From assembly GCA_913063325.1 (NCBI GenBank), contig CAJXYE010000037.1, positions 1 through 44,716 of the forward strand: 44,716 bases of DNA. Reading direction: 5' to 3'. Position numbers and translations under genes: made by a program. Position 1 is the first letter of the stretch. Each line of letters begins with the position of its first letter. Of this stretch, positions 1 to 44,716 are shown piece after piece. The notes beneath the pieces were generated by a model that was not told the DNA's origin, did not search any database, and saw nothing but the letters and a program-made list of their open reading frames with translations. The DNA comes from an uncultured Colwellia sp. GTDB taxonomy: Bacteria; Pseudomonadota; Gammaproteobacteria; Enterobacterales; Alteromonadaceae.

Positions 1-40
1 ACGTTGTGGAGTTAAATCCAGAGCAACACAAAGAAGCTGC

Positions 41-565
41 TTAACAATTTAGGCGACAACTGTCTTGAAAAACACCGTTAATCCCTATTTTATTTTCACG
101 TTTAACGTTGGCGGTTTGATTATAGTTCTTAATTTTATCTGCTTGCTTAGTGCTATAATTTATTGCAGATTTTTTTCTATCTAGTAGTGAGTTGAAACCT
201 TCTATTAAAGGATTTCTTTCTTCTAAATCATCTAAGTAATCTAAAATCCCTCGTGTCTCCTCTAGATTGTATTTCCACGCGGATTTAATTTTTAATGGAG
301 ATTTTTCTATCAATTCTAATGGTTTTACTGTGCCTAAATTTTCATTCTGATCCCAATGATATTCATTAAATAAATGTGGCATATTACCGATGCTATACCT
401 AGAAATCAGAAATGATTTTTCACCTTTATGCCACACACCTACGTAGGCATTTCGTGCATATATTTTATAACTATAGCCATGCATTAAGCTTTCCATTTCC
501 AGATACTTTGTACTTTCTTGTATATCGCTCAGAAATTGTGTAAATAATTTTTCTTTATTGCTCAT
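41..565 (-). CDS. Hypothetical protein, 174 aa, with a possibly chimeric C-terminus
   Basis: I do not recognise the family. The protein is soluble, with no signal peptide or membrane segment. The first 110 residues look like a folded domain rich in aromatic residues, and the middle is charged and probably helical. The last residues (GVFQDSCRLNC) are encoded by a 17-bp sequence (61-77) that recurs at 2311-2327, where it abuts a truncated lepB. The natural C-terminus may therefore have been lost and replaced. It lies downstream of the MBL-fold hydrolase gene on the same strand, 180 bp away. The ATG start at 565 has only a weak upstream purine stretch. Confidence 0.6.
   Translation of the reverse strand: MSNKEKLFTQFLSDIQESTKYLEMESLMHGYSYKIYARNAYVGVWHKGEKSFLISRYSIGNMPHLFNEYHWDQNENLGTVKPLELIEKSPLKIKSAWKYNLEETRGILDYLDDLEERNPLIEGFNSLLDRKKSAINYSTKQADKIKNYNQTANVKRENKIGINGVFQDSCRLNC
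61..77 (-). repeat. 17-bp direct repeat, copy 1
   Basis: The plus-strand sequence TGTCTTGAAAAACACCG is identical to 2311-2327 and in the same orientation. Here it encodes part of the C-terminus of the hypothetical protein. The two copies bracket the hypothetical and MBL-fold genes. This could be the end of a small mobile or palindromic element, but no transposase is present. Confidence 0.6.
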
Positions 566-745
566 CTGCTAACCACTTTGAATAACACAGCTTTCCTAAA
601 AATATCAGTAAACACTAAACTTATACAACAAAAGCTATTTTAGATTGATCCACAATATTTGGTAAATTTCATTACACGAGTAATTCAATCACTAGAAGCT
701 GAGTGCGTAGCATCATTACAACGATTAAAGCTTTTATTTAAACTG

Positions 746-2059
746 TTATTTATTTGGTAAGCCAAAAGTTTCTCCATTTTTCAAAATCACAACATTTTTA
801 AAATGCTCCGAAAATGAATCAGCTTTAAGGGTGTGTACGGGGATTAATGTTTTGGCATTAATTTCACAAGCAAACGATTTTAGGTGGCTTAAATAAGCAT
901 GACCACTGGTATGAATGTATTGCCATTTACTATCCGTTAGCAATTCTAATTCAGCAAAAGAAGATTGCTTTTCCATATAACCTTGCCACATAGAATAAAT
1001 TAAATGTGCCTTGAACTCTTTCTCATGAAAAGCTTCAATGAACCGTTTGATAGAATAATTAGAAAACCGAAAAACATATCGTGTATTGTCAAAATTTAAT
1101 TTATCTATATTGATATGGCGTTTACTAAAGCGAAAAAAATCATCGTTACCAAAAGCCTTTTTAGCACTTTCTATCTGGTTTCTAGGGAAGAAAATCCTAA
1201 TATGATCATCTGCGTGTGGTGGTAAGCCGGGAGCATGCTTTTTTAATGTATCTAACATATACATTTGGTACAGATCTAAAACCAAAATTCTACCACTTCT
1301 TTTACATGCATTGTACAGGCTTACAATACGATCTATGTTACTACCAGAGCCGGCAACAAATATAGGATCAGAATCTTGCTTCATTACCTCTAAAAAAGCA
1401 TCTTCAACAGCTTTTTCTGTAGCAAAAGTATTAGGGTGTCCTTCATCTAATGTAGTTCCTTCCATTAAAAGTACATCCGGCTCTTTTACTCTGCTTTTTA
1501 CATATTCATTAACTTTTGCTTTACGGCCATGACCTCTAAAATCCCCCGTATAAAATATAGTTTTTCCACCGACTTCAATGTGAATACTGCATGCCCCAAA
1601 GGCAGAATGATCCATTAAGTAAGCTTTCACCGTAAAAGGGCCAATTTCAAAGCTTTTACCTGGTTGATAAATAATAAAAGAGGGTAAGCGATTAATTTTC
1701 ATTTCATCACTATAAAACACGTTTCCTATTTCCATCAGGCTGTGCGCACTATCACTAATGTAGATAGGCATATCTATAGGTAAATGATCTACCAAACCGT
1801 AATGATCTGGATGTGCATGAGAAATTATAAAAGCCAACGGCTTATTTATGTGCTCTTTTTCATTTCCCATCACATCTAACAAAATTCCGTTTTCAAGGCT
1901 AGGAGATTTTGTTAGTCCTGGAGTTAAGGCATCTCCGCCTGAGGCCATCAGAGGCATACCATAATCAAGGACTATAGAATCACAGCCATGATTTATTTTT
2001 ATACAACTACCGCCAATAGTGTCAGCACCACGCAAAAGAGAAACCGATGTTTTTACCAT
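746..2059 (-). CDS. MBL-fold metallo-hydrolase (RNase J / beta-CASP-like)
   Basis: This 437-residue protein belongs to the metallo-beta-lactamase superfamily. Visible motifs are LDYG (31-34), the zinc-binding HAHPDH (81-86), a YTGDFR strand-turn carrying the bridging Asp, and LLMEGT further on. The C-terminal part contains a TSGHA motif and IPVHT, which resemble the His motifs of the beta-CASP/RNase J group. By family knowledge a ribonuclease or other phosphoesterase activity is likely, but the substrate cannot be read from the sequence. AAGGAT lies just before the ATG at 2059 and supports the start. The gene sits alone between degraded genes, inside a segment bracketed by the 17-bp repeats, so recent transfer is plausible. 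Confidence 0.8.
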   Translation of the reverse strand: MVKTSVSLLRGADTIGGSCIKINHGCDSIVLDYGMPLMASGGDALTPGLTKSPSLENGILLDVMGNEKEHINKPLAFIISHAHPDHYGLVDHLPIDMPIYISDSAHSLMEIGNVFYSDEMKINRLPSFIIYQPGKSFEIGPFTVKAYLMDHSAFGACSIHIEVGGKTIFYTGDFRGHGRKAKVNEYVKSRVKEPDVLLMEGTTLDEGHPNTFATEKAVEDAFLEVMKQDSDPIFVAGSGSNIDRIVSLYNACKRSGRILVLDLYQMYMLDTLKKHAPGLPPHADDHIRIFFPRNQIESAKKAFGNDDFFRFSKRHINIDKLNFDNTRYVFRFSNYSIKRFIEAFHEKEFKAHLIYSMWQGYMEKQSSFAELELLTDSKWQYIHTSGHAYLSHLKSFACEINAKTLIPVHTLKADSFSEHFKNVVILKNGETFGLPNK

Positions 2060-2310
2060 TTTTAATCCTTAGTTAACAAATTCGTTTTGTTGGAACTAAG
2101 CATGAAAGGAGATACTTAGTTCGCTAGTACTATATATTCAATTGAGAGGCCGAGATGTTTACACTAAAGTTAGATTTATTTGGTATTACTATATTTCTTT
2201 TTGTTGTAAACGAGTGATAGTCGGGCTTTTAGAGTCGTTAATTTAATTGCATCAATTCTCTTTATAGTTAACGAATTCATTCACACCTTGTTCATGTCAG
2301 AGACAGAAGT

Positions 2311-2327
2311 TGTCTTGAAAAACACCG
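2311..2327 (-). repeat. 17-bp direct repeat, copy 2, at the lepB breakpoint
   Basis: This copy is identical to 61-77. On the minus strand it starts exactly at the Arg codon of the GDNR motif of the lepB remnant, after which homology to signal peptidase stops. Just outside it are GAGACA (2300-2305) and TGTCTC (2330-2335), a 6-bp inverted repeat, so the site could form a hairpin. Confidence 0.6.
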
Positions 2328-2960
2328 GTTGTCTCCAATCATGAAATAGTTACCGTTTGGTACTGTGAATTCGGCGGTATTATTAACTAGGTTGTTTTTA
2401 ATGTAATCAGGTAAGTTGTTAGCAAAAATAACATCATAGCTTTTGGTTCTTTCGGTTGCCTTTCCTGATGATTCGCCTGATGTCGTGGCTAATGTTAGGG
2501 CTGATATAATGACAGTGCTTTATTGGTAAGCACTAAATGAATATATGCTCGAATAGGGCGGGGTCTTATTATTGATACTATCTAGTGATATTGCTTTTAA
2601 AGGTAACTCAGTGCCATTAATATAAAAAGCATTGTTAATTATTTGTACAGTATCGCCAGGTACTGCCATTACTCGTTTAACGTAAAGTGTATCCTTGCGT
2701 TCAAAGGCGATAATATCGCCACGGGCCGGTTGGTTAATAGCGATTAAATTTGTTCCAATGAATGGCAGTTTAATATCAAAAGCAAGTCTGTTAACTAAAA
2801 CAAAATTCCCTTCAACTAGGTTGGGATTCATTGATGCACTAGGAATTTAGTTCCAATTAATTAACGTAGTTCTCATAAAAAATAAGATAAATAAAAACCA
2901 GATGAAATCTTTGTTATTTTTATAAAAACTTATCAATAAACGTTTAATATAGCTTGAAGA
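2325..2960 (-). pseudogene. lepB: Signal peptidase I (lepB-like) remnant
   Basis: The minus strand reads one continuous frame with signal peptidase I features. A membrane segment comes first (around 2870-2920), then IPSASMNPNLVEG with the catalytic Ser, then VKRVMAVPGD with the catalytic Lys, and finally MIGDNR. The frame is broken by TAA at 2847-2849, directly before IPSASM where the family usually has Tyr, and by a second TAA at 2520-2522. After GDNR (ending at 2325) the sequence switches to the 17-bp repeat, so the rest of the conserved C-terminal box is missing. An open frame of 103 codons (2520-2831) could start at the Met of the SASM motif, but it lacks Ser, membrane anchor and C-terminus and cannot be active. 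Homology begins close to the truncated kinase end, so a deletion may have joined the two. It is presumably a redundant copy. Confidence 0.8.
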
Positions 2961-3016
2961 TAAATAGTTATTAATCAATCGTATGCAACGATCGAGTCTT
3001 TAACTTTTGCAGTGGT

Positions 3017-3718
3017 TTACCTAGCAATATCAAAATCTATTATATTAGCGTTGCCATTAATATCCACCAACACATTGTTTTTACTTAAATCCCCATGTTC
3101 AATACCTTTGCTTTTTGCATGTTCTATGGCAGATTTTAAGCTAGTGTTAACCTGTTCTTTGGCTTCCTCACTTGGCGAAGTATTAAGAAATTCATATAAA
3201 GTAATACCGTCAATGTATTCCATCATAATGTTAGGCTCTTGATGATTATCATGGCTAATATCTATAAAACTCGCAATGTGATGATGATCTAAATCAGCGA
3301 GTATTTGTGCCTCTTTTTTTATCATCTTTAGTGCAGTGTTGTTTGAATCAGCCAGAGCAAAATATTTTATGGCTACGGTGTGGTTAATTAAGCCATCAAT
3401 ACGTTGAGCTAGGTAAACATCACTCATACCACCTTGTCCGAGCAGCTTTGTAATCTTATATTTGTTGTTAATAAGGCGACCAATGCGAGTTTGGCCGTCT
3501 TCGTGCTCTGCTAAGCTTTGGTACAAAGGCTCAATCAGCGCTGAAATCTTAGTGTTACTATAAGTTAATAAGTTTGCTAGCTCATCGGCAAGTTGTTGAT
3601 TTTTCGTCGCGAGAAGTTCAATTTTTTTCTTCTGCTTCTCTAAAGGCAAAGGGTTAAACTCACTAAATAATTGATAAAGTTCTGACATAGTTAGGCTACA
3701 AGGTTCTTTTGATACCAA
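3017..3718 (-). pseudogene. Ser/Thr protein kinase, truncated after subdomain VII
   Basis: This bacterial Hanks-type kinase has a helical N-terminal extension. Visible elements are the glycine loop LGQGGMSDVY (93-102), VAIK with the ATP-binding Lys118, the catalytic loop HGDLSKNN (208-215), and DFD (228-230) in place of DFG. The open frame ends three residues later, so the activation loop, APE motif and the rest of the C-lobe are missing. Intact members of this class are usually much longer and often carry a membrane segment and sensor domain. The listed start is TTG at 3718, 28 bp inside the sigma gene. An ATG at 3688, just after the sigma stop, is an equally good start. The pairing with a sigma factor resembles the PknS/EcfK and PknT/EcfP systems, where the kinase activates an ECF43-type sigma factor. 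This kinase looks non-functional unless the truncated form is regulatory. Confidence 0.75.
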
Positions 3719-4278
3719 GCGTTAGCAAAGTTTAAATCATTTTGCATAGTTCGCTGTGATACGTTGAATAGGTCGGCAAGTTGTTTGGTGTTTAAGCCTG
3801 AGAATAAATGCAAGTTTATAGCCTCTGCACATCGAGGGTGTTCTTTTTCTAATAGTTTATTAATTAACTGTAATTCATGTAAAAGTACACCAGAGTTATG
3901 ATCAAACTCTGCCTCTTTAGTTTCACTTGGTAAAGTATTTTTTAGCGCTTTAACATTTCTATATTCGTCATTTAGAATGTTATAAACCACAGTGGAAATG
4001 AGTTTTAAAACATCTTCTCTATTGTCTAACTTACTGTCTTTTGGGTTAATAAGCTTAAGGTAGGTTTTATTTACTAAATTTGTGGTTGAGTCTATACATA
4101 ACTGTAGATGAGACTTATGCTCAGTCTTTTCTTGTCGCTTTAGCTTTTGTTTACGTACTTCATGTTTAAACTGCTGATAACACAATTCAAATAGCGTGTT
4201 ATAGGCTGTTGTATTTCCTTTCTTCCATTGAATAAGTAATTCAGTAATTGGCAACTCTGTGAGATTTTCCATATCCAT
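3691..4278 (-). CDS. ECF-like RNA polymerase sigma factor
   Basis: This 195-residue protein has the layout of ECF-like sigma-70 proteins. A region-2-like N-terminal half contains NLVNKTYLKL and a helix ending in NDEYRN. A C-terminal region-4 helix-turn-helix follows around 160-190 (LNTKQLADLFNVSQRTMQ). No dedicated anti-sigma gene is adjacent. Instead a Ser/Thr kinase gene overlaps its 3' end, the arrangement known for kinase-activated ECF43-type sigma factors. The start may be the ATG at 4278 or the one at 4272; neither has a strong ribosome-binding site. A perfect 12-bp palindrome lies about 35 bp upstream. With the partner kinase truncated, the sigma factor may be constitutively inactive. 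Confidence 0.8.
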   Translation of the reverse strand: MDMENLTELPITELLIQWKKGNTTAYNTLFELCYQQFKHEVRKQKLKRQEKTEHKSHLQLCIDSTTNLVNKTYLKLINPKDSKLDNREDVLKLISTVVYNILNDEYRNVKALKNTLPSETKEAEFDHNSGVLLHELQLINKLLEKEHPRCAEAINLHLFSGLNTKQLADLFNVSQRTMQNDLNFANAWYQKNLVA

Positions 4279-4313
4279 ATGTCTGTTTTTATTTGAATTG
4301 TTATATTTATGCT

Positions 4314-4325
4314 AACACGTGTTAT
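4314..4325. promoter_or_regulatory. Perfect 12-bp palindrome, candidate operator
   Basis: TAACACGTGTTA is a perfect palindrome in the 207-bp divergent intergenic region between the sigma factor gene and the membrane-protein gene. It could be a binding site for a dimeric regulator. No matching regulator can be named. Confidence 0.35.
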
Positions 4326-4485
4326 TTGATGATTCTAGGTGATGCCTCCCAAATAAATCAAAATATATTTTTTGGATTTTATCTATTTCCTTTTGCGTTT
4401 TTAGTTAGTTACAACGTATCTATTACCTTTTGAAATAAATGATTAAGCTAGCGTCAGAATTTTAAAAAGAAGGTCATTTATAAAT

Positions 4486-5307
4486 ATGGAAAATCAACAG
4501 GTCGTTAGTTACAACAAGAGCAATGCTGTAAACCACCTTAAAGTGATGAATAAACTTGGAGCTACATTTTTTATACTCTTTATCGTCGGTGCTTTTTTAC
4601 CTCTGGCTAATTTAGGTGGCTGGTCTAAAGAAACTTTGAACCTATATACACTTGCGGAGCCAATTTTTCTGCTCGCACTCGCGGTAAGTGGTTTTGTGGT
4701 TTATTTAACAGGCATAAGTCGTTTTACTGGTAGAGCAATATCTTTACTATTTACAGTACTTGTTTTGGGTTGGTTTTTATCGCAACTCTACGACATATAC
4801 GATTTAGCAAAAAGTGCTAGAGAAATACGAGGCCGTGATTTTGAATGGAGACACTTTGCACGCTCCTTTAAAGAAATGGCTGGGGCATTGCCAATTAGAG
4901 GCAAAGACCTTGTTTCTGCTGCCAGTTGTTTATTAGCATTATCTTTTGTTGGTATTACAGCGTGTATATATTCTCCTCGATATAAAGAAAATAAACAATT
5001 TAAAGCGGCAATTCTAGGTCAGCCAGTTGAAGTAACTGAATCAACTTCAACAGTAGATAACACAGAGGTTAATACCGCTAAAGAATCTTCACTTGTAACC
5101 AAACTAAAAAGCACTGTGAGCTTAGTTATTACCAAAGCTATAGCGTTCATTAAATATGTTTATCAAATAGTCAAACCGTTAGTTAATGCCTTGCTAGATA
5201 AAGGCGCAGATATTATTTGCAAACAACAACCTAACTTAAAACGCGAACAAGTAAAAATGGTATTGCTTGGGGTCATGATTGTTCTAATTTATCTCATCAT
5301 TTTTTGA
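4486..5307 (+). CDS. Inner-membrane protein, unknown function
   Basis: This 273-residue protein has about five hydrophobic segments (about 24-42, 55-76, 84-104, 141-161 and 253-272). A hydrophilic Thr/Ser/Glu-rich stretch around 175-200 and an amphipathic region around 200-245 precede the C-terminal anchor. I do not recognise the family. AGAAGG lies upstream of the ATG. It is divergent from the sigma/kinase genes and leads a plus-strand run with two small lipoproteins, so a link to envelope sensing is possible but unproven. Confidence 0.65.
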   Translation: MENQQVVSYNKSNAVNHLKVMNKLGATFFILFIVGAFLPLANLGGWSKETLNLYTLAEPIFLLALAVSGFVVYLTGISRFTGRAISLLFTVLVLGWFLSQLYDIYDLAKSAREIRGRDFEWRHFARSFKEMAGALPIRGKDLVSAASCLLALSFVGITACIYSPRYKENKQFKAAILGQPVEVTESTSTVDNTEVNTAKESSLVTKLKSTVSLVITKAIAFIKYVYQIVKPLVNALLDKGADIICKQQPNLKREQVKMVLLGVMIVLIYLIIF

Positions 5308-5356
5308 TTTTTAAATAACCTATAACGAATAAAAAAAATAAGAGAAGGACTGATAT

Positions 5357-5734
5357 ATGAAATGTATAAACTCACTTGCTTTAGTTGGCCTAACGTTATC
5401 TCTAGCTGCATGTGGCGGTATTAAAAGCCAAGAAGAAATCGCACAACTGACGCCAACAGAGGTTGCTCAGCTTGGTTGTAGTGCCTATAAAAATATTGAA
5501 TTAGAGCAGCTTCAATATTTATTTCCTGAAAAATCGTATAAAAAGCTTATTCGTAAAAGTAGTAAGAACCCTGATAGGTTTAGATAATTTGTTGAAGACG
5601 CTGATTGTGGCGTAATAAAAGCCGAAAACGTTTCTTATAAACGACTTGATGCAACAAGAGTTACATTTGAGAAATTTAGCGCAATTAAAGTATTTAAAGT
5701 TGATGGTAAATATCAAATAGCCTTAGAAGGATAA
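5357..5734 (+). pseudogene. Small lipoprotein gene interrupted by a nonsense codon
   Basis: The open frame starts at ATG 5357 after AGAAGGA. It encodes a lipoprotein signal with lipobox LAAC, then stops at TAA 5585-5587 (codon 77). Reading on in the same frame gives another 48 codons with coherent protein character (VEDADCGVIKAENVSYKRL up to ALEG) before the true stop at 5732-5734. A single substitution therefore split a gene of about 125 codons. The reconstructed product resembles the next lipoprotein in size, Cys placement and C-terminal style (KVDGKYQIALEG versus KVDGDLKIVGEQ), so the two are probably paralogues. It could still yield a 76-residue truncated lipoprotein. Confidence 0.7.
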
Positions 5735-5738
5735 ACAC

Positions 5739-6092
5739 ATGATGAAAAAAACAATAATATTATCGGTTGTAGCAGTCTTAGTATTAAGCGCTTGTGGCGA
5801 TCCAAAAGATGAAGCCAGTGAAATTGCACAACAAGCGTGTATAGCTGATAAAAATAGCGATATAGATGCTTTAAGTGGGCTGATGAATGATGAAATGTTC
5901 GAAACGAACAAGGCCATGCATGAAAACGCGGATCCCCTAATGAAAAATATATTAAAAATGCTGAATTGTGATTTGAAAAGTACGGAAGTATTAGATGATG
6001 GTAGTTATGTCGTTAACTTCAAAAAACATAATAGTTATGAAATTAAAAAAGTAGATGGTGATTTAAAAATTGTTGGAGAACAGTATTATTAA
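5739..6092 (+). CDS. Small lipoprotein, unknown function
   Basis: This 117-residue protein has a lipoprotein signal peptide (MMKKTIILSVVAVLVLSAC) with a clear lipobox, giving a lipid-modified Cys followed by Gly-Asp. Asp at position +2 of the mature chain often marks retention in the inner membrane. The rest is a small domain with two further Cys residues (CIADK and NCDLK), which could form a disulfide. It starts 4 bp after the end of the broken paralogue, so the two were probably co-transcribed. The fold may be DUF4878/NTF2-like, but I am not sure. Confidence 0.7.
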   Translation: MMKKTIILSVVAVLVLSACGDPKDEASEIAQQACIADKNSDIDALSGLMNDEMFETNKAMHENADPLMKNILKMLNCDLKSTEVLDDGSYVVNFKKHNSYEIKKVDGDLKIVGEQYY

Positions 6093-6232
6093 ACTAGATT
6101 AGCTTTTCCTCCTCTAATGGTAACTATTTGAAATTATGTTTGATTATTCATAGTTGCCCGTTTACCATTGCTGTCTATATTAGAATATTACTCTCTAATA
6201 TAGATAGGGACTTTCAACTTAAAGGATTTAAA

Positions 6233-8230
6233 ATGCTCAAAAAATTTGTGCGTTCTGCGCTTTCAATTTCATTTTTCACGGCAACACTAACTACTGCAAC
6301 TTTGGCAAATGCCACAGACCCCGTTGACTTTAATACAGCACACGTTTTTCCAACTGATAATTTTGACTTACAACGCGCTGTTGAAGGCTTACGTCATGCA
6401 CCTTATGATTATTGGACTGATATTCGCTGGAATGAAAAATCTCCATTGGGTACACCTATAACTATCAAGTATGCTTTTTCAGGAAAAACAATAGGGGGAC
6501 GTGATGTTCGTGACTTCTATCCGCGTGAAAAAGAATTAATTATAGGTGTTTTAACTAGTATTAGCCGTGTTTCAGGGATCAGCTTTGTTGAAGATGATCC
6601 TATAGATAGGACGGAACGATATGACCTATTGTTCGAAAATATCGCGGGTGATATATCTTCCTCAGGGCTACCAAGTGATCATCGTTCACCAATAAATAGT
6701 GATGATTGTGATAACGGAGGAGCTGACTGTGAAATAGGTGCAAGACTTATAGATCTCAGTGTTAATGGACTACTTGATTACCTTAATCCACAACTTGAAT
6801 TCGATGAGGCAAATTGGGTAGTAGATTATAAGCATGATTTATCAAAAGCCAAGTCTGAATTGCTTTACCATATATTGCAGTCGATAGGTGTTTACCCTTC
6901 AGATCATGGAGGGGTAAATGTAAAGCTAACCAGTGAATATGATAATAAGTTTTATACTGCGATGTCTCCAAATATTGGAAATCCTTCATCTGAAGTCTTT
7001 TACCCTACAGATTTAAAAAAATATGATGTAGCGGTATTACAACACCTATACGGTAAAGCTGAAAATTCCAATACAGGCGATACCTTGTATACTTATGATG
7101 ATACTTACGACTTTCATCAAGTTATTTATGATACAGATGGTATTGATACTATCAGTGTAAGTGAAAGTAGCCGCAATAACGTGATAGATCTACGTGCAGG
7201 AACTTTTAGCTCTATAGCACCAAACCCTACAGGTTATTACGATAAAAACATTGGTGGAGAACACCTAAATCGTAGTCATAACAATTTATCTGTCGCCTAT
7301 GATGTAGTTATTGAAAATGCAATTGGTGGTAAAGGTGATGACATTTTGGTCGCAAACTCTGTGGCCAACATGCTTAATGGTAGTGACGGTATTGACACAG
7401 CCATGTTTGAAGGTGATAAAGCAGATTATATGATTGAAAGCATCAATGCTTTCACGGTCGAAGTTACTTCTATTGCAAATGGTGAAGACATAGATACCTT
7501 GGTTGATTTTGAATTTATTCAGTTTGCTGACGAAACTATTGAAGTTGTTAAAGGCAATGAAGCTCCTGTAATAACCCTGCCAGAAACCATTACGGTGCGA
7601 GAAGGGGAAAATGTGAATATTGCCATTACTGTGACACAACCTGATGATGATGTGCATACTTATAAGTGGACACAACTTGATGGTACAGAAGCAATATTAG
7701 AAAATGAAGATGCATTAAATTTAAACTTTGTCGCTCCTGCTGTTGATGTTCAAGAAACGATTAATCTACAGCTTGAAGTTTCAGATGGTATTAATAGTGT
7801 AAAGAGCACTGTTGAGGTGACCATTCTTGCAAACAATATCCCCACCGTTTATGAGATTGTGACAACTCATTTAACCAATAATACAGTTAATGAAGGCACA
7901 GAGGTATCGTTATCGGTTGCTACTGGAGATAGAGATAATGATCCGCTTACTTACCGTTGGGTGGTTAATGGTGCTATTCCAGTAACACTTATGGGGGAAA
8001 CAACCGATACCGTTACTTTTATTGCACCAGAAGTATCAAGTGATACTGAGTTAACTGTTGAGGTTTTTGTTTCAGATTCAATCGATGAAGTTTCAAAAAC
8101 AAGCACAATAACAGTTATTAATGTTGAAAGCTCAACTACAGAGGCAAAACAGACAGAAGAAAAAAGTAGTGGTGGTTCTTTTGCTTATCTTATTTTGTTA
8201 ATTTCAGGTTTAAGATTATTTAGAAAATAA
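6233..8230 (+). CDS. Secreted serralysin-like (M10) pseudoprotease with GlyGly-CTERM
   Basis: The start is taken at ATG 6233, preceded by AAAGGA and followed by a Sec signal peptide ending near LANA; an upstream TTG at 6128 would bury that signal. The 665-residue protein has the M10 serralysin layout. It contains an N-terminal catalytic-type domain, a Met-turn-like YTAMSPN, AVLQHLYG, and a serralysin C-terminal calcium-binding region (IDLRAG, NAIGGKGDD, NGSDGIDTA). Two Ig/cadherin-like repeats and a GlyGly-CTERM tail (SSGGS, hydrophobic stretch, LRLFRK) follow. The zinc site is gone: where HExxHxxGxxH should stand, residues 212-222 read YHILQSIGVYP. It is therefore probably catalytically dead. 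By family knowledge, GlyGly-CTERM proteins are processed by rhombosortase and exported by type II secretion. It is followed by an active protease with the same tail. Confidence 0.85.
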   Translation: MLKKFVRSALSISFFTATLTTATLANATDPVDFNTAHVFPTDNFDLQRAVEGLRHAPYDYWTDIRWNEKSPLGTPITIKYAFSGKTIGGRDVRDFYPREKELIIGVLTSISRVSGISFVEDDPIDRTERYDLLFENIAGDISSSGLPSDHRSPINSDDCDNGGADCEIGARLIDLSVNGLLDYLNPQLEFDEANWVVDYKHDLSKAKSELLYHILQSIGVYPSDHGGVNVKLTSEYDNKFYTAMSPNIGNPSSEVFYPTDLKKYDVAVLQHLYGKAENSNTGDTLYTYDDTYDFHQVIYDTDGIDTISVSESSRNNVIDLRAGTFSSIAPNPTGYYDKNIGGEHLNRSHNNLSVAYDVVIENAIGGKGDDILVANSVANMLNGSDGIDTAMFEGDKADYMIESINAFTVEVTSIANGEDIDTLVDFEFIQFADETIEVVKGNEAPVITLPETITVREGENVNIAITVTQPDDDVHTYKWTQLDGTEAILENEDALNLNFVAPAVDVQETINLQLEVSDGINSVKSTVEVTILANNIPTVYEIVTTHLTNNTVNEGTEVSLSVATGDRDNDPLTYRWVVNGAIPVTLMGETTDTVTFIAPEVSSDTELTVEVFVSDSIDEVSKTSTITVINVESSTTEAKQTEEKSSGGSFAYLILLISGLRLFRK

Positions 8231-8320
8231 CTATTTTGGGTCAATAGATATGATTGGCTCATTACTTTGAAAACATCTTACATTTAGCTTGTTTACATCA
8301 TTTTATTAAAAGGAATTTTA

Positions 8321-11300
8321 ATGTCAAAAATCTCCAGATTTTCTGCATTGTTTTTATCACTTAGCGTAACTTCAGTCTTTGCGAATGCATCAAAAATTGG
8401 TTCAGATTTACTATTAACTTCTTCTTCAGTTGCTAAGCAAGAATATTCAATTCCAGTAAAGCGAGACAAAGTTAAAATATTTTTAACTTATGATACTGGT
8501 GTTGATGAGTACTTTGAAAAAGAAAACTCAACTTCTGTTGCCAAATTAAACAAAGTCATGGAAAAGGTTAATAGTATTTTTTTAGCATCGGGGACAGGCG
8601 TAGAGTTTGACTGGCAGTTAATCCCATCTTCTAGTAACTTTCCTTACGATGAAGATAATTATAAAGCGGGAATTTATAACGTTATTTCTGAGCAGCAATG
8701 GTACAAAGATTCAGTACTGCATAATTTGTCAGATTTTCATATCGCAGTTTTTAGCCCTGATGTTATTCCACAGTATGGCGGTAGCTGTATTATTGGAGTT
8801 GGCTATGATGAAGATGACTATGCAAATTTCAAATGGAAAAACCCGAATAGAACTTGTTGGGTTTCGGCATACAATATTGAGAATGGTGTTGTACTCGCCC
8901 ATGAAATTGCTCATTACTTAGGCGCTAAACATAACCGCTATCAATTAGAAAATTACGATAATCAACAAACGTTTTCTAACGCTATTCCTTATGGTTATGT
9001 ATCAGTTGAACATAGCTTTATCACTATGATGAGCTATACGGGTGAATGCAATGAAGCTAACGTTAGCTGTGAAAAAATCCCATTATTTTCAAATCCTGAT
9101 ATTTTGCATAAAGGTGTTCCGATAGGAAAATCTGAACAAAGCGATGATGCCGCGAATGTTGCCAAACTGTTAGGCTATGGGGCGGTTGACCTTGTTAAAT
9201 ATGACTATTTACCCACCACAATGTCAATTGAGAATACAGCATCTCAAGTTACCTTGAGTTGGCCTGATATAGCATCATCTTATGTTATTAAAATAAACAA
9301 TAGGACCGGTGATAACCCTCAAGAGTATTCCGTTACTGAACCAAAAATTAGTTTAGACCGCCCTTTGTTCGTGCTTGGTAATTATGGTTGGCAGGGCTAT
9401 AAAGAATCAGGCACTGTCTATGCGGTATACCTGAATAAGGATGTAGAACGATTAATCCCTATTGGTGAATTTGAATTAAGGGCGCGTTTTGAGGATGCAC
9501 CTTTTTATGAACAAGGACATGATCGTCCACCAGAAGACCAAATCACAGTACGAGATGGTCAGTTGGGTTTTGATAGAACACTGGTATCTTTACCCGCTAA
9601 AGGAGAGTCCGTTGATATTAAAATTTCATTAATGGATGAAAATACTGAAAATTCAGATTTAATATTGTTGTCTGAACACGCGGAGTGTATTAAGGAAAAA
9701 CTTACCGAATACAATAATTGCGTAAATGTAAGTACTTCATTTGTGGTAAGTAGTAACTCTGCCGGATTAGATCCTATTTATGGCGATACTCAGCCTGACT
9801 GGCTACAGCGGTTTTTTGATATCAGTATTTCTGGCTATGGGAGCATTAGAACATTAAGGTTTACCTCAAGAATGGATGTTGCTGAATGGCGTGATTATTT
9901 GCAATTTATTTTAGATGAATACGGTACAGGGCAAAATGAGCGTAGAGATATTTTTATACAACAACAACGGCTACCATTAAGTCTTATTCGCATCGGTGAT
10001 ACGTTTAGTACCGCTAATGAAGACGGCAGGCGTATATTTGGCAGCGCGGATTTGATGATTGATTTATCGTCTGTTTTTGATAACTCACCAGTGATTGCAA
10101 CGGCTTTACCAAACCTGCAGGTAAAATTGTTGCAAAAAGAAAAAGAGTCAGTTGTATTGTCTAAATCAAATCAGGAAGTTTTACTTGATTTATCCCTATC
10201 AGGGCTAAGCTTGTCTGCCTTTGATATAGCAATAGAAAGCTCGCTTGAGTTTACTCTTGTATCTGAAGGTGTCTTTGTTGCACAAATTAGTGATGTTGAA
10301 AGTGGAGTGTATACCGCCAAGATATCAATCACCGCTAAATCCTCATCTAAAAATAATAATATCCGTAGCAGTACTCAACAAGGCTCGGAAAAAAGTACCG
10401 AGCAAAATATTGTCGCATCTAAAAGTATTACCTTTACCATAGTAGATGAAGTACCGGTGTTGTCTGCTGAAGCCGATACTGATAATGATGGTTTACTCGA
10501 TATTGTTGAGGGTTTTAGTGATAGTGATAATGATGGTTTTGTCGATTATTTAGATCCTTCAACGCTAAGTAACCAACAGGCACTTATATCGAATGGACAA
10601 GTGATTGATATTCGAACTGCTATATATGGAAATATTGGCATTGATAATACAGAGTTTCTCGTTTCAGAACGTTTAAAAAATGTAAAACAGGGCTTAGTTA
10701 ACAATCTTACTATGACTCTGATTGAGTTATTAACTTACCATCCGACTTCAACTTTTCCTAAAGAGAGTTACACCCCTTTTACCGATGTGCTTGATGTTAC
10801 CGTGCAAAGTGCAAGCCTAATGAATGATGTTAGGGTGAGTTTTGAACTTCCTGAAGGGCAGTTAATTCCTGAAGATGCAGTTTTACTTGAATTTTCTACA
10901 GAAAATGGCTGGATAGAAAGTCGTAAAGAAGTAAATAATCTTATTACCATGTCAGCTAAAAAAAGTGATGGGCAATGTCCTTCAAAAAATGATGATACTG
11001 GTTTTGAATCAGGGCTTAACAAAGGCAGTGAGTGTGTTTATTTATGGAAAGAAATAGATGAAAAGGATGCTGTTAGTACCATGGATTTTGGTCTACTTGT
11101 TTTAGCTCAGAAAATAGAGCAACAAACAAATACATCTCCTGAAATAACTGTTTCGAATGATCTAGACGTATTTGAAGGTGAGACTGTTACTCTAACAACC
11201 AAGGGTACAGATCTAGATGGTGATGCCTTAGTTTATCGTTGGGCACAAACTAGTGGCACACCAGTATCATTATCGGGCGGGGATACCGATGTTTTGAGTT

Positions 11301-11521
11301 TTAATGCGCCAAATGTAATTAGTGATGAAACCTTAACATTTACTGCTTATGCTTCTGATAATATTGTTGAAGTGAGTAAAATAGTAACGGTTGTGGTAAA
11401 AAACAAAACAGATACAGTTGTAGCTCCTACTGTTGAACCGAAGAAAGAATCAAGTTCAGGTGGTGGCTCATTCGGTTGGTTATTAATGTTGATAGCTGGA
11501 GTTCGATTATTTAGAAAATAG
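8321..11521 (+). CDS. Secreted zinc metalloprotease (reprolysin-like) with GlyGly-CTERM
   Basis: The 1066-residue protein starts at ATG 8321 after AAAGGAA. A signal peptide ends near VFANA. The metzincin zinc site HEIAHYLGAKH spans 194-204, with a Met-turn (ITMMSYTG) about 40 residues later. A long middle region with beta-rich segments follows, then paired calcium-binding repeats (DTDNDGLLD and DSDNDGFVD, about 718-745). An Ig-like domain comes next (about 950-1030), and a GlyGly-CTERM tail ends the protein (SSSGGGSF, hydrophobic stretch, VRLFRK). The last 100 residues resemble the end of the preceding pseudoprotease, so the two share export and anchoring. A digestive or surface protease role is likely. 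A hairpin terminator follows, closing this gene set. Confidence 0.88.
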   Translation: MSKISRFSALFLSLSVTSVFANASKIGSDLLLTSSSVAKQEYSIPVKRDKVKIFLTYDTGVDEYFEKENSTSVAKLNKVMEKVNSIFLASGTGVEFDWQLIPSSSNFPYDEDNYKAGIYNVISEQQWYKDSVLHNLSDFHIAVFSPDVIPQYGGSCIIGVGYDEDDYANFKWKNPNRTCWVSAYNIENGVVLAHEIAHYLGAKHNRYQLENYDNQQTFSNAIPYGYVSVEHSFITMMSYTGECNEANVSCEKIPLFSNPDILHKGVPIGKSEQSDDAANVAKLLGYGAVDLVKYDYLPTTMSIENTASQVTLSWPDIASSYVIKINNRTGDNPQEYSVTEPKISLDRPLFVLGNYGWQGYKESGTVYAVYLNKDVERLIPIGEFELRARFEDAPFYEQGHDRPPEDQITVRDGQLGFDRTLVSLPAKGESVDIKISLMDENTENSDLILLSEHAECIKEKLTEYNNCVNVSTSFVVSSNSAGLDPIYGDTQPDWLQRFFDISISGYGSIRTLRFTSRMDVAEWRDYLQFILDEYGTGQNERRDIFIQQQRLPLSLIRIGDTFSTANEDGRRIFGSADLMIDLSSVFDNSPVIATALPNLQVKLLQKEKESVVLSKSNQEVLLDLSLSGLSLSAFDIAIESSLEFTLVSEGVFVAQISDVESGVYTAKISITAKSSSKNNNIRSSTQQGSEKSTEQNIVASKSITFTIVDEVPVLSAEADTDNDGLLDIVEGFSDSDNDGFVDYLDPSTLSNQQALISNGQVIDIRTAIYGNIGIDNTEFLVSERLKNVKQGLVNNLTMTLIELLTYHPTSTFPKESYTPFTDVLDVTVQSASLMNDVRVSFELPEGQLIPEDAVLLEFSTENGWIESRKEVNNLITMSAKKSDGQCPSKNDDTGFESGLNKGSECVYLWKEIDEKDAVSTMDFGLLVLAQKIEQQTNTSPEITVSNDLDVFEGETVTLTTKGTDLDGDALVYRWAQTSGTPVSLSGGDTDVLSFNAPNVISDETLTFTAYASDNIVEVSKIVTVVVKNKTDTVVAPTVEPKKESSSGGGSFGWLLMLIAGVRLFRK

Positions 11522-11541
11522 TCTTTATTTTTAAGTTCTTT

Positions 11542-11571
11542 AAGGCATTTCATTTTTGAAGTGCCTTTTTT
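11542..11571 (+). terminator. Rho-independent terminator after the metalloprotease gene
   Basis: The arms AAGGCATTTC and GAAGTGCCTT pair with a single G-U wobble around a short A/T loop, and a run of T follows. It lies 20 bp after the protease stop. Confidence 0.85.
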
Positions 11572-11710
11572 ATTGGGGAATTATAAAGCGAGTTTGCTAG
11601 TTTTTTCTCTCTTAATGTCTCGAAAGTAAGTTATAAAGTGATCTTAAAACTCATACTTAACTCGATATTTGTTAGTTGGCCCGCGCTGTGGAAAAGGGCC
11701 CCGAATATTA

Positions 11711-12547
11711 TCAAAAACCTGTAGTAATAATGCTCTCTAGGGTTAATAACTTTTGCACTAACTGCTTTGCCATTGGAATAGCAGAAGCGGGGTTTTGCCC
11801 TGTGATTAAGCGGCCATCCACCACTACATGTGGTTTGCCCTTTGCTTTTGAGGAATAGCGTCCACCAAGTTCGATAATTTTATCTTCCAGTAAAAACGGA
11901 TAGTTGTTACGCGCCCAGTAACCCTCTTCGTGATTGGCTTTTGCGGTTAATTTTTTTCCGGAAATTAACCGAGTGCCATTTGAAAGTTTTACATTGAGTA
12001 AGCCGGCAATGCCGTGACAATCTGCAGCAACAAAACCGCCACTTTCATAAATTTCTGTAGTGAGTTTATGTAGTGCATCATTGTTAATAAAATCAAACAT
12101 GGGACCTGATCCACCAGCAAAATATATTGCTTGATAGTTACTGGCTTGTATTTGGTTAATCGTTAAAGAATTGGATAGCTTTGTTGGTAAACTTGATTGC
12201 TTCAGCCACTCTTCTTGCGCTGATGATAATCTTGAACTGCCACTTGCTTTGCCTTTGCCACCTAAAGGGCTAGCAATAGTAATTTCAAAACCTGCTTGTT
12301 GTAAAAGTTGATAAGGCTCTAATACTTCAGGTAGCCAATAGCCGTGTTTATCACTGGATATTATTATCAGAACTTTTGCCTTTGCTTTATCTAGCGTTTT
12401 GTTTTTTAAGGTTTGAACATTGCTGTTAGCAGCTGAACTGCTTAGGCTAAAAAAAGTAACAAATAAAATGCTAAAGCAGATCATTGAAAAAATTCGTAAT
12501 GTTACCTTTGGTTGTTTGTGTGTATTGAATGCGAAAATATCCTTCAT
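11711..12547 (-). CDS. Exported DJ-1/PfpI family protein
   Basis: This 278-residue protein belongs to the DJ-1/PfpI (type 1 glutamine amidotransferase-like) superfamily, closest in style to the Hsp31-like group. Visible features are GGSGPMFDF, typical of the GGHGxxxD motif, and the nucleophile elbow AADCHGIAG with Cys177. Residues 17-40 form a hydrophobic segment ending in SSSAA, a signal peptide or anchor, so it probably acts in the periplasm. Most relatives are cytoplasmic. GGAG precedes the ATG at 12547. Family members include chaperones, deglycase/glyoxalase-type enzymes and hydrolases, and the reaction here cannot be assigned. It is divergent from the membrane regulator gene. Confidence 0.8.
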   Translation of the reverse strand: MKDIFAFNTHKQPKVTLRIFSMICFSILFVTFFSLSSSAANSNVQTLKNKTLDKAKAKVLIIISSDKHGYWLPEVLEPYQLLQQAGFEITIASPLGGKGKASGSSRLSSAQEEWLKQSSLPTKLSNSLTINQIQASNYQAIYFAGGSGPMFDFINNDALHKLTTEIYESGGFVAADCHGIAGLLNVKLSNGTRLISGKKLTAKANHEEGYWARNNYPFLLEDKIIELGGRYSSKAKGKPHVVVDGRLITGQNPASAIPMAKQLVQKLLTLESIITTGF

Positions 12548-12865
12548 ATATTACTCCATATTTCGGGTGAGTTTTTAAGTACATTGCAGTTTGATGTTTG
12601 TAATTCTAAATAAAGCATCAAGAAAAAGAATGAATAGCGGGTGACTAGTTAGGAACAATGTTTGAATTATTCGTGACCAAACTGTGACTAAGTATGTATT
12701 TAAAGGCTTTGCAGCATGTTTTACTCTATAAGCCACTTTTGTATGGCAAAGTACTATTTAAAAACCTTAATAACTCGATTAAAGTGCAGTACCATAGCTG
12801 CGTTAACGCAGTTCTTAATTGTTTACTGAATGAATTGCTTATAAAAATAAAAACAAGGAGCTACT
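12548..12865. promoter_or_regulatory. Divergent intergenic region with a GTGAC direct repeat
   Basis: The region separates the DJ-1-like gene and the membrane regulator gene. GTGACC (12673) and GTGAC (12684) form a direct repeat with an 11-bp period, about one helical turn. The GTGACC word recurs in the perfect inverted repeat at 15107-15136 before the export operon. This suggests binding sites for the downstream winged-helix regulator. The remaining sequence shows no clear gene. Confidence 0.35.
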
Positions 12866-15031
12866 TTGCGCTACTTATACTTTGCTGATATTTGCATCGA
12901 TACCCATAACCAACTGCTTTATCGTCAAGGTGAAACCATTAACTTGGCGCCTAAGGTATATGATTTATTGGTATTCCTTTGTCAAAATAGCCATAGGGTG
13001 ATCAGTAAAGATGAACTGATGGAACAAGTATGGACTGGTACTTTAGTCACTGAAAATGCTATCAGTCGTACTTTAGTTAAAGTAAGAAAAGCGCTGGCTG
13101 ACGATCCTAAAAAACCACAATTTATTATCACTGTCCCACGTAAAGGTTATCGTATGGTGGCAGACTTTGTTGCCTCGGACACTATTAGCAATCAACCTGA
13201 AGGGAGCGTTTCTCTTAATCAAACGGATGATTTTAATGACGATGAGCAACAAACGGCACTTAATAAAAAAAATCAGCAAACTAGGTTAACTGCTCAGCCA
13301 TCAGTATTTAATCAAAGTAGAACAACGAAATATACTATATTGATAGCGGTTGGCGTCATTATTCTCATTGCTATTACTTATGGTCTATCAATAAAAAAAA
13401 ATACCGTATTACAAACCAAGCAAATAAAGCCACTAACTCGTGAAGTTGGAGTAGAGCAATATCCGGCAGTATCACCCGAGTTAACTCAGTTAGCTTATCG
13501 TAAAGATATTTCAGGTAAACCGTCATATATTAATATTGAAAACCTTACTAGCCATGCAAAGCAGTCTATTACTCATGCAAGAGGCGCATTAAGCAAACCT
13601 GTCTGGTCGCCAACACAAGATAAGTTAGCTTTTTTATATAAGCATAATAGTGTCTGTATGATCTTTTGGGCAGAGCTTTCAGATATTAAAAATAAAGACA
13701 CCTGGCAAGACATTACTGAATGTGGCGCTCAAGCTAGTCCGCACTTTGTTTTTTCGCCAGATGGTCAATACCTGTATTTTAACGACAGACAATCGGCAAG
13801 TCATGGCTATCAAGTTTTTAGGGTAAACTTAGCGAATAAAGAAAAAGATATTGTTAACCAACCCATCACTAATGGCTTAGGTAACTACAGTTTTGATATC
13901 TCGCCCGATGGTAAAAGATTGCTGATGATTAACAGTGAGTTTTCGCCGACAACCCGTATTTACACGTTAGAAATAGAAAACTCAACCCTTGAGCAAACCG
14001 CTCAGTTAGATTATTTACTGCGTTCGGTACTTTGGCATCATGACAATGAAACTATTATTCATCCATCACCACACCCAGCGTATGAGCTTTGGCAAAGTGA
14101 TTTAGCGGGTAATAAGTTAGCGGTAGTTGCCAGTAATACTTCAAGAGTAAAGCATTTATCACGAATCAATAATGGTAAAGACTTTAGCTTTGTTTCTTAT
14201 TTATTAAATAAAGATATTCACTTCCAAGCCATTGATAAAAATAACAATCTAAAGAGTATTGAATTGGCTAATTCAACGGTGATGGATTATTTACCCGCTT
14301 TAGCTAATACCAGCAATCAATATGCCTTTGTTTCTAAACGCTCTACTTCAGCAGAAGTTTACCTTAGTACCATAAAAGCAGCTACAGATAACAGCACTGA
14401 AAATGCTAAACAGTTAAGTCATTTCAATAACCCCGTGAAGTTATACGACTTGGCTTTTTCACCAAATGATAGTCAACTTATGGTGCTGGCTGATAATCAA
14501 ATCTATGTAGCAAAGATTGACGAGATGTCGATGAAAAAGTTGCCACTTGATAATATCGCGATTGTGGCAGTGAGTTGGCAAGATGAAAATAATTTGCTGC
14601 TTTCTACCATTAAAAATGCTGACTGGACGCTAATGGCTTATAACATTAGTGAACAGAAGCTCTCCTCTATGCCGGTAGGCTATCAAGGTGGGCTTTATTC
14701 TGCAGTCGATAGTAGTTTTTATTTTATCGCTGATGATAGTTCGCAAGTGATGAAGTTCTCTGAAATATCAGCAGAGCCACAAGCAACTGACTTAACCTGT
14801 CAGCCAAGTATTATAAATAGAAAACTCAATTTAAAAGCAACAACTGACGGCTTAGTATGCCAATCAAATGCTGAAAATAAAGAATATAGCCATTACTCCT
14901 TTATTGGGCAACGTAGCCAAACATGGCAAAAGCCAGCTGCGGGTAATGATTTTGACGACAATAAAAAGGGCATGATTTACGCAAAAATGAAGCGTTCAGT
15001 GGCGGATATCATGCAAACAACTAGTTTTTAA
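12866..15031 (+). CDS. ToxR/CadC-type membrane-bound winged-helix regulator with TolB-like domain
   Basis: The best start is TTG at 12866, with AAGGAG five bases ahead. Residues 1-100 are an OmpR-type winged helix (LAPKVYDLLVFLCQN, DELMEQVWTG, SRTLVKVRKAL, TVPRKGYRM). A Gln/Asn/Ser-rich linker follows, then one membrane span (about 156-175). The remaining 540 residues contain repeated beta-propeller signatures (SPDGQYLYF, SPDGKRLLMI, SPNDSQLMVL) of the TolB/PD40 type. The propeller lies in the periplasm and probably senses a ligand or envelope state, with the DNA-binding domain in the cytoplasm. The MacAB-like export operon starts 199 bp downstream, so this is its likely regulator. Confidence 0.85.
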   Translation: MRYLYFADICIDTHNQLLYRQGETINLAPKVYDLLVFLCQNSHRVISKDELMEQVWTGTLVTENAISRTLVKVRKALADDPKKPQFIITVPRKGYRMVADFVASDTISNQPEGSVSLNQTDDFNDDEQQTALNKKNQQTRLTAQPSVFNQSRTTKYTILIAVGVIILIAITYGLSIKKNTVLQTKQIKPLTREVGVEQYPAVSPELTQLAYRKDISGKPSYINIENLTSHAKQSITHARGALSKPVWSPTQDKLAFLYKHNSVCMIFWAELSDIKNKDTWQDITECGAQASPHFVFSPDGQYLYFNDRQSASHGYQVFRVNLANKEKDIVNQPITNGLGNYSFDISPDGKRLLMINSEFSPTTRIYTLEIENSTLEQTAQLDYLLRSVLWHHDNETIIHPSPHPAYELWQSDLAGNKLAVVASNTSRVKHLSRINNGKDFSFVSYLLNKDIHFQAIDKNNNLKSIELANSTVMDYLPALANTSNQYAFVSKRSTSAEVYLSTIKAATDNSTENAKQLSHFNNPVKLYDLAFSPNDSQLMVLADNQIYVAKIDEMSMKKLPLDNIAIVAVSWQDENNLLLSTIKNADWTLMAYNISEQKLSSMPVGYQGGLYSAVDSSFYFIADDSSQVMKFSEISAEPQATDLTCQPSIINRKLNLKATTDGLVCQSNAENKEYSHYSFIGQRSQTWQKPAAGNDFDDNKKGMIYAKMKRSVADIMQTTSF

Positions 15032-15106
15032 ATCAATTAAAACCAGTTGATTACTTTTGAATTGCAAATGTAATTTATTGTTTTTATTATATTATACCTT
15101 AAAGTA

Positions 15107-15136
15107 AAGTTGTGACCGCGCTGATGGTCACAACTT
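15107..15136. promoter_or_regulatory. Perfect 11-bp inverted repeat upstream of the export operon
   Basis: AAGTTGTGACC and GGTCACAACTT are perfect complements separated by 8 bp. No T-run follows, so an operator is more likely than a terminator. It sits 95 bp before the adaptor gene and 76 bp after the regulator gene. The GTGACC word also appears upstream of the regulator gene. Confidence 0.5.
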
Positions 15137-15230
15137 ATTCCACATTAATCACGCTTTAATCCCTCTTTATTCCTTATTTCCCTACAGTTCTGGTTAACAC
15201 TGCTTATCAAATCAATGAGTAGGAATAATT

Positions 15231-16511
15231 ATGGACAAGCCACTAGTCAAAACCACGAATAAAAAATATCAAGGTAAGTATTTATTTGCCGCCCTTAGCA
15301 CGTGCTTATTTATAGGTGTTTTTGCTGTTACTCAAAGTAACGCCACCTTAACCACCTCAGGAAAAAACTACAATCTAGCTACTGACAATTTAGTTATTAG
15401 TACCATTAAACAAGCAGAATTTGCTGAGTATCTACCACTACGTGGTGTTGTTGAACCTGAAAAAACTATTTTTATTGATGCTATTGATGGTGGGCGTGTT
15501 GAAGAAGTATTTATACAAGAAGGAGCTTTAGTTAAGCAGGGACAAGCAATTTTAAAGCTGAGTAATACCAACTTGCAATTAAATGTTCTAGCAAGAGAAG
15601 CCGAAGTATCAGAGCAAATTAACAATATGCGCAATACTCGTTTGGCGTTAGAACAAAACCAACTTTCATTAAAGCGTGATGTTATTGAACTTGATTTTTC
15701 AGTATTACGTTTGCAAAAACAGTTTACCCGTAACCAAGCATTGATGAAGAAAAAGCTAATCTCACAGCAGGCCTTTGAAGCGGTAAAAGATGAGTTGGAT
15801 TTTCAACGTAAATACCGTGAAATCGTCCAGCAAAGCCAACAAAAAGAGGCGTTATTACAAAGCCAGCAGCTTGAGCAGTTAGCTCAAAGCATTAAAACCC
15901 TAGAGTCTAACCTAGCTATTTCTCGTGGCAGCTTAGACAAGTTGATTATTCGTGCCCCGAGCAGCGGGCAATTAACCTTTCTTGATGCCCAAGTTGGAGA
16001 ATCTAAAAGTAATGGTCAGCGTTTAGGTCAAGTAGATTTAATCGAGCAATATAAAGTCACGGCACAAGTGGATGAATTTTATGTTAGCCGTGTGGAAAAG
16101 GGACAAACAGCCAGTTTTGAACTTAACCAACAAACCTATCAAATTGACGTCGCTAAAGTCTATCCCGGAATCGACAACGGTACCTTCAAGGTTGATTTTA
16201 GTCTTTCTGAGAAAAGCATTGCCAAGCAATTACGCTTAGGTCAAAGCGTGCAACTAAAGTTCAACCTTTCGTCAAGCGAATCTAAGCTGCAAATAGCGAA
16301 TGGTGGTTTTATGCAAAACACCGCAGGTAGCTGGGTATTTGTTGTTGACAAAAACGGTGCACAAGCAAGTAAACGAGCCATTCGTTTGGGCAGAAAAAAC
16401 CCTCAAAGCATTGAAGTACTCTCCGGATTAACACTGGGAGAGCGCGTCATCACTTCTTCTTATGCCAGCTTTGCTGACGCTGAACAATTAAGTCTGTCTG
16501 AGAGCGATTAG
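15231..16511 (+). CDS. Periplasmic adaptor (HlyD/MacA-like) of an ABC exporter
   Basis: This 426-residue membrane fusion protein has an N-terminal anchor (about 14-33). Half of a lipoyl/barrel-sandwich domain follows (VEEVFIQEGALVKQGQAILKL), then a long helical hairpin (about 110-230). The second lipoyl half comes next (IIRAPSSGQLTF, VGESKSNGQRLGQVD), and a beta-barrel and membrane-proximal domain end it. It should bridge the inner-membrane ABC transporter to an outer-membrane channel such as TolC, which is not encoded here. AGGAAT lies before ATG 15231. It is the first gene of the adaptor-ATPase-permease operon. Confidence 0.88.
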   Translation: MDKPLVKTTNKKYQGKYLFAALSTCLFIGVFAVTQSNATLTTSGKNYNLATDNLVISTIKQAEFAEYLPLRGVVEPEKTIFIDAIDGGRVEEVFIQEGALVKQGQAILKLSNTNLQLNVLAREAEVSEQINNMRNTRLALEQNQLSLKRDVIELDFSVLRLQKQFTRNQALMKKKLISQQAFEAVKDELDFQRKYREIVQQSQQKEALLQSQQLEQLAQSIKTLESNLAISRGSLDKLIIRAPSSGQLTFLDAQVGESKSNGQRLGQVDLIEQYKVTAQVDEFYVSRVEKGQTASFELNQQTYQIDVAKVYPGIDNGTFKVDFSLSEKSIAKQLRLGQSVQLKFNLSSSESKLQIANGGFMQNTAGSWVFVVDKNGAQASKRAIRLGRKNPQSIEVLSGLTLGERVITSSYASFADAEQLSLSESD

Positions 16512-16583
16512 CCCTGAATAACTCAGTAAATAATTAATTTAATAACGCAGAAATTAACATTTATAAAATAAATATAAGGAATT

Positions 16584-17363
16584 ATGATGATCAAATTTAA
16601 TAAAATAAGCCGCTCTTTTATTGGCGATGAAGTAGAAACTGTTGCTATAGATGAAATGAACCTAACCATTAGCAAAGGGGAATTTTTATCAATCCTTGGG
16701 CCGTCAGGCTGTGGTAAATCAACCTTACTGAACGTACTAGGTATGCTAGATAACATAGATACTGGGGAGTTTAGCTTTTTAGACAACCCCGTTGATAAAT
16801 TTAGCGAGCAACAACGTGCTCGTTTAAGAAAGCAGCATATTGGCTTTATTTTTCAAAACTTTAATTTAATTGATGAATTAACTGTTGAGCAAAACATCGA
16901 GTTACCACTTTATTATCACAATGTAGCAAAAGCAGAGAGAAAGCGATTAGTCGATGCTGTGTTAAAGCGAGTTGATATCAGTCATCGTCGTAAGCACTTA
17001 CCGGCAAAATTATCAGGTGGCCAGCAGCAACGCGTAGCTATCGCACGAGCTATTGTTACCAACCCTGACTTAATTCTCGCGGATGAGCCTACTGGTAACC
17101 TAGACTCAAAAAATTCAACGCAAGTGATGGAGTTATTACAGCAGCTTAATCAAGAGGGAGCAACCATAGTGATGGTTACCCATGCCCCTGAGCATGTAAT
17201 ATATGGCACTCGGGTTATTGAGTTACTTGATGGTAAAGTAGTTAATGATCAACGGGTAAAAGAAAAGCTTAACAATCAGATGAATAAAGACGTTAGTGAT
17301 GTCTATTTGAAAGGAAAGGATAGCATAGCAGAGCAAGCAGCAGGGGAGGTGACTTGTGGTTAA
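16584..17363 (+). CDS. ABC transporter ATP-binding protein (MacB/LolD-like)
   Basis: This 259-residue ATPase has Walker [10 protein letters not shown], a Q-loop in FIFQNFNL, the signature LSGGQQQR, Walker B LILADEP followed by TGNLD, and the switch His in VTHAPEH. This is the pattern of the MacB/LolD group of exporters. It is encoded separately from its permease, unlike MacB itself, where both are fused. AAGGA precedes two adjacent ATG codons, and the second (16587) has the better spacing. Its 3' end overlaps the permease start by 8 bp, which suggests translational coupling. Confidence 0.92.
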
Positions 17364-19770
17364 GTTATTATTTATTGTTGCTTGGAGAAACTTTTGTCGA
17401 GATAAGCTCACCAGCTTTATTCAGCTCGCAGGCTTAATTATTGGCATTGCCAGCTTTATCATCATTCAGTTTTATGTCGACCATCAAAAGAGTTACAACA
17501 CAGCATTTACGGATGCGAAGGATATATATCGCATTAATTTAATTCGTGGTGAGAATAAACCACAAGCACAAACACCATTGAGACTTGCAACGGAGCTAAC
17601 ACAAAATTTTAACGAAGTAGAAGATGCTACCCGTATCTCACCGTCAAGTGTGTCAGTGAAACATTTGCAAGGCGTTTATTCTGAGCGCGCACTTTACGCC
17701 GATGCGAACTACTTAGACTTTTTTGATTTTGAATTAATTGAAGGAGATATCAATACCGCATTGGACGCACCAGATAGTTTAATACTGCATCAAGACGTAG
17801 CGGTTAAATACTTTTCCACCGCCATTGGGGTTATAGGCAAGCGTTTAACCATTAACGGTAAAGATCATCAAGTAACAGGCGTGATTAAAAAGCCAATAAC
17901 ACCCACCACTATGCCTTTAACCATGATATTACCTATGGTGAATTTTTATAGAGAATTTTCTCGACCAGAGTGGATTGATGCATGGAATTTCAATGCCACC
18001 AGAACCTATGCCAAAATTAGACAACCAGCAAATATTAATACCTTAACACAAACGGTAAGTGACTATTATGATAGCCGCGCGAAAGGGTTGTCCTCATTTA
18101 ATACCAATCGTGTCATCATTCAGCCGTTATTAGATATCTATCTTGATAACACCACAACAAAAAGCTTAACACCACCAAGTAGTGATGTGATGGTTACTGT
18201 GTTTAGCATTATCTCTTTAATGATATTGCTATTGGCTTGCGTTAATTTTACTAACCTTTCAACGGCTGCTGCGATGCGCAGGGGCAAAGATGTCGGTGTT
18301 CGTAAAGCCTTAGGTGCAAGTAAAGTACAATTGATCACTCAGTACTTATCTGAGGCCGTTATGTTATCAGCTATAGCTTGTATTTTTTCATTGCTATTGG
18401 TTTATCTATGTCTGCCGGCATTTAACCAATTAATGAATGCGGAAATGGTCTTTAATATTTCAATGACACAATATATACAGTTATTTGGTCTGACCTTCTT
18501 AGTGGGAACATTAGCAGGCAGCTATCCAGCGTTTTATTTGAGTAACTTGTCACCTGCCCATGTACTAAAAGGTTTAGTGAGTACCTCTAAATCAGGCATG
18601 TTTTTAAGGCAATCTCTTATTATTTTTCAGTTTGCGATTGCAGCCTTTTTATTGGTTGCTAGTTTAGTGGTGAATTGGCAGATGCAATACATAAATAATA
18701 TGGAACAAGGCTTTGACCGTGAAGGCGTTATTGTGGTCTCACGAGGAGATAGTACTTACAATGCTTTTAAAAGCCAAACATTACGTCACCCCGATGTTAT
18801 TTCAGTCACTATGTCACATACTGTGCCAACTAAGGCGACCAGAACTTCAAATACCGTAAGACGATTAGATGATATCAGCAATGAAATTTGGGTAGGTAAT
18901 AACCCCATAAGCTTAGATTTCTTCAATACCTATGGCATAAAACTGTTAAGTGGTCGTGTATTCTCTAAGGCCTATGTTAATGATGCTTATAAAGAAAATA
19001 AGGAAGATTGGCAGTCATCAACAGGTAAGTTGGTTATTAACCAAACGTTGGCGCTTACGCTAGGTTGGAGTCCAGAAGAGGCCGTTGGTCAACTGCTCAC
19101 TTTAGGTGGCGGTCAAGACGGTATGCATAATCATCAAATTATTGGTGTGGTTGAAGACAGTCACTATGTCAATGTAAAGAATACAGTACCACCAATGACC
19201 TATGTACTATCGGCAGAGCCAAAAGACTTATCATTACGTTGGACGTCAATTCGTTTTAAAGCGGGCGCAAGTTTGCAAGGCTTAAAAGATGTTGAACAAA
19301 TATGGTTAGGTTTAGCGCCTGATTTAGCCTTCAAATATGATTGGATAACAGACCTATTTGATTCAAGCTATCGTAATGAAAACCAGCAAACAGACCTGTT
19401 AAATGTCTTTACCTTATTAGCTACTGTGGTTACCGCCATTGGTTTATTTGGCTTAGCAGCATTTAATACCCAACGCAGAGTGAAAGAAATAGCAGTACGT
19501 AAAATATTAGGCGCGAGCACGGGGCAGTTATGTTTTATGTTGGTAAACCAGTTTTCAAGCTTAGTGATTATCGCCAATGTGATTGCACTACCTTTAGCTT
19601 ATTTGTTAATGCGAGACTGGTTAGATAACTTTATTTACCGCATTAATATGCCCTATAGTGCCTTTATGTTGAGTGCTGCTTTTAGCTTAGTGATAGCTTA
19701 CGTTACAGTGATGGTTATTGCTTACAGAGCAGCAACGGCTAAACCTGTAGATTCATTGCATTGCGAGTAA
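17356..19770 (+). CDS. FtsX/MacB-type ABC transporter permease, two-domain
   Basis: The start is GTG at 17356, with GGGGAGG upstream, overlapping the ATPase gene. The 804-residue protein is a duplicated MacB_PCD-FtsX permease. An N-terminal span (about 18-37) is followed by a large periplasmic domain, then a span cluster around 280-430. A second periplasmic domain follows, and three C-terminal spans end the protein. The cytoplasmic loop after a span carries the FtsX-type motif RRGKDVGVRKALGA, and a second copy reads RRVKEIAVRKILGA. These duplicated permeases export peptides, lipids or antibiotics in mechanotransmission style. The substrate here is unknown. Confidence 0.88.
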   Translation: MVKLLFIVAWRNFCRDKLTSFIQLAGLIIGIASFIIIQFYVDHQKSYNTAFTDAKDIYRINLIRGENKPQAQTPLRLATELTQNFNEVEDATRISPSSVSVKHLQGVYSERALYADANYLDFFDFELIEGDINTALDAPDSLILHQDVAVKYFSTAIGVIGKRLTINGKDHQVTGVIKKPITPTTMPLTMILPMVNFYREFSRPEWIDAWNFNATRTYAKIRQPANINTLTQTVSDYYDSRAKGLSSFNTNRVIIQPLLDIYLDNTTTKSLTPPSSDVMVTVFSIISLMILLLACVNFTNLSTAAAMRRGKDVGVRKALGASKVQLITQYLSEAVMLSAIACIFSLLLVYLCLPAFNQLMNAEMVFNISMTQYIQLFGLTFLVGTLAGSYPAFYLSNLSPAHVLKGLVSTSKSGMFLRQSLIIFQFAIAAFLLVASLVVNWQMQYINNMEQGFDREGVIVVSRGDSTYNAFKSQTLRHPDVISVTMSHTVPTKATRTSNTVRRLDDISNEIWVGNNPISLDFFNTYGIKLLSGRVFSKAYVNDAYKENKEDWQSSTGKLVINQTLALTLGWSPEEAVGQLLTLGGGQDGMHNHQIIGVVEDSHYVNVKNTVPPMTYVLSAEPKDLSLRWTSIRFKAGASLQGLKDVEQIWLGLAPDLAFKYDWITDLFDSSYRNENQQTDLLNVFTLLATVVTAIGLFGLAAFNTQRRVKEIAVRKILGASTGQLCFMLVNQFSSLVIIANVIALPLAYLLMRDWLDNFIYRINMPYSAFMLSAAFSLVIAYVTVMVIAYRAATAKPVDSLHCE

Positions 19771-19918
19771 TAATCTAAGTTATACCAATTCGCATGAGGC
19801 TATTTTTAGCTATTAGCTTTTGGAAGGGCATTAACGAACAATACTAGTGATGATCTAGTTAGTATAAATTTCTGAGGGGATAGTAAAACTTAATATTCTT
19901 GACGGGTTCGCTTAGAAC

Positions 19919-19955
19919 AATGGTGAGTGTCCAAATAATGTAAACACTCACCATT
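19919..19955. terminator. Perfect 12-bp hairpin between convergent genes
   Basis: AATGGTGAGTGT and ACACTCACCATT are perfect complements with a 13-base loop. The hairpin lies between the convergent permease and hupB genes, 60 bp past the hupB stop. No T-run follows on either strand, so it may be a Rho-type or processed 3' end rather than a classical intrinsic terminator. Confidence 0.5.
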
Positions 19956-20015
19956 TAACTATATTAATCACAGATAATACTCCGGTATTAATGGCGTATT
20001 TTTTCTCTGGTAAGA

Positions 20016-20291
20016 TTAAACGTTTACAGCATCTTTTAATGCTTTACCCGCTTTAAAAGCAGGAACTTTAGCTGCAGAAATTTGGATCTCTGCACCTGTT
20101 TGAGGGTTACGGCCTATGCGAGCAGCACGGTCATTTACTTTGTAAGTACCAAAACCGACTAATGCAACATCACCACCACTAGCTAGTTCAGCTGTTACTG
20201 ATTCAATTAAGCTGTCTAACGCACGACCAGCAGATGCTTTTGAAATGTCTGCGCCTTCAGAAATTTTCGCTACTAATTCACTTTTATTCAT
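20016..20291 (-). CDS. hupB: DNA-binding protein HU-beta
   Basis: This 91-residue protein is a full-length HU-type histone-like protein. It starts [10 protein letters not shown] and carries the family signature [21 protein letters not shown], with Arg-rich beta arms and the Pro that intercalates into DNA. The C-terminus ([15 protein letters not shown]) matches HU. It binds and bends DNA without sequence specificity and organises the nucleoid. It is a single-gene unit with its own upstream region. HU-beta is preferred over HU-alpha or IHF by overall resemblance. Confidence 0.95.
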
Positions 20292-20544
20292 TATTTTTAT
20301 GCCCTGTTTGTTGTTGTCAGTGACATACTAAGAAATAACAGTGAATTGAGCAATAGAAATTATCATCTTTGTGCAAAAATGTTAGCTTTACCATTATAGT
20401 CGGCCTAAACACTGTTTAAAAAATAGTTAAGCTGTTGAATTATACAACCTTAAAGTACTCTATATCGTCAGTTTGTTTCACTCAATTCAAGTTAACGTTA
20501 CGCGTTTATACCCAGTTACTTTCTGTTTTTACTTTAGGTACTGA

Positions 20545-22104
20545 TTAAATAATACTGGCCCCACAGCCGGGTATTTCGGTAATATCAAAAAGATCAATTT
20601 GTGAAGGCTCTAAATATTCCTTGGCAAATTTTAAGTATACCTTTTGTGAAATAAAAACATCAAATAAGTCAGGATCAAGATGATCAGTTAACTTCATTCT
20701 TCCCATAATAGTAAGCGTTTCGGATAAGGTTTTTGGATCTTTATATGGGCGGTCATTTGCTGTTAACGCTTCAAAAACATCTGCAATGCCCATTATTCTT
20801 GCAGGAATAGACATTTCATCGCGCTTTAACCCTTTAGGGTAACCGGTGCCATCCATTTTCTCATGGTGGCCACAAGCGTATTCAGGGACACGTTTTAAGT
20901 GTTTTGGAAAAGGCATCGACTCAAGCATTTCGACAGTCACGTCCATATGACCATTGATGACTTGCCGTTCTTTTGCATTTAAGGTGCCGCGTTTGGTAAT
21001 TAAGTTGTATACCTCATCGCTAGTTAATATATCTTGTTTTACTCCCTTAATCGTTACTTGGTAATTTTTAGCAATTTTGTGAACGCGCTTAATTTTATCA
21101 TCATCAAAAAATTCACCACCTTTATTGGCATGACAAATAAAGTCTCGGTCAGACTCAAGCTCTTTTAATAATAAAGCTTTTTCATTTTCGTCATACTTAT
21201 TACTGTAATAAAGATCTCTAGCCGCTATTTCAAAACGGGCACTGACTAACTCTATCCGATCGAACACGGTTTCTAATTTTTTAGCCTTATCCATGACATA
21301 TTCTGGGGTGGCTACCTTGCCACAGTCATGTAACCAAGCCGCAACGCCTAATTCATGAAAGTCTTCTTTACTCATAGAAAATTTATCAAGCGGGCCATAA
21401 TTTATTCCATGACAAGCTTCAGCCAACATCATGGTAATTAAAGGTACGCGTCGACAATGGCCTCCAGTATATGGCGATTTTTTATCGATGGCAGAAGCAA
21501 TAAGTTGAGAAAAAGCAGAAAATAAATTTTCCATTTCATCTATAAGTTGTTTATTGGTGAGGATGACGCCTGCTAGTGAGCTAAGTGCATGGGTTAGTTT
21601 TTCGGTTTCTTCATTAAAAGGAATAATTTCGCCCTGATAATTGACGGCATTGATAAGTTGGATAACGCCGTTAAGATCACCCTGATGATTTTTCATTGGT
21701 AGCGTTAACACTGACTGGGTTTTATAGCCGGTTCTCTTGTCCATTACTTTGGCTGCACTTAAATCATAATCCGGGCATTGATAAACATCGGCAATATTTA
21801 TTATTTTACCTGTATGAGCGGCAATTGCGACAAGAGCACTGTCATTAACCACGCCATACTTTAGGATAGGGATCGGCGGAAAGTTAATTTCATTATTTGT
21901 AGTGCCACCTAAATGCAGTGATAGCGTTGTATTGATGATAGTTTCAAAAACCAGCTCACCTTGTTCAGACATAGAATAGATAGTGCCGCCGTCAGCATTA
22001 GCTAACTCCATAGCACTTTTGATTATTTTTTCTAATAATACCCCGTGATCTTTCTCTGAAGATAACGCGATGCCTATCTCAATAAAATGTTCAATGTTGT
22101 TCAT
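20545..22104 (-). CDS. GAF and HD-GYP domain cyclic-di-GMP phosphodiesterase
   Basis: This 519-residue protein has an N-terminal GAF domain (about 10-180; DGGTIYSM, TLPMKNHQGDLNGVIQLIN) and a C-terminal HD-GYP domain. The catalytic pattern is present: GGHCRRV, the metal-binding AAWLHDCGKVATPEYVMDK, VEMLESMPFP, HHEKMDGTGYP, and ARIMGIADVFEALT. By family knowledge it should hydrolyse c-di-GMP, with the GAF domain sensing a small ligand. It has no membrane segment, so it is cytoplasmic. It is divergent from the cyclase operon, placing c-di-GMP and cAMP signalling genes side by side. Confidence 0.9.
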   Translation of the reverse strand: MNNIEHFIEIGIALSSEKDHGVLLEKIIKSAMELANADGGTIYSMSEQGELVFETIINTTLSLHLGGTTNNEINFPPIPILKYGVVNDSALVAIAAHTGKIINIADVYQCPDYDLSAAKVMDKRTGYKTQSVLTLPMKNHQGDLNGVIQLINAVNYQGEIIPFNEETEKLTHALSSLAGVILTNKQLIDEMENLFSAFSQLIASAIDKKSPYTGGHCRRVPLITMMLAEACHGINYGPLDKFSMSKEDFHELGVAAWLHDCGKVATPEYVMDKAKKLETVFDRIELVSARFEIAARDLYYSNKYDENEKALLLKELESDRDFICHANKGGEFFDDDKIKRVHKIAKNYQVTIKGVKQDILTSDEVYNLITKRGTLNAKERQVINGHMDVTVEMLESMPFPKHLKRVPEYACGHHEKMDGTGYPKGLKRDEMSIPARIMGIADVFEALTANDRPYKDPKTLSETLTIMGRMKLTDHLDPDLFDVFISQKVYLKFAKEYLEPSQIDLFDITEIPGCGASII

Positions 22105-22336
22105 TTTATCCCCTGTACTAAGTTAACTGCTATGAGTTAATCAAAAGTATAGGCTCGTGCGGAGTAAATTGTAAAAGTTAACCATTAAAAAGCGCAATTG
22201 TTGGTTAAAGTCTCATCCATCCGGTCACAGTAATCATATGTTTCTACATAAATAATAATTACTACGCTTGTGAACTATACTTTTTTAATAACTGATTTCA
22301 CTTGTTTGCAAGTTAATAGCTTTAATAGGTGCACTT

Positions 22337-23236
22337 ATGAAAACGTTTTATGCCACCATTACCATAGTACTAATTTTATCTAACCCTATAGCAGCCCAGC
22401 AAGTAGTAGATGAAGGTGAATGGGTCGAGTGGATAGCAGACGCACAATTGTCATATGCTGCTATTGATAACCTAAATTTGTCAGCTTTTAGTGATGACAC
22501 TCATAGTGATGAGCGTATCGCCCTTAACGGTATTATTGGTCGTTTTTATCAATTTAATGGTTTTACTCGAATGAGCTTTATACTTGAACTTGATGTTGAA
22601 AAGTATCAGGACTTTGACTCTATGGATAACCAACAAGTCGGTGCAAACTTTGGTATTAGGCATAAGTTTGGTTTAGGTTTTTATCAACCCTACTTGCAGT
22701 TTAATGCTAATTATCGACATAAAGAAGTAGAGTGGGATGCTGATTCAATAGACATACTTTTTAGCACGCTAGAGATTGGTCAGCACATAACTAACCAATT
22801 ATCTTTAGCGGCAAGTGTCGATTTTACTTCAACAGATGGAGAAGACAGGACCGTAATTGTGCCTGAGCTATCAAGTGAGGTTTTCGATCAAAGCTTTATT
22901 CACCTATCGTTTTTTGTTGATTATATCCTTAGTGAAAATTGGCTACTTTCGGGGAGTTACGCCCGTCGTCAAGGAGATTTTCAATCAGCTTGTAGTAAGG
23001 AGAATGTTGCTACTGTTCTTGAGGTTGAACAGGTTAAAGCAATCACTTCCGATAGGATTTTTGGTGGTTGTGTTTATAAGCTCGATGGTAGTAGTAATAT
23101 TTATTCTGCTTCACTGAGTTATAGCCTAACCAGTCATTCAGGACTTAATTTTGTTATGGAGCATTATCAAGGGAAAGCTGATGTTTTAGATTATCACAGC
23201 ACCTCCTACTCACTCAGTTTCAACTACCGTTATTAA
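22337..23236 (+). CDS. Outer-membrane beta-barrel protein, unknown function
   Basis: This 299-residue protein has a signal peptide ending near PIAAQ. It consists of alternating hydrophobic and polar residues typical of amphipathic beta strands, and ends in an aromatic residue (SFNYRY), as outer-membrane proteins do. Two Cys residues (SACSKE and GGCVYKL) may form a disulfide in an extracellular loop. I do not recognise a named family. It is the first gene of a six-gene operon that includes two adenylate cyclases. The next gene follows after 10 bp with AAGGGG before its start. Confidence 0.75.
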   Translation: MKTFYATITIVLILSNPIAAQQVVDEGEWVEWIADAQLSYAAIDNLNLSAFSDDTHSDERIALNGIIGRFYQFNGFTRMSFILELDVEKYQDFDSMDNQQVGANFGIRHKFGLGFYQPYLQFNANYRHKEVEWDADSIDILFSTLEIGQHITNQLSLAASVDFTSTDGEDRTVIVPELSSEVFDQSFIHLSFFVDYILSENWLLSGSYARRQGDFQSACSKENVATVLEVEQVKAITSDRIFGGCVYKLDGSSNIYSASLSYSLTSHSGLNFVMEHYQGKADVLDYHSTSYSLSFNYRY

Positions 23237-23246
23237 GGGGTATAAG

Positions 23247-23897
23247 ATGAAGGTATTTCAGTTCACTGCTTGGTGTTTTATATCTATTTCCCTTGTGATT
23301 TCTTGGTTAAGTCATGCCAACTCTATTAAGGTAAGTGTGGTTGATGATAAGAAACAGCCAGTGGAGTTTGCGGTTATTTATATTAAAGAAACCTTGCCAA
23401 AAGTAAGTGATAATTCGGTTGTTATTGATCAAGTTGATAAAGAATTCATTCCTTATGTCACCGTGGTACAACGTGGTAGTGCTATTAACTTCCCTAACAA
23501 TGATGAGATACGTCATCAGGTTTACTCTTTTTCAAAATCTAAACAATTTGAATTACCGCTATATAGTGGTAATCCAGCATCTCCCGTAGTTTTTGATCAC
23601 AATGGTGTTGTTGCTATGGCTTGTAATATTCATGACTGGATGAAGGCTTATGTCTATGTGGTCGACACTAATAAATTCACACTCTCCAATAAGTCAGGTC
23701 AAGCGGTATTAACTAATCTAGCAAAAGGACAATATGAAGTGGTTGTTTGGCACCCAAAAGCGAAAGAGAGCGAGCTACTCAATGCCCAGAAAATAAACAT
23801 TAGTGATGGTGAGCACGAACTTTTCTTTACCGTTGCACAAAAAACACAATTTAAAGCATGGCGATCCCCCAAAAGTACTAAGCGCCGAGGTTATTAA
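23247..23897 (+). CDS. Periplasmic cupredoxin-like copper protein
   Basis: This 216-residue protein has a signal peptide ending near SHANS. The type 1 copper ligand pattern is visible: His90 in RHQVYSF, then Cys126, His129 and Met132 in CNIHDWM, equal to Cx2Hx2M after a distant His. The Greek-key strand GSAINFPNNDEIRH is typical of plastocyanin-like domains. A C-terminal carboxypeptidase-regulatory-like sandwich follows (SGQAVLTNLAKGQYEVVVWHP). Relatives are often labelled methylamine utilisation protein by similarity only. Electron transfer or copper sensing for the adjacent cyclases is possible, and this is inference from context. Confidence 0.8.
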   Translation: MKVFQFTAWCFISISLVISWLSHANSIKVSVVDDKKQPVEFAVIYIKETLPKVSDNSVVIDQVDKEFIPYVTVVQRGSAINFPNNDEIRHQVYSFSKSKQFELPLYSGNPASPVVFDHNGVVAMACNIHDWMKAYVYVVDTNKFTLSNKSGQAVLTNLAKGQYEVVVWHPKAKESELLNAQKINISDGEHELFFTVAQKTQFKAWRSPKSTKRRGY

Positions 23898-23958
23898 GTT
23901 ACGCTAGTTAATGTTTCAAAGATTGAAACAAATGACAGTGATGATGTGAGGGATTAAC

Positions 23959-25932
23959 ATTAAGAAGCTTTTTAGGTTCAGTCATTTTCGTACCAGAATT
24001 ATTGCCTTTGTTATGGTAATTTTTATCCCTGTCCAATTATCATTATTTGTTGTTATTCGTGATGCTAATATAGCAACGGCAAGAGCAAATATTGATGAGG
24101 CTTTGCAAGTAACCGCGGATGTTTTTTTTAAATCTTTGGCGCAGCATCGCGATAGTTTACTGTCAAAGGTAAGAGCCTTATCGTCTGATTATGCCTTCAA
24201 ACCCGTTGCCAATACTAATGAGCATAAAACAGTATTATCAACACTTATTAGCTATCAACAGCGCGTCGATGCCGATGTAATGTTATTGCTTTCTATGCAA
24301 GGCAATATTATCGCTGATACCAGTCATCCGCAGTTAACCACTGAGCCTTTTTATTTACCTCATCTGATTGAACAAGCCAGTAACAGTGAATACGGTGAAG
24401 CCGACTCAATTGCTTTTATTGACAATAAACCGTATCTTCTCGTTGCAGTCCCATTATTTTCACCTGAGCCAAGCCATTGGATTGTTATGGGTTTTTTGCT
24501 TACCGATGATTTCGCATTAAATTTACAAAAAACGACTAAATCAGATGTTTCAATTCTGTTTGGCAGCAAATTGGCTTCATCCGGGAACTATCAATGGCAA
24601 CAATTAGCTTCAACATTGCCTGGGGGGATTCGTCAGTTATCCGAACAAGCCTTAACTTCACAAGCCTCATTTCATCAGGACCACAACGTAAATCAACACT
24701 TTAACAAAAATTTTGATTTATCACTGGCAGGACAAAGCTATGTTTCAGTCGTTGTACCTATAAAAAGTGAAAATGAAGAATACTTTATTGCCTTGCTACA
24801 GCGTTCTCTGGCGCAAGCTTTAGTACCCTATGAGAACTTACACTTTATCGTTGCCTTTGGTTTTTTAGTCGCCTTAATTCTGCTCATTATTGGCGGAAAT
24901 TTCATTGCTAGAAAAATAACTGAGCCCGTGACAGTGTTAGCCCAAGGCGCTGAAAAAATTGAACAAGGTCACTATGACTTAACAATTGAAGTAAATCAAA
25001 AAGATGAACTAGGTCAGCTCGCTCAGCGCTTTAATGCCATGGCAAAAGGCTTGGCAGAGCGAGCCAAGGTCCGTAGCTTATTAGGTAAAGTAGTTTCTCC
25101 CGCTATTGCAGAACAGTTACTCAATAAAGGGGTTGAACTTGGCGGAGAAGAGCGAGAAGTGACGATTTTATTTAGTGATATCCGAAATTTTACCTGCTTG
25201 TGTGAAACTCATAATGCTAAAGAAATGATCACATTATTAAATCAACTATTAACGCGGCTAAGTAAAATAATAGATGGTCACCACGGCGTTATCGATAAAT
25301 ATATTGGTGATGCGGTGATGGCATTATTTGGCGTACCAATAAAAGATGACTTACAAGCGCAAAACTCTGTACTTGCTGCTTTGGCCATGCAACAAAAGTT
25401 AGTGACAATCAACCAAGAGCTTACAGCGAATAACTTGGTGGAAATAGGTTTGGGCATTGGCATTAATACTGCTCAAGTCATCGCGGGTAATATGGGCTCT
25501 GCAACAAGGTTAAATTATACTGTGATTGGTGATGGCGTAAATGTGTCATCGCGTTTAGAAGGGTTGACAAAATATTATGGCGTATCAATTTTAGTGACAC
25601 AGGCCACTAAAGAGCAATGTAAAGATATTCTATTTCAAGAAATAGACACAGTGAGAGTCAAAGGGAAAAAAGAGGGGTTAACCATATACAAACCTTTGGG
25701 GGCCATAGATGACTGCAGTGTTCAGGAACTTGAACAAGTTGCAGTATTTGACAAGGTATTACTTTTTTATAAAGAGCAAAATTGGCAATCAGCTTTGGCC
25801 TTGTTGTCACCCTTAAAAGAGCAATATGTATCGACTCGTTATTACCAAATTTACTTGGATCGATTACAAGCAAAACAAGGTGAAGAGTTTGATAAACATT
25901 GGGATGGAATATTTACGCATTTTGAAAAGTAA
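23959..25932 (+). CDS. Membrane adenylate cyclase, Cache-HAMP-class III, probable AUU start
   Basis: The protein is about 657 residues long if started at ATT 23959. GAGGG lies six bases ahead, and the N-terminus then reads (M)KKLFRFSHFRTRIIAF, the expected positive patch before the first membrane span. The first ATG (24013) has no ribosome-binding site and cuts off that patch, and no ATG, GTG or TTG occurs between it and the in-frame stop at 23947. Order: span, periplasmic Cache-type sensor (about 50-285), second span, HAMP (KITEPVTVLAQGAEKIEQG), then a class III catalytic domain. Metal-binding Asp residues lie in FSDIRNFT and IGDAVMALFG. Lys in IDKYIGD and NVSSRLEGLTK supply substrate and transition-state residues. 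It should make cAMP in response to a periplasmic signal. Confidence 0.85.
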   Translation: MKKLFRFSHFRTRIIAFVMVIFIPVQLSLFVVIRDANIATARANIDEALQVTADVFFKSLAQHRDSLLSKVRALSSDYAFKPVANTNEHKTVLSTLISYQQRVDADVMLLLSMQGNIIADTSHPQLTTEPFYLPHLIEQASNSEYGEADSIAFIDNKPYLLVAVPLFSPEPSHWIVMGFLLTDDFALNLQKTTKSDVSILFGSKLASSGNYQWQQLASTLPGGIRQLSEQALTSQASFHQDHNVNQHFNKNFDLSLAGQSYVSVVVPIKSENEEYFIALLQRSLAQALVPYENLHFIVAFGFLVALILLIIGGNFIARKITEPVTVLAQGAEKIEQGHYDLTIEVNQKDELGQLAQRFNAMAKGLAERAKVRSLLGKVVSPAIAEQLLNKGVELGGEEREVTILFSDIRNFTCLCETHNAKEMITLLNQLLTRLSKIIDGHHGVIDKYIGDAVMALFGVPIKDDLQAQNSVLAALAMQQKLVTINQELTANNLVEIGLGIGINTAQVIAGNMGSATRLNYTVIGDGVNVSSRLEGLTKYYGVSILVTQATKEQCKDILFQEIDTVRVKGKKEGLTIYKPLGAIDDCSVQELEQVAVFDKVLLFYKEQNWQSALALLSPLKEQYVSTRYYQIYLDRLQAKQGEEFDKHWDGIFTHFEK

Positions 25933-25994
25933 ATTCGACAATTTCGCTTTAGCGGTTAACCTTAATATTAATAACTAAGAGTCTTCATTTTGTC

Positions 25995-27884
25995 GTGATG
26001 ACATTCATGTTTCTACACTCGGGTATTCACTTTATGGTATTACCTAGAATCAAAGTCATATCAGTTTTTATCACGACTCTCTTCATGCTTGCTTATCTTG
26101 TTGCGCAGCAAGGGCAACTTTTACAAATGGCAGATTACGCCGTTTTTGATGGTCAATCACGATACTTAGCCTCTCAATTAACAGCTGATAACGACATTGT
26201 CGTCATTGCGATTGATGATTATAGTTTACAAAAAATGAATCCTGTCGCAGGTCGCTGGGTATGGCCTAGAACCGTTCATGCCCAAGTAATACAAGCGTTA
26301 CAGTCTATGGACATTTCAGCGGTAGGGTTTGATATCTTATTTGCAGAGCAAGATATTTACCGACCAGATGCCGACCTCTATTTTAATGAGGTGCTTACTC
26401 AATCAAAGGGCGTTTACTTCGCAACCTTAGAACAAAAATTGGTTGCCGGTGGTGGCGTATTGCTGAAACAACTTCCCAAGGAGCTAGGTTTAATAAAAAC
26501 ACCATTGGCGGATAACAAGGCTAAGGGCAGTTTCATTTTGCCGTTGGCATTAGATAGGCGTCATTGGCAACTAGGTAGTATCAACTTTAATGCCGGTTTT
26601 GATGGTGTTGGCCGTTATTACGATGTTTATAGAGAGCTTTCTGGTTGGCAAATTTTATCGCTACCTGCAAGGTTGGTTAGCTCTATGAAACTGCCAATAC
26701 CTAAACAGCAGCAAATACTATTGCAATGGCAGGGCTCTGCTCTGCAACCTTACCAAACGTTAAGCTATGCAGATGTTTACCAGGCGGTAATAAATAACGA
26801 TGTCACTTACCTAGAGCAATTATCGGGAAAAATAGTGTTAATTGGTGCTACCGCATCGGGTTTATTTGATGCACGTTCAACACCATTAAACGACAATTTA
26901 CCAGGTGTTTATATGCTGGCAACCGCGGTTGATAACCTTAAGAATGAAACTTTTTTAACGGCGATAGATGATGTTAGCCAAAATCTTATTGGCATAGTTA
27001 TTATTGCACTAACTTGCGCCTGTTTTATTTGCATTAATGGTTTTGTCAGACAAGTAAGTTATGCCAGCTTAGTTATGTTAACTGCTAGCTTGCTTTTAAT
27101 AATCATCAGTACTTCATTATTAACGCATCAAGTTGTATTGTTTATTGGCTCAATACTCGTTGTTATGTTATTTAGCTTTCTTATTTTTTCTTTTATTTAC
27201 GGTTACTTAGAATATAGACATCGCCAACAAGCGTTAGCTATGTTTGGTCGGTTTTTAGATCCTCAAGTCGTTTATAAACTACTTGAAGAAGACGCTTTAT
27301 CCCCTGAGCAGCTAAATAAAAAACAAACACTGACGGTATTATTTTCTGATATTCGAAACTTCACTCAACTAGCCGAAAACAGTGATGCTGAAGCCGTGGT
27401 AAAGCTACTCAATCAATATTTCAATCAACAGGTTGCGATTATATTTAAACATCATGGCACGCTGGATAAGTTTATTGGTGATTGCGTGATGGCCTTTTGG
27501 GGGGCACCTATTCAAAATGAGCCTAAACAAGATGCCGTTGCTGCAATTAATACTGCGCTGGCAATGGAGCAACAATTATTGCTATTCCGCCAAAGCCTCC
27601 CCATAGCGTTACAAAACTTTGATATTGGAATAGGTATTCATACAGGTGAATGTATTGTCGGTATGATCGGCGCGGACTTACGGCTCGACTATACTGTTAT
27701 TGGCGACACCGTAAACTTGGCAAGCCGAATTGAAGGGCTGACTAAAAACAACGCGCGAATATTAGTTTCCGAGCAAACTAAAAAACTAACTAGTGATGTT
27801 TTTGACTTTAGTTATCAAGGAGAGCACCAAGTCAAAGGTAGACAGGGTAAAGTTCAATTGTATCAACCTCGAAGGAGAAAATAA
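25995..27884 (+). CDS. CHASE2-domain adenylate cyclase
   Basis: This protein of up to 629 residues is a class III cyclase with a large periplasmic CHASE2 sensor (about 40-310; DNDIVVIAIDDYSLQ, GRWVWPR, VGFDILFAE, KIVLIGATASGLFD). Three membrane spans (about 325-400) and a catalytic domain follow. Catalytic residues are intact: FSDIRNFTQ and IGDCVMAFWG carry the metal-binding Asp residues, with Lys in LDKFIGD and NLASRIEGLTK. Start choice is uncertain between GTG 25995 and ATG 26034 (MVLPRIKV, the better N-terminus); neither has a strong ribosome-binding site. With the preceding Cache-type cyclase, the operon has two cAMP sources with different sensors. Confidence 0.88.
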   Translation: MMTFMFLHSGIHFMVLPRIKVISVFITTLFMLAYLVAQQGQLLQMADYAVFDGQSRYLASQLTADNDIVVIAIDDYSLQKMNPVAGRWVWPRTVHAQVIQALQSMDISAVGFDILFAEQDIYRPDADLYFNEVLTQSKGVYFATLEQKLVAGGGVLLKQLPKELGLIKTPLADNKAKGSFILPLALDRRHWQLGSINFNAGFDGVGRYYDVYRELSGWQILSLPARLVSSMKLPIPKQQQILLQWQGSALQPYQTLSYADVYQAVINNDVTYLEQLSGKIVLIGATASGLFDARSTPLNDNLPGVYMLATAVDNLKNETFLTAIDDVSQNLIGIVIIALTCACFICINGFVRQVSYASLVMLTASLLLIIISTSLLTHQVVLFIGSILVVMLFSFLIFSFIYGYLEYRHRQQALAMFGRFLDPQVVYKLLEEDALSPEQLNKKQTLTVLFSDIRNFTQLAENSDAEAVVKLLNQYFNQQVAIIFKHHGTLDKFIGDCVMAFWGAPIQNEPKQDAVAAINTALAMEQQLLLFRQSLPIALQNFDIGIGIHTGECIVGMIGADLRLDYTVIGDTVNLASRIEGLTKNNARILVSEQTKKLTSDVFDFSYQGEHQVKGRQGKVQLYQPRRRK

Positions 27885-27886
27885 TA

Positions 27887-28468
27887 ATGCCTAGATATGT
27901 TAATTATTGCCTTTCAATAATTGTTACTCCGTTATTTATTACGACAGTGCTGCTTTTTACCTTAGTCAGTGTCAATGTTAGTTTTGCTTTTACCGCAAAC
28001 CTAACCCCACAACAATCAAAGAGTGTACGTCTTGGGCAAGTGATAAAAAAAGTTAACTTGTTAAAACAACCTAATTATCAAAGTGATATTACTGGTTCTA
28101 TTGCTGCGAAAGAAAAGGTTAAGATTCAAACAAGAAAAAGTGCTTGGTACTTTATTTCAACAGCAACTTCCCCCCAGACAAGTGATCTCTCTGGTTGGGT
28201 AAATATGTTAAATGTCAGATTTGTCGCTGCGGCTAAACGAGAAGGAGAACTGGGTGTTGAGTCACTTTTCTCGAGTGTTACTAATGATAGCTTACCGACA
28301 GTATCTACCGGTGTACGCGGTTTTGATGTCGATGATTTAAAAAAAGCAAAAGCTAATTTAAAGCAAGTTGCTTTACTTAATACTTATGCCGTCTCAGCAG
28401 GTGCAGCAGCAAGGTTTGCCAAGCAGGGCAAGCTTAAAGTAAGTCATATCAAAGTGAAGGAGGACTAA
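27887..28468 (+). CDS. Exported SH3-like domain protein
   Basis: This 193-residue protein has a hydrophobic N-terminal signal (about 9-35). A bacterial SH3-like fold follows around 45-105 (VNLLKQPNYQSDITGSIAAKEKVKI, WYFI, LSGWVNMLNVRF). A polar C-terminus ends in a KAKANLKQVALLNTYAVSAG helix. SH3b domains usually bind peptidoglycan or proteins in the periplasm. AAGGAG precedes the ATG, two bases after the cyclase stop, so it is firmly in the operon and 3 bp from the M48 protease gene. Confidence 0.8.
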   Translation: MPRYVNYCLSIIVTPLFITTVLLFTLVSVNVSFAFTANLTPQQSKSVRLGQVIKKVNLLKQPNYQSDITGSIAAKEKVKIQTRKSAWYFISTATSPQTSDLSGWVNMLNVRFVAAAKREGELGVESLFSSVTNDSLPTVSTGVRGFDVDDLKKAKANLKQVALLNTYAVSAGAAARFAKQGKLKVSHIKVKED

Positions 28469-28471
28469 AAA

Positions 28472-29386
28472 ATGAAATATTTTAATCGTTTAACTTATTC
28501 AAATACGACAAATCACACTGCAAGTTATGCAATCTTTCTAGCCGTTGTTTTAAGCTGTTCACTGCTTGCTTGTAAAAGTACCGGTTTTAAAATTGGAAAC
28601 CTTGATGTCGGTAAACTTGTAGAGCAAGGCGTGAACGTTTTTAATGCCAATAACATTGACGAAGAGCAAGAAATTCAATTTGGCGAAAATATGTCAGCGG
28701 TATTATTAGGGACTAGGCCACTGTATGAGAATAAGGATATTAATCTTTACGTTAATAAGGTCGGCATGTGGCTAGCCGCTAATAGTTCAAGACCCCATCT
28801 ACCTTGGCAATTTGGTGTTATTAATAGTACGGCAATTAATGCTTTTGCCGCACCCGGTGGTTTTGTCTTCATCACCTCGGGTATGTTGATGCAACTGGAA
28901 AATGAAAGCCAATTAGCGGCCGTGTTAGCCCATGAAATTGCCCATATAACACAAAAGCATCATTTAAACGCCATTAAAGATGATGCTAACAGAAGTGCAG
29001 TTACAGAGAGCTTATTTATTTCAGCACAGGCATATCAAGACAATACCGAGTCAAGCAATGAAGATAAAGGTTATCGAATTTGGGCAAAAAAAGTGACAGG
29101 CATGGCACAAGATCTATATAGCAAAGGGCTTGACCGAGATGATGAGTTTCAAGCCGATCAATATGGTATACGTTTATTGGCTAAATCTGGCTATGATGCT
29201 TTTGCTTATATAGATAACTTACAAATCATTGCATCCATTGCTGCTGATGATAGTGCTTTAGCATTATTATATAAAACTCATCCTACGCCTTCGCAAAGAC
29301 TCGAAGCCTTAGCTAACCAACTAGATAAACTGGCGATGAATGATGGTTTATTACTTACCAAACGCTTTAAGCAAGAGATGAATTAA
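28472..29386 (+). CDS. M48-family lipoprotein metalloprotease
   Basis: This 304-residue protein has a lipoprotein signal with lipobox LLAC (Cys34). The zinc site HEIAH spans 154-158, and the third ligand Glu lies in DDEFQADQYG, the M48 pattern of BepA/LoiP-type periplasmic proteases. FAAPGGFVFITSGML before the site is also typical. The C-terminus has THPTPSQRLEAL, as in M48 proteins. A role in outer-membrane protein or peptidoglycan quality control is likely. It ends the operon with the SH3 protein, which may be its partner. Confidence 0.88.
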   Translation: MKYFNRLTYSNTTNHTASYAIFLAVVLSCSLLACKSTGFKIGNLDVGKLVEQGVNVFNANNIDEEQEIQFGENMSAVLLGTRPLYENKDINLYVNKVGMWLAANSSRPHLPWQFGVINSTAINAFAAPGGFVFITSGMLMQLENESQLAAVLAHEIAHITQKHHLNAIKDDANRSAVTESLFISAQAYQDNTESSNEDKGYRIWAKKVTGMAQDLYSKGLDRDDEFQADQYGIRLLAKSGYDAFAYIDNLQIIASIAADDSALALLYKTHPTPSQRLEALANQLDKLAMNDGLLLTKRFKQEMN

Positions 29387-29459
29387 TCCCCATTGGCTCA
29401 ATTTGACTAAGTTTTATATACAAGCACAAATTATGACAACCTACTTTGTATCAAACGAA

Positions 29460-30524
29460 TTAAAGTAAATTGGTTAGGGCAATACCTATACCAAAGCGCT
29501 TTTGGTTGACGTTGTAGTCAATTAAACTTTCGCCATAACCGCTACTCATTTGCGCATAACCTTTCAGTTTACCCCATAATGGGAAGGTCACGCCAAACTC
29601 AATAAATCCGTTATGGGTAGCAAAATTATTACGACCTTTGAAAGAAAACTCATAGTCAGTGTCGTATTTATAGAGCAGGCCAAGCTCAAAGTGGCCCATA
29701 TAATCGAGAATATCCGGATTATCATCTCCTTGACCATCGGCAGGTGATTCTTTCTCACTTTCTGGAATTCGATACCATGGGCGCAATGATAGGGCAAAAT
29801 TTCGCTTTTCATAAAGGTAGTTAACATAGACACGATTCCAGCTTCTTGATAATACTTGTGAACGACCGTTTGATTGATGTTCACCGCCAACCACTAATGC
29901 TGAATTACCACCAAAAGGGTGAAAGCTAATGGGGGTGAAATAGAAAAACTCTGGCTGGTAATTGGTTTCTCTAAAAGGTTTAGATATTTCTGCCGAGTAA
30001 ATTTGCCACCATGACTGTAAGGTGAAGCCAAAAAATAGCTGATCACCTTCGCGAAATAAACTGTCAGTAAGCAGTGGTACTTTTAAACTGAGTTGAAACT
30101 TTGCTTCGATGTCTTTTAGCTCATCAGCCCAATCAGAAAAACCTTGGTAAGCTTCTCGATTAATTTCGTCGACCATAGATAAAGGTAAAATGTAATTCAT
30201 TTTATGTGGCGTGAGTACATAAGGATCGGCAGCGGTTCTTTTTTCTCGGATAACTCGGTTAGCTAAAACCCCTAACTCAACACTTTTACCGGTTGTTTTA
30301 CTCATGACTCTTTCAGCAACTTTTTGTTCACAGTAGTGTTCAATTTCCGCTAACGTGGCTGCTTTATCGGCACTTTTAATGGCTTTAAATAAACACATTT
30401 CGAACATGGCTTTATGGGAGGGCAGTTCTAATTCATCCATTTTACTATCAGCTGAATTGGCTTGCGTGATAATTGATAAAACAAGTAACAGTAGACAAAA
30501 TAAACGGCAGTGTATTGATATCAT
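29460..30524 (-). CDS. pldA: Outer-membrane phospholipase A (OMPLA)
   Basis: This 354-residue protein has a signal peptide ending near QANSA. The OMPLA active site is visible: His216 and Ser218 in EHQSNG, followed by SRSWNR with Asn230, giving the His-Ser-Asn arrangement of the family. The remainder is a 12-strand barrel in style. An N-terminal extension of about 90 residues (Cys, coiled) precedes the barrel compared with E. coli. It hydrolyses phospholipids in the outer leaflet when the membrane is disturbed. It faces the cyclase operon tail to tail, with no clear terminator in the 73-bp gap. Confidence 0.92.
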   Translation of the reverse strand: MISIHCRLFCLLLLVLSIITQANSADSKMDELELPSHKAMFEMCLFKAIKSADKAATLAEIEHYCEQKVAERVMSKTTGKSVELGVLANRVIREKRTAADPYVLTPHKMNYILPLSMVDEINREAYQGFSDWADELKDIEAKFQLSLKVPLLTDSLFREGDQLFFGFTLQSWWQIYSAEISKPFRETNYQPEFFYFTPISFHPFGGNSALVVGGEHQSNGRSQVLSRSWNRVYVNYLYEKRNFALSLRPWYRIPESEKESPADGQGDDNPDILDYMGHFELGLLYKYDTDYEFSFKGRNNFATHNGFIEFGVTFPLWGKLKGYAQMSSGYGESLIDYNVNQKRFGIGIALTNLL

Positions 30525-30847
30525 AATAGTTGATGGTTGTAGCTGAAATTGCTGGCGATTATAGCCTATCGAGCCTTCAATCTGTAGTCAGAGATCGCCA
30601 TAATAAATAACTAATATCCACTCCAATATCCGGAAATTATTGCTGCACGGTAAACGTCGACCTATTTCATCGGCTAAGTTGTTTCAAAATTATCACTAAG
30701 TATGTCTAATTATGTCAGATAATTTCAAAGCATTTCACCGTGGTGATTGGTCGTGTTTTTATCTCGATTAACCGCAAGCGCTCTTTCTTTATTCCTGAGT
30801 ACTTGTATCTTGATTGTTAAATAATGTAACTCACCATTGGAATTGCA
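30525..30847. promoter_or_regulatory. Divergent region between pldA and the RND operon
   Basis: No gene is convincing here. A direct repeat TATGTC occurs at 30701 and 30711 (10-bp period), next to a small inverted repeat ATTAT/ATAAT, and may be an operator. A 23-codon GTG frame (30753-30824) has hydrophobic leader character but no good ribosome-binding site. The promoter of the RND operon must lie in this stretch. Confidence 0.3.
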
Positions 30848-33800
30848 ATGAAACTCACCAAGAGCGCTTTAACTAGTCCAGCAGCCGTAGCTGTCGTTGT
30901 TGCCCTAACTTTACTTGTCGGCATGCTCAGTTTATTTAAATTACCCGTTCAGTTATTTCCTGATATTGAACGCCCACAAATAGGCATACAAACCTCTTGG
31001 CGTGCGGCATCACCTAAAGAAATTGAATCTGAGATTGTTGAACCCCAAGAGCAAGTGTTACGTGGTATCCCTGGGTTAGAATCAATGAGGGCTTTTGCTA
31101 ATAGAGGTGGCGCTTACATTAATTTATCTTTTGGTGTTGGCACTAATATGGAGCAAACGTTAATTGAAGTGATCAGCCGAATGACACGTGTTGCTAATTT
31201 GCCACAAGATGCCAGACCACCACGAGTTATGCTTGGTGGTGGTCGAGGTAATACCCCAGCGCTGACATTTTTCTTTTTACAGGCGTTACCGGGTAATGGC
31301 CAAGATATTAGTCAATATATGGATTTTACCAATGATGTCATCAGGCCGCGGCTTGAAGCGGTTGAAGGCGTTGCTAGTGTAGAAACGTTTTCGGAGCGAA
31401 ACCGAGAAGAATTACAAATTCGCTATGACCCTATTAAAGCCGCGGAGTATGGTATTGAAATACCACGTCTAATTTCCTTAGTTTCCGCTAGTGACGATGT
31501 TTCAGGTGGCTTTATCGATGTTGGTAGACGTCAATACACTTTACGTTACAGTGGTAAATACAGTGTTGATGAGTTATCCGAGTTAATGCTTGAGTCTCGT
31601 GGTGGCCGTAATATCCGCTTGAGTGATATTGCTACGGTGAAGGTTAGCAATACCGACAGACAAGGTATGGCGGTACAAAATGGTAATCCAGCCTTTTCAA
31701 TGCGCATTAATAGAGCCAATGGTGCCAATGTTTTAGAAACGTTAAATAGAGTAAAGACAGAGGTCAACTTACTTAATAATGAATTATTGGCGGATAAAAA
31801 ATTAGTGATGGTACAGTCTTTTGATGCCTCAGTATTTATTTACCGCGCTATTAACCTGGTGACGAGTAATTTATTCGCCGGTATTATTCTATCGCTATCA
31901 GTATTGTGGTTTTTCATTCGCCGAATGCGCGCAACGTTAATTATTGCTACCGCTATTCCGGTGAGTTTGTTAAGCACTTTTATCGTTTTAGAGATCACTG
32001 GTCGTTCACTGAATGTTATTTCATTAGCGGGTTTAGCTTTTGCGGTGGGCATGGTGCTAGATGCCGCTATTGTGGTATTAGAAAATATATTACGCATGCG
32101 TGATAAAGGTTTGAATGAACATGATAGTGCTGAGCAAGGCGCAGAACAGGTTTGGGGAGCTCTACTTGCCTCTACAGCGACAACCGTAGCGATATTTTTA
32201 CCGGTATTTTTCTTAAAAGATATAGAAGGGCAACTCTTTGGTGATTTAGCCCTAACAATCGCTATTGCAGTCTCTGTTTCACTTATCGTTGCCGTGGTAC
32301 TGCTACCTGTTCTATCAAAATACTTTTTAAAACAACAAGAAGTAAACGATCCCAACAAAAAACTGTGGCAGAGAATTACTCGCTTTGTTATGAGCATCAC
32401 AGGTAATCGTACTAAACGTCTATCTCTCTCGGCGACCCTTTTAATATTACCCGTTGTCATAACCATAATTGCCATGCCTAAACTGGATTATTTACCACCA
32501 GTAAAGCGCGATGCCATAGACGCTAACTTACAATTCCCGCCGGGCTCAAATGTTAAAACTATCGAAAAAGAAGTTATTCAACCTATTGTTGAGCGTTTAC
32601 AGCCTTATATGGACGGCACCAAAGAGCCGGCATTAAAGAACTATTATATTTTTGGTGGCTCGTGGGGTGGTAGCTTAGGGGTTCGAGTAAAAGACCAAGA
32701 CCGAGTGGATGAGCTACTTGAGATTGTTAAAAATGAAATATTAATCGACCTACCGGATACGCGTGTATTTGCCAGACAAGGTAATTTATTTGGCGGTTTT
32801 GGCGGCGGTAGAAGCGTACAAGTACATTTGCAATCTAAAGATACCAAAGCCTTGCAAGAAGTAGCGCGCCAAGGCATGGATTGGATAAAAGAAGCCATTG
32901 AAGGGGCTAACGTAAACGCAAACCCTGGCCTTTCGATGTCAGAACCAGAAATTAATTTAAGCCCTAATGACCGTAATATATTAGAGCAAGGCTGGAATCG
33001 CCGCGATGTTGGTCGTGTGGTGCGAACGTTAGGCGACGGACTGTATGTAGGTGAGTATTTTAATGGTAGTAAACGTTTGAATATGATTTTACGTGCCGAT
33101 GGTTGGGATGATCCTGATAACTTAGGTGATGTGCCAGTTGTTACTGGAAACGGCAGCGTCACGCAGTTATCTCATTTAGTCGATATACAACGTACTGTAG
33201 GTCCAAGCCGATTAACGCGTATTGACGGACAGCGTACTATTAGCCTAAATGTTAATCCTCCGAAAGGCTGGTCGTTAGAAGAAACCATCTCAGCTTTAAA
33301 AGCTGAAGTAGAGCCCAAATTACGCAGTATCATGCCAGCAGGCGGCAATATTCAATATGGCGGCAGTGCCGATCAACTCGAAAAAGCGATTACAGTAATG
33401 GCTGAAAACTTTGCTTTTGCTTTGGTGATTTTATTCTTACTGATGGCTGCATTGTTCAAATCAATCAAAGACAGCTTGTTGGTAGTTATTACCATTCCTT
33501 TAGCGACTGTTGGCGGTATTTTAGCACTGCAACTACTTAACTTGAGTGTCTTTCAACCTCTTGATTTACTAACCATGATTGGTTTTATCATTTTGCTGGG
33601 CTTAGTGGTGAACAACGCTATTTTGTTGGTGCATCAAACTCGATTAGGTCAGCAAGATGGACTTGAGCGTTCAGAGGCTATTGAGCAGGCATTAAGCTTG
33701 CGCTTACGACCTATATTTATGAGTACAGCAACGAGCTTTTTTGGCATGTTACCGTTATTACTTATGCCAGGGGCGGGCAGTGTTATTTATCGCGGTCTAG

Positions 33801-33952
33801 CGGCAGTTATTGTCGGCGGTTTAGCGTTTAGTACAATATTTACCATAGTGTTATTGCCATGTTTATTAAGACTATCTAAACACGATTTCTTCTTAAGCCG
33901 CAGTAAAAAAGACACAGTACAACAGTTACCAAGCGCTCGAGTTAAAGCGTAA
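30848..33952 (+). CDS. RND efflux transporter permease (AcrB/HAE1-like)
   Basis: This 1034-residue protein has the full RND architecture: an N-terminal span, a large periplasmic porter loop, five spans around 340-490, then a repeat of the pattern with spans around 860-1010. Typical motifs include FPDIERPQIGI near the start, AFAVGMVLDAAIVVLENI in TM4 and LLGLVVNNAILLV in TM10. The proton relay differs from AcrB: the Asp-Asp pair of TM4 is Asp-Ala, and the TM10 Lys is Asn. The transporter may still use the single Asp, as in metal-efflux members. The adaptor gene follows instead of preceding it, and no outer-membrane channel is encoded. Confidence 0.9.
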   Translation: MKLTKSALTSPAAVAVVVALTLLVGMLSLFKLPVQLFPDIERPQIGIQTSWRAASPKEIESEIVEPQEQVLRGIPGLESMRAFANRGGAYINLSFGVGTNMEQTLIEVISRMTRVANLPQDARPPRVMLGGGRGNTPALTFFFLQALPGNGQDISQYMDFTNDVIRPRLEAVEGVASVETFSERNREELQIRYDPIKAAEYGIEIPRLISLVSASDDVSGGFIDVGRRQYTLRYSGKYSVDELSELMLESRGGRNIRLSDIATVKVSNTDRQGMAVQNGNPAFSMRINRANGANVLETLNRVKTEVNLLNNELLADKKLVMVQSFDASVFIYRAINLVTSNLFAGIILSLSVLWFFIRRMRATLIIATAIPVSLLSTFIVLEITGRSLNVISLAGLAFAVGMVLDAAIVVLENILRMRDKGLNEHDSAEQGAEQVWGALLASTATTVAIFLPVFFLKDIEGQLFGDLALTIAIAVSVSLIVAVVLLPVLSKYFLKQQEVNDPNKKLWQRITRFVMSITGNRTKRLSLSATLLILPVVITIIAMPKLDYLPPVKRDAIDANLQFPPGSNVKTIEKEVIQPIVERLQPYMDGTKEPALKNYYIFGGSWGGSLGVRVKDQDRVDELLEIVKNEILIDLPDTRVFARQGNLFGGFGGGRSVQVHLQSKDTKALQEVARQGMDWIKEAIEGANVNANPGLSMSEPEINLSPNDRNILEQGWNRRDVGRVVRTLGDGLYVGEYFNGSKRLNMILRADGWDDPDNLGDVPVVTGNGSVTQLSHLVDIQRTVGPSRLTRIDGQRTISLNVNPPKGWSLEETISALKAEVEPKLRSIMPAGGNIQYGGSADQLEKAITVMAENFAFALVILFLLMAALFKSIKDSLLVVITIPLATVGGILALQLLNLSVFQPLDLLTMIGFIILLGLVVNNAILLVHQTRLGQQDGLERSEAIEQALSLRLRPIFMSTATSFFGMLPLLLMPGAGSVIYRGLAAVIVGGLAFSTIFTIVLLPCLLRLSKHDFFLSRSKKDTVQQLPSARVKA

Positions 33953-33980
33953 TAACAAATCAGAGATTAAGGAATAAATC

Positions 33981-35162
33981 ATGAATAATTTAATGCTAAC
34001 CAATGTTGTACCACCGAAGATGACACATTCAAAGTTTGTGTCTTTAAAGAAAAAACCTGGAAAAATTGAGCTGCACAGCTCTGTACTGGTAACGTTTTCA
34101 TTTATATCAGCGCTTGTCTTATTGAGCTTTAGTGGTAAAGCCACTGCTGAGACACCGGAAAAGCCAGCACACTTAGTCAGTGTTGAGTCGGTTAAAAAAG
34201 AGCAAGTAAAACCGAGTATTTGGTTACCAGCTAATGTTATCAGTCGAAAAAACTCCCCTATCTCTGCCGAGCAAACGGGACAGTTACTGTGGATTGAAGA
34301 GGTAGGTAGTCAAGTTGAAAAAGGCCAGCTGTTAGCTCAAATTGATGATAGACATTTGAAATTGCAATTGGCGGGTCAACAAGCACAAGGTAAGCAGCAT
34401 CAAGCGAATGTCGATTATCTCACCGGACAAAAAGCACGATTCTTAAAATTGCGAGAAAAAAACAATTCAGCATTAAGTGAATATGAGCGTGTTAATAAAG
34501 ATCTTATCATAGCCACGAACGAAGTTGTCGCTTTGAATATTTCGATGGAACAAACCTTACTTGCCTTAGAAAAAACATCTATAAAAGCACCTTTTGCTGG
34601 AAATATCAGTAAACGATTTGTACATGTTGGTGAGTTAATTGCCGTTGGCCGTCCATTGGTGCAACTCATAGATACTAAGAATCTTGATATTAAAATTGCA
34701 GCGCCAATTTCAATCGCACCTTTTCTGAAAAAAGGCAGCAAAGTGATGGTTAAGTGGAATCAAACCTTGCTTGAACTACCTGTGCGTACCTGGAGTCAGG
34801 CGGGCGATCAAGCTTCACGCACTTTTGATGTAAGACTTGCTGCCGATGGTATCGAGATGTTAGCGGGTACACCTGTGACGGTTTCTTTACCTAAGCAATC
34901 GCCAAGAGAAGCGATTTTAGTACCACGTGATGCATTGATATTACGAGAAAATGAAACGTATGTATTAACCATAGATGATGATAAACAAGCTCAAAAGGTG
35001 TCTGTACTTATTGGTCAAGGTGTCAATCGTTGGGTATCAGTAACGGGCGCTTTATCGGTCAGTGATAGTGTTGTTGTTCGTGGTGGTGAGCGTTTACAAA
35101 GTGGTGAGAAAGTTCGATTTATTAATGATAAAAAGGATGTTGTCATTGCTCAGGTTAATTAA
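33981..35162 (+). CDS. RND efflux periplasmic adaptor subunit
   Basis: This 393-residue membrane fusion protein has an N-terminal anchor or signal (about 35-52, ending KATAE). A split lipoyl domain follows (SAEQTGQLLWIEEVGSQVEKG and IKAPFAGNISKRFVHVG), then a helical hairpin between the halves (about 125-190). A beta-barrel and a membrane-proximal domain (VPRDALILRENETYV, GVNRWVSV) end it. It should pair with the RND permease encoded 28 bp upstream and with a TolC-type channel elsewhere. AAGGAA lies before the ATG. An intrinsic terminator follows. Confidence 0.9.
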   Translation: MNNLMLTNVVPPKMTHSKFVSLKKKPGKIELHSSVLVTFSFISALVLLSFSGKATAETPEKPAHLVSVESVKKEQVKPSIWLPANVISRKNSPISAEQTGQLLWIEEVGSQVEKGQLLAQIDDRHLKLQLAGQQAQGKQHQANVDYLTGQKARFLKLREKNNSALSEYERVNKDLIIATNEVVALNISMEQTLLALEKTSIKAPFAGNISKRFVHVGELIAVGRPLVQLIDTKNLDIKIAAPISIAPFLKKGSKVMVKWNQTLLELPVRTWSQAGDQASRTFDVRLAADGIEMLAGTPVTVSLPKQSPREAILVPRDALILRENETYVLTIDDDKQAQKVSVLIGQGVNRWVSVTGALSVSDSVVVRGGERLQSGEKVRFINDKKDVVIAQVN

Positions 35163-35263
35163 TTTAGCTGCCAGTTACCAATTAAAGCAGAGGTGTTAAA
35201 ATAACTGGTAACTGATACCTATTAAATATAACCAGTTTTGCTCACTATTGTTTGTGTGAGCTC

Positions 35264-35296
35264 AGCCGACTCGTGTGGCCACTTGTCGGCTTTTTT
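35264..35296 (+). terminator. Rho-independent terminator of the RND operon
   Basis: AGCCGAC and GTCGGCT form a 7-bp GC-rich stem around a 14-base loop, followed by a run of T. It lies about 100 bp after the adaptor stop and may also shield the convergent phosphatase gene. Confidence 0.85.
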
Positions 35297-35312
35297 ATTG
35301 CTAATTTTTACT

Positions 35313-36716
35313 TTATTTTTTACCTAATAACGTAAATATTTTATTGGCGATATCGGTATTATCGATCTTGCCTTTAAACATTTCACTGTTTTTTCCAAAG
35401 GCAAAAACAGGTACGTCAATAGCTGTGTGGCCACTTGATGTCCAACCACTGTTAGTGCGCTTATCGATTAGTTTCTTTATCGCAATATAAATGGTTGTTT
35501 CAATGCTCGGTTTAATCTGCTCTTTCTGTGCACTCTCATTTAAACCATAAAAATCGACAAGGTTTTTAGAGGTTTGCTCTTTTGCTTGTTGCAATAAAAG
35601 TACTTCTTCTTGAGTTACTGCAAAGTTAAGTAGCTCACTAGTGGCTTTTATTGTGATGTCTGTAATCGCTAATTTTTTAGCTATTTTGTGTGGCGAATTT
35701 TTCATGGTACGGAGCACTGTAGGATCCCACTCATATTTACCGTTGGCAGCAATAGTAAATCCACCCGTGCTGTGATCAGCTGTTAGCACCACAAGCGTAT
35801 CTGGATTTTTTGCTACGTATTGCTCTAAGTATTCTACTGTTTTGGCAAGGTCGGTCATTTCAGCCATTGCTGATGCTATATCATTGCTGTGGCCAGCCCA
35901 GTCAATTTGACTACCCTCAACAAGAAGAAAATAACCTTTATCATTCTCTAACTGTTTGGTTGCTGCTTTTGTCATTGTCGATAAACGAAGCTGATTGCTG
36001 TCATCAAGTGCCCAAGGTAAACCTACATCAGCAAAAAGCCCTAACACAGGCTTGTGTTGTGGCAGTTTACTTAAACCTTCAGCGTTATCAAGGTAATGAA
36101 AGCCTGCGGACTGAAACTCTTCGACCAAGTTGCGATCGTCACGAATAAAGTATTCCCAGCCACCGCCTAAGATAATATCGGCTTTTATGCCTTCATCGAT
36201 ATAGCTATCGGCAATTGCATTATAGTTTCTTCTACTTTCATTATGCGCAAGGTAAGACGCAGGGGTTGCGTGGTTAACTTGAGACGTTACAACAATACCT
36301 GTTTTCTTGCCTTGCTTCTTTGCCCACTCAAGCACTGTTTCAACAGACTTCTTATCAACATCTACGCCGATAGCGCCGTTATAACTTTTAACGCCAGTGG
36401 CTAATGCAGTTGCGGCGGCGGCTGAATCGGTAACATAACCTGATATACGAGCAGGGTAGGTACTTGCCATACCAACAAGCAGGCGGTCAAAAACAGTTTC
36501 TTCAATAATTTTTGTTTCTGGATTATCATCAAAGTAACGATAAGCAGTGGTATAAGCGGGTCCCATACCATCACCGACTATCATGATGATATTTTTAGGG
36601 CCGCTAAGTGAGCTTAAGGCGACAGAGTTATCTACTGAAGTACCACCAGAATGTTCGGTAGTAGTACAAGCACTCAGTGCGAGAGTGACAAAAACGGCAG
36701 AAAGTAATTTTTTCAT
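35313..36716 (-). CDS. Alkaline phosphatase, lipoprotein form
   Basis: This 467-residue protein belongs to the PhoA-type alkaline phosphatase family. The signal peptide has lipobox LSAC (Cys17), so it is membrane-anchored. Asp49 in IIMIVGDGMG is a metal ligand, and Ser98 in VTDSAAAATALATG is the nucleophile. Metal ligands also occur in VEGSQIDWAGHSND, VLTADHSTGG and SSGHTAIDVPVFA. It releases phosphate from nucleotides and other monoesters outside the cytoplasm. It is downstream of the secreted EEP enzyme (54-bp gap) and the RutR-like regulator, forming an apparent operon. Phosphate released from nucleotides would leave nucleosides for uptake. Confidence 0.92.
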   Translation of the reverse strand: MKKLLSAVFVTLALSACTTTEHSGGTSVDNSVALSSLSGPKNIIMIVGDGMGPAYTTAYRYFDDNPETKIIEETVFDRLLVGMASTYPARISGYVTDSAAAATALATGVKSYNGAIGVDVDKKSVETVLEWAKKQGKKTGIVVTSQVNHATPASYLAHNESRRNYNAIADSYIDEGIKADIILGGGWEYFIRDDRNLVEEFQSAGFHYLDNAEGLSKLPQHKPVLGLFADVGLPWALDDSNQLRLSTMTKAATKQLENDKGYFLLVEGSQIDWAGHSNDIASAMAEMTDLAKTVEYLEQYVAKNPDTLVVLTADHSTGGFTIAANGKYEWDPTVLRTMKNSPHKIAKKLAITDITIKATSELLNFAVTQEEVLLLQQAKEQTSKNLVDFYGLNESAQKEQIKPSIETTIYIAIKKLIDKRTNSGWTSSGHTAIDVPVFAFGKNSEMFKGKIDNTDIANKIFTLLGKK

Positions 36717-36770
36717 TATGTGGGTTCTTGTAGTTAATTCATTGTAATAAATAGTGAAATATAAGCGTGG

Positions 36771-37955
36771 TTAATCTTTTGTTGTCAGTTCAAGCCAAAC
36801 CAAACGATGGTCTGATGATGCTTTTCTATCTTTTATTAAGCGATAGCTTTCTTGTGTTTCTAATGGCCAAAATACACCTGAGTTATTGATGGTTAAGCTT
36901 AAAACTGACGCTAATACATAATCAACTCTCATACCCCAATTTGAGGTATGGTGTTTAGCATTTATATTCTCAGGTTTATGAAGCTTACCCGCTTGGCTCT
37001 GTGGCATAGCATCTTGGATTTTAGCATTGTTTAATAATGAGGCTATGCCTGATTTAATGGCATTACCATCAACAGTAGTCGCATTAAAGTCACCTAACAT
37101 AACAAATGCTTGCTCTGCTTTAATTCCGCCTTTGTGACCATTGTCATCATAAATATAACCGGCTAACTCAGGACTAATATAATCATGCCAAAAACGAATT
37201 TCGTCATGATTACGTTTACCATTCCTGTCTTCCGGGCCATCAAATACAGGTGGTGTCGGGTGACTAGCGAGTATGTGAATTGTTTTACCCTTGACCTCTA
37301 CAGGCACATCCCAATGTGACTTGGATGAAAGTCTCAGTTTTTGCCATACTGCTTGGCTGTACCAAGGTTTGTTTGTTGCAGGATCTATTGGCATTAATGC
37401 ATTAGGCATATCATGCCATTTAAAGTGTTGGAAAGTTCGAATGTTAGCAACATCTATGGGATATTTTGATAATAGTGCCATACCAAAATGACCTGGGAAG
37501 TGGCCATAGCCATAACCATCGCCGGGTAACTCCCCTTTTTTGCCGTTTCCGTCGATATCCAGACCAGAATTTATCCCTGTGTTAACAGGACCTTGGTAAA
37601 AGTAAGGGAAATTAACTGCCTTTTGACCGTGTTGGCTTTTATTTAAGTAGCTATTTATAAAGATTTTTAAGGCTTCATTATTATCATCTAGATAATCAAA
37701 TTCATTGAGTAGAATGATGTCAGGGTTAATCCTTTGGATGATCTCAGCAATATTTTTTATCTGTTGATGATCACTTTTCAAAGCTGCTTTTAGCGTTTTT
37801 TCTGAAACATTGGGTGATTCGCCACGTTTATGTGCAACGTAGTTGAGGGCTTCCATACTGACATTAAAGGTAGCAATTTTTAATGTGGTGTCTTGTGCAA
37901 TAGTCATATGAGGGAACACCCAGATAAGTAAGGCTATGATTGAATATTTTTTCAT
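36771..37955 (-). CDS. Secreted endonuclease/exonuclease/phosphatase-family protein
   Basis: This 394-residue protein has a signal peptide (MKKYSIIALLIWVFPHMTIA, then QD) and an EEP-fold catalytic domain. Visible residues are Asn in IATFNVS, Glu in LLNEFDY, the MLGDFNAT motif, and the C-terminal SSDHRLVWLEL with the catalytic Asp-His. This superfamily includes DNase I-like nucleases and phosphoesterases. A secreted nuclease or phosphodiesterase is the natural reading beside an alkaline phosphatase and nucleoside catabolism genes, but the substrate is not proven. The TetR regulator gene ends 20 bp upstream on the same strand, so they are probably co-transcribed. Confidence 0.85.
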   Translation of the reverse strand: MKKYSIIALLIWVFPHMTIAQDTTLKIATFNVSMEALNYVAHKRGESPNVSEKTLKAALKSDHQQIKNIAEIIQRINPDIILLNEFDYLDDNNEALKIFINSYLNKSQHGQKAVNFPYFYQGPVNTGINSGLDIDGNGKKGELPGDGYGYGHFPGHFGMALLSKYPIDVANIRTFQHFKWHDMPNALMPIDPATNKPWYSQAVWQKLRLSSKSHWDVPVEVKGKTIHILASHPTPPVFDGPEDRNGKRNHDEIRFWHDYISPELAGYIYDDNGHKGGIKAEQAFVMLGDFNATTVDGNAIKSGIASLLNNAKIQDAMPQSQAGKLHKPENINAKHHTSNWGMRVDYVLASVLSLTINNSGVFWPLETQESYRLIKDRKASSDHRLVWLELTTKD

Positions 37956-37975
37956 AATGTTTTTACGCTAATAAA

Positions 37976-38608
37976 TTAAATTAAGCCGCAGCCTCGTAAT
38001 ATTATGTCAGATAAGAAGGCAATAACTTGTTCAACATCATGCTCTTCGAAATCGGCTTGATTCATTATGGTTAATATTTGCGTGTCAAAATCAGCATAAT
38101 GTTGGGTAGCAGACCAGATAAGAAAAATGAGGTGCACGGGATCTACATTGACCATTTCGCCATTGTCTATCCAGTGTTGAAATAACTTAGCTTTTTCTCT
38201 TACCCACTGGCGTTGGTAGGTGCGGGCATAATCTTTTAAGTGCTGCGCGCCTTGAATAATTTCCATCGCATATATCTTTGATGCTTCGGGGTGATTGAAT
38301 GACATTCTTACCTTGGCAGCAATAAACTTTTCTATCGCTATTTTAGGTCCTTCATCTGGCACTATGTCCCCTATACCTTGGTCCCACATTTCAAGAGTGT
38401 TTTCAAGTACAGCATGATAAATATTCTCTTTGTTTTTGAAATAATAGAGGATATTTGCTTTTGGCAGCTCAGCCCTGTCAGCAATAGATTGCACTGTTGC
38501 TCCTCTATAGCCTTGCAGTACAAACTCGGTTCTAGCAGCGCTTAGAATTTTAACTTGGCTCTTTACTCGAATATTACCTGTCTTTTTTGTTTGGTTATCG
38601 CTGCTCAT
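37976..38608 (-). CDS. TetR-family regulator, RutR-like
   Basis: This 210-residue protein has a TetR N-terminal helix-turn-helix (about 37-60; VQSIADRAELPKANILYYFKNKENIY). Its C-terminal domain strongly resembles E. coli RutR: LPKANILYYF recalls VSKTNLLYYF, and DPVHLIFLIWSATQHYADF recalls DPQHLIFMIWASTQHYADF. RutR senses uracil and thymine and represses or activates pyrimidine genes. The E. coli RutR box (TTGACCAnnTGGTCAA) is nearly perfectly matched in front of cdd in this window. I infer that it controls cdd and deoA, and possibly its own EEP/phosphatase operon. The effector could be a pyrimidine base. No RutR box was found immediately upstream of its own start. Confidence 0.88.
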   Translation of the reverse strand: MSSDNQTKKTGNIRVKSQVKILSAARTEFVLQGYRGATVQSIADRAELPKANILYYFKNKENIYHAVLENTLEMWDQGIGDIVPDEGPKIAIEKFIAAKVRMSFNHPEASKIYAMEIIQGAQHLKDYARTYQRQWVREKAKLFQHWIDNGEMVNVDPVHLIFLIWSATQHYADFDTQILTIMNQADFEEHDVEQVIAFLSDIILRGCGLI

Positions 38609-39500
38609 GTTCAGTACTCTGTCTGCGTAATTGTTTCATGGTTTTTCATCATGATACTGTTATGACTATTCTTATGCGACTTTTTAGCAGTCGTACCGGC
38701 AGAAGTCACACCTTTTCTAAAATTAATATTAACCAATTAGTCAGGATGTTAAACCTAGCTACTTTATATTGACTATTCATGGTTGTTATAAATGTAATTT
38801 ATCGAAAAGGAAAAGTACATAATATCCTTGTTTGATTTCATCTTTGTCGTAAATATTCTGCTATAGACTTTTCATGGGCGCGATATTAAATCTTACTCGC
38901 ACCTGTAGTGCAATAGAGCTTTGTCTTTTTAGTGGCCTGCCCGTAAGTTATTGATAGTTAATCATTAAATATCTTTTGGGCGGATGGCTAGGTAATCTCT
39001 TATGTTAAAACGGAATTAAAGGGGCTGTATTAATAACAATATTTCATATGAAAAGATACTGAATAAATATATTAGCAGTCATTATGTTTAGGTTCTTCTT
39101 ATGTCTCTGAAAATAATGAGTTTTATTCACGAGTTATCCGTTCCTAGTAACTGGTCTGATGTCTGTGTTTTTGGTGTGTGTAGGAATATGTGAAAATATG
39201 TAATGAAACTGACATAAAAGTCTGGTCTAATTTCATTCGAAATAAAAAGCTGAGCAATTGGTTAAGTTTTATGTTGCTTATAACAAGTTGAAATAAAATA
39301 ACAATAAAAACCATTTTATATCATTTGCATTAATTAAGGTTACAGAATTTAATGAGATTAAATTTTCAAGAACAAGGCGCTTGATTAAACAATAGCTGGC
39401 TATTGGGATTGAGAGCAACGATGTTATTGGATATTTAGGCCATTTAAAATGATCACTTAGTGAGTGCAATTGATATTACAACCATACATAGGAATAACAG
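38609..39500. promoter_or_regulatory. Long 892-bp intergenic region upstream of the TonB receptor
   Basis: No convincing gene is present in either direction. A possible promoter TTGACT-18 bp-TGTAAT lies at 38769-38798. CTGGTCTGAT (39151) and CTGGTCTAAT (39222) form a direct repeat whose TGGTC core equals half of the RutR box. AATGAAA (39202) and TTTCATT (39231) form an inverted repeat around the second copy. The length suggests a long 5' leader or an unrecognised small RNA. Confidence 0.4.
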
Positions 39501-42500
39501 ATGAAAACTCATCGTCTATCACATATATCAAGCGCGCTAATTCTTGCACTTGGACTATCAACATCTGCTTTGGCAAATACTACAACATCAGCCATTAAAG
39601 GTAATATTAGCGGTCCTAACGGCAATGCTGCTGTGGGTACGAAAATTACAATTGTGCATGTACCATCCGGAACAACTAAAACCGCAATAGTGAACGAGTC
39701 AGGTCTTTTCACTGCAAAAGGTTTAAGAGTTGGTGGGCCTTACCGAGTAGTTGTCGATTCAAATAAATTTGAAGATACAACAGTTAAAGATATTTATTTA
39801 ACTTTGGGTGAGACATTCCCATTGAATGTAGCGTTAAACTCTCAAAGTGATGTAGAAACTATTGTTGTAACAGGTCGTTCAGTTAGTATGAATTCTGGCG
39901 GTACTGGGCCTGCGGCACACTTCACTGCTGATGATTTAAAAAGTGCTCCATCAATCAATCGTGATATTAAAGATATTGTTCGAATAGATCCTCGTATCTA
40001 TATTGATGAAAGTCGCAGTGATGCAATCCAGTGTGGTGGTGGTAACCCAAGGTTTAATAGTTTAACTGTTGATGGCGTTCGTATGAACGACAGCTTTGGT
40101 TTGAATGAAAATGGATATCCAACAACGCGTATTCCTTTTTCTTATGACTCCATTGACCAAGTATCGGTTGAGCTAGCACCATTTGATGTTAAATATGGCG
40201 GTTTTACCTCTTGTAACATCAATGCGGTCACCAAATCCGGTACCAATGAAGTACACGGTAGCGTATTTTTAGACTACAGCAATGATTCGATGAAAGGCGA
40301 TAGCATTGAAGGTGAGCACCAAGATAATGGTGATTACGATGATAAACGTTATGGCTTTAATGTTGGTTTACCATTAGTAGAAGACACGCTGTTTTTATTC
40401 GCTTCTTATGAAAAACTTGATGGTGCACAACTCTTTGAATATTCACCTATGGGTGGAAGCAACCCACAAGTTACCCAAGGCGATATTGATCGTATAAACC
40501 AAATATCAATGGATAAGTATGGTTATAATGCCGGTGGCACTCCTGCAAGTATGCCTGTTGATGATGAGAAAATTCTTATTAAGTTAGATTGGAACATTAA
40601 CGAAGACCATCGTGCTAGTTTAGTTTATAACTACAATGATGGTTTTAAATTAGACCAGTCTGATGAATGGGGCATGACCTTAGATAACCATTTCTATGAG
40701 TCAGGCGCAGAAATGAATTCATTTGCTGTAGCGGTTAACTCTGATTGGTCAGATAACTTTTCGACAGAAGTACGAGTGGGTCATACGGAGTTAGAAAATA
40801 GACAACAATCTTTAGATGCTGCTAGTGGTTTCGGTGAAGTTCAGATTCGTCATAACGGTACTACGGTATTCTTAGGTCCCGATGATTCTCGTCAATCAAA
40901 TGAGATGAACTGGGAAACCACTACGTTTAAAATGTCAGGTAGTTATTACTTAGATCAACATACTATTACCGGTGGTTATGAATATGAAACCTTAACGGCA
41001 TTTAACTTATTTATGCAACATACTGTTGGTGAATATCGCTTTGGCTCTATTGATGAATATGAAGCGGGTTTAGCAGATCGTGTTTATTATAACAATTCAG
41101 CAGGTACCAATATACCAAGTGATGCTAGCCAAGAGTTCACTTACGGTACACATACTTTCTATATTCAAGATGAATACACTTTCACTGATATTGATGCAAC
41201 GTTAACTGTAGGTTTGCGTTATGACCGTTATAGCAGCAATGATAATCCTCGTTACAATGCTCAATTTGAGGAACGTTATGGTGTTCGCAATGATAAAAAC
41301 ATGGATGGTATCGACTTAATACAGCCACGTGTTGGCTTTAATTGGGCGGTGCAAGACAATTTAGAAGTTCGCGCTGGTTTTGGCCTTTACTCAGGCGGTA
41401 ACCCAAATGTTTGGTTGTCTAACTCTTACTCAAACGATGGTTTAGTGAATATTGGCGAACGTGCTAAATATCATAAAGATACCATTGCTATGGATGATGG
41501 CAGATTTGATTTATTCAATACACCGTCTTCAAGCTCTCAAGGGCCAGGATATGGTGTACCACAAGTAATGGTTGATGCCATTGGCGATCTAGATGAACTT
41601 AGTGGTAATGGCTCGGTGAATGCAACGGATCCAAACTTTGAAATTCCATCAGAGTGGAAATATGCTTTAGGTGCAACGTTTACCACCGACAACGATTATA
41701 TTATCTCGGCAGATATTTTGCATAACCGTAAGCAAAATTCAGCAACAATTCTTGATTATAACCTTGAATATGGTGAAAAAACGTTTGATGGTCGTTCTAC
41801 GTATCAATCAGTTACTCATCCTGACGGCGTAGACAACGTCTCAAGTGAATTTGTTTTAACTAATACTAGCAGCGATGGTAGCTCTACTATTGTTTCACTC
41901 GCGTTAAGCAAAAGCTTTGACTTTGGCTTAGATACTTCATTTGGTTATTCTTATACCAAGTCTGAAGACGCTAACCCGATGACAAGTGCTGTTGCAGGCT
42001 CTAACTATAGTAATTTAGCCACTACTGATGCTATTAACCCACCAATGACAACTTCTAACTATGAAATCCCACATCGTTTTACAATGAATTTGAGTTACGG
42101 TGTTGAGCTTATTGCCGGTTTAGAAACGCGTGTTAGTTTATTTGGCCAAGCAAGTGAAGGCCAAGCTTACTCATATACTTATGATAGTTCTGACCGTGCT
42201 TTTGGTGATAATAACTGGAATGGTAGCCGTCAATTAGTCTATATACCAACAAATGACGATGCTAATGTCGTTTACGGCCCTGATTTTGATAAGGCAGCGT
42301 TTGATGATTTTGTTGCTGCAGAAGGGCTAGCTCGTGGCCAAACGACAGGCCGAAATGCCCAAAATGCAGATTGGCATGTAAGTTTTGACATCAAGATTAA
42401 CCAAGAAATCCCTGGCTTTATGGAAGGTCATCGCGGTAATGCATTCTTTATCATTAAAAATGTTGGCAACATGATAAATGACGATTGGGGGGTGATGAAG

Positions 42501-42656
42501 CAAGGTCAGTTCGTCGGTAACCGCATGGTTGAGATGTCGATTCAAGAAGATGGAAAATACTTATATGAGGCTTTCAACGCTGGTAATGAAGAACAAAAAT
42601 TCTACAAAGATGCCTCTGTTTGGGAAATGCGCGTAGGTGTAAGTTACGACTTTTAA
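39501..42656 (+). CDS. Oar-like TonB-dependent receptor
   Basis: The 1051-residue protein starts at ATG 39501 with AGGAA ahead. After a signal peptide (ending near ALAN), a carboxypeptidase-regulatory-like domain covers about 30-110 (AIKGNISGPNGNAAVGTKI). A TonB box-like ETIVVTG, a plug domain (about 125-260; SINRDIKDIVRIDPRIYID, LTVDGVRMND, VTKSGTNEVHGSVF) and a large 22-strand-type barrel ending in SYDF follow. This is the Oar-like receptor class common in marine Alteromonadales, which imports large or oligomeric substrates. Its position between secreted phosphoesterases and cdd-deoA suggests nucleosides, nucleotides or oligonucleotides as ligand; that is inference from context. A strong terminator follows. 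Confidence 0.9.
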   Translation: MKTHRLSHISSALILALGLSTSALANTTTSAIKGNISGPNGNAAVGTKITIVHVPSGTTKTAIVNESGLFTAKGLRVGGPYRVVVDSNKFEDTTVKDIYLTLGETFPLNVALNSQSDVETIVVTGRSVSMNSGGTGPAAHFTADDLKSAPSINRDIKDIVRIDPRIYIDESRSDAIQCGGGNPRFNSLTVDGVRMNDSFGLNENGYPTTRIPFSYDSIDQVSVELAPFDVKYGGFTSCNINAVTKSGTNEVHGSVFLDYSNDSMKGDSIEGEHQDNGDYDDKRYGFNVGLPLVEDTLFLFASYEKLDGAQLFEYSPMGGSNPQVTQGDIDRINQISMDKYGYNAGGTPASMPVDDEKILIKLDWNINEDHRASLVYNYNDGFKLDQSDEWGMTLDNHFYESGAEMNSFAVAVNSDWSDNFSTEVRVGHTELENRQQSLDAASGFGEVQIRHNGTTVFLGPDDSRQSNEMNWETTTFKMSGSYYLDQHTITGGYEYETLTAFNLFMQHTVGEYRFGSIDEYEAGLADRVYYNNSAGTNIPSDASQEFTYGTHTFYIQDEYTFTDIDATLTVGLRYDRYSSNDNPRYNAQFEERYGVRNDKNMDGIDLIQPRVGFNWAVQDNLEVRAGFGLYSGGNPNVWLSNSYSNDGLVNIGERAKYHKDTIAMDDGRFDLFNTPSSSSQGPGYGVPQVMVDAIGDLDELSGNGSVNATDPNFEIPSEWKYALGATFTTDNDYIISADILHNRKQNSATILDYNLEYGEKTFDGRSTYQSVTHPDGVDNVSSEFVLTNTSSDGSSTIVSLALSKSFDFGLDTSFGYSYTKSEDANPMTSAVAGSNYSNLATTDAINPPMTTSNYEIPHRFTMNLSYGVELIAGLETRVSLFGQASEGQAYSYTYDSSDRAFGDNNWNGSRQLVYIPTNDDANVVYGPDFDKAAFDDFVAAEGLARGQTTGRNAQNADWHVSFDIKINQEIPGFMEGHRGNAFFIIKNVGNMINDDWGVMKQGQFVGNRMVEMSIQEDGKYLYEAFNAGNEEQKFYKDASVWEMRVGVSYDF

Positions 42657-42698
42657 ATAACTTGAGATACAATTCTTAAATAGGATATTCAAGTAATA

Positions 42699-42724
42699 AA
42701 GGCTGCATTTTTGCAGCCTTTTTT
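42699..42724 (+). terminator. Rho-independent terminator after the TonB receptor
   Basis: AAGGCTGCA and TGCAGCCTT form a perfect 9-bp stem with a 4-base T loop, followed by a T-run. It separates the receptor transcript from cdd. Confidence 0.92.
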
Positions 42725-42786
42725 ATTGGCTATTTTTTATTAAATGGTAGTAAGCACGATTATTCACTTAACAGTCTTTAAATAAC

Positions 42787-42802
42787 TTGACCATATGGTC
42801 AG
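42787..42802. promoter_or_regulatory. RutR-box-like palindrome upstream of cdd
   Basis: TTGACCATATGGTCAG matches the E. coli RutR consensus TTGACCAnnTGGTCAA at every defined position except the last. The inner 14 bp (42788-42801) are a perfect palindrome. It is 48 bp before the cdd start and overlaps the predicted -35 element, so repression by the RutR-like TetR protein is likely. Confidence 0.75.
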
Positions 42803-42825
42803 CAATGATATGCTCAAGGTATAAA
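42796..42825 (+). promoter_or_regulatory. Predicted cdd-deoA promoter
   Basis: A -35 candidate TGGTCA (42796-42801) and a -10 TATAAA (42820-42825) are 18 bp apart, upstream of cdd. The -35 lies inside the RutR-box palindrome. Confidence 0.45.
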
Positions 42826-42849
42826 TAACGCACGCTACTTTGGAACATC

Positions 42850-43281
42850 ATGAAAGAAATAAAAATAGAATTACTCGATGAAGTACTTGATGAAGTAATC
42901 GCCGCAGCTAAAGCCGCTTACCATTTGGCTTATGCCCCTTACAGTAATTTTCATGTTGGTGCTGCCGCGTTAACAAGCAATGGAAACATAGTGAAAGGCT
43001 GTAATGTCGAAAACGCGTCATACGGCTTGACTGTCTGTGCAGAGCGTAACTGTATTAGCAACTCGGTAATTAATGGCGAGCAGCAATTTGAAGTCATTGT
43101 TGTTTATACCGAGCAAGATAAATTAACACCACCGTGTGGTGCTTGCAGACAAGTTATCGCTGAATTTTTTGAGCAATCAGCCCCCGTGCTTTCTGTTAAT
43201 CATAAAAATGAACGAAAAGTTTGGACTGTAGAGCAGTTATTACCAAACGCATTTACCCCAAAAGATTTATTAGAATTATAA
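42850..43281 (+). CDS. cdd: Cytidine deaminase (homotetrameric type)
   Basis: This 143-residue enzyme deaminates cytidine and deoxycytidine to uridine and deoxyuridine in the cytoplasm. The zinc site is intact: Cys63 and Glu65 in VCAERNC, and Cys96 and Cys99 in PPCGACRQV. NVENASYGLT is the substrate-binding stretch. The short length and three-Cys zinc site indicate the small homotetrameric class, not the longer dimeric E. coli type. It is 11 bp ahead of deoA and has a RutR-box-like palindrome at its promoter. Confidence 0.96.
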   Translation: MKEIKIELLDEVLDEVIAAAKAAYHLAYAPYSNFHVGAAALTSNGNIVKGCNVENASYGLTVCAERNCISNSVINGEQQFEVIVVYTEQDKLTPPCGACRQVIAEFFEQSAPVLSVNHKNERKVWTVEQLLPNAFTPKDLLEL

Positions 43282-43292
43282 GGATTTAATTA

Positions 43293-44609
43293 ATGTCAGT
43301 AATCAGTAAAATTATCCCACAAGAAATTATCCGACTTAAACGTAATGGCCAAGTTTTAAACGAGCAAGCAATAAATGGCTTTGTTTCAGGTCTAGTTGAT
43401 GGCAACTTTTCAGACAGCCAAGTTGGCGCTATGGCGATGGCTATTTTTCAAAATGGCATGACGATTGATGAAAGAGTTTATTTTACCAAAGCTATGATGA
43501 ATTCAGGTGATGTACTCAGCTGGGAAGGCTTTGATGGCCCTATCGTTGATAAGCATTCAACGGGCGGTGTTGGTGATAAAGTGAGCTTCATGTTAGCGGC
43601 CATCGTTGCTGCTTGTGGCGGTTATGTTCCGATGATTTCAGGGCGTGGCTTGGGGCATACAGGCGGCACCGCAGATAAGCTTGAAAGTATTGCAGGGTTT
43701 AATGTACAGCCGAGTATCAGTGAATTTAAAAAGATTGTTAAGGATGTTGGTGTTGCAATTATTTCTCAAACCGATAATTTAGCACCTGCAGATAAGCGTT
43801 TGTATTCGATTCGTGACGTTACTGCTACCGTTGAGTCTATTCCTTTAATTACCGCTTCAATTTTGTCTAAAAAGCTTGCTGCTGGCTTAGATGCTTTAGT
43901 CATGGATGTTAAAGTAGGTAATGGCGCTATGATGAATAATTTAGATGATGCTAAAGCCCTTGCTGAAAGTATTGTTAACGTTGCAAATGGTGCAGGTGTT
44001 AAAACGCAGGCTATTATTACCGACATGAATCAAGTATTAGGCACTAGTGCTGGTAATGCTATTGAAATGTATGAAACGGCTAAATACTTAACGGGTAAAC
44101 AACGAGAGCCACGTTTACATAAAATTGTTCAAGCACTGGCTAGCGCAATGTTGATTAATACCAATTTGGCTAGCGGTGAAAAAGAAGCCCATGAAAAAAT
44201 AGACAAAGTATTAAGATCAGGTTTAGCGGCTGAAGTATTTGGTCGCATGGTGGCTGCATTAGGTGGCCCGAAGAACTTTATTGAAAAACCATGGGACTGT
44301 ATGACAAAAGCAAATGTTATCGTGGAAGTGAAAGCCGCACAACATGGTTATATTGCGCAAATGGATACTCGTGCTATTGGCATGTCGGTTGTTGGTTTAG
44401 GCGGCGGTAGAACGGCACCAGCACAACAAGTAGATCACACCGTTGGCTTTGATCGAATATTACCGTTAGGTGTACAAGTTAATCGAGGTGAAGTGGTTGC
44501 CCGTGTTCATGCTAAAAATGAGGACGATGCGAATAGAGCGATTGAGCAATTTACTAATGCCCTTAGCTACACTGAAGAAAGCCCAGAGTTACCACCGGTA
44601 ATTTATTAG
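43293..44609 (+). CDS. deoA: Thymidine phosphorylase
   Basis: This 438-residue protein has close to the usual length for the enzyme. The glycosyl-transferase family signature DKHSTGGVGDK covers 86-96, and SGRGLGHTGGTADKLESI is also characteristic. It splits thymidine or deoxyuridine with phosphate into base and deoxyribose-1-phosphate, following cdd in the pathway. AAGGA precedes the ATG 11 bp after cdd, so they form one transcript. No deoB, deoC or deoD follows within the remaining 107 bp. Confidence 0.96.
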   Translation: MSVISKIIPQEIIRLKRNGQVLNEQAINGFVSGLVDGNFSDSQVGAMAMAIFQNGMTIDERVYFTKAMMNSGDVLSWEGFDGPIVDKHSTGGVGDKVSFMLAAIVAACGGYVPMISGRGLGHTGGTADKLESIAGFNVQPSISEFKKIVKDVGVAIISQTDNLAPADKRLYSIRDVTATVESIPLITASILSKKLAAGLDALVMDVKVGNGAMMNNLDDAKALAESIVNVANGAGVKTQAIITDMNQVLGTSAGNAIEMYETAKYLTGKQREPRLHKIVQALASAMLINTNLASGEKEAHEKIDKVLRSGLAAEVFGRMVAALGGPKNFIEKPWDCMTKANVIVEVKAAQHGYIAQMDTRAIGMSVVGLGGGRTAPAQQVDHTVGFDRILPLGVQVNRGEVVARVHAKNEDDANRAIEQFTNALSYTEESPELPPVIY

Positions 44610-44632
44610 ACTATACCCGTTCCTCTTGAGTA

Positions 44633-44716
44633 TGCAGGTTTCAGCTGGAATTATAAACGCCTTTAGGCAAGGCATTGATTGAAGAGAATAGTTATTCAGG
44701 AGAATATGCTCCTGCA
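44633..44716. repeat. Candidate intergenic repeat with terminal inverted ends, running to the window edge
   Basis: TGCAGG (44633) and CCTGCA (44711-44716) form inverted ends. Inside the right end, CAGGAG and CTCCTG (44697-44714) make a hairpin. GCCTTTAGGC (44659-44668) is a smaller near-palindrome. The layout looks like a dispersed intergenic repeat, but no second copy is in this window. Confidence 0.35.

What the first reader, a model, noticed from the sequence alone, without database searches (positions are those of the whole stretch)
35313..44609. RutR-like regulator linked to a nucleic-acid/nucleoside scavenging locus
A RutR-like TetR regulator, a secreted EEP-family enzyme, a lipoprotein alkaline phosphatase, an Oar-like TonB receptor, cytidine deaminase and thymidine phosphorylase are contiguous. 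In order they could cut nucleic acid, remove phosphate, import the product and catabolise pyrimidine nucleosides. A RutR-type box at the cdd promoter ties the regulator to the catabolic end. The receptor's ligand and the joint function are inference.
Basis: partly seen in the sequence, partly recalled or inferred. Interest (0 to 1): 0.8.

Follow-up and report, generated by a model that had tools for sequence, protein, structure and literature searches.

The report
Nucleic-acid scavenging locus under RutR-like control
In Colwellia-like marine bacteria a conserved gene block sets a RutR-family regulator beside genes predicted to cut nucleic acid outside the cell, import the pieces and break down nucleosides, and shared RutR-type DNA boxes at its promoters suggest that one regulator likely switches the whole chain.

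Summary
The six genes and the box are as described. The link holds well beyond the window. cdd lies within 10 kb of the regulator in 27 of 30 regulator-positive genomes examined; in many relatives the block continues into deoB <box> udk-nupC-deoC-tdk. A RutR-type box (at most 2 mismatches) precedes cdd in 25 of 30 regulator-positive genomes against 1 of 21 regulator-negative ones with a cdd, and udk in 28 of 30 against 8 of 28. Weaker boxes lie in the tetR-oar gap of relatives, far above shuffles, and are the window's second and third best sites. In one Colwellia a fused EEP-phosphatase faces nupC across a perfect box and precedes a predicted endonuclease. The regulator is not RutR itself: 169.7 bits against a cut-off of 368, no rutA found, and uracil-pocket residue Y97 is F or I in 56 of 56 clade members. 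Receptor ligand, EEP substrate and effector remain inference. RegPrecise tables could not be read, so part of the regulon may already be recorded.

The parts
35313..36716 (-). lipoprotein alkaline phosphatase (AP)
   Evidence: PF00245 352.8 bits; nearest solved chain 3a52 cold-active AP, E 1.6e-129; lipobox LSAC and the TDSAAAATA, TADHSTGG and SGHTAIDV motifs read from the sequence
36771..37955 (-). EEP-family hydrolase with signal-like N-terminus, predicted nuclease/phosphodiesterase
   Evidence: PF03372 101.4 bits; E85, H232, D289, N291, D382 and H383 invariant in 36 aligned sequences; model pLDDT 89.4 with DNase I-superfamily matches
37976..38608 (-). RutR-family TetR regulator, first gene of the tetR-EEP-AP run
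   Evidence: PF08362 154 bits; 68 of 192 aligned residues identical to E. coli RutR; 20 nt between tetR and EEP and 54 nt between EEP and AP
38729..38744 (.). weak RutR-type box, about 120 bp upstream of tetR (TTAACCAATTAGTCAG)
   Evidence: second-best PWM score of the whole window, 14.0; equivalent sites in relatives; overlaps the one promoter-like pair of the gap, 38752-38725 on the - strand (such pairs are no commoner there than in shuffles)
39250..39265 (.). weak RutR-type box, 236 bp upstream of oar (CTGAGCAATTGGTTAA)
   Evidence: third-best PWM score of the window, 13.8; oar-side sites in relatives
39501..42656 (+). Oar-type TonB-dependent outer-membrane receptor
   Evidence: CarboxypepD_reg 48.7 bits, OMP_b-brl_4 117.4 bits; the only match of this query in the own draft genome
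42698..42721 (+). terminator-like hairpin after oar
   Evidence: 10-pair stem followed by a T run
42787..42802 (.). strong RutR-type box on the -35 of the cdd promoter
   Evidence: (best PWM score of the window, 27.1); box upstream of cdd in 25 of 30 regulator-positive genomes
42787..42814 (+). promoter-like pair TTGACC-16-TATGCT with TG before the -10
42850..43281 (+). cytidine deaminase cdd
   Evidence: TIGR01354 153.9 bits over cut-off 113.65
43293..44609 (+). thymidine phosphorylase deoA
   Evidence: TIGR02643 621.6 bits over cut-off 570.7

Best explanation
This is a conserved nucleic-acid scavenging locus that is likely co-regulated as one unit, in which a RutR-family repressor is predicted to hold down surface enzymes, an outer-membrane receptor and nucleoside catabolic genes until a pyrimidine signal releases it. 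Shown: gene families, conserved gene order, boxes at the cdd, deoB/udk, oar and tetR promoters of relatives, joint absence in three same-genus genomes, and EEP-phosphatase fusions. Inferred: the EEP protein cuts DNA, RNA or nucleotide phosphodiesters outside the cell; the lipoprotein phosphatase removes phosphate; Oar takes the products across the outer membrane by the TonB system; NupC takes them across the inner membrane; Cdd, DeoA, DeoB, DeoC, Udk and Tdk salvage the base and feed (deoxy)ribose phosphate to central metabolism. The regulator would sit on the -35 of cdd and on the other boxes, block RNA polymerase, and leave when it binds a pyrimidine product such as thymine, uracil or a nucleoside.
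For: (1) Order deoA-cdd-oar-(divergent)-tetR-EEP-AP recurs in Colwellia, Psychrosphaera, Thalassotalea and Litorilituus loci; tetR and cdd lie within 10 kb in 27 of 30 regulator-positive genomes (misses G120, G008, G103). (2) In many relatives the block continues to tdk-deoC-nupC-udk <box> deoB (families). (3) A box within 400 nt upstream of cdd: 25 of 30 with the regulator, 1 of 21 without (Fisher p 1.3e-8, relatedness ignored); upstream of udk: 28 of 30 against 8 of 28, reversed-pattern control 0 of 58. (4) 35 tetR-oar gaps: mean best PWM score 14.7 against -1.7 for shuffles; in 30 of 35 none of 100 shuffles reached the score. Five tandem oar-oar gaps also carry a site (mean 17.8). (5) An EEP-AP fusion with a perfect box between it and nupC, followed by an LTD + endonuclease I protein; 21 of the 120 homologs listed are such fusions. 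(6) Without a local regulator, 16 of 18 Oar-EEP loci still hold nupC and udk, and 8 of 17 such loci scanned have a box between udk and oar. (7) Of six same-genus genomes searched, the locus-type Oar is found in the three with the regulator and in none of the three without. (8) Published seawater enrichments on DNA or nucleotides: Alteromonadales dominate transcription, and TonB systems and NupC are in the nucleic-acid core (PMC7546218, passages seen).
Confidence: 0.72

Rival explanations
1. The EEP and phosphatase serve phosphate acquisition from many phosphodiesters; they lie next to the nucleoside genes but their purpose is phosphorus, and Oar imports something else.
For: EEP lies beside a PhoX phosphatase in L053 and L083; the EEP fold is compatible with many substrates; Bacteroidota EEPs showed no nucleoside neighbours. 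One 3-mismatch Pho-box-like sequence lies at 39198 (consensus recalled).
Against: The promoters carry RutR-type boxes; no Pho-box-like sequence with 2 or fewer mismatches was found beyond position 34500; the EEP-AP fusion lies beside nupC with a perfect box between; Oar-EEP stays with nupC-udk in 16 of 18 loci without the regulator.
Confidence: 0.15
2. The cdd and udk boxes are bound by the second RutR-family protein of the genome (contig C33), and the local regulator controls only its own small operon or something else.
For: The genome has a second PF08362 protein. Some genomes with only the paralog type have boxes just upstream of the paralog gene (e.g. G164, G093, G121) and upstream of udk in 8 of 22 cases, against 0 of 6 with neither type (classes).
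Against: The cdd box follows the window-type regulator, not the paralog (25 of 30 against 1 of 21). In this genome the paralog sits with a class-V aminotransferase, malate synthase G and a urate oxidase N-terminal-domain protein without a comparable box nearby (best score in the 14.1 kb stretch 10.4, about 3.5 kb away). The local regulator is first gene of the EEP-AP run and relatives have boxes in front of it.
Confidence: 0.15
3. Oar works outward: like Myxococcus Oar with PopC it helps export the EEP enzyme or phosphatase, and nucleosides enter by another route (the second TonB receptor next to deoB, or a porin).
For: M. xanthus Oar is needed for PopC secretion (PMC6434023, start of abstract in the listing; PMC11658791 passages). 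Oar and EEP are neighbours in many loci with and without the regulator. A second TonB receptor follows deoB. E. coli Tsx passes nucleosides.
Against: EEP occurs without an Oar hit in reach in 40 of 80 loci, though several of these contigs are short; the phosphatase has a lipoprotein signal. Duplicated oar genes with their own boxes fit substrate receptors better.
Confidence: 0.15

Closest known systems
E. coli RutR regulon (rutA-G, carAB; uracil effector)
   Same: Same TetR_C_3 family, same box type (consensus recalled); W77, W167, Q171, Q179 and K52 kept in the window protein (residues named in passages of PMC10891134).
   Different: Only 35% identical, far below the RutR equivalog cut-off; no rutA found in the genome; targets are nucleoside and extracellular genes; Y97 replaced by F or I and L78 by D in 56 of 56 clade members.
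RutR regulons of Proteobacteria in RegPrecise (PMC5343134)
   Same: RutR regulons predicted in 68 genomes of 13 groups, with taxon-specific motif changes (passages seen).
   Different: The passages seen do not give Alteromonadales targets of RutR; Table S3 and the database could not be read, so overlap is possible.
Extracellular DNA use by Shewanella (extracellular nucleases, nucleotidases)
   Same: Same logic: outer nuclease, nucleotidase, nucleoside catabolism (PMC8289736 passages).
   Different: That main text holds no mention of TonB or outer membrane (0 hits). In Shewanella a Crp-family 'DeoR*' is predicted for nucleoside use (PMC3223726 passages).
Polysaccharide utilization loci; HypR regulon with secreted collagenases
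   Same: One regulator over secreted enzymes, TonB receptor and catabolism (HypR: PMC5343134 passage; PUL comparison recalled).
   Different: Here the polymer is predicted to be nucleic acid; the receptor is Oar-type and no SusD-like gene was seen among the ORFs of the window block.
Myxococcus xanthus Oar
   Same: TonB-dependent Oar-type barrel (PMC11658791 passages).
   Different: Known role there is secretion of PopC; import is predicted here.

Membership tests
RutR (TIGR03613 equivalog) | score over curated cut-off | tested here: not met
   169.7 against 368 bits
RutR (TIGR03613 equivalog) | regulates a rut uracil-catabolism operon | tested here: not met
   no RutA match in G000, and no D-hydantoinase/dihydropyrimidinase over cut-off; the genome is 87.6% complete
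RutR (TIGR03613 equivalog) | uracil-contact residues W77, W167, Q171, Q179 and water via Y97 | tested here: inconclusive
   first four kept in the window protein; over 56 distinct clade members W77, Q171, Q179 56 of 56, W167 54 of 56, but Y97 is F in 50 and I in 6
RutR (TIGR03613 equivalog) | released from DNA by uracil | not testable with these tools
   needs gel shift or calorimetry
RutR-like TetR family (PF08362) | TetR_C_3 domain plus TetR HTH | tested here: met
   154 and 47.1 bits, both over cut-off
RutR-like TetR family (PF08362) | RutR-type palindromic box at likely targets | tested here: met
   (sequence only; binding not tested)
EEP superfamily (PF03372) | domain and conserved acidic/His residues | tested here: met
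   101.4 bits; invariant residues in 36 aligned sequences
Secreted nuclease | hydrolyses DNA or RNA | not testable with these tools
   fold does not decide
Alkaline phosphatase (PF00245) | domain over cut-off | tested here: met
   352.8 bits; 3a52 relative
Oar-type TonB-dependent receptor | CarboxypepD_reg, plug and barrel | tested here: inconclusive
   CarboxypepD_reg and OMP_b-brl_4 over cut-off; Plug 23.5 against 23.9, just under
Oar-type TonB-dependent receptor | transports nucleic-acid products | not testable with these tools
   context only

The most novel reading that the evidence does not exclude
This is a nucleic-acid counterpart of polysaccharide utilization loci: the Oar clade is the first TonB receptor family dedicated to nucleotide, oligonucleotide or nucleoside import, and its regulator is a RutR-family sensor whose pocket was retuned (Y97 to F or I, L78 to D, in every one of 56 relatives) from uracil to thymine or to a whole nucleoside.
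Probability: 0.35. Interest if true: 0.85.

Novelty: new variant of a known kind. Interest (0 to 1): 0.62.

Why it matters
Nucleic acids are a labile source of carbon, nitrogen and phosphorus in the sea, and Alteromonadales respond to them strongly (PMC7546218 passages), but the passages that I saw name no energised outer-membrane route for the pieces (one search names only the E. coli Tsx channel for nucleosides). This locus names a candidate receptor family, a regulator and a binding site, all testable in culturable Colwellia or Thalassotalea. It would also show a uracil-sensor family moved from ring catabolism to the control of a polymer-scavenging regulon.

Tried and rejected

Papers: ten searches. 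No title or abstract start in their listings described an Alteromonadales RutR nucleoside regulon or a TonB receptor for nucleosides; each listing shows at most 20 papers of up to several hundred. Of PMC3400609 only reference-list hits were seen. Subscription papers, RegPrecise and supplements were not searched.

Errors of mine: some rows labelled paralog were second readings of window-type genes; the tree carries those labels, so its 'changes' figures mean nothing. One search counted 64 rows, among them double readings; one search recounts 56 distinct window-clade proteins and 4 paralogs (Y97 in 4 of 4), one fragment dropped.

Selection and dropped rows: of 196 family genomes, 58 have a window-type regulator (at least 285 bits); I gave 30 of these 58 and 35 of the other 138, chosen by hand. 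14 of the 35 had no cdd hit and 7 no udk hit. Only one cdd locus per genome was scanned; second cdd genes in G135 and G041 were not. Most cdd genes of the negative set are distant (31-50% identical); the two near ones (75% and 64%) have no box. One search left out L268 (21.8 bits). One search dropped identical sequences (35 cdd, 35 tetR-oar, 12 deoB-udk and 5 oar-oar regions kept).
Full report
What is there. The window is contig C37 of an unnamed draft genome (87.6% complete) whose nearest named relatives by EEP sequence are Colwellia (83%). Two runs of genes diverge from an 892-bp gap: tetR-EEP-AP to the left, oar then cdd-deoA to the right.

The regulator. It belongs to PF08362 and is 35% identical to E. 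coli RutR (68 of 192 aligned residues), but scores 169.7 bits against the RutR cut-off of 368. The genome has one more PF08362 protein, on C33, 40% identical, near a class-V aminotransferase, malate synthase G and a urate oxidase N-terminal-domain protein. No RutA and no dihydropyrimidinase over cut-off were found, so uracil-ring catabolism is not an evident target. Of the uracil contacts reported for E. coli RutR (PMC10891134, legend passage), both tryptophans and both glutamines are kept in the window protein. Y97 is F in 50 and I in 6 of 56 distinct window-clade sequences and L78 is D in 56 of 56, while the 4 paralogs in hand have Y. This suggests a related but altered ligand; it is not proof.

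The box. The cdd box is at 42787-42802, on the -35 of a promoter-like pair, the position of a classical repressor. The exact 14-bp pattern has one other copy in the draft genome: between deoB and udk, the latter followed by nupC, deoC and tdk, with a TonB receptor after deoB and with deoD and add nearby (names). In many relatives these genes lie in one block with the six window genes. Upstream of cdd a box with at most 2 mismatches is present in 25 of 30 regulator-positive genomes and 1 of 21 cdd-bearing regulator-negative genomes; upstream of udk in 28 of 30 and 8 of 28 (one of the two misses has only 55 nt of upstream sequence). The eight are all in genomes with a paralog-type protein (8 of 22, against 0 of 6 with neither; classes), so RutR-family control of nucleoside genes probably extends beyond the window clade.

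The outer half. A weight matrix from 41 cdd and deoB/udk boxes was run on 35 distinct tetR-oar gaps, which did not enter the matrix: mean best score 14.7 against -1.7 in shuffles (largest of 100 shuffled means 0.41); for 34 of 35 at most 3 of 100 shuffles reached the score, for 30 of 35 none. Sites often lie about 65-150 bp and 290-430 bp upstream of tetR. Five tandem oar-oar gaps also carry a site. With a matrix from 30 relatives' cdd boxes, the three best sites of the whole window are the cdd box (27.1) and the two gap sites at 38729 (14.0) and 39250 (13.8); the fourth scores 13.6 at 13753, so the margin is small.

Independent links. In Colwellia sp. 75C3 and 12G3 an EEP is fused to the phosphatase (829-aa ORFs; in 75C3 Exo_endo_phos 54-405 and Alk_phosphatase 421-827). 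In 75C3 this is a second EEP of the genome; it stands across a perfect box from nupC and is followed by an LTD plus endonuclease I protein. 21 of the 120 homologs listed are such fusions. In Paraglaciecola, Arsukibacterium, Rheinheimera and others, Oar-EEP sits beside nupC-udk without a local regulator (16 of 18 such loci), and 8 of 17 of these loci scanned have a box between udk and oar; the Arsukibacterium, Alishewanella and Rheinheimera loci have none. Of six same-genus genomes searched, the three without the regulator gave no match to this Oar, and also none to the cdd or the udk. In 247 genomes of the order, window-type regulators over 285 bits were seen only in the same family; a neighbouring family has intermediate ones at 248-259 bits.

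Verdict. The finding is real, and broader than stated: a predicted regulon running from the cell surface to deoxyribose catabolism. RutR-family control and DNA scavenging are each known; their union with a dedicated Oar receptor is the new part, unless RegPrecise already lists it.

Noticed in passing
L042:8860-11349, L051:8947-11436 (Colwellia sp. 75C3 and 12G3): Natural fusion of EEP and alkaline phosphatase in one 829-aa protein; 21 of 120 listed homologs have this architecture.
   Followed up: partly
L042:11430-13850: Protein with lamin-tail domains and an endonuclease I domain directly after the fusion gene, probably extracellular.
   Followed up: partly
L231:8398-11604 and 11753-12385 (G135:C3): A second copy of the regulator (88% identical) next to another Oar-like receptor (35% identical), in a genome that also carries the main locus on another contig.
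   Followed up: partly
L098:8004-8630 (G000:C33): RutR-family paralog near a class-V aminotransferase, malate synthase G and a urate oxidase-type protein; possible purine-catabolism regulator.
   Followed up: partly
L098:4690-5517 (G000:C33): 275-aa protein that looks to me like a Tsx/OmpK-type outer-membrane channel; no family match at E 1e-10 (Pfam) or 1e-20 (NCBIfam), so unconfirmed.
   Followed up: partly
L099:2324-4633 (G000:C10): A second TonB-dependent receptor (769 aa) directly downstream of deoB, found beside deoB in several relatives; another candidate nucleoside receptor.
   Followed up: no
L085:7801-10119 (Alteromonas confluentis): EEP domain fused to a peptidase family S58 domain; purpose unknown.
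   Followed up: no
window 29460-35162: Phospholipase A1 and an RND pump with its adaptor flank the locus; among the fetched loci they lie next to it only in close Colwellia relatives.
   Followed up: partly
window 36771-37955: An insertion in the EEP holds an EF-hand-like stretch (DIDGNGKKGE), varied in homologs; possible calcium site (my reading of the alignment).
   Followed up: no
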